Assembly: GCF_021531915.1 (NCBI RefSeq)
Contig: NZ_JAFBIV010000015.1
Coordinates: 1-52,081, forward strand
Source: Oscillibacter valericigenes
GTDB lineage: Bacteria; Bacillota; Clostridia; Oscillospirales; Oscillospiraceae
Length of the DNA: 52,081 nucleotides
Reading direction: 5' to 3'
In this document: positions 1 through 52,081 of the stretch, in pieces
How positions within the stretch are numbered: position 1 is the stretch's first letter
Layout: every line of letters begins with the position of its first letter
Made by a program: the position numbers and the translations under genes
Notes under the pieces: generated by a model
Told to the model about the DNA's origin: nothing
The model's input: the letters and a program-made list of their open reading frames with translations, nothing else
Database searches by the model: none

Positions 1-37
1 GGATCGAAACGCCCCCACGTTTCTGGAGGGGGGCACA

Positions 38-72
38 GGGGGAGAGGTCTTTGCGCCAAAGACCTCTCCCCC
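38..72 (-). terminator. Perfect 16-bp stem-loop after argJ
   Basis: Positions 38-53 and 57-72 are exact reverse complements around a 3-nt CGC loop. The hairpin lies 35 bp past the argJ stop in the direction of transcription. No T-run follows on the minus strand, so it may be an mRNA-stabilising or attenuating hairpin, or part of an intergenic repeat, rather than a true intrinsic terminator. The rest of 1-106 shows no gene. Confidence 0.45.
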
Positions 73-106
73 CTTCCCCGTCCCGGTGGGGGCCATCGGA
101 CAACGC

Positions 107-1333
107 TCAGGTCCGGTAATCGCCGTTGATCTTGATATAGTCGTAGGTAATGTCACATCCCCAGCAGGTGCAGGAACCGCTTCCTTCGCCCATGGTAATG
201 TTGATCTCGATATCGTGCTCGGTCAGGATCTTCTTGGCGAAGTCCTCGTCAAAATCCAGGCCCCGGCCCTGCTCGCACACGGCGATGTCGCCCGCCGCGC
301 TGGTGAAGTGGACATCCACCTTCTCCGGGTCGAACTCCGCGCCGGAGTAGCCCATGGCGCACAGCACCCGGCCCCAATTGGCGTCGGCGCCGAAGATGGC
401 GGCCTTGGTCAGGGTGGAGGAGATGACGGACTTGGAAATGGTCTCAGCCTGGGCCTCGTCCGCCGCGCCCTGGACGGTGCAGGTGATGAGGTGCTTGGCG
501 CCCTCGCCGTCGGAGGCCATCTTTTTCGCCAGGGCCATGCACAGGGCCTGGAGGGCCTCCAGGAAGGCCGCGTAGTCCTCGCCCTTTTCGGTGATGGTCT
601 TGTTGCCCGCCAGGCCGTTGGCCAGCACGATGCAGCTGTCGTTGGTGGAGGTATCGCCGTCCACGCTGATGCGGTTGAAGCTGACGTTGACGGTTTCCAG
701 CAGAGCGGTACGGATCATTTCCGGGGAAATGGCGCAGTCAGTGGTCAAAAAGCACAACATCGTACCCATATTGGGGTGGATCATGCCGCTGCCCTTGGCG
801 ATGCCGCCCATGCGGACCACTTTGCCGCCGATGACGGTCTCCACCGCCGCTTCCTTCTTCTCGGTGTCGGTGGTCATGATGGCGTGGGCCGCCGCATCGC
901 TGGCCTCTGCGGAGTGGTCCAGAGCCGCGTACAGCTCCGGCATGCCGTCCTCGATGACCTTCACATTCAGGGTCTGGCCGATGACGCCGGTGGAGGACAC
1001 CAGCACGTCCTCCGGCTTGCAGCCGATGGCCTTGGCCGCCGCCTGACACATTTTGATGGCGTTCTCCTCGCCCTGGGGGGCGCAGGCGTTGGCGTTGCCG
1101 CTGTTGGCGATGATGGCCCGGGCCTTGCCGTCGGCCAGGTGGGTCTTGTCCACATGGATGGGGGCGGCCTTCACCACGTTTTTGGTGAACACGGCGGAGG
1201 CGGCGCAGTCCACGTCGGAGACGATGAGGGCCACATCCTTCTTCCAGTTGGCGTGGGTCTTGACGCCCACATGGATACCAGCGGCCTGGAAGCCCTGGGC
1301 GGCACACACGCCGCCGTCGATAAATTTCAGCAT
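107..1333 (-). CDS. argJ: ArgJ, bifunctional ornithine acetyltransferase / N-acetylglutamate synthase
   Basis: 408 residues. ArgJ transfers the acetyl group from N-acetylornithine to glutamate, which closes the cyclic arginine pathway; many ArgJ proteins also use acetyl-CoA. The STGVIGQ oxyanion-hole region is at about 114-120. The autocleavage site is at 190-191, in NMGTMLCFLTTD, with Thr191 as the expected nucleophile of the beta chain. The residue before it is Gly, where most family members I know have Ala. I chose the ATG at 1333 (MLKFIDGG) because it follows GAGG at a usable distance; an upstream GTG at 1354 lacks a ribosome site and overlaps the argC-tail remnant. It is the last arginine gene in the window and lies downstream of argC; argB and argD, if linked, would be to the left. 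Confidence 0.95.
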   Translation of the reverse strand: MLKFIDGGVCAAQGFQAAGIHVGVKTHANWKKDVALIVSDVDCAASAVFTKNVVKAAPIHVDKTHLADGKARAIIANSGNANACAPQGEENAIKMCQAAAKAIGCKPEDVLVSSTGVIGQTLNVKVIEDGMPELYAALDHSAEASDAAAHAIMTTDTEKKEAAVETVIGGKVVRMGGIAKGSGMIHPNMGTMLCFLTTDCAISPEMIRTALLETVNVSFNRISVDGDTSTNDSCIVLANGLAGNKTITEKGEDYAAFLEALQALCMALAKKMASDGEGAKHLITCTVQGAADEAQAETISKSVISSTLTKAAIFGADANWGRVLCAMGYSGAEFDPEKVDVHFTSAAGDIAVCEQGRGLDFDEDFAKKILTEHDIEINITMGEGSGSCTCWGCDITYDYIKINGDYRT

Positions 1334-1350
1334 AGTCGTTACCTCGTTTT

Positions 1351-1419
1351 TCACAGGTTCAGGCCCGTCGTTTCCTCAAAGCCTAACATCAGATTCATAT
1401 TCTGGACGGCAGCGCCGGT
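1351..1419 (-). pseudogene. Duplicated 3' end of argC (gene remnant)
   Basis: On the minus strand this stretch reads GAAVQNMNLMLGF then EETTGLNL and a stop, matching the last 21-22 codons of the intact argC at 1507-1575. I count about 9 differences in 69 bp. Nearly all are synonymous, with one Asp-to-Glu change. That pattern fits the tail of a diverged argC that was once under selection, not a fresh tandem copy. Homology stops upstream of GAAVQN, where the remnant continues into unrelated sequence. Its stop codon lies 15 bp before the argJ start. Confidence 0.85.
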
Positions 1420-1506
1420 TTTGTCATCCCGGCCGGTTGCCGCTTCAGCGGCGAGGACGGGTGACATTCCCTCGCGCCCAATGGGCGCCTCCGGCGCAGG
1501 CCCACT
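1420..1506. repeat. Hairpin-rich spacer between the argC stop and the argC-tail remnant
   Basis: No ORF of interest. It contains the small perfect dyads GCCGCTTCAGCGGC and GCGCCCAATGGGCGC, spaced like the stacked hairpins of the larger element at 3920-4061. It may be a relic of the same kind of intergenic repeat, or the insertion that separated the two argC tails. Confidence 0.4.
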
Positions 1507-2442
1507 TCACAGGTTCAGGCCGGTGGTCTCGTCAAACCCCAGCATCAAATTCATGTTCTGGACGGCAGCGCCGGAGGCGCCTTTACCCAGATTGTCGAAC
1601 AGGGCGGTAATAGTGAACTGTTCATCGTTGCCCGCCACGTACAACACCAGGGTGTCCTTCCCCGCCTGGGCGTTGGCGTACAGCTTGGCGGTGTCCGTAT
1701 CGTCCGCCACATGGACCAGGGCCGCTCCCGCGTAGTAGTCCGCCAGCTTCTGCCGGACCTCCGCCAGGGTGGAAACACCCTGCATTTGGCTCATATGAAA
1801 AGGAACGGTGGTAGCCATGCCCTTGTAGTAGTCGTCCACGATGGGGGTGAACACAGGCTTGTTATCCAGGCCGCAGATCTTCCGCATCTCCGGCAGGTGC
1901 TTGTGGCTCTGGCCCATGCCGTAGGGGCAGGGGGCCAACAGGGCCGCGTCCTTGTCCGGGGCTTCGTACTGGGCGATCATCTTCTTGCCGCCGCCGGAGT
2001 AGCCGGTGAGGGAGAAGGCAGACAGGCAGGCGTCCCTGGGCAGCAGGCCCATGGCCACCAGCGGATACACCACGCTGATGAAGCCCGTGGCGTGGCAGCC
2101 GGGGTTGGCGACACGCTTGCTGTTCTGGATGGCCGCCCGGCGCTCCGCCGACAGCTCGGGGAAGCCGTAGTCCCAGTCAGGGTCCGTGCGGTGGGCGGTG
2201 GAGGCGTCGATGACCCGGGTGGTGGGGCTTTCAATGAGACCCACGGCCTCGACAGCCGCCGCGTCGGGCAGGCACAGGAACACGATATCCGCCGCGTCCA
2301 TCAGCTTCTTCCGCTCGGTCGGGTCCTTGCGCTTTTCCTCGTCAATGAGGAGGAGGTCGATATCGCTTCTCACGGAAAGGCGGTCGTAGATCTGTAAACC
2401 TGTGGTGCCGTCCTTGCCGTCGATATATACCTTTGGTTTCAA
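1507..2442 (-). CDS. argC: ArgC, N-acetyl-gamma-glutamyl-phosphate reductase (short type)
   Basis: About 311 residues, the size of the shorter ArgC class. It catalyses NADPH-dependent reduction of N-acetylglutamyl phosphate to the semialdehyde. The N-terminal motif is KPKVYIDGKDGTTG, and the catalytic Cys116 sits in NPGCHATG. I favour a TTG start at 2442: homologues begin MKPK, and the TTG lies 9-10 nt after GGGG, whereas the ATG at 2451 directly abuts the GGGG. It follows argH by 15 bp. A diverged copy of its last codons lies between it and argJ. Confidence 0.93.
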   Translation of the reverse strand: MKPKVYIDGKDGTTGLQIYDRLSVRSDIDLLLIDEEKRKDPTERKKLMDAADIVFLCLPDAAAVEAVGLIESPTTRVIDASTAHRTDPDWDYGFPELSAERRAAIQNSKRVANPGCHATGFISVVYPLVAMGLLPRDACLSAFSLTGYSGGGKKMIAQYEAPDKDAALLAPCPYGMGQSHKHLPEMRKICGLDNKPVFTPIVDDYYKGMATTVPFHMSQMQGVSTLAEVRQKLADYYAGAALVHVADDTDTAKLYANAQAGKDTLVLYVAGNDEQFTITALFDNLGKGASGAAVQNMNLMLGFDETTGLNL

Positions 2443-2457
2443 TGGGAACATCCCCTT

Positions 2458-3840
2458 TTATTTGGTGTGGGCTTTCACAAAGTCCTCGATGGCTTCGATC
2501 TGGCGGGTGGTCTCGCTGACGGCGGGGCCGCCGTAGCTGGCCCGGAGGGCCATGCAGTTCTCCAGGTTGATGGCCTCGTACACGTCCTGGTCAAAGAGGT
2601 CGGACACGGTCTTCAACTCGTCCAGGGTCAGCTCTTCCAGGGTCTTGCCCTGGGCGGTACAGGCGGCCACCAGCTTGCCGGTGACGGTGTAGGCGTCCCG
2701 GAAGGGCATGCCCTTCTTGGTGAGATAATCGGCGCAGTCCGTGGCGTTGATAAAGCCCTTGCCGGCGGCCTTGCGCATGTTGTCCGTGCGGACGGTCATG
2801 GTGTCGATCATGGCGGCGAACACGGGCAGGCACATCTCCACGGTGTCGATGGCGTCAAACACCGGCTCCTTGTCCTCCTGCATGTCCTTGTTGTAGGCCA
2901 GGGGCAGGCCCTTCATGACGGTCAGAAGGCTCATGAGATCGCCGTAGACCCGGCCCGTCTTGCCCCGGACCAACTCCGCCACGTCGGGGTTCTTCTTCTG
3001 GGGCATGATGGAGCTGCCGGTGGCGTAGGCGTCGTCCAGCTCAATGAACTTGAACTCCCAGCTGCACCAGAGGATCACTTCCTCGGAGAAGCGGCTCAGG
3101 TGCATCATCAGGATGGACAGGGCGGACATCAGTTCCAGGGCGTAGTCCCGGTCACTGACGCCGTCCAGAGAGTTGCTCATGGGGGCGTCGAAATCCAGGG
3201 CCTTGGCGGTCTGCCAGCGGTCGATGGGGTAGGTGGTGCCGGCCAGGGCGCCGCTGCCCAGAGGGCACTCGTTGAGACGCTTGGCACAGTCCTCCAGCCG
3301 GGTCACGTCCCGGGAGAACATGCTGGCGTAGGCCATGAGGTGCTGGGCGAAGGAGATGGGCTGGGCCCGCTGCAGGTGGGTGTAGCCCGGCATGACGGCG
3401 GTCTGGTACTGCTTGGCCTGACGGCAGAGAACCGTTTCCAGTTCCAGAAGCTGGCCCACGATGGTGGGGATCTGCTCCCGGACGTACATGCGGAAGTCCA
3501 GGGCCACCTGGTCGTTGCGGCTGCGGGCGGTGTGGAGCCGCTTGCCGGCGTCGCCGATGCGGGCGGTGAGCAGGGCCTCCACGTTCATGTGGATATCCTC
3601 GTTGTCGGCGGTGAATTCCACCTTTCCGGCTTCCACATCCTCCAGAATGGACTGCAGGCCCTCTAAAATGGCGGCCACATCCTCCATGGAGATGATGCCG
3701 CAGGCCCCCAGCATCTTCGCGTGGGCCATGGAGCCGGTGATGTCCTCCCTATACAGCCGCTGGTCAAAGCTGATGGAGGCGTTCAGTTCGTTTACCAAGT
3801 TATCGGTTTCCTTCTGAAACCGGCCACCCCAAAGTTTCAT
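2458..3840 (-). CDS. argH: ArgH, argininosuccinate lyase
   Basis: 460 residues, the normal length. It splits argininosuccinate into arginine and fumarate. It belongs to the aspartase/fumarase superfamily, with the signature loop [12 protein letters not shown] in the middle of the protein, the SSMPQK-type serine loop that supplies the catalytic base. The N-terminus MKLWGGRF is the family consensus. It is read after argG across a 227-bp hairpin-rich spacer. The fumarate it releases is the substrate of the neighbouring fumC, although fumC has its own promoter and terminator. Confidence 0.97.
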
Positions 3841-3842
3841 AC

Positions 3843-4066
3843 ATGTTGTCCTTTCACCACGAACGCGGGGCGAAGAGGTCTTCTCCGTCCCGCTGGCGTG
3901 TTTTTCTTTTCAAAGAGGTGTCCCCGGCCGGGGACGGGGATGTGCCCCTGCTGGGGCACGCGGGGGATGCGCCGCTTTGCGGCGCGGGAATGCGGCCCCC
4001 ACTTTTCTTTGTCTTGCCAAAGAAAATGGGGGGTGCATTCCCCGCACCGGGCTTCCGGTGCAGCTT
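3843..4066. repeat. Multi-hairpin intergenic element between argG and argH
   Basis: At least five consecutive dyads: GTCCCCGG/CCGGGGAC (3920-3935), GTGCCCC/GGGGCAC (3942-3959), GCGCCGC/GCGGCGC (3969-3985), a long stem CCCCCA-TTTTCTTTG / CAAAGAAAA-TGGGGG with one bulge (3996-4032), and GCACCGG/CCGGTGC (4044-4061). The reading frame through it (FFGKTKKSGG) is a kind of junk ORF I have seen in related gut Clostridia, which suggests a dispersed repeat family. That is recollection, not a search. It directly follows the argG stop and could set the argG:argH mRNA ratio or stabilise the upstream message. Confidence 0.75.
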
Positions 4067-4067
4067 C

Positions 4068-5294
4068 TTAAAGTTTGCCCTGCTCGCGAAGGGCAAGGAC
4101 GGTATCGGGCAGGCCCCACAGGTTGATGAAGCCGGTGGCATTGGTCTGGTCGTAGCTGCTCTCGTTAAAGGTCACCAGCTCCTCGGAGTACAGGGACTCG
4201 GGAGAGGTGATGGAGGCGGTGATCATGTTGCCCTTGTACAGCTTCAGCTTCACGCTGCCGGTGACGTGCTCCTGGGTCTTGTCAGCGAAGGCGGACAGGG
4301 CCTCCCGCACGGGGGTGAACCACTTGCCGTTGTAGATGAGGTCCGCGAAGTCCACGGCCAGCTTGGCCTTCATGTGGGCGGAGTCCTTGTCAACAGTGAT
4401 CATCTCCAGGCACTGGTGGGCCTTGTAGAGGATTGTGCCGCCCGGGGTCTCGTAAACGCCTCTGTCCTTCATGCCGACCAACCGGTTCTCCACGATGTCC
4501 AGCAGGCCGATGCCGTTCTCGCCGCCTAGCTTGTTCAGCTTCCGGATGATGTCGCTGCCCTTCATCTTCTCGCCGTCCACAGCCACGGGCACGCCCTTTT
4601 CAAAGTCGATGGTCACGTAGGTGGGTGCGTCGGGGGCGGTGATGGGGCTGACACCCATCTCCAGGAAGCCGGGCTTCTCGTACTGGGGCTCGTTGGCGGG
4701 GTCCTCCAGGTCCAGGCCCTCGTGAGAGAGGTGCCACAGGTTCTTGTCCTTGGAGTAGTTGGTCTCTCTAGAGATCTTCAGAGGCACGTTGTGGGCCTCG
4801 GCGTAGTCGATCTCTTCATCTCTGCCTTTGATGTCCCACTCTCTCCAGGGGGCGATGATGGTCATGTCGGGGGCAAAGCGCTTGATGCCCAGCTCGAACC
4901 GGACCTGGTCGTTGCCCTTGCCGGTGCAGCCGTGGGCGATGGCGTCGGCGTTCTCGGCCTTGGCGATCTCCACCAGCTTCTTGGCGATGATGGGTCTTGC
5001 AAAGGCGGTGCCCAGCAGGTACTGCTCATAGCTGGCGCCCATCTTCAGGGCGGGCCAGATGACGTCCTCCACCATCTCGTCGGTCAGGTCGGCGATGTAC
5101 AGCTTGCTGGCGCCGGTCTTGATGGCCTTCTCCTCCAGACCGTCCAGCTCGTCGCCCTGGCCCACATCGGCGGCCACGGCGATGATCTCGGGATCGTTGT
5201 AGTTCTCCTTCAGCCAGGGGATGATGATGGATGTATCCAGGCCGCCGGAATAGGCCAGGACGATCTTCTTGATGTCTTTCTTATCTTTCTTCAT
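4068..5294 (-). CDS. argG: ArgG, argininosuccinate synthase
   Basis: 408 residues. It makes argininosuccinate from citrulline, aspartate and ATP. The PP-loop AYSGGLDTS is at residues 14-22 after a Lys-rich start ([10 protein letters not shown]). The rest of the family pattern is intact, including the citrulline and aspartate binding stretches around [13 protein letters not shown]. The ATG at 5294 is preceded by GGAGG with 8-nt spacing. It is the first gene of the arginine operon and sits under a strong promoter with an ArgR-like box. Confidence 0.97.
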
Positions 5295-5332
5295 GATGGA
5301 TTCCTCCGTATGTGTTGTTTGATGATGGTTGA

Positions 5333-5362
5333 ATTATACGCCTATTATGAATATTTATGCAA
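5333..5362 (-). promoter_or_regulatory. argG promoter overlapped by an ARG box
   Basis: Minus strand: -35 TTGCAT (5357-5362), 18-bp spacer, -10 TATAAT (5333-5338). TGAATATTTATGCA at 5348-5361 matches the ARG box TGAATWWWWATTCA at 13 of 14 positions and covers the spacer and -35. An ArgR repressor bound here would block RNA polymerase. A weaker match (CGAATATTTATGTA, 5510-5523) and an ATGTTG/CAACAT dyad (5368-5381) lie upstream. Confidence 0.8.
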
Positions 5363-5546
5363 GTGTCATGTTGCACAACATTTTCTTTCTTCTTTGGATA
5401 TTTTTGCGCACTCCCACAACGCAGCCGGATATATTTGCTGTTTTTGGCCACTTTGGCAGGACCGTTTCCCCGCCGTCCTCCCCTCTCGCGTATATTTTCA
5501 CGGAATATGCGAATATTTATGTATATATGCACACATTCGTGGTCAG

Positions 5547-5577
5547 ACAAAAGCAGCGGCCTATTCAGACCGCTGCT
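5547..5577 (-). terminator. fumC terminator
   Basis: AGCAGCGG / CCGCTGCT stem (5552-5559 with 5570-5577), extended by two further pairs, followed on the minus strand by TTTTGT. It separates fumC from the argG promoter. Confidence 0.85.
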
Positions 5578-5588
5578 CAATTTTCTCT

Positions 5589-6947
<1,359 letters not shown>

Positions 6948-6981
6948 AGGTGGTTCCCCCATTTGTACAAAATTTGGCATC

Positions 6982-7010
6982 ATTATACTAGCAATGGCGT
7001 GGATACGCAA
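6982..7010 (-). promoter_or_regulatory. fumC promoter
   Basis: Minus strand: -35 TTGCGT (7005-7010), 17-bp spacer, -10 TATAAT (6982-6987), about 35 bp before the fumC start. Confidence 0.8.
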
Positions 7011-7019
7011 GAGGGAGCG

Positions 7020-7491
7020 TCACGGTTTCCAGGGGGAAAACCGGAACCGCCCCAGCCCCCGGGTCTCCAGGACGGCGTAGTCCTCCGTCCCCTTCTGGGC
7101 GTACCGTATCCGAAACACGCCTTTCTCCGGGTCGTACTCCGCCGTAACGGAGTTGGCGCCCCAGTTGTCGTGGTTAGGCAGGCCGGTCAGGTCCAGGATC
7201 CCCCTCCAGACGGTATCCCCCCCGGCGCTGGTAGACGAACACGTCCCGGCGGCCGTCCCCGCCGAACTGGACGTTGGCCGCCAGCTCCTTCCAGCCCTTC
7301 CCGTCCAGGTCCACGGACCAGTCCTGGGGCCCCTCAAAGCCGAAGCTCACGGCAATGGGAAAGGTGCCCCGGTCCGTCACAGCGTAGTAGGTCCGCTTCT
7401 GCCAGATGGTGCCCTCGGTCTGCATGTAGCCGTCGTAGCCCAGAATATCGGTGAAGGGAATGCTGCCCTCCGGCCATGGCTGCTTGCTCAT
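7020..7491 (-). pseudogene. Small unknown protein, frameshifted at a G7 run
   Basis: Two overlapping frames together give one protein of about 156 residues. It begins MSKQPWPEG at 7491 (good GGAGGAG site) and ends in GRFRFSPWKP at 7020. The first frame runs off into nonsense after VYQRRGGY. Removing one G from the seven-G tract (C7 on the plus strand, 7217-7223) restores VYQRRGDTVWRGILDL. The middle (DLDGKGWKELAANVQFGGDG) resembles the Asp-rich repeats of FG-GAP/VCBS proteins, but one repeat is too little for an assignment. I do not recognise the family. It could be a true mutation, a phase-variable tract or a sequencing error. Confidence 0.75.
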
Positions 7492-7554
7492 ACGGTTCTC
7501 CTCCTTCGGCATTGTCCGCCGGACCATTCAATGCCCCGGCCCGGCAGGGGGTGC

Positions 7555-7587
7555 AAAAAATACCCGGGGCCTTTCGGCTCCGGGTAT
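7555..7587 (-). terminator. Terminator of the LacI-family regulator gene
   Basis: A 12-bp stem ATACCCGGGGCC / GGCTCCGGGTAT (one G-U pair) with a 4-nt loop, followed by six T on the minus strand. Confidence 0.9.
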
Positions 7588-7599
7588 CACCGTGCGTTT

Positions 7600-8613
7600 T
7601 TACTTTTTTCCGGCCCAGCCGGCGGGGTTGTCGTAGGGGCGGTAGGCGGAGGTCAGCACCTTTTCAAACACCGGGGCGTCGGGATTCTCGATGCGGCTGA
7701 GGATCTGCTCACCGGCGGCCTTGCCCAGCTCCTCGGCAGGCTGGACGATGCAGTCCATCTGGCCGGAATAAAGCTCATAGAAATTGGAATCATAATCCAC
7801 GAAGCTGACCAGGTCAATGTCCCGGGCCAGCTGGATGCCCTTCTGGTGCAGGTAGATGATGGTCTCGGAGGCCATCAGGCCCTGGCAGACCACGATGGCA
7901 TCGCACCTCTGCTCCAGCAGCTCGTCCAGGCAGGACTGGACGCTGTTCTCCATAGAGTTGCCGTAGCGGATCAGATCATCCTCCACCGGCAGGCCGCAGT
8001 CGGTCATGGCCTCCCGGTAGGCGGAGATGCGCTCCTTGGTGGAAGACAGCCGGGGCAGGCCGCCCACGATGCCGATGCGCTTGGCGCCCTTTGCCGCCAG
8101 ACGGCATACGCTGCGGTAGATGGGCTGGAAGTTGGACACGCAGATGGAGGAGTACTTCTTCACGTCGAAGGTGCGGTCCACCAGCACCACCGGGAACCCG
8201 GCGGGGATCAGCTGGTCGAAGCGCTGGAAGTCCTCCATGGTGCTGGCCACCAGCAGGCCGTCCACCAGACCGGCGCTGAGCAGACGGATGTTGTTCTCCT
8301 CCCGCTGGGCATCCTCCTTGGTGTTGGCGATGATCAGGTGGTAGCTATGGGCGGAGAGGTAGTTCTCCACCGCCTCGATGATGGTGCCGAAGAACTTGTT
8401 GGAGATATCCGGTACGATGAAGCCCACGGTCTTCTTCTTTCCGGTGCGGAAACTGCGGGCGGAGGCGTCGGGCGTATAGCCCAACTCGGCGATGGCCTGA
8501 TAGACCTTTTCCTTGGTCTCGCCGGAGACGTAGCGGGTATTGTTAATGGTATGGGACACGGTGGCGGTGGAGACACCGGCCATCCGGGCAACGTCACTGA
8601 TGGTCACTTTCAT
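7600..8613 (-). CDS. LacI/GalR-family transcriptional regulator
   Basis: 337 residues. The N-terminal helix-turn-helix and hinge (TISDVARMAGVSTATVSHTINN, residues 3-24, to about 60) are typical LacI/CcpA/PurR. The rest is a periplasmic-binding-protein-like effector domain. The ligand cannot be told from sequence. It lies divergent from gapA with 311 bp between them, and the same CGTTTACGCAA motif occurs in the leader of each transcript. I infer it represses itself and gapA in response to a sugar or central-carbon metabolite. CcpA is an alternative, but the ligand domain does not look like CcpA to me. Confidence 0.93.
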   Translation of the reverse strand: MKVTISDVARMAGVSTATVSHTINNTRYVSGETKEKVYQAIAELGYTPDASARSFRTGKKKTVGFIVPDISNKFFGTIIEAVENYLSAHSYHLIIANTKEDAQREENNIRLLSAGLVDGLLVASTMEDFQRFDQLIPAGFPVVLVDRTFDVKKYSSICVSNFQPIYRSVCRLAAKGAKRIGIVGGLPRLSSTKERISAYREAMTDCGLPVEDDLIRYGNSMENSVQSCLDELLEQRCDAIVVCQGLMASETIIYLHQKGIQLARDIDLVSFVDYDSNFYELYSGQMDCIVQPAEELGKAAGEQILSRIENPDAPVFEKVLTSAYRPYDNPAGWAGKK

Positions 8614-8629
8614 ATCGGTTCACCCTTTT

Positions 8630-8639
8630 GCGTAAACGC
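8630..8639 (-). promoter_or_regulatory. LacI-type operator in the regulator's own leader
   Basis: GCGTTTACGC on the minus strand, a dyad GCGT/ACGC about a central TT, located between the lacI-family promoter and its ribosome site. CGTTTACGCAA is shared exactly with the gapA leader. Confidence 0.6.
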
Positions 8640-8663
8640 TTTTCTTTTTGCGCAATCAATTAG

Positions 8664-9938
<1,275 letters not shown>

Positions 9939-9971
9939 TCTGTCTCACAGGATATTTGCTTTATCGTACAG

Positions 9972-10010
9972 CAGCCGTCCGGGCCGAAAGGTCCGGACGG
10001 CTGTTTTTTT
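9972..10010 (+). terminator. gapA terminator
   Basis: A 14-bp stem (9972-9985 with 9990-10003, one G-U pair) closed by a GAAA tetraloop and followed by seven T. Confidence 0.95.
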
Positions 10011-10089
10011 GTCGAGACGGCGTTGTTGCGGACCGGTTCGCTGCATGGTATGATGGACTCGTTCAATCGGAATTTAAGGAGGTGTTCTG

Positions 10090-10659
10090 TTGCTTATTCT
10101 CATTATTTTTGCCTTGATACTTCCTTTTATTTACATAAAAAAGCCTGTTAGAGCCAAGAATCTGGCTGCTTATGATGTCATCATTGTTTTAGGTCATCTA
10201 CCTAATGCTGACGGCGAAATGAGCACAATAATGAAATCAAGGATTTTTAAAGCCATTGAGCTTTACCATTTAAACCAGAGGCCGATGATCTTATGTGGCG
10301 GCTCTCACTTTGATCGACCCGAGGAAGCAAAACTTATGGCCAAAGAAGCTTTAAAAAACGGTGTTTTAAGAGAAGATATTTTATTAGATGATAAATCTTT
10401 GAATACCTATGCAAATATCAAGAATGCTAAAAGGATTATGGATGAACATTCCTATAAGAAGGCTATTATTGTATCATCTTCCTGGCATGCTTATTTGAGT
10501 GCCCGTTTTGCGTTTGAATTTGCGATAGATAATGCCATTGTCAATGCGAATAGGCCAGAGGATTTTACCTTTTTTCATGTTATATTAGCTTATGTTTATA
10601 TGTATATCCACACTTATAAAAATCTCTTTTATCGTCTAAGTCATCCGCATCAAAGATAA
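10090..10659 (+). CDS. YdcF/SanA-like (DUF218) membrane-anchored protein
   Basis: 189 residues. A hydrophobic N-terminal anchor (LILIIFALILPFIYI) is followed by a DUF218-type domain with the marks DVIIVLGH, ILCGG and the helix run AKLMAKEALKNGV. Family members are linked to envelope integrity or polysaccharide metabolism; the reaction is unknown. TTG start at 10090 with a perfect AAGGAGGT site 6 nt upstream. The gene is visibly AT-rich, with many AAA/ATT/TTA codons, inside GC-rich DNA, a sign of recent transfer. The region downstream to 11195 is also AT-rich and decayed. Confidence 0.8.
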   Translation: MLILIIFALILPFIYIKKPVRAKNLAAYDVIIVLGHLPNADGEMSTIMKSRIFKAIELYHLNQRPMILCGGSHFDRPEEAKLMAKEALKNGVLREDILLDDKSLNTYANIKNAKRIMDEHSYKKAIIVSSSWHAYLSARFAFEFAIDNAIVNANRPEDFTFFHVILAYVYMYIHTYKNLFYRLSHPHQR

Positions 10660-11195
10660 ATAATTTGTAAGCAAAACTATGTGCTATGATGTCTTCCGGT
10701 GAGTAGCTCCGATAAATTCCAGTTTATCGAATAGCGATATTCATATAAAAAGGCACAGACCATATCGCCATACAAAAACATTTCCCCCCATCCGCTCCGT
10801 CGGCGAATGGGGGGCTTACCCGTTGGTTGGATTGTCCAATGGTCGATACCTCTTGCTTTCTTGAATTACCGTTCGGAAAGGGGGATGAAACGTGGGAACT
10901 CTCGTCTTGCCAATCCTTAAAACATCAGGTACACGCAGTTTCAACTCGTGCGGCTCATCATAGTGAGGTATGTTTCGTCTTTGGTTCTGTCGGAGTCACG
11001 CTGTTTATTTGCGGTTTTGAACGGTGCTGAGGTCACAGTTTTGGAATCTCTTGAGCTTGCTAGCCCATGGGACTCACTCCTTTCCTGTGTCTACAATGTA
11101 CAACACTTTCTCATTTTTGTCAATATGTTTTATGCAATTTTCATATTTTCAACAAACGCAAAACGTTTGCAGTCAGCAAGGCGAACAAAGGTCGA
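10660..11195. other. AT-rich intergenic DNA with decayed remnants
   Basis: No convincing gene in 536 bp. Visible items are a CCCCCCAT / ATGGGGGG hairpin near 10787-10814, and a minus-strand open stretch ending at 10816 that includes ELKLRVPDVLRIGKTRVP. That phrase vaguely recalls the helix-turn-helix of excisionase-like proteins, but it is too short and lacks a start. On the minus strand near 11070 a strong GGAAAGGAG site precedes ATG GGC TAG, which looks like the start of a dead gene. GCAAAACGTTTGC near 11158-11170 resembles a LacI-type operator. Confidence 0.5.
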
Positions 11196-12203
11196 TCACT
11201 GCCCCAGCTCCGCCAGAAACCGCTCCGGAGACAGGGCGCCATCCATCGCGAAGGCCTCCAGCAGGGCATCCAGATTGCCGTCGTCATGCTCGATCTCGCA
11301 GCTGAACCTCCGGAGCGCTTCCGTCAGTCCGCAGACCGCCGCCAGCCGCTCAATTACCAGCACGGCAAACACGCACAGCTCCGCTCTGCCCAGCAGGTCG
11401 GCGTCGTTGACGGCTTTCAGCAGGTAGCGGAAGGCAAAATAAACGGCGATGCGCTCCAGCAGCTCCTCCGGCACGGCCTCCGGTTCCACCGTTTCCGCCT
11501 GTTTCAGCAGGGCGGGCCAGTCCGGGTCCATCACCTCCAGAGATGCCAGAAAAGACAACGCAGCCGGGAACAGGCCCTCCGCCGCCGGAGACAATACGGC
11601 TTCCCCTACCTCCGGCAGTTCCTCCGGACAGTCCTCCTCCAGGCAGTCCTGGGCCGCCAGCGCCAGGGCCAGGAAGGATGCCAGCCGCGCTTTCAGGGGC
11701 CGGCTCCGGTCCGTCAGCAGGTCCAGCATCCGCCCCCGCAGCGGCAGCAGATGCGTCAGCCAGTCGTCTCCGTCTTCCTCCGGTTCCTCCGTTTCAAAGC
11801 TGCGGAAGGTCAGCGGCGCTTCACTCCCCAGCAGCAGGGCGTTGGCCGCCGGACAGGAGGCGGACAGGGTGATCTCCCGGAAGGGGCCGTAGTCCTCGGT
11901 GAACCGGGGGTGCTCCCGGCAGGTGACGCTGGTGGCTTCCTCACCCAGTTTTTTATGAATTTCGCAGAGGTTGTCTTCGTCCAGAAAAGGGCACCGCCCG
12001 CCGTTCAGAGGAAAGCACAGGTCGCCGTCCTCGTCCTCTTTCAGCGCGGAACGCAGCTTCTCCCCCAGGTCCCCGGGCACCGTTTCATAGAACGCGGCGC
12101 TCTCCTGGTCAATGACCACCTCCCACTTTTCACAGCAGGTGTGGGGGCAGGCCCCCGCAAGGCACTGAAACTGATCAAAATAATCCGGCACACGCACCAG
12201 CAT
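11196..12203 (-). CDS. FliB-like (flagellin lysine-N-methylase family) Cys-cluster protein
   Basis: 335 residues. The N-terminus has the family's cysteine cluster (C14, C19, C23, C24 in FQCLAGACPHTCCEKW) followed by a second set in CPFLDEDNLCEIHKKLG and SVTCREHPR. The C-terminal half is helical and acidic. FliB methylates flagellin lysines in Salmonella; many Clostridia carry homologues of unknown target. No flagellar gene is in the window, so the substrate here is open. It lies 13 bp downstream of the Crp/Fnr-type gene on the same strand, probably in one transcript. Confidence 0.75.
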   Translation of the reverse strand: MLVRVPDYFDQFQCLAGACPHTCCEKWEVVIDQESAAFYETVPGDLGEKLRSALKEDEDGDLCFPLNGGRCPFLDEDNLCEIHKKLGEEATSVTCREHPRFTEDYGPFREITLSASCPAANALLLGSEAPLTFRSFETEEPEEDGDDWLTHLLPLRGRMLDLLTDRSRPLKARLASFLALALAAQDCLEEDCPEELPEVGEAVLSPAAEGLFPAALSFLASLEVMDPDWPALLKQAETVEPEAVPEELLERIAVYFAFRYLLKAVNDADLLGRAELCVFAVLVIERLAAVCGLTEALRRFSCEIEHDDGNLDALLEAFAMDGALSPERFLAELGQ

Positions 12204-12216
12204 GGCAATTCTCCTC

Positions 12217-12843
12217 TCAGTCGACCTCCTGCCGCAGCAGGCGGAAGTGGTTTTTCCGGAACTCCAGGACCCCCTCGTCCCGCAGCTTCCCCAGGGCGGC
12301 GGACATGGCGCTGCGGTCCACCGCCAGGAAATCCGCCAGTTGCTGGCGGTCCAGGGGGATGTCGAACTCCGCCGTTCCCGCCCGCAGGGCCTGGGCAGAC
12401 AGATAGCTCAGCAGCTTTTCCCGGGTGGTGCGCCGGGCCATGTGGCGCATCTTCTCCGTCAGCATCAGGTTCTTTTCCGCCAGCAGGGCCAGCAGGTTGG
12501 CGGACAGCCGCTCCGACAGGTGCCCCGCGTCCAGAAAAAGCGCCCGCCCATCAGTGGCCGCCAGCACAGACACCGCCAGGGGCTTTCCCGCTAGGGCGTA
12601 GGACTCCGCGAAGATCTCCCCCGGCCCCGCCAGCCCCACGATGCTGCGGTTCCCCCAGAAGTCCTCCCGGATGATGTGGACGCCGCCCTCCAGCACCAGC
12701 CCCAGGCTGCGGGGCGTCTCCCCCCGGCGGAGCAGCAATTCCCCTTTGGCAAAACGGACCTCCCGGGCCGCCGCCCGGTCCAGCAGGGCGGGCAGTTCTT
12801 TGGCAGGAATATCCCGGAACAGAGGTGCGGCGGAAATTTCCAT
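12217..12843 (-). CDS. Crp/Fnr-family transcriptional regulator
   Basis: 208 residues. N-terminal cyclic-nucleotide-binding fold (about 1-120, with GELLLRRGETP and the PGEIFAES turn) and C-terminal winged helix (DRQQLADFLAVDRSAMSAALGKL). No Cys cluster of the FNR type is present, so it probably senses something other than oxygen through an Fe-S centre; redox, NO and metabolite ligands are all possible. It is divergent from two Fe-S proteins, and a TTGTT-N5-AACAA dyad in the 117-bp gap is the likely operator. Genes of this type often control the adjacent ferredoxin operon. Confidence 0.92.
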   Translation of the reverse strand: MEISAAPLFRDIPAKELPALLDRAAAREVRFAKGELLLRRGETPRSLGLVLEGGVHIIREDFWGNRSIVGLAGPGEIFAESYALAGKPLAVSVLAATDGRALFLDAGHLSERLSANLLALLAEKNLMLTEKMRHMARRTTREKLLSYLSAQALRAGTAEFDIPLDRQQLADFLAVDRSAMSAALGKLRDEGVLEFRKNHFRLLRQEVD

Positions 12844-12859
12844 AGGCTTCTCCTTTAAT

Positions 12860-12874
12860 TTGTTGGAAAAACAA
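12860..12874. promoter_or_regulatory. Candidate Crp/Fnr-type operator
   Basis: TTGTT-GGAAA-AACAA, a 5-bp dyad close to the TTGAT-N4-ATCAA pattern of the Fnr superfamily. It sits between the divergent regulator and the Fe-S operon, 17 bp from the regulator start. Confidence 0.5.
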
Positions 12875-12960
12875 CAGACTTTTCAGTTCTATTGTAGGAT
12901 ACTGTACCCACCAACGCAAGAGAAAAAACGATTAAACATCGAAAAAGGAGATATACTACC

Positions 12961-13680
12961 ATGGTACGAAGAATCATTGAGATCGATCAGGAGAAGTGCA
13001 ACGGCTGCGGCGCCTGTGCGGCGGCCTGCCACGAGGGCGCCATCGGCATGGTGGACGGCAAGGCCACTCTGCTGCGGGACGACTACTGCGACGGCCTGGG
13101 GGACTGCCTGCCCACCTGCCCCACCGGGGCCATCACCTTTGTGGAGCGGGAAGCGGCGGCCTATGACGAGGCGGCTGTTTTGGCAAAAAAAGCGGCGGCA
13201 CTGAAAAACAGCGCCCCGGTGCAGGTTCCTCCCTCCGGCGGCTGCCCCGGCAGCATGGCCCGGGCCATGAACCGGGATGACGCTCCCGCCGCGCCCACCG
13301 TCACCGCCGGTCCCATTTCCCGTCTGGCCCAGTGGCCCATCCAGATCAAGCTGCTGCCCCTGGAGGCTCCCTTCTATGACGGCGCGAAGCTGCTGATCGC
13401 GGCGGACTGCTCCGCCTTTTCCCGGGCGGACTTCCATGAGCGGTTCATGAAGGGCCATATCACCATGATCGGCTGTCCCAAGCTGGACGAGGGGGACTAC
13501 GCCGAAAAGCTCACCGAGATCATCCGCCGCAACCACATCCGGGAGGTCACCATCGTCCGCATGGAGGTCCCCTGCTGCGGCGGGCTGCAGCGGGCGGCGG
13601 AGACGGCCCTGCAAAACAGCGGCAAGTTCATTCCCTGGCAGGTGGTGACACTGGGCCGGGATGGAAATATCATCGACTGA
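12961..13680 (+). CDS. 4Fe-4S ferredoxin-type protein with C-terminal domain
   Basis: 239 residues. The first cluster motif is canonical (C13, C16, C19, C23). The second, YCDGLGDCLPTCPTG (C43, C49, C53), lacks the second Cys of the usual C-x2-C spacing, as I recall for this family. A Pro/Ala-rich linker with SGGCPGS leads to a C-terminal domain of about 110 residues ending in a MEVPCCGG motif. Probably a cytosolic electron carrier or redox adaptor; the partner is unknown. Co-transcribed with the ferredoxin 15 bp downstream and divergent from a Crp/Fnr regulator. Start ATG after AAAAAGGAG. Confidence 0.88.
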   Translation: MVRRIIEIDQEKCNGCGACAAACHEGAIGMVDGKATLLRDDYCDGLGDCLPTCPTGAITFVEREAAAYDEAAVLAKKAAALKNSAPVQVPPSGGCPGSMARAMNRDDAPAAPTVTAGPISRLAQWPIQIKLLPLEAPFYDGAKLLIAADCSAFSRADFHERFMKGHITMIGCPKLDEGDYAEKLTEIIRRNHIREVTIVRMEVPCCGGLQRAAETALQNSGKFIPWQVVTLGRDGNIID

Positions 13681-13695
13681 ACTGGAGGAATATCC

Positions 13696-13878
13696 ATGAA
13701 CGCGACGGTCAACGAAAACTGCATCGGCTGCGGCCTGTGTGCCGGGGTCTGCCCCGAGGTCTTTTCCATGGGGGACGACGGCTTCGCCCACGGCGGCGAA
13801 GTTCCGGCGGAGCTGCTGGACAGTGCCCAGGAGGCCCGGGACGGCTGCCCCGTCAGCGCCATCAGCATCGAGGACTGA
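13696..13878 (+). CDS. Small single-cluster [4Fe-4S] ferredoxin
   Basis: 60 residues, the normal size for a Clostridium/Thermotoga-type monocluster ferredoxin. Cluster ligands are C9, C12, C15 and C51 (DGCPVSAI), with an extra C19. Highly acidic. It begins 15 bp after the larger Fe-S gene with its own GGAGG site and ends at a strong terminator. Low-potential electron carrier in the cytosol; the donor and acceptor cannot be told. Confidence 0.93.
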   Translation: MNATVNENCIGCGLCAGVCPEVFSMGDDGFAHGGEVPAELLDSAQEARDGCPVSAISIED

Positions 13879-13881
13879 GCG

Positions 13882-13919
13882 AAAGGCCCGGAAAGCGTCA
13901 TGCTTTCCGGGCCTTTTTC
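13882..13919. terminator. Bidirectional terminator between ferredoxin and EamA genes
   Basis: AAAGGCCCGGAAAGC / GCTTTCCGGGCCTTT with a 5-nt loop and T-runs on both strands. It serves the plus-strand ferredoxin and the minus-strand transporter, whose stop is 4 bp away. Confidence 0.93.
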
Positions 13920-13922
13920 TGT

Positions 13923-14801
13923 CTATTCCTTTCCGTCCGTGGCGGCGAAGTACGTGCCCGCCAGCATGATCACCAGCGCCGCTATGTAGGTGCCGCTGGG
14001 GGCCTCCCAGAAGATCACCATGGACAGCCCTGCCCCCACGAAGGGCGCCGCCGCGTAGTAGGTGCTGGTCTTGGCCGCCCCCAGATGCCGCTGGGCGTAG
14101 ATGTAGAAATAGATGCTGAGGCCGTAGGCCACAAAGCCCAGGGCCAATGCGCAGAGGCACAGAAGCGCCCCCGGCAGCCGCTCTCCCAGGGCAAGGGCGA
14201 TAACCAAGGACCCCAGGCCGGAGCCGAAGCCCTTGATGACCACGATCTCCATAGGGTCCTTGGAGGAGAGCATCCGGGTGCAGTTGTTCTCAAAGCCCCA
14301 GCAGACGCAGGCCAGCAGCACAAAAAGGGACCCCCAGGAGAAGGACAGGCTGCTCATGTCCTCGAAGGACAGCAGCAGGCTGGAGGCCGTCACCAGGGCG
14401 ATGGCCAGCCAGAGCCGCTTGGAGATGGCCTCCCGGAACACCACCAGCGCAATGATGGAGGTGGCCACGATCTCAAAGTTGTTCAGCAGGGAGGCGTTGG
14501 CCGCCGTGGTACGGGTGAGGCCCACCATCAGGAAGATGGGGGCGGCAATGTCCAGCGCCACCATGCCCACGGTGTAGGGCAGCTCCTTTCGGGTGAGGGG
14601 CCGTTCCTGTTTCTCACGTCCGGCAGCCCGCTGGGCGGCGCCCATGAGGAACACCCCGGCGCCCGCCCCCAGATACAGTAGCGCCGCCATGACGGTGGCG
14701 GGGACCTGCCGCAGCAGCAGCTTGGAGACCGGCGCGTTCACCGCGTACAGAACCGCCGCCAGCAGGGCGAAGAAGGTGGCTTTTTTCTGTGTTCTGTCCA
14801 T
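13923..14801 (-). CDS. EamA/DMT-family transporter
   Basis: About 292 residues with ten hydrophobic segments in two EamA repeats. The first runs from about ATFFALLAAVLYAVNAPVSKLLL, the second from about SLSFSWGSLFVLLACVCWGFENN. Family members export amino acids, purines or other metabolites; the substrate is not evident. I use ATG at 14801, 6 nt after GGAGG, rather than the GTG at 14816. It starts 11 bp after the CsoR-like gene and is probably co-transcribed with it, which raises the possibility of metal-linked control. Confidence 0.9.
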   Translation of the reverse strand: MDRTQKKATFFALLAAVLYAVNAPVSKLLLRQVPATVMAALLYLGAGAGVFLMGAAQRAAGREKQERPLTRKELPYTVGMVALDIAAPIFLMVGLTRTTAANASLLNNFEIVATSIIALVVFREAISKRLWLAIALVTASSLLLSFEDMSSLSFSWGSLFVLLACVCWGFENNCTRMLSSKDPMEIVVIKGFGSGLGSLVIALALGERLPGALLCLCALALGFVAYGLSIYFYIYAQRHLGAAKTSTYYAAAPFVGAGLSMVIFWEAPSGTYIAALVIMLAGTYFAATDGKE

Positions 14802-14812
14802 GGACTGCCTCC

Positions 14813-15097
14813 TCACTTGAGAAACCGGTCGATGGCCTCGTTCAGGTCGTCGAAGGCCTGCTGGTCGCCGCTTTTGGCCGCCTCCACCATGCAGTGGTTC
14901 AGGTGGTCCTTCAGGATCAGCTTGCCCGTGTTGTTGATAGCCGACTTCACGGCAGCCAGCTGGATCAGCACCTGGGTGCAGTCCCGTCCCTCCTCCACCA
15001 TGGTCTTCACGGCCTCCAGATGGCCGATTGCCCGGGACAGGCGGTTAACCACGGCCCTCGTCTCGGCATGGGGGTGTTCGTGATGATGTTCTTCCAT
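14813..15097 (-). CDS. CsoR/FrmR-family metal-sensing repressor, Cu(I)-type ligand set
   Basis: 94 residues, all helical. C40, H65 and C69 reproduce the C-x24-H-x3-C spacing of the Cu(I) site of CsoR. The start MEEHHHEHPH is His-rich and could bind metal. FrmR-type formaldehyde sensors keep a Cys at the first position, but the second Cys here favours copper. Start ATG at 15097, 8 nt after GGAGG. A perfect 13-bp inverted repeat covers that ribosome site and the start of the transcript. No copper ATPase or chaperone is in the window; the linked gene is an EamA transporter. Confidence 0.9.
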   Translation of the reverse strand: MEEHHHEHPHAETRAVVNRLSRAIGHLEAVKTMVEEGRDCTQVLIQLAAVKSAINNTGKLILKDHLNHCMVEAAKSGDQQAFDDLNEAIDRFLK

Positions 15098-15103
15098 ACA
15101 AAT

Positions 15104-15138
15104 ATCCTCCATATCCCCCCAGGGAGGATATGGAGGAT
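15104..15138. promoter_or_regulatory. CsoR-type operator, perfect 13-bp inverted repeat
   Basis: Positions 15104-15116 and 15126-15138 are exact reverse complements about the centre CCCCAGGGA. The inner part, ATATCCCCCC-AGGGAGGATAT, has the G/C-tract dyad seen in CsoR operators. It spans the end of the -10 box, the transcript start and the ribosome site, which fits autorepression. Confidence 0.75.
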
Positions 15139-15165
15139 GATACACCTGTTTTCCCAAAAAAGCAA
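15137..15165 (-). promoter_or_regulatory. Promoter of the CsoR-like gene
   Basis: Minus strand: -35 TTGCTT (15160-15165), 17-bp spacer, -10 TATCAT (15137-15142). The operator begins inside the -10. Confidence 0.7.
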
Positions 15166-15186
15166 GGGCCTGGACGTTTTTCGCCG

Positions 15187-16605
15187 TCAGGTGTTGTCCC
15201 GGCTGATGGGCTCCCGCATCAGCAGCCGCCGCAGGGCCTTGCCGTTGAAGGGGATCAGGGGATAGAGATAACCCTTGCCCACCATGGGCTTGGTGGTTGC
15301 CAGCAGCACCAGGATGCCCAGCACCCCCAGGACGAAGCCCCACACGTCGAAGGCCGCCGTCACCAGCAGCAGGACTACCCGCAGCAGCTTGAAGGCGTAG
15401 CCCATCTCATAGCTGGGCTGGGCAAAGCCCGCCACGGACACAAAGGCCATATACACCAGCACCTCCGGTCCCAGCCACCCGGCCTGCACGGCGAAGTCGC
15501 CCAAAATCAGGGCCCCCAGCATGGAGAAGGAGTTGGACAGGGAATCCGGCGTATTCAGTGACGCCAGCTTCAATACGTCGATCAGGAACTCCACCACCAG
15601 CAGCTGCCACAGCAGGCCCAGGGAGGCCGGCTCCGGGGAGGAGAGGAACTCCAGCCACTCCGGCAGCCGCCCTGGCTCGCTGACCATGAGATACCAGGCC
15701 GGGGTGATGAACATGGAGATCAGGAACACGATGATCCGCAGCAGCCGCAGGTAGGACCCCACCAGGGGCGGGAAGTAGTACTCGTTGGCCTCCTGGGTGA
15801 AGTCGAAAAAGGTGGTGGGCAGGATCATCACCGAGGGGGAGTTATCCACCATCAGCACAATGTTCCCCTCCAGCACACTGGCGGCGGCGGTATCGGGCCG
15901 CTCCGTGTAGCGGACCTTGGGAAAGGGGTTGTACCACTGTTTGGGGCGGATGGCCTCCGCCAGGCTCTCCTGGGCCATGGTAAGGGACTTCACGTCCACC
16001 GCCTTCAGCTTTTGGCGGACCTCCTCCAGCAGTTCCCGGTCCACCCGGTCCTCCAGGTAGCACAGCACGGCGTCCGTGCGGGAGCGGGAGCCCACCTTGT
16101 GGCCCTCCATGGTGAGCCGCGGGTCCCGGATGCGGCGGCGCAGCAGGGCCATGTTGGGCACCACCGCCTCCACAAAGCCGTCGTGGGACCCCCGCAGCAC
16201 CTTGCCGTCCGGCGGCTCCCCCACACTGCGGGCCGGGTACTCCTTGCAGTCCATGAGGGCGGCGCCCCGGACGCCCTCCACCAGCAGCAGCGTCTTGCCC
16301 AGCAGGACGCTGGTGACGATATCGTCCACGTCAAAGCTGACATTGCTCTCCGAGAAGGTGACGAAGTGGTCGATGAAGGCCTGCATGTCCGCCAGGTCCC
16401 GGACCTCCTCCGCCGTCACCCGCAGCCAGAAGGCCCCCATCCGCTCCAGGGTGCCGTCCTTGCCGTATCCGTCAACCACCCAGATGCGGGCCCGCCGCCC
16501 GCCGATGACGTAGTCCCGGCTGACCATGTCGCTGCTGCGGCCCACTCCCAGTGTGTCGTTGAACCAGGCCACATTGTCCATGTAATGCTCCGAAAGCGTC
16601 TCCAT
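15187..16605 (-). CDS. spoVAF: SpoVAF, GerA-family spore germination/DPA-channel protein
   Basis: 472 residues. Soluble N-terminal GerA-type domain of about 280 residues, then several membrane segments from about RLLRIIVFLISMFITPAWYLM onward. The stretches LRGSHDGFVEAVVPNMALLRRRIRDP and the late TTKPMVGKGYLYPLIPF motif fit SpoVAF/GerA A-subunits. SpoVAF works with SpoVA in dipicolinate transport and germination in the spore inner membrane. Here it stands alone, without spoVAA-E. A CATACTA -10 upstream suggests forespore (sigma G/F) control. Confidence 0.92.
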   Translation of the reverse strand: METLSEHYMDNVAWFNDTLGVGRSSDMVSRDYVIGGRRARIWVVDGYGKDGTLERMGAFWLRVTAEEVRDLADMQAFIDHFVTFSESNVSFDVDDIVTSVLLGKTLLLVEGVRGAALMDCKEYPARSVGEPPDGKVLRGSHDGFVEAVVPNMALLRRRIRDPRLTMEGHKVGSRSRTDAVLCYLEDRVDRELLEEVRQKLKAVDVKSLTMAQESLAEAIRPKQWYNPFPKVRYTERPDTAAASVLEGNIVLMVDNSPSVMILPTTFFDFTQEANEYYFPPLVGSYLRLLRIIVFLISMFITPAWYLMVSEPGRLPEWLEFLSSPEPASLGLLWQLLVVEFLIDVLKLASLNTPDSLSNSFSMLGALILGDFAVQAGWLGPEVLVYMAFVSVAGFAQPSYEMGYAFKLLRVVLLLVTAAFDVWGFVLGVLGILVLLATTKPMVGKGYLYPLIPFNGKALRRLLMREPISRDNT

Positions 16606-16627
16606 AGGCCACCTCCATTGATGGAAG

Positions 16628-16656
16628 TAGTATGCGCGTTCAGCAGGCTTTTTACC
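16628..16656 (-). promoter_or_regulatory. Candidate sigma-G/F promoter of spoVAF
   Basis: Minus strand: -10 CATACTA (16628-16634), a perfect fit to CATNNTA. The -35 GGTAAA (16651-16656) is only a partial fit, with 16 bp between. The predicted start lies about 15-20 bp before the spoVAF ATG. Confidence 0.5.
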
Positions 16657-16679
16657 CGCCGGACGCCGCCCAAATACAC

Positions 16680-16720
16680 CAAAAGCCGGGTGAAGGGAAT
16701 GTTCCCCTCACCCGGCTTTG
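16680..16720 (-). terminator. Terminator at the end of the phage-like cluster
   Basis: AAAGCCGGGTGA / TCACCCGGCTTT stem with further inner pairing, followed by TTTTGG on the minus strand, directly after the last tail gene. Confidence 0.9.
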
Positions 16721-16723
16721 TAT

Positions 16724-17296
16724 TCAGTCCTCCGGCGGCACCGCCAGCTGGAAGCTCTCCCAGGTATGCCCCGCCGCCTCCACGGCCGCCCAGGTATACC
16801 CGGCCCGTTCACATTCTTCCCAGGTCAGGTAGCGGAAATAGAACTCCACTTCCAGGTGGCAGGGCAGGATGTCCAGAATGATCTTCTCAATCTGGTCGAA
16901 CTCCGCCGGGACACCCGCCACCTCCGGAAAGAGGACCCGCAGCCTGCCGTCCCCCATCTCCACGGCCCGGGCCCGGATGCCGCAGCCCCGCAGGGTGCGG
17001 TCCATGGCGTCGGGCGTCAGGCTGTCGCCGTCGATCTGCAGCAGGGCCGCGATGGCCGCTCTGCGCTCCTCCGCCGTGGCGGCGGCGGGGCGCCGGGCGA
17101 ACAGCGCCTCCCGGCGGCGCAGGCCCTCGTCCTCGGCGGTGGCGGTCAGGGATTCCCGCTCCACGGTGTCCAGCTTTCCGCCGATGCCGTCAAACCCCGC
17201 TCCCAGGGCCGCCAGCTCCGCGCCGTTGATGGTCCCCCGGCTCAGGTCATAGACCCCCAGGGGCTCCAGAAGCGCCCGCAGATATGCTTCATACAT
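16724..17296 (-). CDS. Baseplate wedge protein, XkdU/gpI-like (DUF2313)
   Basis: 190 residues. Begins MYEAYLRALLEPLGVYDL, the usual start of XkdU/YmfQ tail proteins, which sit at the outer baseplate and hold the fibres. It is the last gene of the cluster. In PBSX and most myophages, fibre and lysis genes would follow, but here a terminator and spoVAF follow. The C-terminus has a repeated TW motif (LTWEECERAGYTWAAVE, HTWESF), a short repeat often seen at the ends of baseplate or fibre-attachment proteins in clostridial prophages. Confidence 0.85.
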   Translation of the reverse strand: MYEAYLRALLEPLGVYDLSRGTINGAELAALGAGFDGIGGKLDTVERESLTATAEDEGLRRREALFARRPAAATAEERRAAIAALLQIDGDSLTPDAMDRTLRGCGIRARAVEMGDGRLRVLFPEVAGVPAEFDQIEKIILDILPCHLEVEFYFRYLTWEECERAGYTWAAVEAAGHTWESFQLAVPPED

Positions 17297-17299
17297 GGC

Positions 17300-18358
17300 T
17301 CACGCCTCCATTTCCCTCACCGTCAGGGTCCCCAGCACCGGCAGCACGGTATCGTCGGCAGCCAGGTCCGCGGCGGGAGCGGAAAAGCGGTAGTTCTCCA
17401 CGCCCTCCAGGGCATAGAGCCGGCTCCCCAGCTCCGCCAGCCGCACCGGCCTGCCCAGGAGCCGTCCCGTGAAGAAGGTGGTGATGCTCTGCTCCGCGGC
17501 GGCCTTCACCCCGTCGAAGGTCCAGCCTTCTTTCTTCGCCACAGCCACTGTCACATCCACCGCCCGCACCGTGGGGGCCTTGACCTGCACGTCCACCGCG
17601 ATCTCCCGCTTGGCCTGCAGTTCCGCCGTCAGGGCGGTCAGCAGAGCTTCGGAGGGCAGGCCGCTCTCCGCCGCCACGTAGACGTCCACGGTGCCGATGC
17701 CCCGGGCCCGGCCCACGGCTCTGGCCGCCGCCACGCCGCTGACTCCCATGGCCGTCTGCTCATACCAAGCGGCGTTGGCGCCGTTGGGCAGCCTCTGATA
17801 GCTCTCCAGGATCCGGGCCCGGAAGGCCTCGTCCCCCTCGGCGTCGGCGCCGCCGTAAAAGGCGGCAGGGTTGGTGCAGCCGGTCACCGCCAGGGGACAA
17901 GCCGTCAGGATGCGGACAGTCCCCGGTGCCGCGTTGCCGTCAGCGCCGCCCTCCAGGGCCTCCGCCGGAGCGTCCGCCGTCAGGGTCCCCGCCGCCAGCA
18001 CCACCGTCTGGAGGGTCTGGAACCGGACCTCCCCGGCGGTCATGCACACGGTGCCCGCCGGGATGGTGATGTCCGACACCGGCGCCATCTCCACGGAAAA
18101 CCGCAGGGTCCCCACCGCCTTTGATGCCGGCTGCCGGGTCAGGCCCCGCATCTGCCCGTGGCGGTCCAGATAGACCCCCTGGGCTGTCTGGGGAAAGCTC
18201 TGGTCCAGCACCCAGTCCGCCTGGATATCCAGCGCCTGGAGCTGGGCCGCCGCGGCCCACAGCCGGACCGACAGGTCACAGCCCTCCTCCGGCGTGAACC
18301 CGGCCCGCTGGGCGAAGGCCTCCAGTAACTCCCCATAGATCGTTTCAATCTCTCTCAC
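17300..18358 (-). CDS. Baseplate J-like protein (XkdT/gpJ)
   Basis: 352 residues. The Baseplate_J core is recognisable (YLDRHGQMRGLTR, IPAGTVCMT, GADAEGDEAFRARIL, YEQTAMGVSGVAAARAV). It forms the wedge ring that joins the hub to the sheath start. Three bp separate it from the next gene and 12 bp from gp25. The presence of gpJ, gpI and gp25 shows that the contractile baseplate is genetically complete apart from fibres. Confidence 0.93.
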   Translation of the reverse strand: MREIETIYGELLEAFAQRAGFTPEEGCDLSVRLWAAAAQLQALDIQADWVLDQSFPQTAQGVYLDRHGQMRGLTRQPASKAVGTLRFSVEMAPVSDITIPAGTVCMTAGEVRFQTLQTVVLAAGTLTADAPAEALEGGADGNAAPGTVRILTACPLAVTGCTNPAAFYGGADAEGDEAFRARILESYQRLPNGANAAWYEQTAMGVSGVAAARAVGRARGIGTVDVYVAAESGLPSEALLTALTAELQAKREIAVDVQVKAPTVRAVDVTVAVAKKEGWTFDGVKAAAEQSITTFFTGRLLGRPVRLAELGSRLYALEGVENYRFSAPAADLAADDTVLPVLGTLTVREMEA

Positions 18359-18370
18359 TGTCGTCTCCTC

Positions 18371-18721
18371 TCATGCCCGCAGCTCCACCGTCACCGACAA
18401 CGGCGTTCCCTCATAGGACAGCTCCGCCGTCAGCGACGCGCTGCCCGCCTTCTGGAGCAGTGTCACCTGCTCCACCGACAAGCCGGGTTCCTCCTCCAGC
18501 GCCTCCGCCACGTACTGCCGTGCGGCGGCCTGCCGGGCGGAGGTCGGCAGCTGTCCCAGCTGCCACAGGCGGCTGCCCAGATCCTCCCGGAAGGGGAAGG
18601 CCCCCCGCTTGGCCGTCAGCCGGAACAGTACCCGCTGCAAAAGCGCCTCCTGCCCTCCCACACGACGGAGACCCGCCGCGCCGTCAGACACATAGTCGCC
18701 GTTCTGAAGCGCCAGTTCCAT
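18371..18721 (-). CDS. gp25-like baseplate wedge protein (XkdS, DUF2634 type)
   Basis: 116 residues. The conserved middle RGAFPFREDLGSRLWQLG matches the gp25/GPW_gp25 pattern in which this wedge protein seats the first sheath ring. Its ATG overlaps the stop of the spike gene by one base (TGATG), indicating translational coupling. Confidence 0.88.
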   Translation of the reverse strand: MELALQNGDYVSDGAAGLRRVGGQEALLQRVLFRLTAKRGAFPFREDLGSRLWQLGQLPTSARQAAARQYVAEALEEEPGLSVEQVTLLQKAGSASLTAELSYEGTPLSVTVELRA

Positions 18722-19119
18722 CAGACCACCTCCTGACCGCAGGTGCAGGGCTTGTAGAACTCACCGTTGATCACCAGCGTCCCCCGGATCTCCACCGTGC
18801 CGTCTTTCCGCAGATAGATGGAATTATCGCCCGGGCCATAAAGATAAACCTCCCCCGGCAGCATGCCCTTAGGGACAGTCCCCTGCCGCATCCCCGTTAC
18901 GCACTGCTCCTCGCCGCCGGGGCCGCCCTTGATGACCAGCACCGCCGCGCCGTTCTCCGGCTGCCATATATAGCCGCCGGGGCCGTACACCGGCAGCGCC
19001 CGCACCTCGCCCCGTGTCACCACGCCCACGCTGTCCCCGGCGATGGTGGTCATTCCCATGTCCGCGTCCGCCGTGGGCTGTTGGCCCCGCATCTGTCTGG
19101 AAAGCCACATCTCAACCAC
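18721..19119 (-). CDS. Baseplate spike / tail-tip protein (gpV/XkdR position)
   Basis: 132 residues. OB-fold-like N-terminal half (GDSVGVVTRGEVRALPVYGPGG) followed by a short beta-rich tail. It ends with PCTCGQEVV, a Cys-x-Cys that could bind metal at the tip, as some spike proteins do. The position between hub and gp25 matches the spike of contractile tails. It overlaps the hub gene's stop by 8 bp. The small size suggests a minimal spike without a cell-wall hydrolase domain. Confidence 0.75.
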   Translation of the reverse strand: MVEMWLSRQMRGQQPTADADMGMTTIAGDSVGVVTRGEVRALPVYGPGGYIWQPENGAAVLVIKGGPGGEEQCVTGMRQGTVPKGMLPGEVYLYGPGDNSIYLRKDGTVEIRGTLVINGEFYKPCTCGQEVV

Positions 19120-20059
19120 GCTCCTTCAATGTCAGTGTCGCCGTGTATCCGTCCCGGGCGGAATACACGTTTTCCGCCTCCTGCACCCGGAACTCCCCTG
19201 TCAGGCCCATGCGGTCCAGGGACAGGGACACCCAGTCCCCTGGGAAAGCCAGGAAGCTCCCCGGCAGGGTCACCGTCACCAGCTTCTCCTCCTCCCGGGA
19301 CTTCTCGATCTGGTATTGGCCGGTGTAGCGCATGGCGTCCCAGGTGCTCTGCCCGGGGGTGTAGACCACCCGGCGGCACTGGCCGCCCCGGGCGATCATC
19401 TCCGGGTTCTTCACCGAATAGGAGGTGTTCCGGGTCTTGTCGATGACCAGCGCCTCCGTCAGCACGCCGTAGTGGTCCTCTCGCAGGGAGCAGGCCAGCA
19501 CCGGGTCCGTCTCCCCGATGGTCAGCCGCTTCTTTGGCGCCCGCTCCGGCACCGCCAGCAGGGCGCCGTTGGTGGCAAAGCGGGGCAGGAAGCCCCCGTA
19601 GGTCCGGCAGAAATCCACCAGCGCCTTCCACTGGCTGCACCCCGCCGCCACGGTGTACACCGAGTCGGCCCGCACATCGGCGATCTCCCGGGTCACCACG
19701 CCGTAGGGCGTCACGTGGCAGCGGATGATCTCCGCCAGGGTGGCCGCCTGGTACGTCACCGGACGGCTCTCGTTGTCCAGCAGCCGTGCGGCGGCTCCCC
19801 GTCCGGTGATGGTGGCGGTGATCCCGCTGCTGCCCAGGTCCACCGTATACTCGTCCACGATGCCCCGGGACACGATCTGCCCCTTCTCCATACCCAGGAA
19901 GCCCGCCGCCAGCCGCAGCACCGGCGCCATCTCCTTCCGGTACAGGAAGGTGACGGAATAGCTGTCGCAGGGCACCCCGCCGGTGAGATTCACCCGCCAG
20001 CTCAGCAGCGGCGGCAGGTCGTAGACCTTGTGGTCACTGGTAAAGATCCGTCCTGTCAT
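19112..20059 (-). CDS. Baseplate hub protein (XkdQ/gp27-like)
   Basis: 315 residues from ATG at 20059 (MTGRIFTSDHKVYDLPPLLS). Hub marks are LSWRVNLTGGVPCDSYSV, a GRGAAARLLDNES segment and the closing beta domain GDWVSLSLDRMGLTGEFRVQEAEN. The start overlaps the stop of the LysM gene as ATGA, so the two are coupled. The longer in-frame extension to 20167 would lie inside the LysM gene. It forms the trimeric ring at the tube end that carries the spike. Confidence 0.87.
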   Translation of the reverse strand: MTGRIFTSDHKVYDLPPLLSWRVNLTGGVPCDSYSVTFLYRKEMAPVLRLAAGFLGMEKGQIVSRGIVDEYTVDLGSSGITATITGRGAAARLLDNESRPVTYQAATLAEIIRCHVTPYGVVTREIADVRADSVYTVAAGCSQWKALVDFCRTYGGFLPRFATNGALLAVPERAPKKRLTIGETDPVLACSLREDHYGVLTEALVIDKTRNTSYSVKNPEMIARGGQCRRVVYTPGQSTWDAMRYTGQYQIEKSREEEKLVTVTLPGSFLAFPGDWVSLSLDRMGLTGEFRVQEAENVYSARDGYTATLTLKERG

Positions 20060-20643
20060 GGGATCGTCACCCTGTCCCCCGGATAGATCAGATTGGGATT
20101 CTTGATCTGGGGATTGGCCGCGATCAGGGCCGTCAGGCTCACGCCGTGCCGCTTCGCGATGCCCCACAGGGTATCTCCTTTCTTCACCAGATACACCGCC
20201 GCCTCCGCCCCGGCGTCCGTACCGGCAGAGGATGTGTTTTCTCCCTGAGAAGGGCTCCCCACATCCACCTGGGTCAGGCCGCCGTCATAGCCGTTCCAGT
20301 CCTCCCAGAATTCGAACCGGTAGCGCACGTAGTCCGGCAGCGGCTCCTCCGTCACCGTCAGGGACGCGAACCAGGCCCGCTCCGTCTGCCAGACGGGATG
20401 GACCAACAGGCCCGAGCCTCCCTCCCGGAAGACCTCCGCCAGCTGCCGGAACTGCTCATAGGCATTCTCTCCGGCGAACACGCCCTCGCCCCGCAGCACC
20501 TGGTATCCGCTGCCCAGGTCCTGGATCACGCACCGCCCGAAGGGCACCGGATGGACCGCCAGCCTTCTCTGGCGCTCCACCACATAGACCTCCGGATTGT
20601 GGGGCCAGGTGTAGTCCTTGAATCGCATGGGCGTCAGCCGCAT
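20056..20643 (-). CDS. LysM baseplate protein (XkdP/gp53-like)
   Basis: About 195 residues. An N-terminal tail domain (EVYVVERQRRLAVHPVPFG, FEFWEDWNGYDG) is joined by a Ser/Gly linker to one C-terminal LysM motif (about 150-195, VKKGDTLWGIAKRHGVSLTAL). In contractile phages such proteins link the hub to the tape-measure end and wedges. I chose the ATG at 20643 (MRLTPMRFKD), 7 nt after GGAGG; the earlier ATG at 20649 lies right on the ribosome site. Confidence 0.87.
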   Translation of the reverse strand: MRLTPMRFKDYTWPHNPEVYVVERQRRLAVHPVPFGRCVIQDLGSGYQVLRGEGVFAGENAYEQFRQLAEVFREGGSGLLVHPVWQTERAWFASLTVTEEPLPDYVRYRFEFWEDWNGYDGGLTQVDVGSPSQGENTSSAGTDAGAEAAVYLVKKGDTLWGIAKRHGVSLTALIAANPQIKNPNLIYPGDRVTIP

Positions 20644-20657
20644 GCCCATTCCTCCCT

Positions 20658-21101
20658 TCAATAGATGGAAAAACCACCGTCATAGCGGCGGGCGTCCCGC
20701 TGGATGGCTCTGGACACCTCCCGGACGCCGCTCTCTCCCACAGCGGAGCTGCCTGCCGGCCACGTTCCGCCCCAGCCCGTGAAGCCGCTGTCCGGAGGCC
20801 ACACCGTCCCCCACTCTCCGGCGGCGTCCCGTGTCACAAGCTCCCGCCGTGTTTCTTGGGACGCCGCCGTGCCGGTCTGCCGTTCCTGCGCCCGGTATCC
20901 CCCCGCCGCAGGCACGGTCTCCTCCGCTCCGGCGGAGCGGGCCAGGTCACCTTCCGTCTCCATGGACCGGGCCGCACCCGCATACACCGCATTCTCCACG
21001 GTCCCGCCGTCTCCGGCCCGCGTCTCCTCCGTTTCGCCGCCCAGCAGCAGCGCCGTCAGGGCGTCCCGCTGCCGCCGCAGCAGCTCTCCCATGTAGTCCA
21101 A
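20658..21101 (-). CDS. Small protein in the tape-measure slot
   Basis: 147 residues, probably from TTG at 21101 (GGAGGG 6 nt upstream). It occupies the place where myophages encode a tape measure of many hundred residues, between the tail chaperone and the LysM protein. It is hydrophilic with low-complexity Gly/Ala/Glu/Thr stretches and one aromatic patch (WPPDSGFTGWGGTWPAG). The C-terminal helix is VREVSRAIQRDARRYDGGF. There is no long coiled coil, membrane segment or hydrolase motif. It may be a vestigial or miniature tape measure, or the second part of a two-frame chaperone. No homologous family is recognised. Confidence 0.6.
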   Translation of the reverse strand: MDYMGELLRRQRDALTALLLGGETEETRAGDGGTVENAVYAGAARSMETEGDLARSAGAEETVPAAGGYRAQERQTGTAASQETRRELVTRDAAGEWGTVWPPDSGFTGWGGTWPAGSSAVGESGVREVSRAIQRDARRYDGGFSIY

Positions 21102-21103
21102 GC

Positions 21104-21409
21104 CTATCCCTCCTTCAGCGCCAGAAACCGCTCCCGGTCAAAGGCGGGATTGTCCCCGGCGGTGGCCGGGGGCTCTCCCTCCGCCAGCTGCCGCAGGAGC
21201 AGTTCCATCTCCCGGGGCGTCAGGGTCTCCAGGACCTCCTCCCCGCTTCGGAACACCGCCCTGCCTTCGCAAAAGCAGCTCTCCGCCAGCACCCGGGCGT
21301 TGCAGAGGAGGGCCCGTTCTCCGGGCTCCTCCGCCGCCTCGCCGCTCTCCCGCCAGATGGCCAGCAGCCGTCCCGCCGTCAGCTGCCGCAGCTCGTCCAG
21401 TTCTCTCAT
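21104..21409 (-). CDS. Probable tail assembly chaperone (XkdN position)
   Basis: 101 residues, acidic and helical (LDELRQLTAGRLLAIWRES, TPREMELLLRQLAEG). It follows the tail-tube gene with an ATGA overlap, where chaperones of the gpG/XkdN type lie. No canonical slippery heptamer is visible before its stop, so a programmed frameshift into the next ORF is not supported, though the two ORFs almost touch. Confidence 0.65.
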   Translation of the reverse strand: MRELDELRQLTAGRLLAIWRESGEAAEEPGERALLCNARVLAESCFCEGRAVFRSGEEVLETLTPREMELLLRQLAEGEPPATAGDNPAFDRERFLALKEG

Positions 21410-21795
21410 GCCGTGGTCTCGATGCGCTTGGCGGCCACCACGGTGATCTTCTCCGCCACCATGGCGTTGAGCTTGCCCTCTTCCTCAATGGCGCTCCACT
21501 CACAGCCGCTGTAAATGATCTTCCGGTCCGGCTTGCAGATGACCAGGGAAAAATCCGTCAGGTCATAGAAATTGATGCCGTCGGAGATGGCGTCGTCGGT
21601 GGCATACAGCCGGGTCAGTTCCAGCACGTATTTCCGCTGTCCCGCGATGGTGGCCACCGGCTCGCTCTCGCCAAAGGCCTCCACGTTTTTGGAGGATTTG
21701 CTGGCCTTGGCGGTGTAGCTCTGCACCACCGCCACCTTTTTGCCCTCCAGCTCCAGATAGATGTCCGAGCTGGTGGGGAATCCCTTTACTTCCAT
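21406..21795 (-). CDS. Tail tube protein (XkdM-like)
   Basis: 129 residues. The family phrases are clear: LELEGKKVAVVQSYTAKASKSSK, VEAFGE, YVLELTRLYATDD, GINFYDLTDFSLVI. It forms the inner tube around which the sheath is built. It lies 23 bp after the sheath gene, as in PBSX and other contractile tails. Start ATG at 21795. Confidence 0.92.
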   Translation of the reverse strand: MEVKGFPTSSDIYLELEGKKVAVVQSYTAKASKSSKNVEAFGESEPVATIAGQRKYVLELTRLYATDDAISDGINFYDLTDFSLVICKPDRKIIYSGCEWSAIEEEGKLNAMVAEKITVVAAKRIETTA

Positions 21796-21818
21796 ATCCC
21801 GTTCCTTTCCCTACTCCG

Positions 21819-22880
21819 TCAAACGGTGATATGCACCGTCAGGTAGATCTGGTTGAGACCGTGGGCCACGGCAAAGCTGAACTCCACCAGACACACGGTG
21901 GGGTCCTCCTCCGATGCCGTCACCCGCACCTCGCCATAGCTGTCGATGATCTCGGCGGCCACCTTCTTCTCCAGCTCCACGATGACCTGGGACCGGATGG
22001 CACCCCGGCTGCGGGCCGTGTTCTTGGCTCTGGAGAAGCGGCTCCGCAGGGCGGAGCGCATGGTGGGGATGATGTCGTCCACGATGAGAATGGTGGTCAG
22101 TTCCCGCCAGGTGGTGTCCGCCGCGCCGCCGGTGGTGGTGCGGGTGGTGATGCCCCGCACGGAGGAGATGACTCCCGCCACGCTCTCCAGAGGCGTCACG
22201 CCGCCCCGCACCAGCAGGTCCACCTCGTTGTCGCCGTAATCCTCGGCAAGACCCCCCAGGCCGGACAGCTCCGCCCCGTTCAGGGGCACCGCCGGGTCCC
22301 CGCCGTCGGCCAGGACACCGGCCACCGCCGCGGCGGCAAAGGCGCCCGCCAGAGCGTTGCCGTTACTGTCCAGGGCGTCCGGCCCCACCAGGACCATCCG
22401 CTCGCTGTTCAGCTTGGCGGCCCGCTCCACCAGCTCCGCCGCCGTGTCGCCGTCGCCGCCCACCACGGCGATGCGCTCCCTGCGCTGGGCGGAGGCCGTT
22501 TCCACGGCAGTCCGCAAAGCCTGCTGCACCGCCGCGTCAGCGCTGTCGCAGACCACGATCTGCATTTCTTTTTTGCCCAGCGCGTCAAAGGCCGCCTGAT
22601 AGTCGCTGACCGCGCCCGTGTCCGCCACCCGGACGGCCACCACCGTGGCGGTGCCGTTGGCGAACAGCAGCCGCAGGATGGTGCTCATACCGGGAGTGGT
22701 GTCCTCGCCGAACACCGCCACGCCAGCCGCGTATCCGGTAATGGTCACCGCTTCCCCCACCGTGCCGCGGGCGGCCCTGGCCGCCACACCCACGGTCTTG
22801 CTGCCGCGTCCGGCGGTCACCACCGCCGACGCGTCGTAGGCCGAGTACACGCCCGGCCGCTCATGCCTGATCTCGCTCAA
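21819..22880 (-). CDS. Contractile tail sheath protein (XkdK-like)
   Basis: 353 residues, a short sheath near the minimal core size. Typical start (ERPGVYSAYDASA), central domain with VAVFGEDTTPGMSTILRLLF, and the conserved end where ITTRTTTGG, DDIIPTMRSALR and the strand RVTASEEDPTVCLVEFSFAVAHGLNQI form the sheath-tube and sheath-sheath contacts. Its presence defines the particle as contractile (myovirus-like). It begins with a 4-bp overlap with the neck gene. Confidence 0.95.
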   Translation of the reverse strand: MSEIRHERPGVYSAYDASAVVTAGRGSKTVGVAARAARGTVGEAVTITGYAAGVAVFGEDTTPGMSTILRLLFANGTATVVAVRVADTGAVSDYQAAFDALGKKEMQIVVCDSADAAVQQALRTAVETASAQRRERIAVVGGDGDTAAELVERAAKLNSERMVLVGPDALDSNGNALAGAFAAAAVAGVLADGGDPAVPLNGAELSGLGGLAEDYGDNEVDLLVRGGVTPLESVAGVISSVRGITTRTTTGGAADTTWRELTTILIVDDIIPTMRSALRSRFSRAKNTARSRGAIRSQVIVELEKKVAAEIIDSYGEVRVTASEEDPTVCLVEFSFAVAHGLNQIYLTVHITV

Positions 22881-23371
22881 TCCCGCATGACCCCTTTCAA
22901 AATAAAGTCCAGGAAGATCTCACCGTCCTCCTGGCTCTCCGCCACGAAAACGGCCTGACACCGCAAGCTGCCCCGCCGCAGGAACAGCCCCGTGGCCTTC
23001 TCCCATTTCAGAGCCTCCCACCGCAGCTCTCCCGGCCGGATGCCGCTGGGCAGTCCGCCCAGCAGCACCTCCGCCGCCTGCCTGCAGCCCGCCTCGCAGT
23101 CCGCCGCCCGGGGCCCCCGGATGTCCACGGTGATGTCCCCCTCCAGCTGCTTGCCGTAAAGCTCCCGCACGGTCCCGGCTGTCTCGTCATAGACCTCCCC
23201 CAGGTAGTTGCAAAAGCCCATGGCTTTGCCCTCGACGGCCCCCACGGCCACTGCCGCCACGGCGCCGCTGTAGTCCTTGGCAAAGCCCTCCGGGAAGGCC
23301 TCTACCGCCGTCAGCCCCGCTTCCCGCAGGGCCTTCAGCACCGCCTGCCGCACCTGTTCCAATTCCTTCAT
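22877..23371 (-). CDS. Neck / tail-completion protein (XkdJ position)
   Basis: About 164 residues from ATG at 23371 (MKELEQVRQAVLKALREAG), which overlaps the preceding stop as ATGA. Contains DITVDIRGPRAADCEAGCRQAAEVLLGGLPSGIRPGEL and ends with a beta-rich segment, GEIFLDFILKGV, typical of tail-terminator proteins that cap the sheath below the head. The assignment rests on position and general shape. Confidence 0.7.
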   Translation of the reverse strand: MKELEQVRQAVLKALREAGLTAVEAFPEGFAKDYSGAVAAVAVGAVEGKAMGFCNYLGEVYDETAGTVRELYGKQLEGDITVDIRGPRAADCEAGCRQAAEVLLGGLPSGIRPGELRWEALKWEKATGLFLRRGSLRCQAVFVAESQEDGEIFLDFILKGVMRD

Positions 23372-23688
23372 GTGGCCGCCTCCTTTGCCCGTTCCAGTGC
23401 CGCCCACCAATAGAGCTGGGTCTCACCCACAGACCAGGGGCGGCTGCTGCGGACCCGGTACGTCACACCATCCCAGGTCATCCGGTCCCCCGGCTCCACG
23501 GCCGTCTGCCCCAGATACAGCCACAGCCTGCCGTCCACGGCGCCAAGCCCCGTCATCTCCGACGGCACCTGCTCCTGACGACCTGTGACCGGCTGCAAAA
23601 AGGCCCGGACCGCCGCGTCTCCACCGGCCAGGTGGACCGTCACTTCCTGCCCGTACCGGCACAGGACCTCTTCGATCATCCGCTTCAT
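23368..23688 (-). CDS. Head-closure protein (XkdH/I position)
   Basis: 106 residues, a beta-barrel-like small protein (RLWLYLGQTAVEPGDRMTWDGVTYRVRSSRPWSVG). The TWDGVTYRVRSS phrase is common in clostridial prophage head-closure proteins. It overlaps both neighbours by 4 bp, giving a tightly coupled connector block. Confidence 0.72.
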   Translation of the reverse strand: MKRMIEEVLCRYGQEVTVHLAGGDAAVRAFLQPVTGRQEQVPSEMTGLGAVDGRLWLYLGQTAVEPGDRMTWDGVTYRVRSSRPWSVGETQLYWWAALERAKEAAT

Positions 23689-24047
23689 CCCCGCACTCCC
23701 TGAAAGGCAAAGTCCGTCTCCGCCGCGTAGGGTGCCATGAGCCGCTCCGCCGTCTGCCGCAGGGCGCCAGCCACCTCCGCCGCGTCAGCCCCGTCCCGGC
23801 CCTTCACGGAGATCTCCCCCGCCTTAAACTCCCTTACGCCGCCAGAGCGACTCACCATAAAGTCCGCCGCGGCGGTAAAAGCCGCCGCGCAGCAAAAGAC
23901 CGTTCCGCACGTTCCGGTGGTCATGCCTTCCCGCAGCCGTGCGGTCCAGACCGTTTCCGCCGCGGCGCACAGGGGCTTCAGCAGCGCCCGGTCCTCCTCA
24001 CCGGCACCGGCCACCGCCATAGCCAGCGCCAGGATCTGTTCCCCCAT
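23685..24047 (-). CDS. Head-tail connector (gp6-like position)
   Basis: About 120 residues from ATG at 24047, which follows GGAGGG; the open frame to 24086 has no ribosome site. All-helical, with a central AAAFTAAADFMVSRSGGVREFKAGEISVKGRDG segment. The KAGEISVKGRD part resembles the end of adaptor proteins that dock on the portal. Function inferred mainly from position after the capsid gene. Confidence 0.68.
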   Translation of the reverse strand: MGEQILALAMAVAGAGEEDRALLKPLCAAAETVWTARLREGMTTGTCGTVFCCAAAFTAAADFMVSRSGGVREFKAGEISVKGRDGADAAEVAGALRQTAERLMAPYAAETDFAFQGVRG

Positions 24048-24101
24048 CCGTCTTCCCTCCTTGTCAGTTATCCAAAGGGACGGCATTCCGCCGTCCCTGC
24101 C

Positions 24102-25133
24102 TTACACCGTCAGGACCTTGGAAGCGTCCTGGAACAGCTTGGCAAAGCCGGAGATGGAGGTGATGGCGGCCCGCTCCAGCTGGCGGTCGATGAGTTTGTC
24201 GTACTCCACGGTCACCTCGCTGCCGCAGATCTGCTCCAGGGCGTAGTTCTTGTCCAGGCCGATGAGTTTGCCGCTGCCCAGGGCGCTGGTGCGCAGCAGC
24301 TTGGCGCCCTGGGGCGTGGTCAGGGTGCCGGTACCCTGGAAGTTCAGGCCGGTCAGGGGATTCTGGAACTCAGGCAGCTTCAGCATGGCCAGCATCATGT
24401 CGTTGCTCACCAGCAGGGTGTTCATGGTGTAGGGGTCAAACTGGCTCCAGAAATCCAGCAGCGCATCGTAGCTCAGAGTCCCGGCAGTGCCGGAAATGGG
24501 GCTGGTGCCCACCTTGAAGGTATCGGCGGCGTTGTCGTTGCCGTCGCCGTCGCAAAGGACCTTGATGGCGTCCTCCAGATGCATTCTGCCGATGTAGGCG
24601 CCGATCTGGCGCAGGGTCACGGAGAACAGGTCCAGCCGCTGGAAGCGGATGGCCTCGTAGGAAGCCACCAGCATGCGGCCACGCTTGTGCAGACGCACCA
24701 GGTTCTCCTGGGTGCGGACGGTGGTCTGGGGGATGGCAGCGCCCTCCTCCACCCGCAGCAGCTTCTTGTCGGCCTCGGTGGGCACGGAGGCGATGGAACG
24801 GTAGTCCATGCCGTCAAAGCGGGTCACGGTGGCGGTGATGTCGGACAGGATGCTCTCCTCCTCCATGCCCTGGCGCACCACGCGGGATACGAACTCAGGG
24901 AACAGCACGGCAGACTCACTGGTGTGGAAGAACTTCTCCACCATGTCGCTGCCGGCACCCTTGACCTTGATGTCGAAGCGCTTCAGCTGGCGCTGGAAGG
25001 CGTCCAGGCCCTCCAGGGCCGTGCCGCTGTAGTGCTCGCTGGGGTCCAGCTCCTCCAGGGTCTGGCTGAAGGTGTGGCCGCTGCGGCCGTACATACCCTT
25101 TTCCAGCTTCACGTTTTCAAAATGATAAGCCAT
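24102..25133 (-). CDS. Major capsid protein
   Basis: 343 residues. It lies between the decoration and connector genes. The pattern of an N-terminal arm (MAYHFENVKLEKGMYG), a long helix region and the core phrases FPEFVSRVVRQGMEEESILSDI, EAIRFQRLDLFSVTLRQIG and SNDMMLAMLKLPEFQNPLTG fits an HK97-fold shell protein of clostridial siphophages and myophages. The sequence is intact, without frameshift. Several hundred copies would form the icosahedral head. Confidence 0.9.
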   Translation of the reverse strand: MAYHFENVKLEKGMYGRSGHTFSQTLEELDPSEHYSGTALEGLDAFQRQLKRFDIKVKGAGSDMVEKFFHTSESAVLFPEFVSRVVRQGMEEESILSDITATVTRFDGMDYRSIASVPTEADKKLLRVEEGAAIPQTTVRTQENLVRLHKRGRMLVASYEAIRFQRLDLFSVTLRQIGAYIGRMHLEDAIKVLCDGDGNDNAADTFKVGTSPISGTAGTLSYDALLDFWSQFDPYTMNTLLVSNDMMLAMLKLPEFQNPLTGLNFQGTGTLTTPQGAKLLRTSALGSGKLIGLDKNYALEQICGSEVTVEYDKLIDRQLERAAITSISGFAKLFQDASKVLTV

Positions 25134-25147
25134 CTCGTCTCTCCTCC

Positions 25148-25495
25148 TTACAGTACAAAAGTGACCAGCTTGCCGGTGGTGTCCACATCCACCACCAGGC
25201 AGGCGCGGCCGTTGGTGTCGGCCTTCACGCCGCCGGTGCCGTTGGCGGAAAGGCCGCTCCAGCCCAGAACGGGTGTGGTGCCGGTGTAAGGCACCTCCAC
25301 CATGCCGCCAAGGATCACGGCGCAGGCAGTGCCGTCACGGCCCACCACATCCACAACACCGGCAAAGGCGTTGCCGTCTGCGCAGGCGCTCACCGTGCCG
25401 TTGGCACTGACCTTCACCACTTTGCCCTCGGCCACGCCGCTGCCGCAGGCAAAGGTGGCGCTCCACTGGCCGATGCCCTCAAAAGAATGCTTCAT
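25148..25495 (-). CDS. Probable capsid decoration protein
   Basis: 115 residues, beta-rich and low in charge (GVAEGKVVKVSANGTVSACADGNAFAGVVDVVGRDG). It sits just before the major capsid gene, the usual place of head-decoration or stabilisation proteins (DUF2190-like or lambda gpD-like). It is not part of the basic PBSX gene set as I know it. Assignment by composition, size and position. Confidence 0.65.
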   Translation of the reverse strand: MKHSFEGIGQWSATFACGSGVAEGKVVKVSANGTVSACADGNAFAGVVDVVGRDGTACAVILGGMVEVPYTGTTPVLGWSGLSANGTGGVKADTNGRACLVVDVDTTGKLVTFVL

Positions 25496-25525
25496 ATCCT
25501 TCCTCCTTCTATGTTGTTGTCCCCA

Positions 25526-26368
25526 TCAGACAAGGAACACCGTTTCATCGCCCCGCTCCTCCACGCACTTTCTGCGCAGCTGGGGCGCCGCAGGGAAGCG
25601 CCGGGCTGCCTGGACCTCGTAGCCGCGCTTCAGTTCCAGCAGCTCCGGCTCCTCCAGCCGGTCCATGGCCTTGCCCAGCACGCTGCCGTCCAGGCCGTCA
25701 TCCGCCAGCATGGCAAGGCGCACCACCTCTTTCCGCAGTTCCTGCAGGTACTTTCGGCCCAGGGCGGCCTGCTTCCGCAGCAGCGCCGCCTCGCCGCCCT
25801 CCTGGCCGAAGCGCTTCACCACGCCGGCCTCCCGCTGGGCGGGCACTGCCACGAAGGACCACTCGTAGGCGTCCACAGGCTCCCGCAGCTCCGTAAAGCA
25901 CAGCCGGTCTCCGTACATCTGGCCCCGCACGTGCTGGCAGCAGCCCTCCTCGGCGCCGCAGACGGAGCACACCCGCTTCGCCACGCTGCAGCCCACACTG
26001 ACTTCTTTCTTGATGCCGCCCTCGATCTCCGCGATCAGGTCGGCGTTCTTCTCGGTCCGCAGCAGATAGGCCCAGCCCTTGAGCCAGCAGTAGCCGTCTC
26101 CCGCGGTGGTCACTCTGGCCGCCTCCCGCACCACCTCCGTGCGGTAGATGCGGGCCGTCTGGCCCCTGGCGGACCACTGGTGGTCAAAGATGCCGCTTTT
26201 GCCCAGGAACAGCTCTCCCAGCCGTTCCAGCGCCGCCGTGTCGAACCGCTCAAAATCCCGGTCCACCTCGTTGTCGCACAGTCGCACGCTGAACACGTAG
26301 ACCTGCTCCTCCGTCAGCGCCGTTCTGGCAAACTGATTGATGTACGCCAGTTCCTCCCGGATGTCCAT
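25526..26368 (-). CDS. Prohead protease / scaffold-type protein (XkdF position)
   Basis: 280 residues. N-terminal protease-like half: FSVRLCDNEVDRDFERFDTAALERLGELFLGKSGIFDHQWSARG, then KKEVSVGC and DAYEWSFVAVPAQREAGV, similar to herpesvirus/HK97-type prohead proteases. The C-terminal third is helical and charged, like a fused scaffold. An insert with CSVCGAEEGCCQHVRG (four Cys, one His) looks like a small zinc knuckle. The likely catalytic His is in FDHQW and the Ser in EVSVG; this is inference. Confidence 0.75.
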   Translation of the reverse strand: MDIREELAYINQFARTALTEEQVYVFSVRLCDNEVDRDFERFDTAALERLGELFLGKSGIFDHQWSARGQTARIYRTEVVREAARVTTAGDGYCWLKGWAYLLRTEKNADLIAEIEGGIKKEVSVGCSVAKRVCSVCGAEEGCCQHVRGQMYGDRLCFTELREPVDAYEWSFVAVPAQREAGVVKRFGQEGGEAALLRKQAALGRKYLQELRKEVVRLAMLADDGLDGSVLGKAMDRLEEPELLELKRGYEVQAARRFPAAPQLRRKCVEERGDETVFLV

Positions 26369-26425
26369 GCAATTCCTCCTTCGTTGTCAAAAAGTCCGCT
26401 TCCAATGGCAGAAGCCAGGGTTTTC

Positions 26426-27598
26426 TCACTGTTTCCGCTCCCGCTCATCATTCTCAATTCTCAGCTTCCTGGCCTGTTCCCGATAGAGCTCCGCCCTGGC
26501 TTCTTCCACCTGGTCCTGCAGGTTGATGTCGTCCCAGACCACCTCAAACCCGCAGGTGAAGCCGTGCATCCGCAGCCAGAGCCGGCAGATGCGCTCCACC
26601 ACCGGCGTCAGCGTCCTGCGGATGGCCGTGATCTCCGTGGTCAGCAGGTCCGCCTGCTGGCTGCTCATCCGCTCCGTGGAGCTCCAGTTCAGCCCCAGCA
26701 TAAAAGGCGGGATGCCGGTCTTGGCCACGATCTGCTCCAGGATCTGCCGCACCGGCACCTGGCTGTCCAGAATGGGCGCGTCGCCGCCGATGACCCGGAT
26801 GTTCACGTCACCCACGGCCACAAAATCCCGCACGCTGCCGTTTCGGGTCTCCTGCATGGCCCTGGACCACTCCTCCGCCAGCACCCGGCTGCGCTCCGCC
26901 GCGCTGACGCCCTCGCCGTCCCCGCAGGTAACGGCAAAGCGCACGTTGCCGCAGCGCTCCCAGTTGACGCCGATGGTGTGATAAATTTTCAGCAGAATGT
27001 CCGACAGGAAGGGCAGAGACCGCAGCAGGGACACACCGTAGGGATTCTCCGTCTCCGGGTTCAGGGGCGTAAACAGCAGCAGATCCTGATAGGGCAGCTG
27101 TCCCATCCTGCCGTGTTCGTCCGCGCCACAGATGGCAAATTCCAGAGGGCTGTTTCCCTCTTTGATCTCGATGTTCTCCACCCGGCCGCACAGCAGGGCC
27201 GCGATCTCCCGGTTCCCCACCGCCGGTACGATCTCGCCCACGGCCCGGCCGCAGGTCAGAAGGGAATCCAGATAGCACTCCAAAAAGGCGTTGATGCCGA
27301 ACTGTCCCCGTCCGATGGGCACGGTCCGCAAGAACTCCCGCAGCGCCTTCTCGGCAGTCCGGTCCCCGCAGGCCACCGTCACGCCGCCCGTCATCCGGAC
27401 CAGCTTGTAGATGGCCGCGTCCACCACCGGCACCGCCTCCCGCACGGACCGATAGAGCTGCACCTCACCGTTCCGCAGGGGCACATACTCCCGCAGCATC
27501 CCAAAGGGATGGGTCTCGCCGCCCCGCAGCTGTACCACCGCCGTGGGGACTTCTCCCCGCTTTTTCAACCACTTTCCCACCATATCCTCCCTTTCCAT
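26426..27598 (-). CDS. Phage portal protein (XkdE position)
   Basis: 390 residues. Portal features: VREAVPVVDAAIYKLVRM near the start, the stem/wing phrase NPYGVSLLRSLPFLSDILLKIYHTIG, and PPFMLGLNWSSTERMSSQQADLLTTEITAIRRTLTPVVERICRLWLR before a charged C-terminal crown. A ring of 12 subunits would form the DNA entry vertex. Intact. Between it and the protease is a 57-bp gap; between it and the terminase, 27 bp. Confidence 0.92.
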   Translation of the reverse strand: MEREDMVGKWLKKRGEVPTAVVQLRGGETHPFGMLREYVPLRNGEVQLYRSVREAVPVVDAAIYKLVRMTGGVTVACGDRTAEKALREFLRTVPIGRGQFGINAFLECYLDSLLTCGRAVGEIVPAVGNREIAALLCGRVENIEIKEGNSPLEFAICGADEHGRMGQLPYQDLLLFTPLNPETENPYGVSLLRSLPFLSDILLKIYHTIGVNWERCGNVRFAVTCGDGEGVSAAERSRVLAEEWSRAMQETRNGSVRDFVAVGDVNIRVIGGDAPILDSQVPVRQILEQIVAKTGIPPFMLGLNWSSTERMSSQQADLLTTEITAIRRTLTPVVERICRLWLRMHGFTCGFEVVWDDINLQDQVEEARAELYREQARKLRIENDERERKQ

Positions 27599-27625
27599 CG
27601 CAGTTTTCGTTCCATTGCCGCTATC

Positions 27626-28874
27626 TCATGGACGCCGTTCCACCGTCACCGCCGCGAACCCGCCGCTCTCCTTCTCCGCCAGGTCCATGGCGAAATATCG
27701 CATCTCGTCCATGGCATGATCGTGTTCCTTCCGGGGCGCGTCTCTGCCGCCCCGCTCGTCCCAGCAGTACAACGCCATTTCCCGCAGGCAGTCCCCGCAG
27801 CTCCGGCAGATTTGGATTTTCCCAGCCCGCAGCAGGTCCGCCGTCACCCGGATACCGTCCGCCACCGCGTTGTCGGCCCGGATGACCCGAAAGCCCCGCC
27901 GCCGCAGCACCTCAATGAAGCTGGCGGCGGAGGGGTCCACGATGACCCGGGCGATCCGCCGTCCTGCCGCCAATTTCTCCAGATCATCGGCGTACTCCGC
28001 GTCGGTCCGCTGGCGCCCCGCCTTGTGGGAGTCGTAATAGTACTCCTCCGTCCGGTACCAGACGCCCTCCTTCCTGCCCCAGAGGCCGAAGGACGCCGGG
28101 TTGGAGGTCCCGTAGTCCACGGAAATGCGCCCACTGGTCAAAGGGTCCCTCCGGCGCTTCCACAGCGTCCCGCTCCCGGTCAAAGAAGTCGTAGACCAGT
28201 CCCTGGGCCGCCGTCCACTCCCCCAGCACAAACCGGCGGTAGAATACGCCCGAGTAGGCCCGCTCATACCTTGCCCGGATGCGGGGCGTCAGGGAGGGAT
28301 TGTCCGCCATGGTGAACCGCAGCCGCAGGGCCTTCCGCTCCCCGGCCTTCAGGATCCACTCCTGATAAAACCAGTGCTGAGGCCCCTCCGGGTTGCAGTT
28401 GAACCACAGTCGGCTCCCCGGCACGCTGCACCGGGCGATGGCCTGCTCCACAAAGGACCGGGGCATCAGCGCCGTCTCGTCCATGAGGATACCCGCCAGT
28501 GTGCTTCCTTGGATCAGGGCCGCACTGGACTCATCCCGGCCGCCGAACAGCAAAAAGCGGTTCTCCCGGCCGCCGTACCGCACGATCAGCAGATTTTCCG
28601 ACCGCCGCTCCCGGACGGTCATTCCCATCCTTCTCAGGCAGGGGATCAGTTCCGCCAGCAGGTTACGCCGCAGAGACCCGATGGTCTTGCCGCACAGACC
28701 GAACTGCTTCCCCTGAAAGCACCCCTGCGCCCACAGGAAGAAGGACAGGCCCATGGCAAAGGTCTTGCCGCTGCGCACGGCTCCGTCGCAGATGATGGCC
28801 TCCCAGTCTCCCCGCTGCCACCAGGTCAACACCCGCATCTGCTTCCGGGAGAAGTGCATGCCCTCAATCGTCAC
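27626..28874 (-). pseudogene. Terminase large subunit with a single-base frameshift
   Basis: Two frames together cover a full terminase of about 415 residues. Frame one (GTG start at 28874) holds the ATPase: Walker A GAVRSGKT at 31-38, Walker B GILMDE at 128-133. Frame two holds the RNase-H-like nuclease: RISVDYGTSNPASFGLWG, VIVDPSAASF, and DHAMDEMRYFAMD at the end. At the GGG of 28130-28132 (CCC on plus), dropping one G gives FDQWRISVDYGT, the expected junction. As written, the motor would lose its nuclease. It may be a true inactivation or a sequencing error; the G-run indel resembles the one at 7217. Confidence 0.85.
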
Positions 28875-29325
28875 CCCAGCCGCCCTCCATCTGCCCGGCG
28901 GCGTCCTCCAGGGCCCGGTACAGTTCCTCCGCCCCGCCGCTGCCGCCGCTCTCCAGCAGGCCGCACAGGGTCTCCAGGGCCCGGACCCGGTCCACCAGCT
29001 TCACTTCCACGCCCTTGTCCGTCACCTTGAACTCCGCCACGGCGGAAAGGTCCAGAGTGTCCACATCCGCGCTTTCCGGGTGCAGAGCCAGCCCCAGCAC
29101 ATCGTTGGCCCGCCCGAAGGCCAACTGGGCCAGCCGCCGGACGGCGTCCTCCCGGCGGATCTGCGCCGCCGCATCCGTCCGCATCTTCTCCAGCTTGGCC
29201 TGGGTCCGCTGCTGTCCCAGCAGGGTAAAGCCGTCCAGCCGGCCCACCGCCTCCGCCGCCCGTTCCGGGTCCATGGTCCGGAGATAAGTCCGACAGAAGA
29301 CCCCGTCCTCTTTTCTCTTGTCCAT
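28864..29325 (-). CDS. Terminase small subunit (XtmA-like)
   Basis: 153 residues from ATG at 29325 (MDKRKEDGVFCRTYLR) after GGGAGG. The family phrases EDAVRRLAQLAFGRANDV and FKVTDKGVEVKLVDRVRALETLCGLL are present. The N-terminal DNA-binding helix-turn-helix appears shortened relative to PBSX XtmA. It is the first gene of the cluster, overlaps the large subunit by 11 bp, and has no obvious promoter in the 100 bp upstream. Confidence 0.9.
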   Translation of the reverse strand: MDKRKEDGVFCRTYLRTMDPERAAEAVGRLDGFTLLGQQRTQAKLEKMRTDAAAQIRREDAVRRLAQLAFGRANDVLGLALHPESADVDTLDLSAVAEFKVTDKGVEVKLVDRVRALETLCGLLESGGSGGAEELYRALEDAAGQMEGGWGDD

Positions 29326-29448
29326 ATCCGCTCGCCTCCCGTCTCCGCTCACACAGTACGTCTCTCCCCGCCGCTCTCTTGCACGCCGCCGTGCATCACT
29401 CCGCATTTTTCCGCTGGAAATCAAAAAAATTTTCCCGTTCCACGCATA

Positions 29449-29480
29449 AAAGAAGACCAGCGCCTCATCAGCGCCGGTCT
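29449..29480 (-). terminator. Terminator upstream of the phage-like cluster
   Basis: AGACCAGCGC / GCGCCGGTCT stem (29454-29463 with 29471-29480, one mismatch), then TTCTTTTAT on the minus strand. It insulates the terminase genes from upstream minus-strand transcription. Confidence 0.7.
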
Positions 29481-29673
29481 CCGAACTCCGTTCTTATCTG
29501 CGGCCCTCAAACCGTCTTTTCCATATACTGCCGAAGCAACGCTGCCATACTCACCACCGCCGCGATGATTCTCTTGGCGTTACCGGTCAGGAGCGGGAAC
29601 GCCTTCGTTCAGCCGCTGACAATTACTTTCTGTCCTCTGTGAAATCCCCGTCAACATTTTTAGCGCCACATTA

Positions 29674-29700
29674 ACAAATCTTCTGCTATAATAGATTTGT
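29674..29700 (+). promoter_or_regulatory. Extended -10 promoter inside an 8-bp dyad
   Basis: TGCTATAAT (29684-29692) is an extended -10 with no good -35. It is framed by ACAAATCT (29674-29681) and AGATTTGT (29693-29700), perfect inverted arms. A regulator bound to the dyad would sit over the promoter; autoregulation by the downstream response regulator is a guess. Confidence 0.6.
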
Positions 29701-29725
29701 ACCTTCCCGGAAAGGAGTGCGTTCC

Positions 29726-30799
29726 TTGACTCCTCAAAAATCTCTCTTTGCCCGCCTGTTCCCCTTTTCCTGGCGGGATCTGGCGGTCTCCGCCGCCATT
29801 CTCTCCTGCGCCGCGGGCATCTGCATCCCTCTCCAGCGAGCCAACAGCAGCGACGGCTTCGCCTCCCCGGTGTTCGTGCTGGCGGTGCTGTGTGTCTCCC
29901 GCTTCACCACCGGCTACCTCTTCGGCCTGATCGCCTCCGTGCTGGGGGTGGTCTGTGTCAACTTCATCTTTACATACCCCTACTGGGTGGTGAACTTCAC
30001 CCTTTCCGGCTACCCCCTGACCTTCCTGGTCTTCCTGGCGGTGTCCATCATGACCTGTGCCCTGACCACCCAGGCCCGCCAGTCGGAACGTCTCCGGGCT
30101 GAGAACGAGAAGGAGAAGGCGCGGGCCAACCTGCTCCGCTCCGTCTCCCACGACATCCGCACCCCCCTGACCTCTATCGTGGGCTCCACCTCCGCCGTAC
30201 TGGACAATCCCGGTCTCTCACTGCCGGAGCAGCGGGAGCTGCTGGAGGATGTCCGGGGCGAGGCCCAGTGGCTGATCCGTGTGGTGGAAAATCTGCTGTC
30301 CATCACCCGCATCGGCGAGGACCAGGCCCGCATCACCACGGAGCCGGAAGCCGCCGAGGAGATCATGGGCGAGGCCGTCCGGAAATTCCGCCGCCGCTAC
30401 CCCGATATCAGCGTGTCTGTGGAGGTCCCCGCGGACCTGCTGATGGTTCCCATGGATCCCATTCTCATTGAGCAGGTCCTCGCCAATCTGTTGGAAAACG
30501 CGGCAGTCCACGGCGAGCGCACCAGCCGCATCCGGGTCTCCGTCCAGGCCCAGGACGGCTTCGCCCGCTTCGCCGTGGAGGACGACGGCCGCGGCATCCC
30601 GGAAAAGGAGCTCCCGACCCTGTTTGACGGCACCCTGAAGCGAAATGAGACCACCAGCAGTGACGGAAAGCGCAACATGGGCCTGGGGCTCTCCGTGTGC
30701 CTTGCCATCGTCCGTGCCCACGGCGGCACCATGCAGGCCCAAAATCTGTCCGGCGGCGCAGAATTCACCTTCCGCCTGCCTCTGGAGCAACAGGAGTGA
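29726..30799 (+). CDS. Sensor histidine kinase, KdpD C-terminal type without the KdpD/Usp sensor
   Basis: About 357 residues from TTG at 29726 (AAAGGAG 8 nt upstream; the GTG at 29717 touches the ribosome site). A DUF4118-like block of membrane segments occupies about 15-115. The H-box SVSHDIRTPLTS has His142, followed by the N-box (LANLLENAAVHG) and ATP lid (VEDDGRGIP, GLGLSV). The large N-terminal KdpD and Usp domains of true KdpD are missing. It forms an operon with the response regulator 5 bp away. No kdpFABC genes are in the window, so the signal and targets are open. Confidence 0.93.
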   Translation: MTPQKSLFARLFPFSWRDLAVSAAILSCAAGICIPLQRANSSDGFASPVFVLAVLCVSRFTTGYLFGLIASVLGVVCVNFIFTYPYWVVNFTLSGYPLTFLVFLAVSIMTCALTTQARQSERLRAENEKEKARANLLRSVSHDIRTPLTSIVGSTSAVLDNPGLSLPEQRELLEDVRGEAQWLIRVVENLLSITRIGEDQARITTEPEAAEEIMGEAVRKFRRRYPDISVSVEVPADLLMVPMDPILIEQVLANLLENAAVHGERTSRIRVSVQAQDGFARFAVEDDGRGIPEKELPTLFDGTLKRNETTSSDGKRNMGLGLSVCLAIVRAHGGTMQAQNLSGGAEFTFRLPLEQQE

Positions 30800-30803
30800 T
30801 GTT

Positions 30804-31511
30804 ATGACGATCCGAGAAAAGGTCCTGGTCATCGAAGACGAGAAGAGCATCTCCCACTTCATTTCCACCGTCCTGAACAACAACGGCTACGAGGCCATGC
30901 AGGCCCGCACCGGCAGCGAGGCCCTGTCCATGATCACCTCCCACTGCCCGGACCTGATCATTCTGGACCTGGGCCTGCCGGACATGGACGGCCTGGATAT
31001 TCTCCGCCAGCTGCGGGAGTGGTCCAGCCTGCCGGTGGTAGTGGTCTCCGCCCGGTCCTATGAAAAGGATAAGGTCCAGGCCCTGGACCTGGGGGCCGAC
31101 GACTATCTCACCAAGCCCTTCGGCACCGACGAACTGCTGGCCCGGGTCCGCACCGCTATTCGTCACACCCGCACTGCCAGCGGCAACAACGAGATCGCTC
31201 AGAAAGGCACCTACACCGTGGGCGATCTGACCATCGACTACAACAAGCACCAGGCTCTGGTCCGGGGCGAGAACGTGAAGCTGACCCTCAGCGAGTTCCG
31301 CATCGTGGCCCTGCTGGGCAAACATGCCGGCAAGGTCCTGACCTACGACTTCATCATCAAGGAGCTGTGGGGTCCCCGGGCCGGGGGCGACAATCAGATC
31401 CTTCGGGTCAACATGGCCAATATCCGCCGGAAGATCGAAAAGAACCCCGCCGAGCCGGAGTACCTGTTCACGGAAGTAGGCGTGGGCTACCGCCTGGCCG
31501 AAGAATATTGA
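30804..31511 (+). CDS. OmpR-family response regulator, KdpE-like
   Basis: 235 residues. Receiver domain with Asp55 in LIILDLGLPDMDG as phospho-acceptor and Lys104 in DYLTKPF. C-terminal winged helix (LTLSEFRIVALLGKHAGKVLTYDFIIKELWGP, VNMANIRRKIEKNP) of the OmpR/PhoB type, closest in style to KdpE. ATG at 30804 with AGGAG overlapping the end of the kinase gene. Start and stop are intact, and the operon ends at a strong bidirectional terminator. Confidence 0.95.
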   Translation: MTIREKVLVIEDEKSISHFISTVLNNNGYEAMQARTGSEALSMITSHCPDLIILDLGLPDMDGLDILRQLREWSSLPVVVVSARSYEKDKVQALDLGADDYLTKPFGTDELLARVRTAIRHTRTASGNNEIAQKGTYTVGDLTIDYNKHQALVRGENVKLTLSEFRIVALLGKHAGKVLTYDFIIKELWGPRAGGDNQILRVNMANIRRKIEKNPAEPEYLFTEVGVGYRLAEEY

Positions 31512-31520
31512 GCCCAGCCA

Positions 31521-31558
31521 AAAGCCCGCCGCAGCCATACTGCGGCGGGCCTCTTTTT
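31521..31558. terminator. Bidirectional terminator between response regulator and ZIP genes
   Basis: GCCCGCCGCAG / CTGCGGCGGGC with a 5-nt loop and CTCTTTTT after it on the plus strand. It lies between two convergent genes. Confidence 0.93.
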
Positions 31559-32291
31559 ACCCATATACAATGACCATGCCCACCAGAATGCCTACCACCG
31601 CCGCCAGGGCCGGCACTGTGTTCTTCCACAGCGCCGTGGACTCCGGCAGCAGCTCTCCGAACACCACATACAGCATGGCCCCCGCGGCGAAGCTCAGGGC
31701 CGACGCCAGAGCCATGGGCCCCACGGTCCCCAGGCAGTATCCCAGAACCGCCCCCAGCACCGTGGGCGCTCCCGTCAGGGCCGCGATCCCCACAGCCTTC
31801 CCTCGGGTCTCTCCTCCGGCTGCCAGGGGCACCGAGACCGCCATCCCCTCCGGGACGTTGTGCAGGCCGATCACCGCAGCCATCACCCATCCGCTTCCGG
31901 CGCTGCCCCCGGCAAAGGACGCCCCGATGACCATGCCCTCCGGCATGTTGTGCAGGGCAATGGCAATGGCCATGACCACCCCTGCCCAAAGCAGATGGGA
32001 CCGGCTCCCGGCCTCTTCGGTCCGCCGCTCCAGCACCCTGTTCAGTCCCCCGGTAAGACCGAAGCCCAGCAGGACTCCGCCCGCCGTCAGCCCCAGTCCC
32101 CCGGATGCCGCAGCCTCCGCCAGCAGGTCGAAGCACACCACCCCCGCCATGACCCCCGCCGCGAAGCTCAGCATCAGGCTGACCATCCGGTCAGACCTTC
32201 TCCGCAGCAGGCAGGCAGCTCCGCCGCCCAGCCCCGTTCCACCGATGCCCGCCGCCGCGGTCACCAGGACCGCCGTCCTCAGAGTCCCCAT
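31557..32291 (-). CDS. ZIP-family divalent metal transporter
   Basis: 244 residues, eight hydrophobic segments. The metal-site motifs HNMPEG and HNVPEG occur in the fourth and fifth segments, the hallmark of ZIP (ZupT-like) proteins that import Zn, Fe or Mn. Two acidic residues lie near the gate (FDLLAEAA, FGELLPES). ATG at 32291 after GGGGGG. Single gene, convergent with the response regulator. The metal cannot be told. Confidence 0.93.
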   Translation of the reverse strand: MGTLRTAVLVTAAAGIGGTGLGGGAACLLRRRSDRMVSLMLSFAAGVMAGVVCFDLLAEAAASGGLGLTAGGVLLGFGLTGGLNRVLERRTEEAGSRSHLLWAGVVMAIAIALHNMPEGMVIGASFAGGSAGSGWVMAAVIGLHNVPEGMAVSVPLAAGGETRGKAVGIAALTGAPTVLGAVLGYCLGTVGPMALASALSFAAGAMLYVVFGELLPESTALWKNTVPALAAVVGILVGMVIVYG

Positions 32292-32313
32292 CTTATCCCC
32301 CCTAAACGCACAA

Positions 32314-32341
32314 GCAGGAAGCCGGGACCCCGGCCTCCTGC
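32314..32341. terminator. Hairpin between the LysR and ZIP genes
   Basis: GCAGGAAGCCGG / CCGGCCTCCTGC with one mismatch. It is followed by ATTTTCTT on the plus strand and only weak T content on the minus strand. Probably ends the LysR-family gene transcript. Confidence 0.55.
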
Positions 32342-32389
32342 TGCAATTTTCTTCTGATTCCTTTGTACGCTCCCGACGAAAGCCATAAT

Positions 32390-33274
32390 TTACTGTATTC
32401 CCTGCTCCCGCGAAACATACCGCTTCACGTACTCCATGAAGTTTCTGGTCACCGGGGACGCCGTTTTCAGCTGCGGCACGCCCATGCCCAGCATCCGCTC
32501 CTGGGGCGGGTCCATGGGCAGGGCCACGGCGGAGTGGCCGTAATTTTTCAGCAGCAGCTCCGGCAGGATGGAGACCCCCAGTCCCTCTGTCACCATGTTG
32601 ATGATGGCGTAGTCGCTGCAGGCGGAGAACAAAATCTGGGGCCAGCGGGGCAGCTTGTTGAGGATATACCGCACCTCGCCGTCATAGTCCGGCATAGGCA
32701 TGATGAACTTCTCCTTCAGCAGCGCCTCCAGCGGCACGCAGTCCTGCCGGGCCAGGGGGTGCTCCGGCGGCACCAGGGCCAGCATCCGGTCACGGCACAG
32801 GGGAACCCACTCAAACTCCTGTCCTTCGCCGCCGGCATAGATGCACAGGTCTGCCTTCCGCTCCCGCATGATCTGCTCGATGGCCCCGGAGCCCATCTCG
32901 ATGATCTGGATTTCCACATTGGGATAGTCCTTCTGGAAATCCCGGATAATGCCCGGCAGCCAGTAGGTAGCCACGCTGGTATAGGCCGCCACCCGGATAC
33001 GCCCGGTGTCGGCTCCCTTGATCTTGGCAATATACTGCTCCAGGGATTCGCTGGTGTTCAGAAGCTGGCGGATGACCGGCAGCAGCAGCTCTCCCTCATG
33101 GTTGGGCTGGATCCCCGCCGAGGTCCGCACCAGCAGCGGAAAGCCCACCTCTTCCTCCAGGGACTGCATCATGTGGCTGATGCCGGACTGGGTGTATCCC
33201 AGCTCCTCCGCCGCCTTGGACAGGCTCCCCAGCTCTACGGCCCGGGCAAAGGCCTCGTATTTGCGGATATTCAT
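32390..33274 (-). CDS. LysR-family transcriptional regulator
   Basis: 294 residues. N-terminal winged helix-turn-helix (LGSLSKAAEELGYTQSGISHMMQSLEEEVGFPLLVR, residues about 16-50) and a type-2 periplasmic-binding fold for the inducer. The neighbours (ZIP transporter downstream, spore-type GH18 divergent) do not point to a clear target. LysR regulators usually act on the divergent gene, here the LysM-GH18 gene across 153 bp, but no clear T-N11-A site was picked out. Confidence 0.95.
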   Translation of the reverse strand: MNIRKYEAFARAVELGSLSKAAEELGYTQSGISHMMQSLEEEVGFPLLVRTSAGIQPNHEGELLLPVIRQLLNTSESLEQYIAKIKGADTGRIRVAAYTSVATYWLPGIIRDFQKDYPNVEIQIIEMGSGAIEQIMRERKADLCIYAGGEGQEFEWVPLCRDRMLALVPPEHPLARQDCVPLEALLKEKFIMPMPDYDGEVRYILNKLPRWPQILFSACSDYAIINMVTEGLGVSILPELLLKNYGHSAVALPMDPPQERMLGMGVPQLKTASPVTRNFMEYVKRYVSREQGIQ

Positions 33275-33427
33275 CGGTCATTCCCCCGTATCTGTCATGC
33301 CGTTTTTTCATATTCACCGGCACGGGCTTTATTTGTCCTCATGGTATTCCAACTTTTTGCAAATGGCAAGCATTTTTTCATCATTTCCGCTTCTCCCGCA
33401 TAGGGTCTCCAGAAGGAGTGATTTGCC

Positions 33428-34708
33428 ATGACCATCCATGTCGTCCAGCCCGGAGAATCCGTCGCCTCCATTGCCGTCTATTACGGCGTCGACCCCGCCC
33501 GCCTCGCCTCCGACAATACCGTCCCCGCCTCCGGGGCCCTGGCCGTGGGCCAGACCCTGGTGATCCGCTTTCCCCGCCAGGTCCACGCCGTCCGCCCCGG
33601 AGAGACCCTGACCTCCATCGCCGCCTCCTACGGCACCACCGTCCGCGCCCTGTGGCGGAACAACTGGTTCCTGGGCGGCGGCGAGGCCCTGTTCCCCGGC
33701 CAGACTCTGGTGATCTCCTATTTTGACGAAAAGCTAGGTGCCGCCGCCTTCAACGGCTACGCCTATTCCTTCATCGAGCCGGGGCTTCTGTCCCAGCAGC
33801 TCCCCTACCTCACCTATCTGACGCCCTTTACCTACGGCATCACCGCCTCCGGCGGCCTGCTTCCTCTGGAGGACGACGCGCTCCTGGCCGCCGCCCGCCA
33901 GCGGGGCACCCGCCCGGTCATGCACCTGTCCACCCTGACGGAGTCCGGCCAGTTCGACACCCAGCGGGCCCAGCAGGTGCTGACCGACCAGGCCGTTCAG
34001 GACCGGCTGGTGGACCAGGTCCTTCAAACGGTCCGGAACCGGGGCTATGTGGGGGTGGATGTGGACTTCGAGTACCTCCCCGGCCAGCTGGCCGCCGCCT
34101 ATGCCGCCTTTCTCTCCCGCCTGCGGCGGCTCCTCCATGCCCAGGGTGCCTTCCTCTGGACGGCCCTGGCCCCCAAAACCAGCGCCGGTCAGCGTGGCCT
34201 CCTGTACGAGGGCCACGACTACGCCGCCATAGGAGCCGCCTCCGACGGCGTTTTGATCATGGCTTACGAATGGGGATATAGTTACGGCCCGCCCATGGCG
34301 GTGGCGCCGCTGCCCAACGTCCGGGCAGTGCTGGACTACGCCGTGACGGAGATCCCGCCGGAAAAGATCTTCCTGGGCGTCCCCAACTACGGCTACGACT
34401 GGCCCCTCCCCTTTGTCCAGGGCGTCACCCGGGCCCAGTCCATCTCCAACCAGCGGGCCATTGAGCTGGCGGTCCAGTACGACATCGCCATCCAGTACGA
34501 CGAGACCGCCCAGTCCCCCTTCTTCCACTACACCGATGACGCCGGGACGGTCCACGAGGTCTGGTTTGAGGATGCCCGCAGCATGGACGCCAAGCTCCGC
34601 CTCATTGCGGAGTACGGCTTCCGGGGCGCCGGCTTCTGGAATCTGATGCGCCCCTTCTCCCAAACCTGGCTGGTCCTGGATTCTCTTTATGATATCAGGG
34701 ACGTCTGA
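33428..34708 (+). CDS. LysM-LysM-GH18 protein, YaaH/SleL type spore peptidoglycan hydrolase
   Basis: 426 residues, no signal peptide. Two LysM motifs (about 3-47, HVVQPGESVASIAVYYG; about 52-97, HAVRPGETLTSIAASYG) are followed by a GH18 barrel with the catalytic GVDVDFEY motif (Glu as acid). This layout is that of YaaH and SleL, N-acetylglucosaminidases of the spore cortex/coat. They are made in the mother cell without a secretion signal, which explains its absence here. ATG at 33428 after GGAG. CATAGGGTC about 30 bp upstream faintly recalls a sigma-K -10, not enough to call. Confidence 0.92.
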   Translation: MTIHVVQPGESVASIAVYYGVDPARLASDNTVPASGALAVGQTLVIRFPRQVHAVRPGETLTSIAASYGTTVRALWRNNWFLGGGEALFPGQTLVISYFDEKLGAAAFNGYAYSFIEPGLLSQQLPYLTYLTPFTYGITASGGLLPLEDDALLAAARQRGTRPVMHLSTLTESGQFDTQRAQQVLTDQAVQDRLVDQVLQTVRNRGYVGVDVDFEYLPGQLAAAYAAFLSRLRRLLHAQGAFLWTALAPKTSAGQRGLLYEGHDYAAIGAASDGVLIMAYEWGYSYGPPMAVAPLPNVRAVLDYAVTEIPPEKIFLGVPNYGYDWPLPFVQGVTRAQSISNQRAIELAVQYDIAIQYDETAQSPFFHYTDDAGTVHEVWFEDARSMDAKLRLIAEYGFRGAGFWNLMRPFSQTWLVLDSLYDIRDV

Positions 34709-34720
34709 ATCCACAGGCAC

Positions 34721-34748
34721 TTGCAATCTCTTCCATATATGATACACT
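34721..34748 (+). promoter_or_regulatory. Promoter of the small zinc-ribbon gene
   Basis: -35 TTGCAA (34721-34726), 16-bp spacer, -10 TACACT (34743-34748). Confidence 0.65.
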
Positions 34749-34770
34749 TTCTAAAAAAGGAGGGATCGTC

Positions 34771-35103
34771 ATGGAGAAAAAGCGCTGTCCCTGCGGCGGG
34801 ACCTTTCAGGACCTGGGCCGCCGGGAGATTCGAATGGGTCCCACAACTCCCCTGAAAGTCAGCAGTCTGGAAAACTACTCTCTGGAAGTGGACCTGTTGG
34901 TCTGTGACCGCTGTCATGAGTGTAAGCTGTTTCTTCCGGAAGAGCTCGCCTTTGAGCTGACTCACTCGCCGGAGGAACACTATCTCCGGGAATTTGCGGA
35001 CTATTCAGATGAAGAGCTGCGGCGGATCGCGGAAAAGAGCTACCACCCGGAAGCCCGCCGGGCAGCAGCAGCTTTGCTGAAGCAGCGGGAAAGCACCGAA
35101 TGA
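34771..35103 (+). CDS. Small zinc-ribbon protein of unknown function
   Basis: 110 residues. Two Cys pairs, KRCPCGG at the start and CDRCHECK at about 50-57, make a likely zinc ribbon. The C-terminal half is helical and charged (YSDEELRRIAEKSYHPEARRAAAALLK). A ribbon plus charged helices could bind nucleic acid or a protein partner. No family name recognised. GGAGG precedes the ATG, and the gene has its own promoter and terminator. Confidence 0.85.
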   Translation: MEKKRCPCGGTFQDLGRREIRMGPTTPLKVSSLENYSLEVDLLVCDRCHECKLFLPEELAFELTHSPEEHYLREFADYSDEELRRIAEKSYHPEARRAAAALLKQRESTE

Positions 35104-35126
35104 GCAGGGTTTCCCGGTTGGTCGAG

Positions 35127-35167
35127 AATGATAAAAGAGGACGGCAAAGCCGTCCTCTTTTATCATT
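35127..35167. terminator. Bidirectional terminator with a 19-bp perfect stem
   Basis: Positions 35127-35145 and 35149-35167 are exact reverse complements about an AAA loop, with A/T-rich flanks on both sides. It serves both the zinc-ribbon gene and the convergent dehydrogenase. Confidence 0.95.
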
Positions 35168-35197
35168 ATATCAGCAATTTAAGCTATTATATTGTGC

Positions 35198-36190
35198 TTA
35201 TAATCCGTTGACCACCCGGTCCGGCCGTTCTCCCGCCATCAGCTTCCCCAGATTCTCAAACAGCATCCGGTACACGTTGTGGAAGGAGGTCAGGGTGATC
35301 CCCGCCTGGTGGGGACACAGGATCAGCCTGTCCGGGCACTCCTGGGCCAGCTTCACCAGCGGATGATCCGCCGGAACGGGCTCCGGAGCATAGGCGTCCA
35401 GCCCCGCCCCTGCCAGATGGCCGGAACAGATGGCCTCACACAGAGCCTCATCGTCGATGATGGCCCCCCGGGCGGTATTCACCAGAAAAGCTCCGGGCTT
35501 CATCCGGGCCAGGAAGTCCCGGTCCACCATGTGGGTGCTCTCCGCGGTGGCGGGCAGGTGGAGGCTGACGATATCACACCGGGCCGTCAGTTCCTCCAGG
35601 GGCAGATACGTCACGCCCAGCCGCTTCTCCGTTTCCTCATCCTTGCGGTGGCGGGCGTAGTAATAGACCTCGGTGCCATTGGGCCGCAGCCGTGCCGCCG
35701 TCTCCTGGCCGATGGCGCCGAAGCCCACCAATCCCACCTTGGCGGCAGCCAGGTCCAGGGGCACGTTGCCCTCGATCTCCCGCACCGCTTCTCCCTGATG
35801 GCCGGACAGCACCATGCGGTGGCCCCACAGGATGCGGTGAAGCAGCATGCTCATCAGCATCACGGCCTGCTCCGCCACGGGTCCTGCGTTGCACCCGGCG
35901 TTGTTGCACACGTAGATACCCCGGCGTCTTGCGGCCTCCAGGTCGATGCGGTCAAAACCCACACCCTCGCTGTGGATCATCTTCAGGTTGGGCATCCGTT
36001 CCATCAGGCTCTCCCGGACCCAGGTCACCGGGGTGACGAAGATCGCCTCAGCGTCGCCTCCAGCTGCCAGCCAATCCTCCTCGGAATCATCCCGGTCGCA
36101 GAAAATCAGCTCCGCCGCCTGGTACGCGGCAGAGTCCTTGGGTGCGAACCGGTCATACCGCTTTTTCATGGTCAAAACCAAAACTTTCAT
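35198..36190 (-). CDS. D-isomer-specific 2-hydroxyacid dehydrogenase
   Basis: 330 residues. NAD-binding motif VGLVGFGAIGQETAARL at about 150-170. Catalytic Arg lies in VNTARGAIID, Glu in AYAPEPVP and His in CPHQAGIT, the Arg-Glu-His set of the family. Possible substrates include glyoxylate, hydroxypyruvate and phosphoglycerate-like acids; no ACT domain, so not a classical SerA. It is the last gene of the apbE operon, 7 bp after the Gx transporter, whose stop codon overlaps its ribosome site. The link of a soluble 2-oxoacid reductase with envelope flavin genes is unusual. Confidence 0.92.
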   Translation of the reverse strand: MKVLVLTMKKRYDRFAPKDSAAYQAAELIFCDRDDSEEDWLAAGGDAEAIFVTPVTWVRESLMERMPNLKMIHSEGVGFDRIDLEAARRRGIYVCNNAGCNAGPVAEQAVMLMSMLLHRILWGHRMVLSGHQGEAVREIEGNVPLDLAAAKVGLVGFGAIGQETAARLRPNGTEVYYYARHRKDEETEKRLGVTYLPLEELTARCDIVSLHLPATAESTHMVDRDFLARMKPGAFLVNTARGAIIDDEALCEAICSGHLAGAGLDAYAPEPVPADHPLVKLAQECPDRLILCPHQAGITLTSFHNVYRMLFENLGKLMAGERPDRVVNGL

Positions 36191-36197
36191 GGGCAGT

Positions 36198-36713
36198 TCA
36201 CTCCCGCATCAGATTCGTATGGGCCAGCGCCCGGAACAGGCACGCGGCCACCAGTCCCGTCAGGGCACCGGTAAACAGGGACACGCCCAGTAGAACAGGC
36301 AGATAATACAGCGGCGCCGTATTCCCCAGGGTCAGCACCGCCGCGGCCACCTGGCCGCAGTTGTGGGCCGCCGCGCCGCCGACGGACACGCCATAGACCG
36401 ACAACCGCCGGCTCCGGGACAGCAGGATCATAACCAGCATAGCAGTCACGCCGCCCAGCAGGGAAAAGATCAGGGTGTTCATGTTGCCCGCAAACACCGC
36501 TCCCAGCAGGCACCGCCCGATCAAAATCAGCAGTGCCTGTCCCGGTCCCAGGGCGTACAGGGCGAACACCGTCACGATGTTGGCCAGTCCCAGCTTGATG
36601 CCGGGGATGGGAATAGCCAGGGACAGGGGGAAGAAATTCTCCAGATAGCTCAGGGCCAGCGCCATGGCGGTCAGCACCGCGCACAGCGTCAGCTGTTTCG
36701 TTGTCAGCTTCAT
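36198..36713 (-). CDS. Gx transporter family membrane protein (HepT-like)
   Basis: 171 residues, five or six hydrophobic segments. Family phrases: LTLCAVLTAMALALSYLENFFP, GIKLGLANIVTVFALY, SVYGVSVGGAAAHNCGQ, NTAPLYYLPVLLGVSLFTGALTG. Relatives are annotated heptaprenyl diphosphate synthase component I or Gx transporter and resemble ECF S-components. It follows the NusG-II gene by 9 bp with GAGGG. In many Firmicutes this trio goes with apbE; flavin or quinone precursor transport is a guess. Confidence 0.9.
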   Translation of the reverse strand: MKLTTKQLTLCAVLTAMALALSYLENFFPLSLAIPIPGIKLGLANIVTVFALYALGPGQALLILIGRCLLGAVFAGNMNTLIFSLLGGVTAMLVMILLSRSRRLSVYGVSVGGAAAHNCGQVAAAVLTLGNTAPLYYLPVLLGVSLFTGALTGLVAACLFRALAHTNLMRE

Positions 36714-36722
36714 GGCGCCCTC

Positions 36723-37130
36723 CTATCCGATGACCACATCCGGGGCGTCCCGGTCCACGGTGCCGCCCTCCAGACGGATGATGATGCGGGCAGGCAGGCA
36801 CACGATGCTCTGTCCCGCCCTGGTAATGGTCCCGGTGTGGACGCAGTACTGGGTGGGGCAGTCGGCCTCCGCCACATACAGGCCCGGGCCATCCGTCAGG
36901 CGGACATGAATCGTATATCCGTTCCCGCTGTATGTCCGCTCCCCGTCCGGGAAATCCTTTAAGGGGATGCGCTCCGCCTCGGTCCCATCCACGGTCACCA
37001 CCGCCGTCAATTCTCCGGCGTCGGTCCCCCGGCTCCACACCGCCAGGGCGCAGGCCGCCGCCAGGGCCACGATCAGCAGTACCACCAGTCCGTCCCACAG
37101 GCAGGGCCGCAGCTTAGGAGACGACTTCAT
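36723..37130 (-). CDS. Membrane-anchored NusG domain II protein
   Basis: About 135 residues from ATG at 37130 (MKSSPKLRPCLWDGLVVLLIV). One N-terminal membrane anchor, then an extracytoplasmic NusG-domain-II fold. The conserved VAEADCPTQYCVHTGTITRAGQSIVCLPARIIIRL carries three Cys that could bind a cofactor or form a disulfide. It overlaps the end of apbE by 17 bp. Unrelated to transcription in spite of the name. Often found beside apbE and Gx transporters. Confidence 0.9.
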   Translation of the reverse strand: MKSSPKLRPCLWDGLVVLLIVALAAACALAVWSRGTDAGELTAVVTVDGTEAERIPLKDFPDGERTYSGNGYTIHVRLTDGPGLYVAEADCPTQYCVHTGTITRAGQSIVCLPARIIIRLEGGTVDRDAPDVVIG

Positions 37131-38190
37131 AGCTGTACCCGCTCTCCTTGCTCTCCTCAAATTCCCCGGCGATGCCGTCGGTGATGACCACGCGGCCGTC
37201 CGCCGTCACCAGCACCAGGTCGAAGTCATAGGCGCCGCTGCGCCAGAAATCCAGGGCCTTCTCCTCACCCATAACGAACAGGGCGGTGGACAGGGCGTCG
37301 CACATGGTCCCCACGCCGGGGGTGCCGTCGGCTCCGTCCCGGTCGCAGTCCGCCACCACGGTAACGGAGGTCAGTCCGCTGTCCGCCGGATATCCGGTGG
37401 CGGGGTCGATAATGTGGTGATAGGTCTTTCCGTTCTCCTCAAAGAACCGCTGATACCCACCGGAGGTGACAGCAAAGGCGTCGGTCAGGTGCAGCATGCC
37501 CGCGAAGGCGTTGGCATTGTTGGCGTCCTTGGGGTCCTGGATGCCCACCCGCCAGGGGGTACCGTCCGGCCGGTCGCCCCAGGCCAGCACATTCCCGCCC
37601 AGGCTGATGGTGGCCCGGGGGATGTTGTTATCCTTCAAAATCTCCGCAATGCGGTCGGAGGCATAGCCCTTGGCGATACCTCCCAGATCGATCTGGGTGC
37701 CGGGGGTCAGCGCCGCCGCGTCATCGGCTAGGGTGATATGCTCCGGCCCCACCAGGGCCAACAGCCCGTCCAACTCTTCCTGGGCAGGCACCCGGTTTTC
37801 CTCCTCCGTAAAGCCCCAGGCGGAGACCACCGGCGCGATGGTAATGTCAAAGGCGCCGTCCGTTGCCAAGGCGTATTCCTCCGCCGCCTCCATCAGGCCG
37901 CAAACCTCTTCTCCCACGTCGATGCCCAGTCCCCCGGCGTGGTTCAGCTGCCAGATCACGCTGTTCTCGTCGGTCCGGGACAGCAGGTCTTCCAGCCGCC
38001 GCACCTCATCCTCCGACAGATAGTCAGCATGGGTGCTCTTTTCCCCGTAGGTGGTGAAGATCATCACCGTGTCCATAGCGATGACCTGGATGACCTCCCG
38101 GGCCTCGTCCGGGCTCTCCGTCTGCCAGGAGCAGCCGCACAGTCCCATCGTCATCAGTACAGCCAGCAGGGCCGCTGTAAAACGCTTCAT
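37114..38190 (-). CDS. apbE: ApbE, FAD:protein FMN transferase lipoprotein
   Basis: 358 residues. A lipoprotein signal ends at Cys20 (MGLCGC). The enzyme core has MDTVMIFTTYG, TDGAFDITIAPVVSAWGF, IDLGGIAKGYASDRI, ISLGGNVLAWG, and the Mg-binding end DALSTALFVMG. It attaches FMN to Thr residues of extracytoplasmic proteins (Rnf/Nqr subunits, FMN-binding lipoproteins) using FAD. No FMN acceptor with the S(T)GAT motif is in the window, so its target lies elsewhere. First gene of a four-gene operon with its own strong promoter. Confidence 0.96.
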   Translation of the reverse strand: MKRFTAALLAVLMTMGLCGCSWQTESPDEAREVIQVIAMDTVMIFTTYGEKSTHADYLSEDEVRRLEDLLSRTDENSVIWQLNHAGGLGIDVGEEVCGLMEAAEEYALATDGAFDITIAPVVSAWGFTEEENRVPAQEELDGLLALVGPEHITLADDAAALTPGTQIDLGGIAKGYASDRIAEILKDNNIPRATISLGGNVLAWGDRPDGTPWRVGIQDPKDANNANAFAGMLHLTDAFAVTSGGYQRFFEENGKTYHHIIDPATGYPADSGLTSVTVVADCDRDGADGTPGVGTMCDALSTALFVMGEEKALDFWRSGAYDFDLVLVTADGRVVITDGIAGEFEESKESGYSYEVVS

Positions 38191-38260
38191 AGGCTTCCTC
38201 CGTATATGTTCTGTCCCGAAATGGTCTCATTCCGGGCTGATTTCGCTGTTACATTGAAGT

Positions 38261-38289
38261 AGTATATCACGCTCTTCCCCGCTTCTCAA
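38261..38289 (-). promoter_or_regulatory. apbE operon promoter
   Basis: Minus strand: -35 TTGAGA (38284-38289), 17-bp spacer, -10 TATACT (38261-38266). Confidence 0.8.
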
Positions 38290-38341
38290 GCATGGATGCG
38301 CCGCAATCTGAAAAAGATTGAAAATCCACCGGCAGTTCCCC

Positions 38342-38370
38342 TTGCAAAGAGTGTGAAAGTCTGCTATACT
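38342..38370 (+). promoter_or_regulatory. Promoter of the membrane-protein gene
   Basis: -35 TTGCAA (38342-38347), 17-bp spacer, extended -10 TGCTATACT (TATACT at 38365-38370). Divergent from the apbE promoter. Confidence 0.8.
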
Positions 38371-38437
38371 AAATAAGCATGTCAGCGGGCTTTGCAGCTC
38401 GCTTTCTATCTGAAACCAACCCTGGAGGTCTTATTAT

Positions 38438-39181
38438 ATGCCCAAACATCCCAACAGCAAGTCCAAGCAGGTCAAGCGGGACGAGCCCATGACCGGCGCC
38501 ATGAAGTTCTTCCTGGCCGGCTGTGTGGCGGAGCTGTATCTGTTGATCATCCGTCGTTTTTATGTGAAGAGCCCTGACATTGTCAAGATTCTCTGGTATG
38601 ACCGCTATCTCTGGGTCCTGCTGGGCGTCGGCGCGGCGATCCTGGTAGCCGGCGTTGTCGGCGGCCTGCTGCTGCGGGGCGACAAGAAAAAGCGGACCAT
38701 CGCCTGGTGTGTGGCTGCCGCCGGTGCTTTTCTGGGCGGTGCCGCCGGCCTGATCCGCTGGAACGCCTCCACCCTGACCCTGCTGACCGTGGTAGTCCCC
38801 GTGGTGATGGTGCTGGGTGTGCTGTGGAATCTGTATGACCGGGAATGTGCCCTGTCCCTCACCATTCTGGGTGCCTCTCTCATCGCTCTGTGGATCTGCC
38901 GCAAGCAGATGTACAGCATGTTCCTGGGCACCTATGTGAAGATCTTCGCCGTGGTGTATATCCTGGTGCTGATCGCCGTGGCGCTGCTGACCAAGCAGGG
39001 CAAGCTGAAGAAGCTGCTGCCCGCCAGTGCCGATCCCCTCCCGGTGTATGTGGCCTGCGGCCTGTCTGCTGTGGCCATGCTGGGCGCCTTGTTTAGCTCC
39101 ATCGTAGCCTATTATGCCATGTGGGCCCTGGCCATCGTGGTCTTTGGTCTGGCTGTGTACTACACGGTCAAGCAGCTGTAA
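38438..39181 (+). CDS. Multi-pass membrane protein of unknown function
   Basis: 247 residues. A basic cytoplasmic start (MPKHPNSKSKQVKRDEP) is followed by about seven hydrophobic segments, including LWVLLGVGAAILVAGVVGGLLL and IFAVVYILVLIAVALL, with basic loops between. No catalytic or transport motif recognised. Its codon use is more C/T-balanced, like gapA, and with the near-consensus promoter this suggests good expression. Members of this kind appear widely in Oscillospiraceae as hypothetical proteins, to my recollection. Single gene with a strong bidirectional terminator. Confidence 0.85.
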   Translation: MPKHPNSKSKQVKRDEPMTGAMKFFLAGCVAELYLLIIRRFYVKSPDIVKILWYDRYLWVLLGVGAAILVAGVVGGLLLRGDKKKRTIAWCVAAAGAFLGGAAGLIRWNASTLTLLTVVVPVVMVLGVLWNLYDRECALSLTILGASLIALWICRKQMYSMFLGTYVKIFAVVYILVLIAVALLTKQGKLKKLLPASADPLPVYVACGLSAVAMLGALFSSIVAYYAMWALAIVVFGLAVYYTVKQL

Positions 39182-39189
39182 CCTTTATT

Positions 39190-39225
39190 AAAAACAGCCT
39201 GTCCATCCGGACAGGCTGTTTTTTT
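39190..39225. terminator. Bidirectional terminator after the membrane-protein gene
   Basis: AAACAGCCTGTCC / GGACAGGCTGTTT with ATCC loop, flanked by A-run and T-run. It also serves the convergent DUF4127 gene, whose stop is 3 bp away. Confidence 0.95.
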
Positions 39226-39227
39226 CA

Positions 39228-41012
39228 CTATTTCTCAAACATTCCCAATCGAATATCCATACCGATCTCAAAGGCCCGGTCCCAGGGGAAGCGGTAGTTT
39301 TCCAGTTCGACCTTCCCCCAGCTGATCTCCCCCAGACTCTTATCATTCCGGTCCAGAAAGACGATCATATTGCTGTTCTCCAGATTTTTCAGCACCTTCC
39401 GGGTGCTCTTTTCCATACCGCTCTCCAGCCGCTTCAACACGGCCTCCCGGTCGATCTCCGGAGCCCAGAAGTTGTTGGGATCACCGCCCAGGTCATTGCG
39501 GATATAGGCCAGCAGGTCCTCCCGCACCACATGCTTATAGCAGAAGTCCTTGATGATGCTGTCCGCCAGAGTCCGGACAAAGGCCCGCTCCTCCGCCTTG
39601 GATGTCTCCCCCCGGGTGAGATGGGCATACCGGGCAAATCCGTGGCTCAGAGCCGTTCCGGTGACGATGGCCATGTCCAGGAACCCGGCGTAGCTCAGCA
39701 GATACCCCAGCTCCGCCTCTTCGGTCAGCATCTTCTGGAAGTCATTTCCATACGTGCCGTTGCTGGCGTCGATGAGGATGACGGGCACCTGCCGGTTCCG
39801 GAACGTCTTCATCCAGCTCACCAGATTGGTGCATTCATGTTTCTTCCGCCAGTCGCTCTCCTCCTGAGTCATCCCCTCCACATTCGGCTGGGTCAGCACC
39901 AGAATTTCCATGTCCGCCGCGCCGCTTCCACCGGATAGCTGATGCACACCGAAAAACTCCAGATGCTCTTCCACAATCTCTTTCAGCGGCTTGTAATCGT
40001 AGGCGCAGGCAGGCCGGTCCTCCGTGCCGCCGAAGTACGTGATACCGACATGGACCGTCTGGCTGTCCCAGCCAGTCTCCGCCATATACAGCTTTGCCAC
40101 CGCCTTGAAGGCCAGATCATCCACGCCGGAGAGGAGCGCATTCCCTTCCCGCAATTGGCTCCGCAGATAGGCGATCTCGTTTTTCTGGATGCTCTCCTCC
40201 TCGGAGGAGTCGTCGATGCCGATCAGCACCCGAAAGTGCTCATAGCCGCCGCACTGGACTGTGTGGAGCATCCGCTCCGACAGCGCCAGCTTCCGGCTCC
40301 GGGCGGCCAGGTACGCGTCCACCCGTTCCTCCGTCAGGCCGAAGTCCGCCGGGTCCAGGGGCTGACCGTCACTGCCCAGCTGATAGAGAGCCCGGATGTC
40401 CGATGCCTCCAGGTCCCCACCCGGAAGTTCCGGACGGCCCACCGCACCGTAGGCCCGCAGGGCGTTGTAATCCTCCAGAGTGCCGCCCTGGTAGCCCACC
40501 GTGGGCGCCAGGCGCATGACGCTGTCCAGCAGCCAGACCACGTTATTTTTATCCTCAGCCAGGGCGGACAGCAGGGAATCCATCAGTTCAGATGAGGAGG
40601 TGGTGCCGCCGGGAATGGGGACCTCGTCCTCCGTTATGCACCGGGAGCTCACCAAACCGCCGGAGTGCAGCTGGTCCATAGAGAGGATGTAGCGGTCGCA
40701 GCCCGCCGCCTCCTGGTCCAGCACCCAGGTGTAGAGGGACCAGGGGTTGCCGCACTGGAGGCTGTCGTAGTTTTTGGGCTGTCCGTCCAGCGCCGTCCGG
40801 TAGTCCTCCAGTTCCGGCATTTCCAGCCGGTAACCCAGGGACTCCGCCAGATACACCACCCGCTCCACGTTGTCGGGTCGGTCGTCCAGGGGCACATAGG
40901 CGATCTCGGGACCGTCCACCGCCGGCTCCTCCTCCGGGGGCACCGTGGTCCCCGGGGCACACCCGGCCAGCAGCAGGCAGGCCAGCACCGCCGCCAAGAT
41001 TCGTTTCTTCAT
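39228..41012 (-). CDS. DUF4127 family lipoprotein
   Basis: 594 residues from ATG at 41012 (MKKRILAAVLACLLLAGCAPG), lipobox LAGC at Cys18, AAGGAG 6 nt upstream. The frame is open further upstream, but that part is the ybaB terminator. DUF4127 marks: IAYVPLDDRPDNVERVVYLAESLGY, ILSMDQLHSGGLVSSR, LDSVMRLAPTVGYQGG, LIGIDDSSEEESIQKNEI, VLTQPNVEGMTQEES, LIDASNGTYGNDFQK. The fold is thought to be enzyme-like, but no reaction is established to my knowledge. Exported and membrane-anchored. It sits where recR often follows dnaX-ybaB, but behind a terminator. Confidence 0.9.
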   Translation of the reverse strand: MKKRILAAVLACLLLAGCAPGTTVPPEEEPAVDGPEIAYVPLDDRPDNVERVVYLAESLGYRLEMPELEDYRTALDGQPKNYDSLQCGNPWSLYTWVLDQEAAGCDRYILSMDQLHSGGLVSSRCITEDEVPIPGGTTSSSELMDSLLSALAEDKNNVVWLLDSVMRLAPTVGYQGGTLEDYNALRAYGAVGRPELPGGDLEASDIRALYQLGSDGQPLDPADFGLTEERVDAYLAARSRKLALSERMLHTVQCGGYEHFRVLIGIDDSSEEESIQKNEIAYLRSQLREGNALLSGVDDLAFKAVAKLYMAETGWDSQTVHVGITYFGGTEDRPACAYDYKPLKEIVEEHLEFFGVHQLSGGSGAADMEILVLTQPNVEGMTQEESDWRKKHECTNLVSWMKTFRNRQVPVILIDASNGTYGNDFQKMLTEEAELGYLLSYAGFLDMAIVTGTALSHGFARYAHLTRGETSKAEERAFVRTLADSIIKDFCYKHVVREDLLAYIRNDLGGDPNNFWAPEIDREAVLKRLESGMEKSTRKVLKNLENSNMIVFLDRNDKSLGEISWGKVELENYRFPWDRAFEIGMDIRLGMFEK

Positions 41013-41032
41013 TCGTTTCTCCTTGTTTGCAC

Positions 41033-41064
41033 AAACAGCCTGCATGAACGCATGCAGGCTGTTT
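41033..41064 (-). terminator. ybaB terminator
   Basis: A 14-bp perfect stem AAACAGCCTGCATG / CATGCAGGCTGTTT (41033-41046 with 41051-41064) with AACG/CGTT loop, between ybaB and the DUF4127 gene. Confidence 0.85.
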
Positions 41065-41073
41065 ATGTTTCAT

Positions 41074-41436
41074 TTACAGGCCGAAAGCCCCCAGATTCAA
41101 TCCTCCGGTGACGCCCTCCATGCCCTTTTCCATGGCGTCGCCCGCCTGGCGCAGGGCCTCGTTGACGGCGGAAACCACCAGATCCTGCAGCATCTCCACA
41201 TCCTCGGGGTCCACGGCCTCGGGCTTGATGGTGACGGACAGGACCTCCTTCTTGCCGTTGACCTTGGCCTCCACAACGCCGCCGCCCACGCTGGCGGTGA
41301 ACTCCTGGGCCTCCACGGCCTCCTGGGTGGCGTTCATCTGCTCCTGCATAGCAGCGATCTTCTGCTGCAATTCCGCCTGGCGCTGAGCGCCGGACACCTT
41401 TCCGTTGGTAAATCCACGGCGAGCACTGTATCCCAT
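41074..41436 (-). CDS. ybaB: YbaB/EbfC family nucleoid-associated protein
   Basis: 120 residues. Central family region AELQQKIAAMQEQMNATQEAVEAQEFTASVGGGVVEAKVNGKKEVLSVTIKPEAVDPEDVEMLQDLVVSAVNEAL, the YbaB tweezer fold that binds DNA as a dimer. The N-terminal 15 residues (GYSARRGFTNGKVSG) are more polar than the usual Met-rich start. It follows dnaX by 20 bp in the same operon. The usual third partner, recR, is absent from the window. Confidence 0.95.
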   Translation of the reverse strand: MGYSARRGFTNGKVSGAQRQAELQQKIAAMQEQMNATQEAVEAQEFTASVGGGVVEAKVNGKKEVLSVTIKPEAVDPEDVEMLQDLVVSAVNEALRQAGDAMEKGMEGVTGGLNLGAFGL

Positions 41437-41456
41437 GGTTGTATCTCCTTTACTGT

Positions 41457-43193
41457 TTACTTGATTTCAATATTATCAAATTGACTGCCGAATTTCAGCA
41501 GGTTTTTCAAATTTTCCTGGGGCGAGGCCTTGGGGGGCTCTCCCACCCGGAGCAGCAGCCGCACCGCCGTCCCGGCGGCATTCCCGGCCTCTTCGCTGAG
41601 GACGCCCTTCACCCGGTCGTTGTCCAGCCGGTTCAAGGTAATGTCATCAGGCGCATAGACTGTCAGCTGATCACCCTCCAGCACGCCGGTGCACATGTCC
41701 AGAAACACCCGGTACATGGGTGACAGACGGCCCTTGCAGGCCTCCGCCAGCGCCCGCCACCAGTTCCCGCCCACAGCGGACGCAGCCGCTGCCGCGGCGG
41801 CAGGTCTGGCTGTCTCCCGCATGGGTTCCGGCACGTCGAAAACCCGCTCTCCCGGCTCCTGGGGCATGGGCGGCTCCTCCGGCAGCGGGGGCCGTTCTTC
41901 TTCCGCTGGGGGTGCCTTTTTCTCCGCAGGCGGTTGTTTCGCAGCCGGCTCCTCCCAGGGCGGCATGTCTTCCTGCTTCGCAGGTGCCGTCTCCCGGGCG
42001 GGCTTGGCGGCCGCCACGCTCTGCTCCACGGCGGAGCGGATCACCTGGCCCCGGGCCAGGGCGTCCTCCAGCCGTTGAATGCGGGCCTCCAGCGCCGTCA
42101 GGTCGCCGGAGAGGGATTCGTCACACAGCCGCAGGATGCAGAGTTCCGCGTCCGTGCGGCGGTTGGAACTGTAATAAAGGTCCGCCGTGGCCTTCTGCAA
42201 TGTCGAGGCCAGATGCAGGAACCGGCTCCCCGGCACGTCTTTGGACAGCCGGTCCAGGGTGGCGGAGTCGTATCCGCCGGACAGCAGCGCCGCGCCGCCC
42301 TCCGGGGCGGTCCGCCGCAGCAACAGATCCCGGACCAGGGTGGAAAGCTCCCCCAGCACAGCGCCTACGTCCTTGCCGCCGGCGTAGAGCTGGTTCAGCA
42401 GCAGCAGGGCCGCCTTGGCGTCCCGCCGCAGGATGCACTCCAAGAGCTGCGCCGTCTGGAGGTTTCCCGCCAGGCCCAGCACATCCAGGACCGCCCCGCT
42501 GTCCACCTTGCCGCCCGCCGCCGCGCACTGGTCCAGCAGACTCAGGCCGTCCCGCAGGGCACCGTCTGCCAGACGTGCCAGAATTTCCGCGCCGTCCGGC
42601 GTCAGGTCGATGTGCTCCTGTCCCGCCACATAGGTCAGCCGCTGGGCGATGTCCGTTGGGGTAATGCGCTTGAAGGAATACCGCTGGCAGCGGGAGAGAA
42701 TGGTGGCGGGCACCTTGTGGAGCTCCGTGGTGGCCAGAATGAACATCAGGTGCTCCGGCGGCTCCTCCAGAATTTTCAGCAATGCGTTGAAGGCCGGGGT
42801 GGACAGCATGTGGACCTCGTCCACGATGTAGACCCGCTTTTTCACATTGGCGGGTGAATAGATGGCCTCATCCCGCAGGGCCCGCACCTGGTCCACGCCG
42901 TTGTTGGACGCGGCGTCCAGCTCCAGCACATCCAGAAAGCTGCCGCTCTCGATGCCTACGCAGGAGGGGCACTGGCAGCAGGGATCACCGTTGACCGGAT
43001 GCTCGCAATTCACCGCCTTGGCCAGAATTTTGGCGCAGGTGGTCTTGCCGGTGCCCCGGGTCCCGGTGAACAGGTAGGCATGGGAGGTCCGGCCCTCGGC
43101 CACCTGCTTCTGCAGGGTCTCCGTAATATGAGACTGCCCGATGACGTCGGAAAACACCTTGGGCCGCCACTTTCGATACAGGGCCTGATACAT
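41457..43193 (-). CDS. dnaX: DnaX, DNA polymerase III subunit tau (gamma/tau)
   Basis: 578 residues from ATG at 43193 (MYQALYRKWRPKVFSDVIGQ), 8 nt after GGAGG. AAA+ clamp-loader core: Walker A GTRGTGKTT (44-52), zinc-module cysteines around 63-78 (NCEHPVNGDPCCQCPSC), DEVHML, SRC box ILSRCQRYSF. The C-terminal third is a Pro/Glu/Lys-rich linker (about 400-475) and a polymerase-binding end. Only a five-A run (GAGAAAAAGG) occurs in the linker, so an E. coli-like gamma frameshift is not supported. Preceded by SRP RNA. Confidence 0.97.
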   Translation of the reverse strand: MYQALYRKWRPKVFSDVIGQSHITETLQKQVAEGRTSHAYLFTGTRGTGKTTCAKILAKAVNCEHPVNGDPCCQCPSCVGIESGSFLDVLELDAASNNGVDQVRALRDEAIYSPANVKKRVYIVDEVHMLSTPAFNALLKILEEPPEHLMFILATTELHKVPATILSRCQRYSFKRITPTDIAQRLTYVAGQEHIDLTPDGAEILARLADGALRDGLSLLDQCAAAGGKVDSGAVLDVLGLAGNLQTAQLLECILRRDAKAALLLLNQLYAGGKDVGAVLGELSTLVRDLLLRRTAPEGGAALLSGGYDSATLDRLSKDVPGSRFLHLASTLQKATADLYYSSNRRTDAELCILRLCDESLSGDLTALEARIQRLEDALARGQVIRSAVEQSVAAAKPARETAPAKQEDMPPWEEPAAKQPPAEKKAPPAEEERPPLPEEPPMPQEPGERVFDVPEPMRETARPAAAAAAASAVGGNWWRALAEACKGRLSPMYRVFLDMCTGVLEGDQLTVYAPDDITLNRLDNDRVKGVLSEEAGNAAGTAVRLLLRVGEPPKASPQENLKNLLKFGSQFDNIEIK

Positions 43194-43216
43194 GGGAAAT
43201 TCCTCCCTGGACAGAG

Positions 43217-43360
43217 TAAGTCCCCCGCATGCAGCTGCGGAGCCGGCACCCTCGCGGCACATGGAAGGTCCCGCTTAATGCTGCTCGGTTCCCCGCCTGA
43301 CATGGTTCGCAGGGTCCCATTGCGCGAGACCGGCTCCGCAGCTGCACGCGGAGGACTTGT
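43217..43360 (-). ncRNA. ffs: Signal recognition particle RNA (4.5S-type)
   Basis: The minus strand folds into one long hairpin: the 26-nt arms at about 43221-43246 and 43331-43356 pair almost perfectly with some G-U pairs. The apical part reads ATGTCAGGCGGGGAACCGAGCAGC, whose GUCAGG, GGAA loop and AGCAGC are the conserved Ffh-binding site of domain IV. Its place just before dnaX is the usual one in Firmicutes. It appears to be the short form lacking the Alu domain. Ends are approximate. Confidence 0.9.
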
Positions 43361-43373
43361 TCATAGCTTATTT

Positions 43374-43402
43374 ATTTTACTATATTCTTTCCAAATAAGC
43401 AA
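43374..43402 (-). promoter_or_regulatory. SRP RNA / dnaX promoter
   Basis: Minus strand: -35 TTGCTT (43397-43402), 17-bp spacer, -10 TAAAAT (43374-43379), in an AT-rich stretch just before the RNA. Confidence 0.75.
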
Positions 43403-43431
43403 CCAGAAATTTTTGTTTTTTTAATTTACAC

Positions 43432-43459
43432 TTTACAACCATTGAAATTATGGTATAAT
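43432..43459 (+). promoter_or_regulatory. tRNA-Ala promoter
   Basis: -35 TTTACA (43432-43437), 16-bp spacer, -10 TATAAT (43454-43459), 31 bp before the tRNA. Confidence 0.75.
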
Positions 43460-43489
43460 ATCACTTGCCGCGGAATTCCTGCGGCAAAT

Positions 43490-43565
43490 GGGGGCGTAGC
43501 TCAGCTGGGAGAGCGTACGGTTCGCATCCGTAAGGTCGAGGGTTCGATCCCCTTCGTCTCCACCA
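43490..43565 (+). tRNA. tRNA-Ala, anticodon CGC
   Basis: 76 nt with encoded CCA. Acceptor GGGGGCG/CGTCTCC includes the G3-U70 wobble that identifies alanine tRNAs. D arm GCTC-AGCTGGGA-GAGC, anticodon stem TACGG/CCGTA with loop TTCGCAT (CGC at its centre), T arm with TTCGATC. Reads GCG codons. It is the landing point of a degraded integrated element to its right. Confidence 0.97.
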
Positions 43566-43568
43566 TCT

Positions 43569-43608
43569 GCAAGGCAAGCGGTTATACCGCTTGCCTTGCT
43601 TTCGTTTC
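43569..43608 (+). terminator. tRNA-Ala terminator
   Basis: GCAAGGCAAGCGG / CCGCTTGCCTTGC (43569-43581 with 43587-43599), loop TTATA, then TTTCGTTTC. The right arm doubles as the last codons of the recombinase remnant on the other strand. Confidence 0.9.
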
Positions 43609-43836
43609 AATGGCCAGGAGCGTTTCGGCTCCGGGCCTTTTCGCTTCCTCCGGCTCTCCCTCCAGATACAGGGCCTGAAATTCTTCAAACGACACATTGA
43701 ACTCTATGTCGATCTCATAGTCACGCCGTACACGAACAGCCTTTACGAACTGGGCCACGATCATTTTCTTGGCCTCAAAGGTGCAATTATCGTACATTTC
43801 AGCCCAGCCTACCAACTGGTCATATTCCTGCAACAC
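43582..43836 (-). pseudogene. C-terminal fragment of a large serine recombinase
   Basis: 84 residues reading QLVGWAEMYDNCTFEAKKMI, VAQFVKAVRVRRDYEIDIEF and NVSFEEF, the typical end of clostridial large serine recombinases (TndX/TnpX-like elements). The catalytic N-terminus, recombinase domain and zinc ribbon are all missing, so it cannot be active. Its stop lies 17 bp from the tRNA-Ala 3' end. It is less GC-rich than the chromosome around it. The end of a mostly deleted integrative element. Confidence 0.8.
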
Positions 43837-44425
43837 TTGACTGGCATCACGCAGAGTTTCCTCAAGCTCTACCTAACAGCGGCAGCAACTGCCAGGGAAA
43901 CCACCAGAACACGAGCAAATCCCTTGATAATGGGAATTTGATTCAGCGCATTCAGCACCGGACCAATGGCCATAGTGATGAGGTCGATGCCGAAACCGTT
44001 GTTCAAGATACGCACATTGTAACTGCTGTCTCTCTTTTTCTTCTGCTATATTTGGGGTTTAATCATCTTTTTTATAAAACAGCACCGTTTCCGTGGCATC
44101 GTACAATATGTAAAAGATGATGAGAAAAGTCGGTGGCGGTGTGCGGATATACACTCTGGGCGGCAAGCGCCTGGTGCCGGACTTTGAGCTGCCGATCCCG
44201 GCGGAAGCCCTTGGCGTTACAACCGACTGGCTGTCGGACAAAGAATAATCCCCCTACGAAATGTAGGGGGATTCCAGCTTTAGATTTGAATGGCACAGGG
44301 CACCCTTCCTGGGTTCCCCGCGCACACCCTTCCTTCCCGTCACGCAAGTTTTCCGGGTTTATCGACAGGCTGAAAGAAGGCACGACAAAGTCGAGCTTTC
44401 CTTTTTTGATCTCTGCCGCAGTGTC
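43837..44425. other. Remnant DNA of a lost mobile element
   Basis: No intact gene beyond one 43-codon ORF. A minus-strand open stretch (43869-44045) contains NVRILNNGFGIDLITMAIGP and a hydrophobic helix ending in SLAVAAAVR; it has no start codon with a ribosome site and I do not recognise it. A perfect 11-bp hairpin AATCCCCCTAC / GTAGGGGGATT is at 44247-44273. Near 44383-44410 an imperfect stem with T-rich flank may end the PBP transcript coming from the right. Confidence 0.5.
44117..44248 (+). CDS. Short ORF, likely fragment of a mobile-element gene
   Basis: 43 residues from ATG at 44117: it reads RKVGGGVRIYTLGGKRLVPD, FELPIPAEALGV and TTDWLSDKE. The sequence is well behaved as protein and has GC-rich codons, unlike the flanking DNA, but lacks a clear ribosome site. 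It looks like the C-terminal part of a larger protein, perhaps from the element whose recombinase fragment lies nearby. The family is unknown. The hairpin at 44247-44273 begins at its stop codon. Confidence 0.45.
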   Translation: MMRKVGGGVRIYTLGGKRLVPDFELPIPAEALGVTTDWLSDKE

Positions 44426-46738
44426 TCACCAGTTCCATCCGAACCAGTCCCAGAAGCCGCCCGGTCTTTCCGGCTCCTCCGTTCCCGGCTCCGGTGCAGA
44501 ATCCTCTTCCGGTTCCTCCGGGAACAGCCAGTTCCACCAGTTCCGGTGGACCTGACAGGTCTCCCCGGTCTCCGCCGGGGCCACTGCGTCCTCGTCCGCC
44601 GTTCCGGTGGTGCCCGTTGTCAGATAGACCGCCCTGTCGACCTCCCCGGCAGGGCAGTAGGTCCCCGCCGCCTGCCCGGAGCGCCGGCAGATGGACACCT
44701 CCACATGGCAGTCACAGCTCTCCCCGGGTTCCGTGCCGGGAGTATAGTACTCTGTCCGGGTCATGTCTCCCTGAACCGTGTCCCCGCAGAGGCCATCCAC
44801 CGCCAGCTTGCCGCATTTGACGCAGATCACCCGCTGCTCCAGGTCCCGCATGCCGGAAAAGCCCTGATTGGCCAGTCCCTGGTGTGCCTGCTCCATAATG
44901 GACCGCCAGAGCTTCTTCACGTAGGTGCCGCTGCTCTGGGGGGAGAAATCGTCATAGCCGCCCCAGACGCCGCAGGCGTAATAGGGGGAATACCCCACGA
45001 ACCACAGATCCCGCAGTTCCGTGGTGGTGCCGCTCTTCCCCGCCAGGGCCATGCCGGAGAAGGCCGCCTGGACGCCGGTGCCCCGGGTCATGACCTCCGC
45101 CATAGCGTCGGTCAGCAGGGCCGCCGTGGAGGCCCGCACCACCGTATGGCTCTCCGGCGTCTTGCTCAGCAGCACGTTTCCCTCCCGGTCCAGGACCTCC
45201 GTGTAATACACCGGCTCCCGATAGGTGCCGCCGTTGGCGATGGCGCTGTAAGCCGCCGTCATCTCCAGATTGGTGACGCCTCCATGGGTGCCGCCCAGAG
45301 CCAGGGCCTCCACCTTGTCCTCCTCTGTCAGATGGCCGAAGCCGAACTGCTCCAGCCGGTCATAAACGGTGTCCGTCCCCATGTCCTGAAAGCATTTCAG
45401 CGCCAACACGTTCAGGGACTTCACAATGCCCTGCCGCAGGGTGGTCCTGCCGCCGTAGGTGCCGCTGGCATTGCGGATGGCGGTGCCGTCGGAGTAGGTG
45501 TGGGGCGCGTCATCATAGACGCTTCCTAGGGTGGCCGCGCCCCGGTCCAGGGCAGCGGCATACTCCCCCACCACCTTGATGGTGGACCCCGGCTGCCGCA
45601 CGCTGGAGATGGCCCGGTTCAATGTCAGGCTGCCGGTCTTTTCTCCCCGGCCGCCCACCAGAGCCTTCACCTGCCCGGTGGCCGGGTCCATCAGGACCAC
45701 GGTGGCCTGGGCGTCGGAGGTGTACCAATCCTCCCGGTTGATCTCCGTCTCGCAGATGGTCTGCAGGCGGCTGTCCTGGGTGGACCGGATGGTGAGACCG
45801 CCCCGGTACAGCAGCCGCCAGGCCTCTTCCTCCGTGCAGCCCAGTCCCGTCTCCAGGTCCTCCACCACCTGCCAGACCAGGGCGTCCTCAAAATAGGACT
45901 GGACCTCCGTCTCCAGGGCGGTGCTGTCCCGGGCGATCCGCTCATACACGTCGTCCGCCGCGGCTTGCTCATGCTCCTCCTGAGAGATCATCCCCTGTTC
46001 CAGCATCTTCCCCAGCACCAGGAGCTGCCGCTCCCGGCTGGCCTCCGGATTTTTCAGAGGGCTGTAACCGGAGGGACTTTTGATGACCCCCGCCAGCACC
46101 GCGCACTCCGACAGCGTCAGGTCCGACACGTCCTTTCCGAAGTACCGCATGGCGGCCGTCTGGACGCCCCAGGTGCCGCTGCCCAGATTGATGGTGTTGA
46201 GATAGTTCTCCAGGATCCAGTCCTTGGATTCCCGCCGCTCCAGCTGCAATGCCAGATACTGCTCCTGCAGCTTCCGGGTGATCTTGTCCAGGGCCGTTTT
46301 CTCCTGGGTCCAGCCGGTGAACACGTTGTTCTTGATGAGCTGCTGGGTCAGGGTGCTGGCCCCCTCCGACAGCCGTCCGGCGGTCAGGTTCCGGTAAGCG
46401 GCCCGGGCCACACCCCGCAGGTCCACGCCGTGGTGCTGAAAAAAACGCTGGTCCTCGATGGCCACCACGGCATTCTGCAGGTCCTTGGGGATCTGGTCCA
46501 TGGTCACATAGACCCGGTTGGAGGCCTCCCCCATCAGGGTCAGGATGGTCTCTCCGTCATCGTCCAGCACCGTGGTCCGGTAGCCCTGGGGCGAAACATC
46601 CACCCGGTCCAGATCCGGCGCCGTGGCCAGGGTATATCCCAAAAAGCAGCCAAGCAGGACGGCAAGGATGCCCACACCCCACAGCAAACCCTTTCCCAGG
46701 CGGCGCAGAACCGCCCCGGCTTTCTTCTGTTCTGTCAT
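44426..46738 (-). CDS. Class A penicillin-binding protein (PBP1A-like)
   Basis: 770 residues. Short basic cytoplasmic start and one membrane anchor (about 20-42). The GT51 glycosyltransferase has AIEDQRFFQHHGVD (catalytic Glu), GASTLTQQLIKN and RKLQEQYLALQLERR. The transpeptidase has SxxK as QPGSTIK, SxN as KSLNVL and the KTG-like AGKSGTT. It polymerises and crosslinks peptidoglycan outside the membrane. The C-terminal tail is Cys-containing (CVKCGKLAVDGLCG, CDCHVEVSICRRSG), then acidic/Pro-rich and ends in a Trp-rich WDWFGWNW, probably a surface interaction tail. ATG at 46738. Confidence 0.95.
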   Translation of the reverse strand: MTEQKKAGAVLRRLGKGLLWGVGILAVLLGCFLGYTLATAPDLDRVDVSPQGYRTTVLDDDGETILTLMGEASNRVYVTMDQIPKDLQNAVVAIEDQRFFQHHGVDLRGVARAAYRNLTAGRLSEGASTLTQQLIKNNVFTGWTQEKTALDKITRKLQEQYLALQLERRESKDWILENYLNTINLGSGTWGVQTAAMRYFGKDVSDLTLSECAVLAGVIKSPSGYSPLKNPEASRERQLLVLGKMLEQGMISQEEHEQAAADDVYERIARDSTALETEVQSYFEDALVWQVVEDLETGLGCTEEEAWRLLYRGGLTIRSTQDSRLQTICETEINREDWYTSDAQATVVLMDPATGQVKALVGGRGEKTGSLTLNRAISSVRQPGSTIKVVGEYAAALDRGAATLGSVYDDAPHTYSDGTAIRNASGTYGGRTTLRQGIVKSLNVLALKCFQDMGTDTVYDRLEQFGFGHLTEEDKVEALALGGTHGGVTNLEMTAAYSAIANGGTYREPVYYTEVLDREGNVLLSKTPESHTVVRASTAALLTDAMAEVMTRGTGVQAAFSGMALAGKSGTTTELRDLWFVGYSPYYACGVWGGYDDFSPQSSGTYVKKLWRSIMEQAHQGLANQGFSGMRDLEQRVICVKCGKLAVDGLCGDTVQGDMTRTEYYTPGTEPGESCDCHVEVSICRRSGQAAGTYCPAGEVDRAVYLTTGTTGTADEDAVAPAETGETCQVHRNWWNWLFPEEPEEDSAPEPGTEEPERPGGFWDWFGWNW

Positions 46739-46792
46739 CGTTCCTCCCCTCCGCCCCCGCTCCGCAGGGGCATGTTCTTGGAAACCGGCTGT

Positions 46793-46820
46793 ATTATAAA
46801 GGGAAAATGTGAACCGTCTA
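46793..46820 (-). promoter_or_regulatory. Promoter of the PBP gene
   Basis: Minus strand: -35 TAGACG (46815-46820, weak), 16-bp spacer, -10 TATAAT (46793-46798). Confidence 0.55.
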
Positions 46821-46902
46821 TGAATGGACGCTCACAATTTGATGACAGTTTTCCTGAAACTTTCTGGAATTTTATCAATTCTGACACCTTTTGTAACCAT
46901 TT

Positions 46903-46941
46903 CAAAAACCGGCGCCCCCATAACGGGGACGCCGGTTTTTG
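46903..46941. terminator. Terminator of the ABC exporter operon
   Basis: CAAAAACCGGCG / CGCCGGTTTTTG with an inner CCCC/GGGG pairing. It has T-runs on both strands and lies 1 bp from the permease stop. Confidence 0.93.
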
Positions 46942-46942
46942 A

Positions 46943-47698
46943 TCATGCCGCAGCAGATTCCCATTTGAAATATCGCACCGCGAGCCCGGTACAGACAGTC
47001 GTGACCGCCAGCATCACCAGGACCGGCAGCCAAAGCGTCTCTGTTTCCACTCCCAGGAAGGATGCCTTCATCAGCCGGATGCCCTGGTTCAGCGGGAAAA
47101 CGCCGATAATTTTCTGTATGGCCCCGGGCATGACCTCCACCGGCACCGTGGTGCCGGAGAACAGCAGCATGGGGAAATACAGCAGGCTGGCGATGACGCC
47201 GGCCTGCTTGGCGTTTTTCGCCAGACCGCCCACCAGCAGGCCGATGCTCAGGGTGGACACCATGGTCAGCAGCCAGCTTGCCAGAAAGGCGGCAGTGGAG
47301 CCCCGCAGGGTCACCCCCCAGAACAGACGGGCCGCAACGGCCAGCGTCATCAGAGACACGGCGCAGTACAGCATGTAGATGCTCAGCTCCACCCCCAGCA
47401 GCAGTGCTGGACTCACCGGCGTCACATGGAACCGCTTCAGGATCTTCTTTTCCCGGTAGTCCGAGGCCACCAGGGGCAGTCCCATCAGCCCGCCGGCGCA
47501 GATGGAGACGGTGCAGACTGCGCCGAAGGATTGCTCCAGGAAGGTGTAGTCTGCCCCCGGGAAGGCAGGTTTCGTTCCGTAGAGAAAGCCCAGGACCACC
47601 AGAACCGCCAAGGGCATGGCGATGGCAAAGATGACCATGTTCATGTCCCGGATGTTCAGCTTCAGTTCATTTTTCAAAAGAACGCCATATCGCTTCAT
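46943..47698 (-). CDS. ABC-2 type transporter permease
   Basis: 251 residues, six hydrophobic segments. N-terminal amphipathic start (LLKNELKLNIRDMNMVIFAIAMPLAVLVVLGFLYG), a central DYREKKILKRFHVTPVSPALLLGVEL elbow, and the conserved VIASLLYFPMLLFSGTTVPVEVMPGAIQKIIGVFPLNQGIRLMK phrase of ABC-2 drug/lipid exporters. Overlaps the ATPase gene by 4 bp. Probably exports a drug, peptide or lipid; substrate unknown. Confidence 0.93.
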   Translation of the reverse strand: MKRYGVLLKNELKLNIRDMNMVIFAIAMPLAVLVVLGFLYGTKPAFPGADYTFLEQSFGAVCTVSICAGGLMGLPLVASDYREKKILKRFHVTPVSPALLLGVELSIYMLYCAVSLMTLAVAARLFWGVTLRGSTAAFLASWLLTMVSTLSIGLLVGGLAKNAKQAGVIASLLYFPMLLFSGTTVPVEVMPGAIQKIIGVFPLNQGIRLMKASFLGVETETLWLPVLVMLAVTTVCTGLAVRYFKWESAAA

Positions 47699-48417
47699 TC
47701 CGCCGCCTCCTGTTCCGTCAGCATCAGATATGCCTCCTCGAAGTGGTCACAGCCGCAGGCAGTTTTCGCCTGCTCCACCGTTCCGCGAAACACAGTCCGC
47801 CCCTGTTTCAGCACGCAGATCTCGTCACAAAGTGCCTCCACCTCGTCCATGAAGTGGGAGGTCAGGAATATGGTCAGTCCCTCAGCTTTCAGATCGGAGA
47901 GGATCTTCCACACATCCCGCCGGGCTCTGGCGTCCAGGCCGGTGGTCAGTTCATCCAGAAACACCAGTTCGGGATCGGGGATCAGGGCCAGCACGATGAA
48001 CAGCCGCTGCCGCTCGCCGCCGGACAGCCCTTTGACGGCGCTGTTCAGCTTGTCCCCGATGCCGAACCGGACACAGATATCCTTCCAGTCCGCCGGGTCC
48101 CGGTAGAGACAGGCAGTCTCCTCACACAGCTCCGACACCCGGATCTCACTTTGACAGTCTCCCTCCTGGAACTGGACGCCCACCTTCTGAAAAAGGCGGC
48201 GCCGGTCTTTTTTCGGGTCCAGATCCAGCAGGGACACCGTTCCGCCGTCCGCCCGCTTTGTACCCAGGATGCACTCGATGGCGGTAGTCTTCCCGGCTCC
48301 GTTGGCGCCCAGCAGGCCAAACACCGTCCCCCGCTCCACGGACAGGTCCAATCCGTCCAGGACGGTCTTTCCTCCATAGGACTTCCGCAGTCCCTTCACG
48401 CTGACGGCACAGCTCAT
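47695..48417 (-). CDS. ABC transporter ATP-binding protein
   Basis: 240 residues. Walker A LLGANGAGKTT (about 35-45), Q-loop VQFQEGDC, signature LSGGERQRL, Walker B ELVFLDELTTGLD, switch LTSHFMDEVEAL. Belongs to the CcmA/DrrA-like single-domain exporter ATPases. Overlaps both neighbours by 4 bp (ATGA), giving a tightly coupled regulator-ATPase-permease operon. Confidence 0.96.
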   Translation of the reverse strand: MSCAVSVKGLRKSYGGKTVLDGLDLSVERGTVFGLLGANGAGKTTAIECILGTKRADGGTVSLLDLDPKKDRRRLFQKVGVQFQEGDCQSEIRVSELCEETACLYRDPADWKDICVRFGIGDKLNSAVKGLSGGERQRLFIVLALIPDPELVFLDELTTGLDARARRDVWKILSDLKAEGLTIFLTSHFMDEVEALCDEICVLKQGRTVFRGTVEQAKTACGCDHFEEAYLMLTEQEAAE

Positions 48418-49310
48418 TCCCGCACCTCCGGGCCCAGGGGCCGGACCGGGCGCAGCTCGATGTAGCCCCGCTCTCCCCGGGGCTCCAGCTGGATGCGGGG
48501 CTGGCTGTCGTCCCAGCGGTAGCCGATCAGGGTGGGATCGTACCGATCCGCCGCGTTCTGCACAGCTATGATGGCCTCGCAGTAGTCCTCCTCCCGGAAG
48601 GGCTCACCCTGGAACACCAGATACTCCGCCGTAGGCAGGGTGATGACGTCGAAGCCCTCAGGAACGGGGCCGCTGTCCCCGGTCTCCACCTCCACACCCT
48701 GCACATAGGTGGAGGTGCCGGGGGTTTTGTATTCCTCCGGCAGCCACAGGCACACCGGCTCCCCGCACAGGGAGTCCATACTGGTCAGCAGGCCCCATAC
48801 GTCGCAACCCACCTCCTCGCAGTATTCGAAATAATCCTCCGCCCGGACACCCCGCTTCAGGATGACCTTCCGCTCCGGTTTCCGCATCAGCTGGACGAAC
48901 ACGCTTGCCACTTCTCTCACATCGGACACTTCCTTTCTCAATTCGCGGAATTTGACACCGTAAGGGATGAACAGCGGGATAGGCACCTTGGTCCGGGCAT
49001 ACTCCCCGGGATTGCAGCCGAACTCCCGCAGAAACGCCCGCTGGTAGCCGTCCACACTGCCGAAGCCCAGGTCGCAGGCCACGTCCAAAACCCGGCAATT
49101 TCCCGCCTTCAGCCGCTGGGCGGAGCGGGATAGCCGCAGACGGCGGATGTAATCCGCCGGGGTCAGTCCCGTGTACTGCCGGAACAGCCGGTGGGCGTGC
49201 CAGGGGGAAAACAGGGACGCCCGGGCCAGGTCCGCCAGGGTGATGTCCTCCTCCAGATAGCCTTCGATATAGTCCTGCATCCGCTGGACCGCCAGAATTT
49301 GTTCCTTCAT
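48414..49310 (-). CDS. AraC-family regulator with GyrI-like effector domain
   Basis: 298 residues. N-terminal double helix-turn-helix (about 8-105: DITLADLARASLFSPWHAHRLFRQYTGLTPADYIRRLRLSRSAQRLK, LGFGSVDGYQRAFLREFGCNPGEYA). The C-terminal part is a GyrI/Rob-type small-molecule pocket (VILKRGVRAEDYFEYCEEVGCDVWGLL, WLPEEY, YVQGVEVE, LPTAEYLVFQGEPF). As in SoxS/Rob/BmrR relatives, the pocket senses drugs or amphiphiles. First gene of the exporter operon, which it most likely controls. GGAGG 8 nt before the ATG. Confidence 0.93.
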   Translation of the reverse strand: MKEQILAVQRMQDYIEGYLEEDITLADLARASLFSPWHAHRLFRQYTGLTPADYIRRLRLSRSAQRLKAGNCRVLDVACDLGFGSVDGYQRAFLREFGCNPGEYARTKVPIPLFIPYGVKFRELRKEVSDVREVASVFVQLMRKPERKVILKRGVRAEDYFEYCEEVGCDVWGLLTSMDSLCGEPVCLWLPEEYKTPGTSTYVQGVEVETGDSGPVPEGFDVITLPTAEYLVFQGEPFREEDYCEAIIAVQNAADRYDPTLIGYRWDDSQPRIQLEPRGERGYIELRPVRPLGPEVRE

Positions 49311-49383
49311 CCGTTTCGCCTCCTTACAGCGTCCATCTTACCGCTTTCTGTGTCCGAACGCTCGACGTTCCTTGCTGTTTTCC

Positions 49384-49421
49384 CAAATACACAGGCGGCA
49401 GGTTCTCCCTGCCGCCTGTGT
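49384..49421 (-). terminator. Terminator of the UvrA-like gene
   Basis: A 14-bp perfect stem ACACAGGCGGCAGG / CCTGCCGCCTGTGT (49389-49402 with 49408-49421), loop of 5 nt, then ATTTGGG on the minus strand. Confidence 0.8.
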
Positions 49422-49425
49422 TCGG

Positions 49426-50754
49426 TCAAAGGGACCGCCGCAGATATTCCGCCGTGATGGTGTCTCCGCGCTCCGCCATCTCCCGAGGGCTCCCGGTGAA
49501 GACCACCTCACCGCCCGCCGTGCCGCCGTCGGGACCCACGTCGATGAGCCAGTCCGCCCGCTTCATCACGTCCAGATTGTGCTCGATGACGATGACCGTG
49601 TTGCCCCGGTCCCGCAGGCTTTGCAGCAGCCTTGTCATGCGGTGGACATCCCGGGGGTGCATGCCGGTGCTGGGCTCGTCGAAGATGTAGGTCATGCCGG
49701 TAAGAGAGCTGCCCATGTACCGCACCAGCTTCAGCCGCTGGGCTTCGCCGCCGGACAGGGTACTGGACTCCCGGTCCATGGAGAGGTAGGGCAGCCCGAT
49801 GTCGATCATCCGGGTCAGGGAGGCCACCAGGGCGTCTACGATGGTCCTGGCCCTGGGGTCATCAATGGTCTTCAGCACCTCCACCAGCTCCGTGAATTCC
49901 ATGGCGCATAGTTCGTCGATGCTGTATCCTGCCACCTTACAGGAGAGCGTTTTGGGATTCAGCCGCCGTCCGCCGCAGTCAGGGCAGACCTTCTCCTCCA
50001 TGAACTGATTGAGCTTCCGCAGCGTATGGTCACTCTGCTCCTCCGAGCCTTTCATCAGGCACAGCCGCTGAAACTGGGTTTTGATGCCCTCCACCCGCTT
50101 GTGCTCGCGAGGGCCGCCCGGTTCCCGGCTGCCAAACAGGAGCAGATTCCGCTCCTCCGGCGTATAATCCCGGTATTTTTTATCCAGATCGAACAGGCCC
50201 GAACCGGTGTATTGCTTCCAGTAGTAGTTCCCCACGCCGAAGGCAGGCAGGGCCAGCATGCTTTCGTTCCAGGATTTCTCCGGGTCGATGGCCCGCTCGA
50301 TGTCCAGGTCCAGAATTTTTCCGATGCCGGAGCAGGTCTTGCACATGCCGTTGGGGTCGTTGAAGGAGAAGTAGGATGCGGTGCCCACGTAGGGCTCCCC
50401 GATGCGGGCATACAGCAGCCGCAGAGCGGCGTACATGTCGCTGATGGTGCCCACGGTGGACCGGGCGTTGCCCCCCAGGCGGGACTGGTCCACAATGACG
50501 GAAGCGGACAGGTTGTCGATGCGCTCCACCCTGGGCTTCTCATACTTGGGCAGCCGCCCCCGCACGAAGGCGGTATAGGTCTCGTTCATCTGCCGCTGGC
50601 TCTCGGCGGCGATGGTGTCGAACACGATGCTGGATTTGCCGGAGCCGGAGACCCCGGTAAACACCACGATCTTCCCCTTGGGAATATCCAGAGAGACGTT
50701 TTTCAGGTTGTTCTGGTTCAAGCCGCGAATGATGATGGCATCCTGCTGTGGCAT
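49426..50754 (-). CDS. Half-size UvrA-like ABC ATPase (single cassette)
   Basis: 442 residues from ATG at 50754 (MPQQDAIIIRGLNQNNLKNV). One Walker A (GVSGSGKS, 34-41), zinc-type Cys pairs CKTCSG and CPDCGGRRLNPKTLSCKVAG, signature LSGGEAQRL and Walker B YIFDEPSTGMHP, with the closing IDVGPDGGTAGGEVVFTG. True UvrA is about 940 residues, and drug-resistance homologues (DrrC-like) about 750, with two cassettes; the second is absent here, with a terminator right after the stop. It is probably a homodimer. It lies near an ABC exporter, so a role in protection from DNA-binding drugs is plausible but unproven. Not a UvrABC repair subunit. Confidence 0.85.
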   Translation of the reverse strand: MPQQDAIIIRGLNQNNLKNVSLDIPKGKIVVFTGVSGSGKSSIVFDTIAAESQRQMNETYTAFVRGRLPKYEKPRVERIDNLSASVIVDQSRLGGNARSTVGTISDMYAALRLLYARIGEPYVGTASYFSFNDPNGMCKTCSGIGKILDLDIERAIDPEKSWNESMLALPAFGVGNYYWKQYTGSGLFDLDKKYRDYTPEERNLLLFGSREPGGPREHKRVEGIKTQFQRLCLMKGSEEQSDHTLRKLNQFMEEKVCPDCGGRRLNPKTLSCKVAGYSIDELCAMEFTELVEVLKTIDDPRARTIVDALVASLTRMIDIGLPYLSMDRESSTLSGGEAQRLKLVRYMGSSLTGMTYIFDEPSTGMHPRDVHRMTRLLQSLRDRGNTVIVIEHNLDVMKRADWLIDVGPDGGTAGGEVVFTGSPREMAERGDTITAEYLRRSL

Positions 50755-50835
50755 AAATGGCCCTCTCTTTCCTTGTTCTCGCTGCCCATGATACAGGACC
50801 GGCGGGGTCATTTCTCGACCTTCCTTGCTTTCACC

Positions 50836-50866
50836 ATCCTAATCCCTGCCACTGTGTAAGAGTCAA
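50836..50866 (-). promoter_or_regulatory. Promoter of the UvrA-like gene with MerR-type 19-bp spacer
   Basis: Minus strand: -35 TTGACT (50861-50866), 19-bp spacer, -10 TAGGAT (50836-50841). The long spacer with CTCTTAC and GCAGGG half-sites is the layout of MerR-family drug-responsive promoters. No merR gene is in the window. Confidence 0.5.
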
Positions 50867-50873
50867 GGGGCAC

Positions 50874-51545
50874 TCACCACAGGAAGGGAATCAGCCGGTA
50901 CTTCACCTTGTTCCTGTACTCCGCATACCCCGGCAGACCTGTTTCCAGCACCCGCTCCTCATTGCGGATGCGCTTTACAAGCACCCAGGGAACCAGCAGA
51001 AAGGGCACCAATGCCACCGCGGAGCCCAGCACCAGGGGTATGGAGAGGAACAGCACCAGCACCCCCAGATACATGGGGTGCCGCACCACGCCGTACAGCC
51101 CGGTGTCCACTACCCGCTGGTCCTCCTGCACCTCCACGGTGCGGGAAAGCCAGGCGTTCTCCCGCATCACCTCTGCGTACAGCCCATAGGCCCCGCAGAA
51201 CAGCACGCACCCGGCGATCACCACAGCCAAAGGCAGGTGAGTCCAGCCGAAGTGGAAGTCCAGTCCCGCCAGCACAAAGCCCGCCACAAACACCAAAGCA
51301 GACAGCAGGATGACCCGCTTCTGCTCCGGCTCCTGTTCCCGGCTGTTCAGCCGTTTCTCCAGCAGCTCCGGGGCCTTCACATACAGCACCGCCCCCACCA
51401 CCGGCATGGGGACGAACAGCAGGGCCATCAGCCGCCACCCGCCGGGATAGCGCCAGGTGCCCGCCGGGACAAACAGCAGCAGGCCCATCACCAGCAGGCC
51501 CGACAGCATTTTCAGCCCGCCGGCTAACAGCAGTTTCTTCTTCAT
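50874..51545 (-). CDS. Isoprenylcysteine carboxyl methyltransferase (ICMT/PEMT)-like membrane protein
   Basis: About 223 residues from ATG at 51545 (MKKKLLLAGGLKMLSG). Five or six membrane segments. The cofactor-site signature of the family is clear: GLYGVVRHPMYLGVLVLFLSIPLVLGS, then RNEERVLETGLPGYAEYRNKVKYRLIPF. Members methylate prenyl-Cys or lipid substrates in eukaryotes; bacterial ones have unknown or phospholipid substrates. It is read from the divergent promoter region at 51641-51677, toward the UvrA-like gene. Confidence 0.88.
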   Translation of the reverse strand: MKKKLLLAGGLKMLSGLLVMGLLLFVPAGTWRYPGGWRLMALLFVPMPVVGAVLYVKAPELLEKRLNSREQEPEQKRVILLSALVFVAGFVLAGLDFHFGWTHLPLAVVIAGCVLFCGAYGLYAEVMRENAWLSRTVEVQEDQRVVDTGLYGVVRHPMYLGVLVLFLSIPLVLGSAVALVPFLLVPWVLVKRIRNEERVLETGLPGYAEYRNKVKYRLIPFLW

Positions 51546-51640
51546 TCTTTCCGCCTCCATTCTCTGTTCCTCGTGTCGTTCCTGTTCAGCAGTCCGCCGA
51601 CTGCGGCTCTGCCTGTCCTTTCATGCGGATCGTTTGTTTC

Positions 51641-51677
51641 ATTATAATTGACAGCGTATCTCTGTCAATGATAAAAT
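51641..51677. promoter_or_regulatory. Overlapping divergent promoters sharing an inverted repeat
   Basis: Plus strand: -35 TTGACA (51648-51653), 18 bp, -10 TAAAAT (51672-51677), toward the sugar-isomerase gene. Minus strand: -35 TTGACA (51663-51668), 16 bp, -10 TATAAT (51641-51646), toward the methyltransferase. Each -35 lies within the other's spacer, so ATTGACAG / CTGTCAAT forms a perfect 8-bp dyad (51647-51669). Confidence 0.8.
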
Positions 51678-51710
51678 TCGTTATAGTTCCAATCATAAAG
51701 GAGAAAGCGT

Positions 51711-52081
51711 ATGAAAATCGGGTTTAATGAAGGCTGCAACCGTTTCTGCGAAAATCACTCCGTTCTGGAGGACCTGGCCCTGTGCGAAAAATACAGCTTT
51801 GACTACATTGATGTGCAGTCCGAGTGCCTGGACCGTGACCTGGCGGCAGGCAAGTACACGCTGGAGGAGTTGGGCGAGTTCTTCCGCACCCACAAGCTGA
51901 AGATGCTGTCCTACAATGCCCTGGTCGGTTTTAATATGAAGCAGACCCAGGCGGAAAAGGACGCCGTCATGGCCCAGCTGGACGAGATCATCCGCCGCTG
52001 CCGGATTTTGGACTGCAGGATGGTCGTGGTGGTGCCCTCCATGGACCTGACCGTCCACGCCACCCTGGACGACATCCGGGC
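51711..52081 (+). CDS. Sugar phosphate isomerase/epimerase-like TIM-barrel protein (5' part)
   Basis: First 123 codons; the gene runs off the window. MKIGFNEGCNRFCENHSVLEDLALCEKYSFDYIDVQSECLD is the start of an AP-endonuclease-2 type barrel (IolE/IolI/xylose isomerase-like), in which Glu and His side chains later in the chain bind a divalent metal. AAAGGAG precedes the ATG by 7 nt. Such proteins interconvert inositol or sugar derivatives; which one cannot be told from the fragment. Confidence 0.85.
   Translation, partial: MKIGFNEGCNRFCENHSVLEDLALCEKYSFDYIDVQSECLDRDLAAGKYTLEELGEFFRTHKLKMLSYNALVGFNMKQTQAEKDAVMAQLDEIIRRCRILDCRMVVVVPSMDLTVHATLDDIR

What the first reader, a model, noticed from the sequence alone, without database searches (positions are those of the whole stretch)
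16724..29325. Stripped-down, resident contractile phage-like particle locus
Seen: an unbroken minus-strand run with terminase, portal, protease, decoration, capsid, three connector proteins, sheath, tube, chaperone, LysM baseplate protein, hub, spike, gp25, gpJ and gpI. There is no integrase, repressor, antirepressor, replication, fibre, holin or endolysin gene, and no att-like repeat was noticed. Base composition and ribosome sites match the host, and terminators fence both ends. Known: PBSX of Bacillus has this gene order but keeps tape measure, fibres and lysis genes. Inference: a domesticated particle (gene-transfer-agent-like, tail-like bacteriocin or another host use) whose release would have to use lysis genes elsewhere, or natural mother-cell lysis at sporulation.
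Basis: partly seen in the sequence, partly recalled or inferred. Interest (0 to 1): 0.85.

Follow-up and report, generated by a model that had tools for sequence, protein, structure and literature searches.

The report
Scattered short-tailed gene-transfer particle system
This gut bacterium carries one copy of a phage-derived gene cluster, shared by many related species, for a predicted DNA-packing head with a very short contractile tail; its likely fibre and lysis genes sit elsewhere in the genome behind the same DNA motif, so the cell likely makes particles that would carry its own DNA to neighbours.

Summary
The cluster at 16724-29325 is real but not unique: a portal model found exactly one copy in each of 100 of 395 near-complete genomes of the order, over 52 of 173 genera, and 53 of 53 long enough loci keep the gene order. 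It is under purifying selection. Distances follow rpoB between genera, less so within the genus. Between tube and LysM genes 59 loci have only 486-1541 nt, too short for a usual tape measure; one family lacks the sheath. 'No fibre or lysis genes' holds for the window scans, not the genome: a palindrome upstream of terS (29379-29395) recurs upstream of a fibre-like gene and of an operon with an XhlA-like gene and a small holin-position gene on other contigs. Fibre-like genes found by protein search carry it (20 of 26; 3 of 179 control windows). Best reading: a vertically inherited, gene-transfer-agent-like particle with a stub contractile tail, run as a scattered regulon. Packaging and transfer are untested. 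The window's large terminase has a frame change that 72 of 72 relatives lack.

The parts
28864..29325 (-). terS, terminase small subunit (153 aa from the ATG at 29325)
   Evidence: Terminase_2 5.5e-05, just below its cut-off, on the longer 186-aa ORF; PHROG terS 6.5e-06; 64 orthologues
27984..28874 (-). terL, N-terminal ATPase part (first frame)
   Evidence: Terminase_6N 1.3e-13; TIGR01547 PBSX family, 125 bits over cut-off 105
27626..28267 (-). terL, C-terminal nuclease part (second frame); frame change near 28125
   Evidence: Terminase_6C 7.6e-06; 72 of 72 relatives read as one frame
26426..27598 (-). portal
   Evidence: phrog_30703 portal 4.6e-195
25526..26368 (-). head maturation or scaffold protein; 'protease' rests on position only
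   Evidence: phrog_16951, unknown function, 5.2e-124; 79 orthologues
25148..25495 (-). decoration-like head protein
   Evidence: phrog_4588 virion structural protein 6.6e-33
24102..25133 (-). major capsid protein
   Evidence: Phage_capsid_4 1.6e-16; phrog_3922 1.3e-118
23685..24086 (-). connector 1 (by position)
   Evidence: no family match; hits in relatives
23368..23688 (-). connector 2 (by position)
   Evidence: Phage_attach 0.0065, weak
22877..23410 (-). connector 3 (by position)
   Evidence: phrog_25177, unknown function, 1.4e-55
21819..22880 (-). tail sheath, 353 aa
   Evidence: Phage_sheath_1 7.2e-14, Phage_sheath_1C 2e-12; one match in the genome
21406..21795 (-). tail tube (by position)
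   Evidence: phrog_27038, unknown function, 1.2e-65
21104..21409 (-). assembly-chaperone position protein
   Evidence: no family match; hits in part of the relatives
20658..21101 (-). miniature tape-measure-position protein (147 aa)
   Evidence: no family match; position; an RD-RRYD end in 14 of 15 relatives' ORFs printed, but the pick of ORFs favoured that end
20056..20661 (-). LysM baseplate protein
   Evidence: LysM 5.9e-17, DNA_circ_N 1.5e-07
19112..20167 (-). baseplate hub (start codon uncertain)
   Evidence: phrog_177 baseplate hub 9.8e-35
18721..19119 (-). spike (by position)
   Evidence: phrog_25991, unknown function, 6.1e-40
18371..18721 (-). gp25-like baseplate wedge or sheath initiator
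   Evidence: GPW_gp25 0.00016, below its cut-off; phrog_120 3.5e-08
17300..18358 (-). baseplate J
   Evidence: Baseplate_J 1.4e-52
16724..17296 (-). gpI-like tail protein
   Evidence: Phage_Mu_Gp48 3.1e-05, below its cut-off; phrog_521 5e-19
29379..29395 (-). palindromic motif TGCACGGCGGCGTGCAA, about 54 nt upstream of terS
   Evidence: one match in the window, none in 100 shuffles; within 30-200 nt of terS in 31 of 35 relatives at up to 3 of 12 mismatches (reversed pattern 2 of 35), 16 of 35 at up to 1 (reversed 0)
29452..29482 (-). terminator-like hairpin upstream of the motif
16682..16719 (-). terminator-like hairpin directly after gpI
   Evidence: 17-pair stem

Best explanation
The cluster at 16724-29325 is the core of what is likely a host-owned, gene-transfer-agent-like particle system, whose predicted product is a DNA-filled head on a stub-length contractile tail and whose likely fibre and lysis genes lie elsewhere in the same genome behind the same palindromic motif. 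Shown by sequence: one copy per genome with a match over many genera, kept gene order, purifying selection, a short tape-measure slot in the relatives read, and the palindrome upstream of core, fibre-like and lysis-type genes. Inferred: a common regulator binds the palindrome and switches these genes on together in some cells. TerS and TerL would then fill heads with host DNA, the XhlA-like and holin-position proteins with an endolysin not found here would open the cell, and particles would attach to neighbours through the fibre-like proteins and inject. In the window's own copy the terL frame change would block packaging unless it is an error of sequencing or assembly, or a rare variant.
For: Single copy in 44 of 61 genomes of the genus and in 100 of 395 genomes of the order, 52 of 173 genera. 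Gene order kept in 53 of 53 loci long enough; 39 of them with a hit for all 17 genes sought. TerL one frame in 72 of 72; 415-aa TerL, 96-100% identical over 84% of the query, in five other records. Purifying selection, window copy about as constrained as the rest of the genus. Terminase plus portal distances track rpoB: Spearman 0.82 over 27 genomes, 0 of 2000 permutations. Palindrome: 35 sites in 20 genomes, 2 for the reversed pattern (my count); in this genome it precedes p144, p159, an XhlA-like gene (phrog_937, 8.2e-12) and a 66-aa holin-position gene and, with one mismatch, a fibre-like gene also found by protein search and similar to the gene directly after gpI in other families (E 3e-12). 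20 of 26 fibre-like genes carry it within 260 nt (up to 2 of 12 mismatches), 3 of 179 control windows do. Portal and fibre-like genes co-occur in the genus: 38/6/4/13, Fisher p 6e-06. Parallels in print: CcGTA accessory genes spread over the genome and co-activated, a palindrome in the cluster promoter (PMC11150451, abstract and passages); FpGTA in two operons (PMC12946183, section 9).
Against: No call shows particles, packaged DNA or transfer. The window's terL is split. No endolysin was found in this genome (0 matches with one CHAP query). No database names the fibre-like or the 66-aa protein: 'fibre-like' rests on position after gpI in relatives and on resemblance (recalled), 'holin' on position. 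Seven of 31 near-complete genomes of the genus lack the portal. Within the genus agreement with rpoB is weak (0.22; 0.40, 73 of 2000 permutations) and well-supported conflicts exist. The window's TerS keeps three predicted N-terminal helices, unlike RcGTA's. Eleven of the 35 palindrome sites have no assigned gene of this kind (my tally over). The regulator is unknown.
Confidence: 0.6

Rival explanations
1. A PBSX-like killer particle: it packages host DNA but does not deliver it, and kills relatives that lack the element.
For: Terminase of the PBSX family and a PBSX-like gene order (recalled); fibre-like genes in 1-10 copies per genome where found would suit strain-specific killing.
Against: Terminase, portal and capsid are kept and among the best conserved proteins, which killing alone need not demand; the tail would be far shorter than PBSX's (recalled).
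Confidence: 0.2
2. Remnants of an ancient prophage slowly decaying in the lineage, with no present function.
For: Split terL in the window copy; portal missing in 7 of 31 near-complete genomes of the genus; no lysis gene next to the core here.
Against: One open terL frame in 72 of 72 relatives; purifying selection with the window copy not clearly relaxed; a conserved motif shared with unlinked genes.
Confidence: 0.08
3. Another host use of the particle, for example in sporulation or cell-surface remodelling, without DNA transfer.
For: spoVAF lies 119 nt downstream here and within 4 kb in 4 of 36 places; a gene that I read as polysaccharide deacetylase follows gpI in 5 of 36.
Against: Neighbours change between species while core and motif stay. 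No sporulation promoter was tested for.
Confidence: 0.1

Closest known systems
FpGTA of Faecalibacterium (PMC12946183)
   Same: Compact head and packaging operon plus a second operon elsewhere with baseplate, fibre, RBP, holin and endolysin genes; gut Clostridia; no replication genes (as the paper says).
   Different: Called most likely podovirus-like, no tail seen; here sheath, tube and baseplate genes sit in the core. Sequence homology was not tested because its proteins are not held here.
PBSX of Bacillus subtilis
   Same: Terminase family and the order of head, sheath, tube, LysM, gp25, gpJ and gpI genes (order recalled); packaging of 13.4-kb host fragments is reported for PBSX in PMC12946183 (passage).
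   Different: PBSX keeps a long tape measure, and fibre and lysis genes next to the core (recalled); here the tape slot is 147 aa and those genes are scattered.
RcGTA and CcGTA of Alphaproteobacteria
   Same: Core cluster with accessory genes spread over the genome; for CcGTA a palindrome in the core promoter (PMC11150451, passages).
   Different: Siphovirus-like tails (recalled); RcGTA small terminase without N-terminal DNA-binding domain (PMC6854486, passages), not clearly so here.
Longer phage-type records with the same head module (L168, 21 kb read of a 55-kb IMG/VR contig; L185, MT835508.1, 46.7 kb)
   Same: Homologous terL, portal, head and capsid proteins; L168 also sheath and tube.
   Different: Long records with many further ORFs; in L185 only terminase, head and connector genes match, and it holds a 1037-aa ORF.

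Membership tests
Gene transfer agent | Phage-type head, packaging and tail genes in one conserved cluster | tested here: met
Gene transfer agent | Vertical inheritance, one copy, no integrase or replication module | tested here: inconclusive
   One copy in 100 of 100 genomes with a match; rpoB agreement 0.82 overall but 0.40 within the genus; no integrase named in the 31 window ORFs scanned, not all ORFs
Gene transfer agent | Purifying selection on the cluster | tested here: met
   dS is saturated and GC-biased, so the values are rough
Gene transfer agent | Accessory fibre and lysis genes elsewhere under joint control | tested here: inconclusive
   Shared palindrome met by sequence; no binding or expression shown; gene roles partly by position; no endolysin
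Gene transfer agent | Small terminase without N-terminal DNA-binding domain | tested here: inconclusive
   At most 115 aa in 13 of 64 relatives even as the longest ORF; the window's keeps predicted N-terminal helices; fold search gave no match with E up to 0.001
Gene transfer agent | Packages mainly random host DNA and transfers it | not testable with these tools
   needs particles
Tailocin (tail without head) | No head or packaging genes | tested here: not met
   terminase, portal and capsid present
PBSX-type element | Long tape measure, and fibre and lysis genes beside the core (recalled) | tested here: not met
   147-aa ORF in the tape slot; terminator-like hairpin directly after gpI
FpGTA | Sequence homology to FpGTA I and II | not tested
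   Its sequences are not held; a recalled 16S probe matched 0 of 42 genomes, all 42 with the portal

The most novel reading that the evidence does not exclude
An order-wide family of gene transfer agents with contractile tails worn down step by step (full core, no sheath, baseplate close to the head), run by one palindromic operator as a regulon scattered over the chromosome, and the so far unnamed source of the Oscillospiraceae DNA found in gut virus-like particles.
Probability: 0.35. Interest if true: 0.9.

Novelty: new variant of a known kind. Interest (0 to 1): 0.78.

Why it matters
A 2026 study saw short, seemingly random fragments of Oscillospiraceae (Onthomonas) DNA in gut virus-like particles, but of four genomes searched named a strong operon candidate only in one Faecalibacterium genome (PMC12946183). 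This cluster is a candidate for such activity in the family; whether Onthomonas has it was not tested. It occurs in named genomes such as Oscillibacter valericigenes Sjm18-20 (L066; terL in one frame). If true, one motif lets the scattered parts list be read from a genome, and gene exchange among abundant gut bacteria becomes testable.

Tried and rejected
LexA-like boxes (GAAC-N4-GTTC) in the 300 nt upstream of terS: none printed in 36 sequences. Pfam holin PF05105 and XhlA PF10779 in the own genome: 0 matches each; the XhlA-like gene was found only through the palindrome. PADLOC: no match for 4 proteins. Small-terminase fold search: no match with E up to 0.001; a small terminase (PaP3) is among weak ones with E above 1. 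A pac-site reading of the palindrome was dropped because it also precedes fibre-like and lysis-type genes. Palindrome-like sites of the own genome at C60 (AT-rich surroundings, no gene of this kind), C3 (a gene that I read as polysaccharide deacetylase) and C11:205858 (no gene assigned) were set aside. With up to 2 mismatches palindrome and control are equal in the own genome (48 against 47). My first rpoB set took antisense ORFs and was replaced; three of the 30 genomes dropped out: two without a readable rpoB motif, one (G287) without a terL match. In one search five of 31 fibre-like loci had no readable start and were dropped, and matches without a stored locus were not examined; four of the 26 counted (L408-L411) had been found through the palindrome, and without them the counts are 8 and 16 of 22. 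An earlier count gave '59' palindrome hits; the table sums to 49 hits, 35 distinct sites. Searches of print; no paper in their listings (one search listed 10 of 39, 10 of 14) is about this element by title and abstract start; the library lacks most subscription papers.
Full report
Observation. The window is contig C6 of a 2.49-Mb genome in 63 contigs, 97.7% complete. The minus-strand run at 16724-29325 holds the genes listed under parts. Firm names are terminase, portal, capsid, sheath, LysM, hub and baseplate J; several others rest on position. Terminator-like hairpins lie at both ends. GC is higher than in the flanks (66.9% against 60.7% and 61.8%). Of ten flanking ORFs scanned six match host-type families (EamA, 4Fe-4S, GAPDH, lyase, GH18 with LysM, 2-hydroxyacid dehydrogenase) and four match nothing.

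The terminase. terL lies in two frames with the change near 28125. In 72 of 72 relatives with both halves it is one open frame. Five listed records hold a 415-aa protein 96-100% identical over 84% of the query; one record from a 1,246-base contig (P0122) has the window's 296-aa form. The change may be a rare real variant or an error; I cannot tell.

Distribution. The portal gave one match in each of 44 of 61 genomes of the genus, own genome included, and in 4 of 38 of other families. A portal alignment gave exactly one match in each of 100 of 395 near-complete genomes of the order, in 52 of 173 genera. A scan of public genomes confirmed 143 relatives, of which 80 were kept; their titles name Oscillibacter, Dysosmobacter, Intestinimonas, Flavonifractor and others, or unnamed Oscillospiraceae, Clostridia and Bacillota. 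IMG/VR gave 73 loci, 19 of them on contigs of 12-16 kb, about the cluster's length. Six phage-collection records carry a related portal, two of them over 40 kb. One of these (46.7 kb) and a 55-kb IMG/VR contig carry further related head genes, so the head module also occurs in longer phage-type records.

Inheritance and selection. In 53 of 53 loci with enough DNA the genes found lie in the same order; 14 of the 53 lack a hit for one or more of 17 genes, mostly the decoration gene or connectors, and L099 also for sheath and tube (one search's printout was cut in the middle). L101 has lost much of the core. A KdpD-like kinase gene lies divergently within 3.5 kb of terL in 12 of 32 loci, spoVAF within 4 kb downstream in 4 of 36 places, and hflX directly downstream in 4 of 8 loci of family f23. 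NG86 dN/dS medians are lowest for tube, capsid and terL (0.23-0.30) and higher for connectors (0.6-0.8); dS is saturated, so values are rough. The window's pN/pS is close to the genus median for 12 genes, higher for hub (0.50 against 0.40) and tube (0.25 against 0.20). Terminase plus portal distances follow rpoB (Spearman 0.82, 27 genomes; 0.73 in the family, 25; 0.40 in the genus, 10, 73 of 2000 permutations), with 11 of 24 splits shared and nine pairs of conflicting splits with support of 0.9 or more.

Anatomy of the tail. The stretch between tube and LysM hits is 486-1541 nt in 59 of 59 loci with both, and 337-1152 nt in seven further loci of families f26 and f1. The ORF picked for the tape-measure slot was 136-304 aa in 56 of 57 cases; one pick of 64 aa looks wrong and the picking favoured a common C-terminal end. 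At about 0.15 nm per residue (recalled) 147 aa would give a tail near 20 nm. In family f23, 0 of 8 loci had a sheath match; in f26, 6 of 12 had one. Loci of f26 and f14 without a sheath have further long ORFs (856-1213 aa) that I did not identify, so the short slot is claimed only for the loci counted here. In at least seven f23 and f26 loci a gene of about 150-180 aa follows gpI directly.

Lysis genes. XhlA-like, small holin-position, holin or CHAP genes, or one that I read as M15-type, lie within 2 kb after gpI in 8 of 36 places. CHAP is Pfam 1.8e-07; XhlA-like proteins match phrog_937 hemolysin and the L298 holin phrog_199. In the window gpI is followed by a terminator-like hairpin. The CHAP query had no match in the own genome.

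The operator. Upstream regions of terS share a palindrome: 16, 24 and 31 of 35 relatives at up to 1, 2 and 3 of 12 mismatches, the reversed pattern 0, 0 and 2. The pattern TGYAYGNNNNCRTGCAA gave 35 distinct sites in 20 genomes of the genus against 2 for the reversed pattern; 6 of the 20 had none. By my tally over lie at or inside the core, 9 near fibre-like genes (one about 0.7 kb off), 3 near lysis-type genes (one about 0.7 kb off), 3 at a 25-28-aa peptide gene, 2 at DUF6291 genes, and 11 are unassigned. In the window it occurs once.

The own genome. Besides the core, the pattern lies at C5:51553, 87 nt before the start of an operon p144, p159, XhlA-like, 66-aa holin-position gene, then a hairpin with a T run; at C5:16234 by the short peptide gene; and at C15:5344 by a DUF6291 gene (Pfam 4.1e-14). 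With one mismatch it lies at C11:18292, about 90 nt before a 149-aa fibre-like gene that a protein alignment search found as well (E 1.8e-17), and at C11:205858 with no gene assigned. The fibre-like protein resembles the protein directly after gpI in f23 and f26 loci (best E 3e-12); no family library names either. A second fibre-like gene lies at the very start of contig C34, so its upstream region is not held.

Independent test. Fibre-like genes were sought by protein (alignment A2) in 99 genomes: 42 of 61 in the genus, 0 of 38 outside. Of 31 stored loci 26 had a readable start; 12 have the palindrome with up to 1 mismatch and 20 with up to 2 within 260 nt; the reversed pattern gives 0 and 1; 179 other windows give 0 and 3. 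Without the four seeds the counts are 8 and 16 of 22. Portal and fibre-like genes co-occur (38 both, 6 portal only, 4 fibre only, 13 neither; p 6e-06; near-complete genomes alone 22/2/2/5, p 0.002). Incomplete assemblies can inflate the first figure.

Known systems. I read sections 9, 10, 26 and 28 and passages of PMC12946183: FpGTA has a 10.5-kb operon and a 5.5-kb operon with baseplate, fibre, RBP, holin and endolysin; GTA-like packaging was also seen in Onthomonas and Ruminococcus callidus; of four MAGs searched, Onthomonas among them, one Faecalibacterium MAG held a strong operon candidate. PMC11150451 (abstract, passages) reports scattered accessory genes and a palindrome in the CcGTA promoter. 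PMC6854486 (passages) reports a small terminase without the N-terminal DNA-binding domain. Homology to FpGTA was not tested. A portal of family f26 finds proteins named from Ruminococcus.

Verdict. A vertically inherited particle system with the logic of a gene transfer agent is the best reading (0.6). Packaging and transfer are inferred. It is filed as a new variant of a known kind, not as a proven member.

Noticed in passing
G000:C5:16234 (L359), G043:C1:12923 (L366), G014:C2:348613 (L370): A 25-28-aa peptide gene (common part GDVDDLI-QD-W--SDR) with a ribosome site stands behind the same palindrome in three genomes and is followed by a GC-rich hairpin with a T run.
   Followed up: partly
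G000:C15:5344 (L361), G023:C103:5321 (L369): DUF6291 genes stand behind the palindrome in two genomes; a candidate regulator, untested.
   Followed up: partly
window 29500-29640, minus strand: Apparent remnant, by my reading, of a membrane protein gene of about 195 aa that lies between the KdpD-like kinase and terS in about 15 upstream regions of relatives.
   Followed up: partly
L228, L290, L291, L293: In family f23 the sheath-less element is followed by hflX in 4 of 8 loci, a fixed host neighbour across genera.
   Followed up: partly
G031:C66:54147 (the same contig as L062 by its length): In one genome a further palindrome lies inside the core, downstream of the portal and, by L062's map, before the decoration gene; perhaps an internal promoter.
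   Followed up: no
L383 and L361: Runs of hexamers of the kind ACAGGT and ATAGGA next to two palindrome sites of the own genome.
   Followed up: no
window 33428-34708: A glycosyl hydrolase 18 gene with two LysM stretches, the kind found in spore germination enzymes (that link is recalled).
   Followed up: no
P0299, P0313, P0347: Portal relatives are named serine/threonine protein phosphatase in public records of Ruminococcus and an Oscillospiraceae MAG, probably a misannotation.
   Followed up: no
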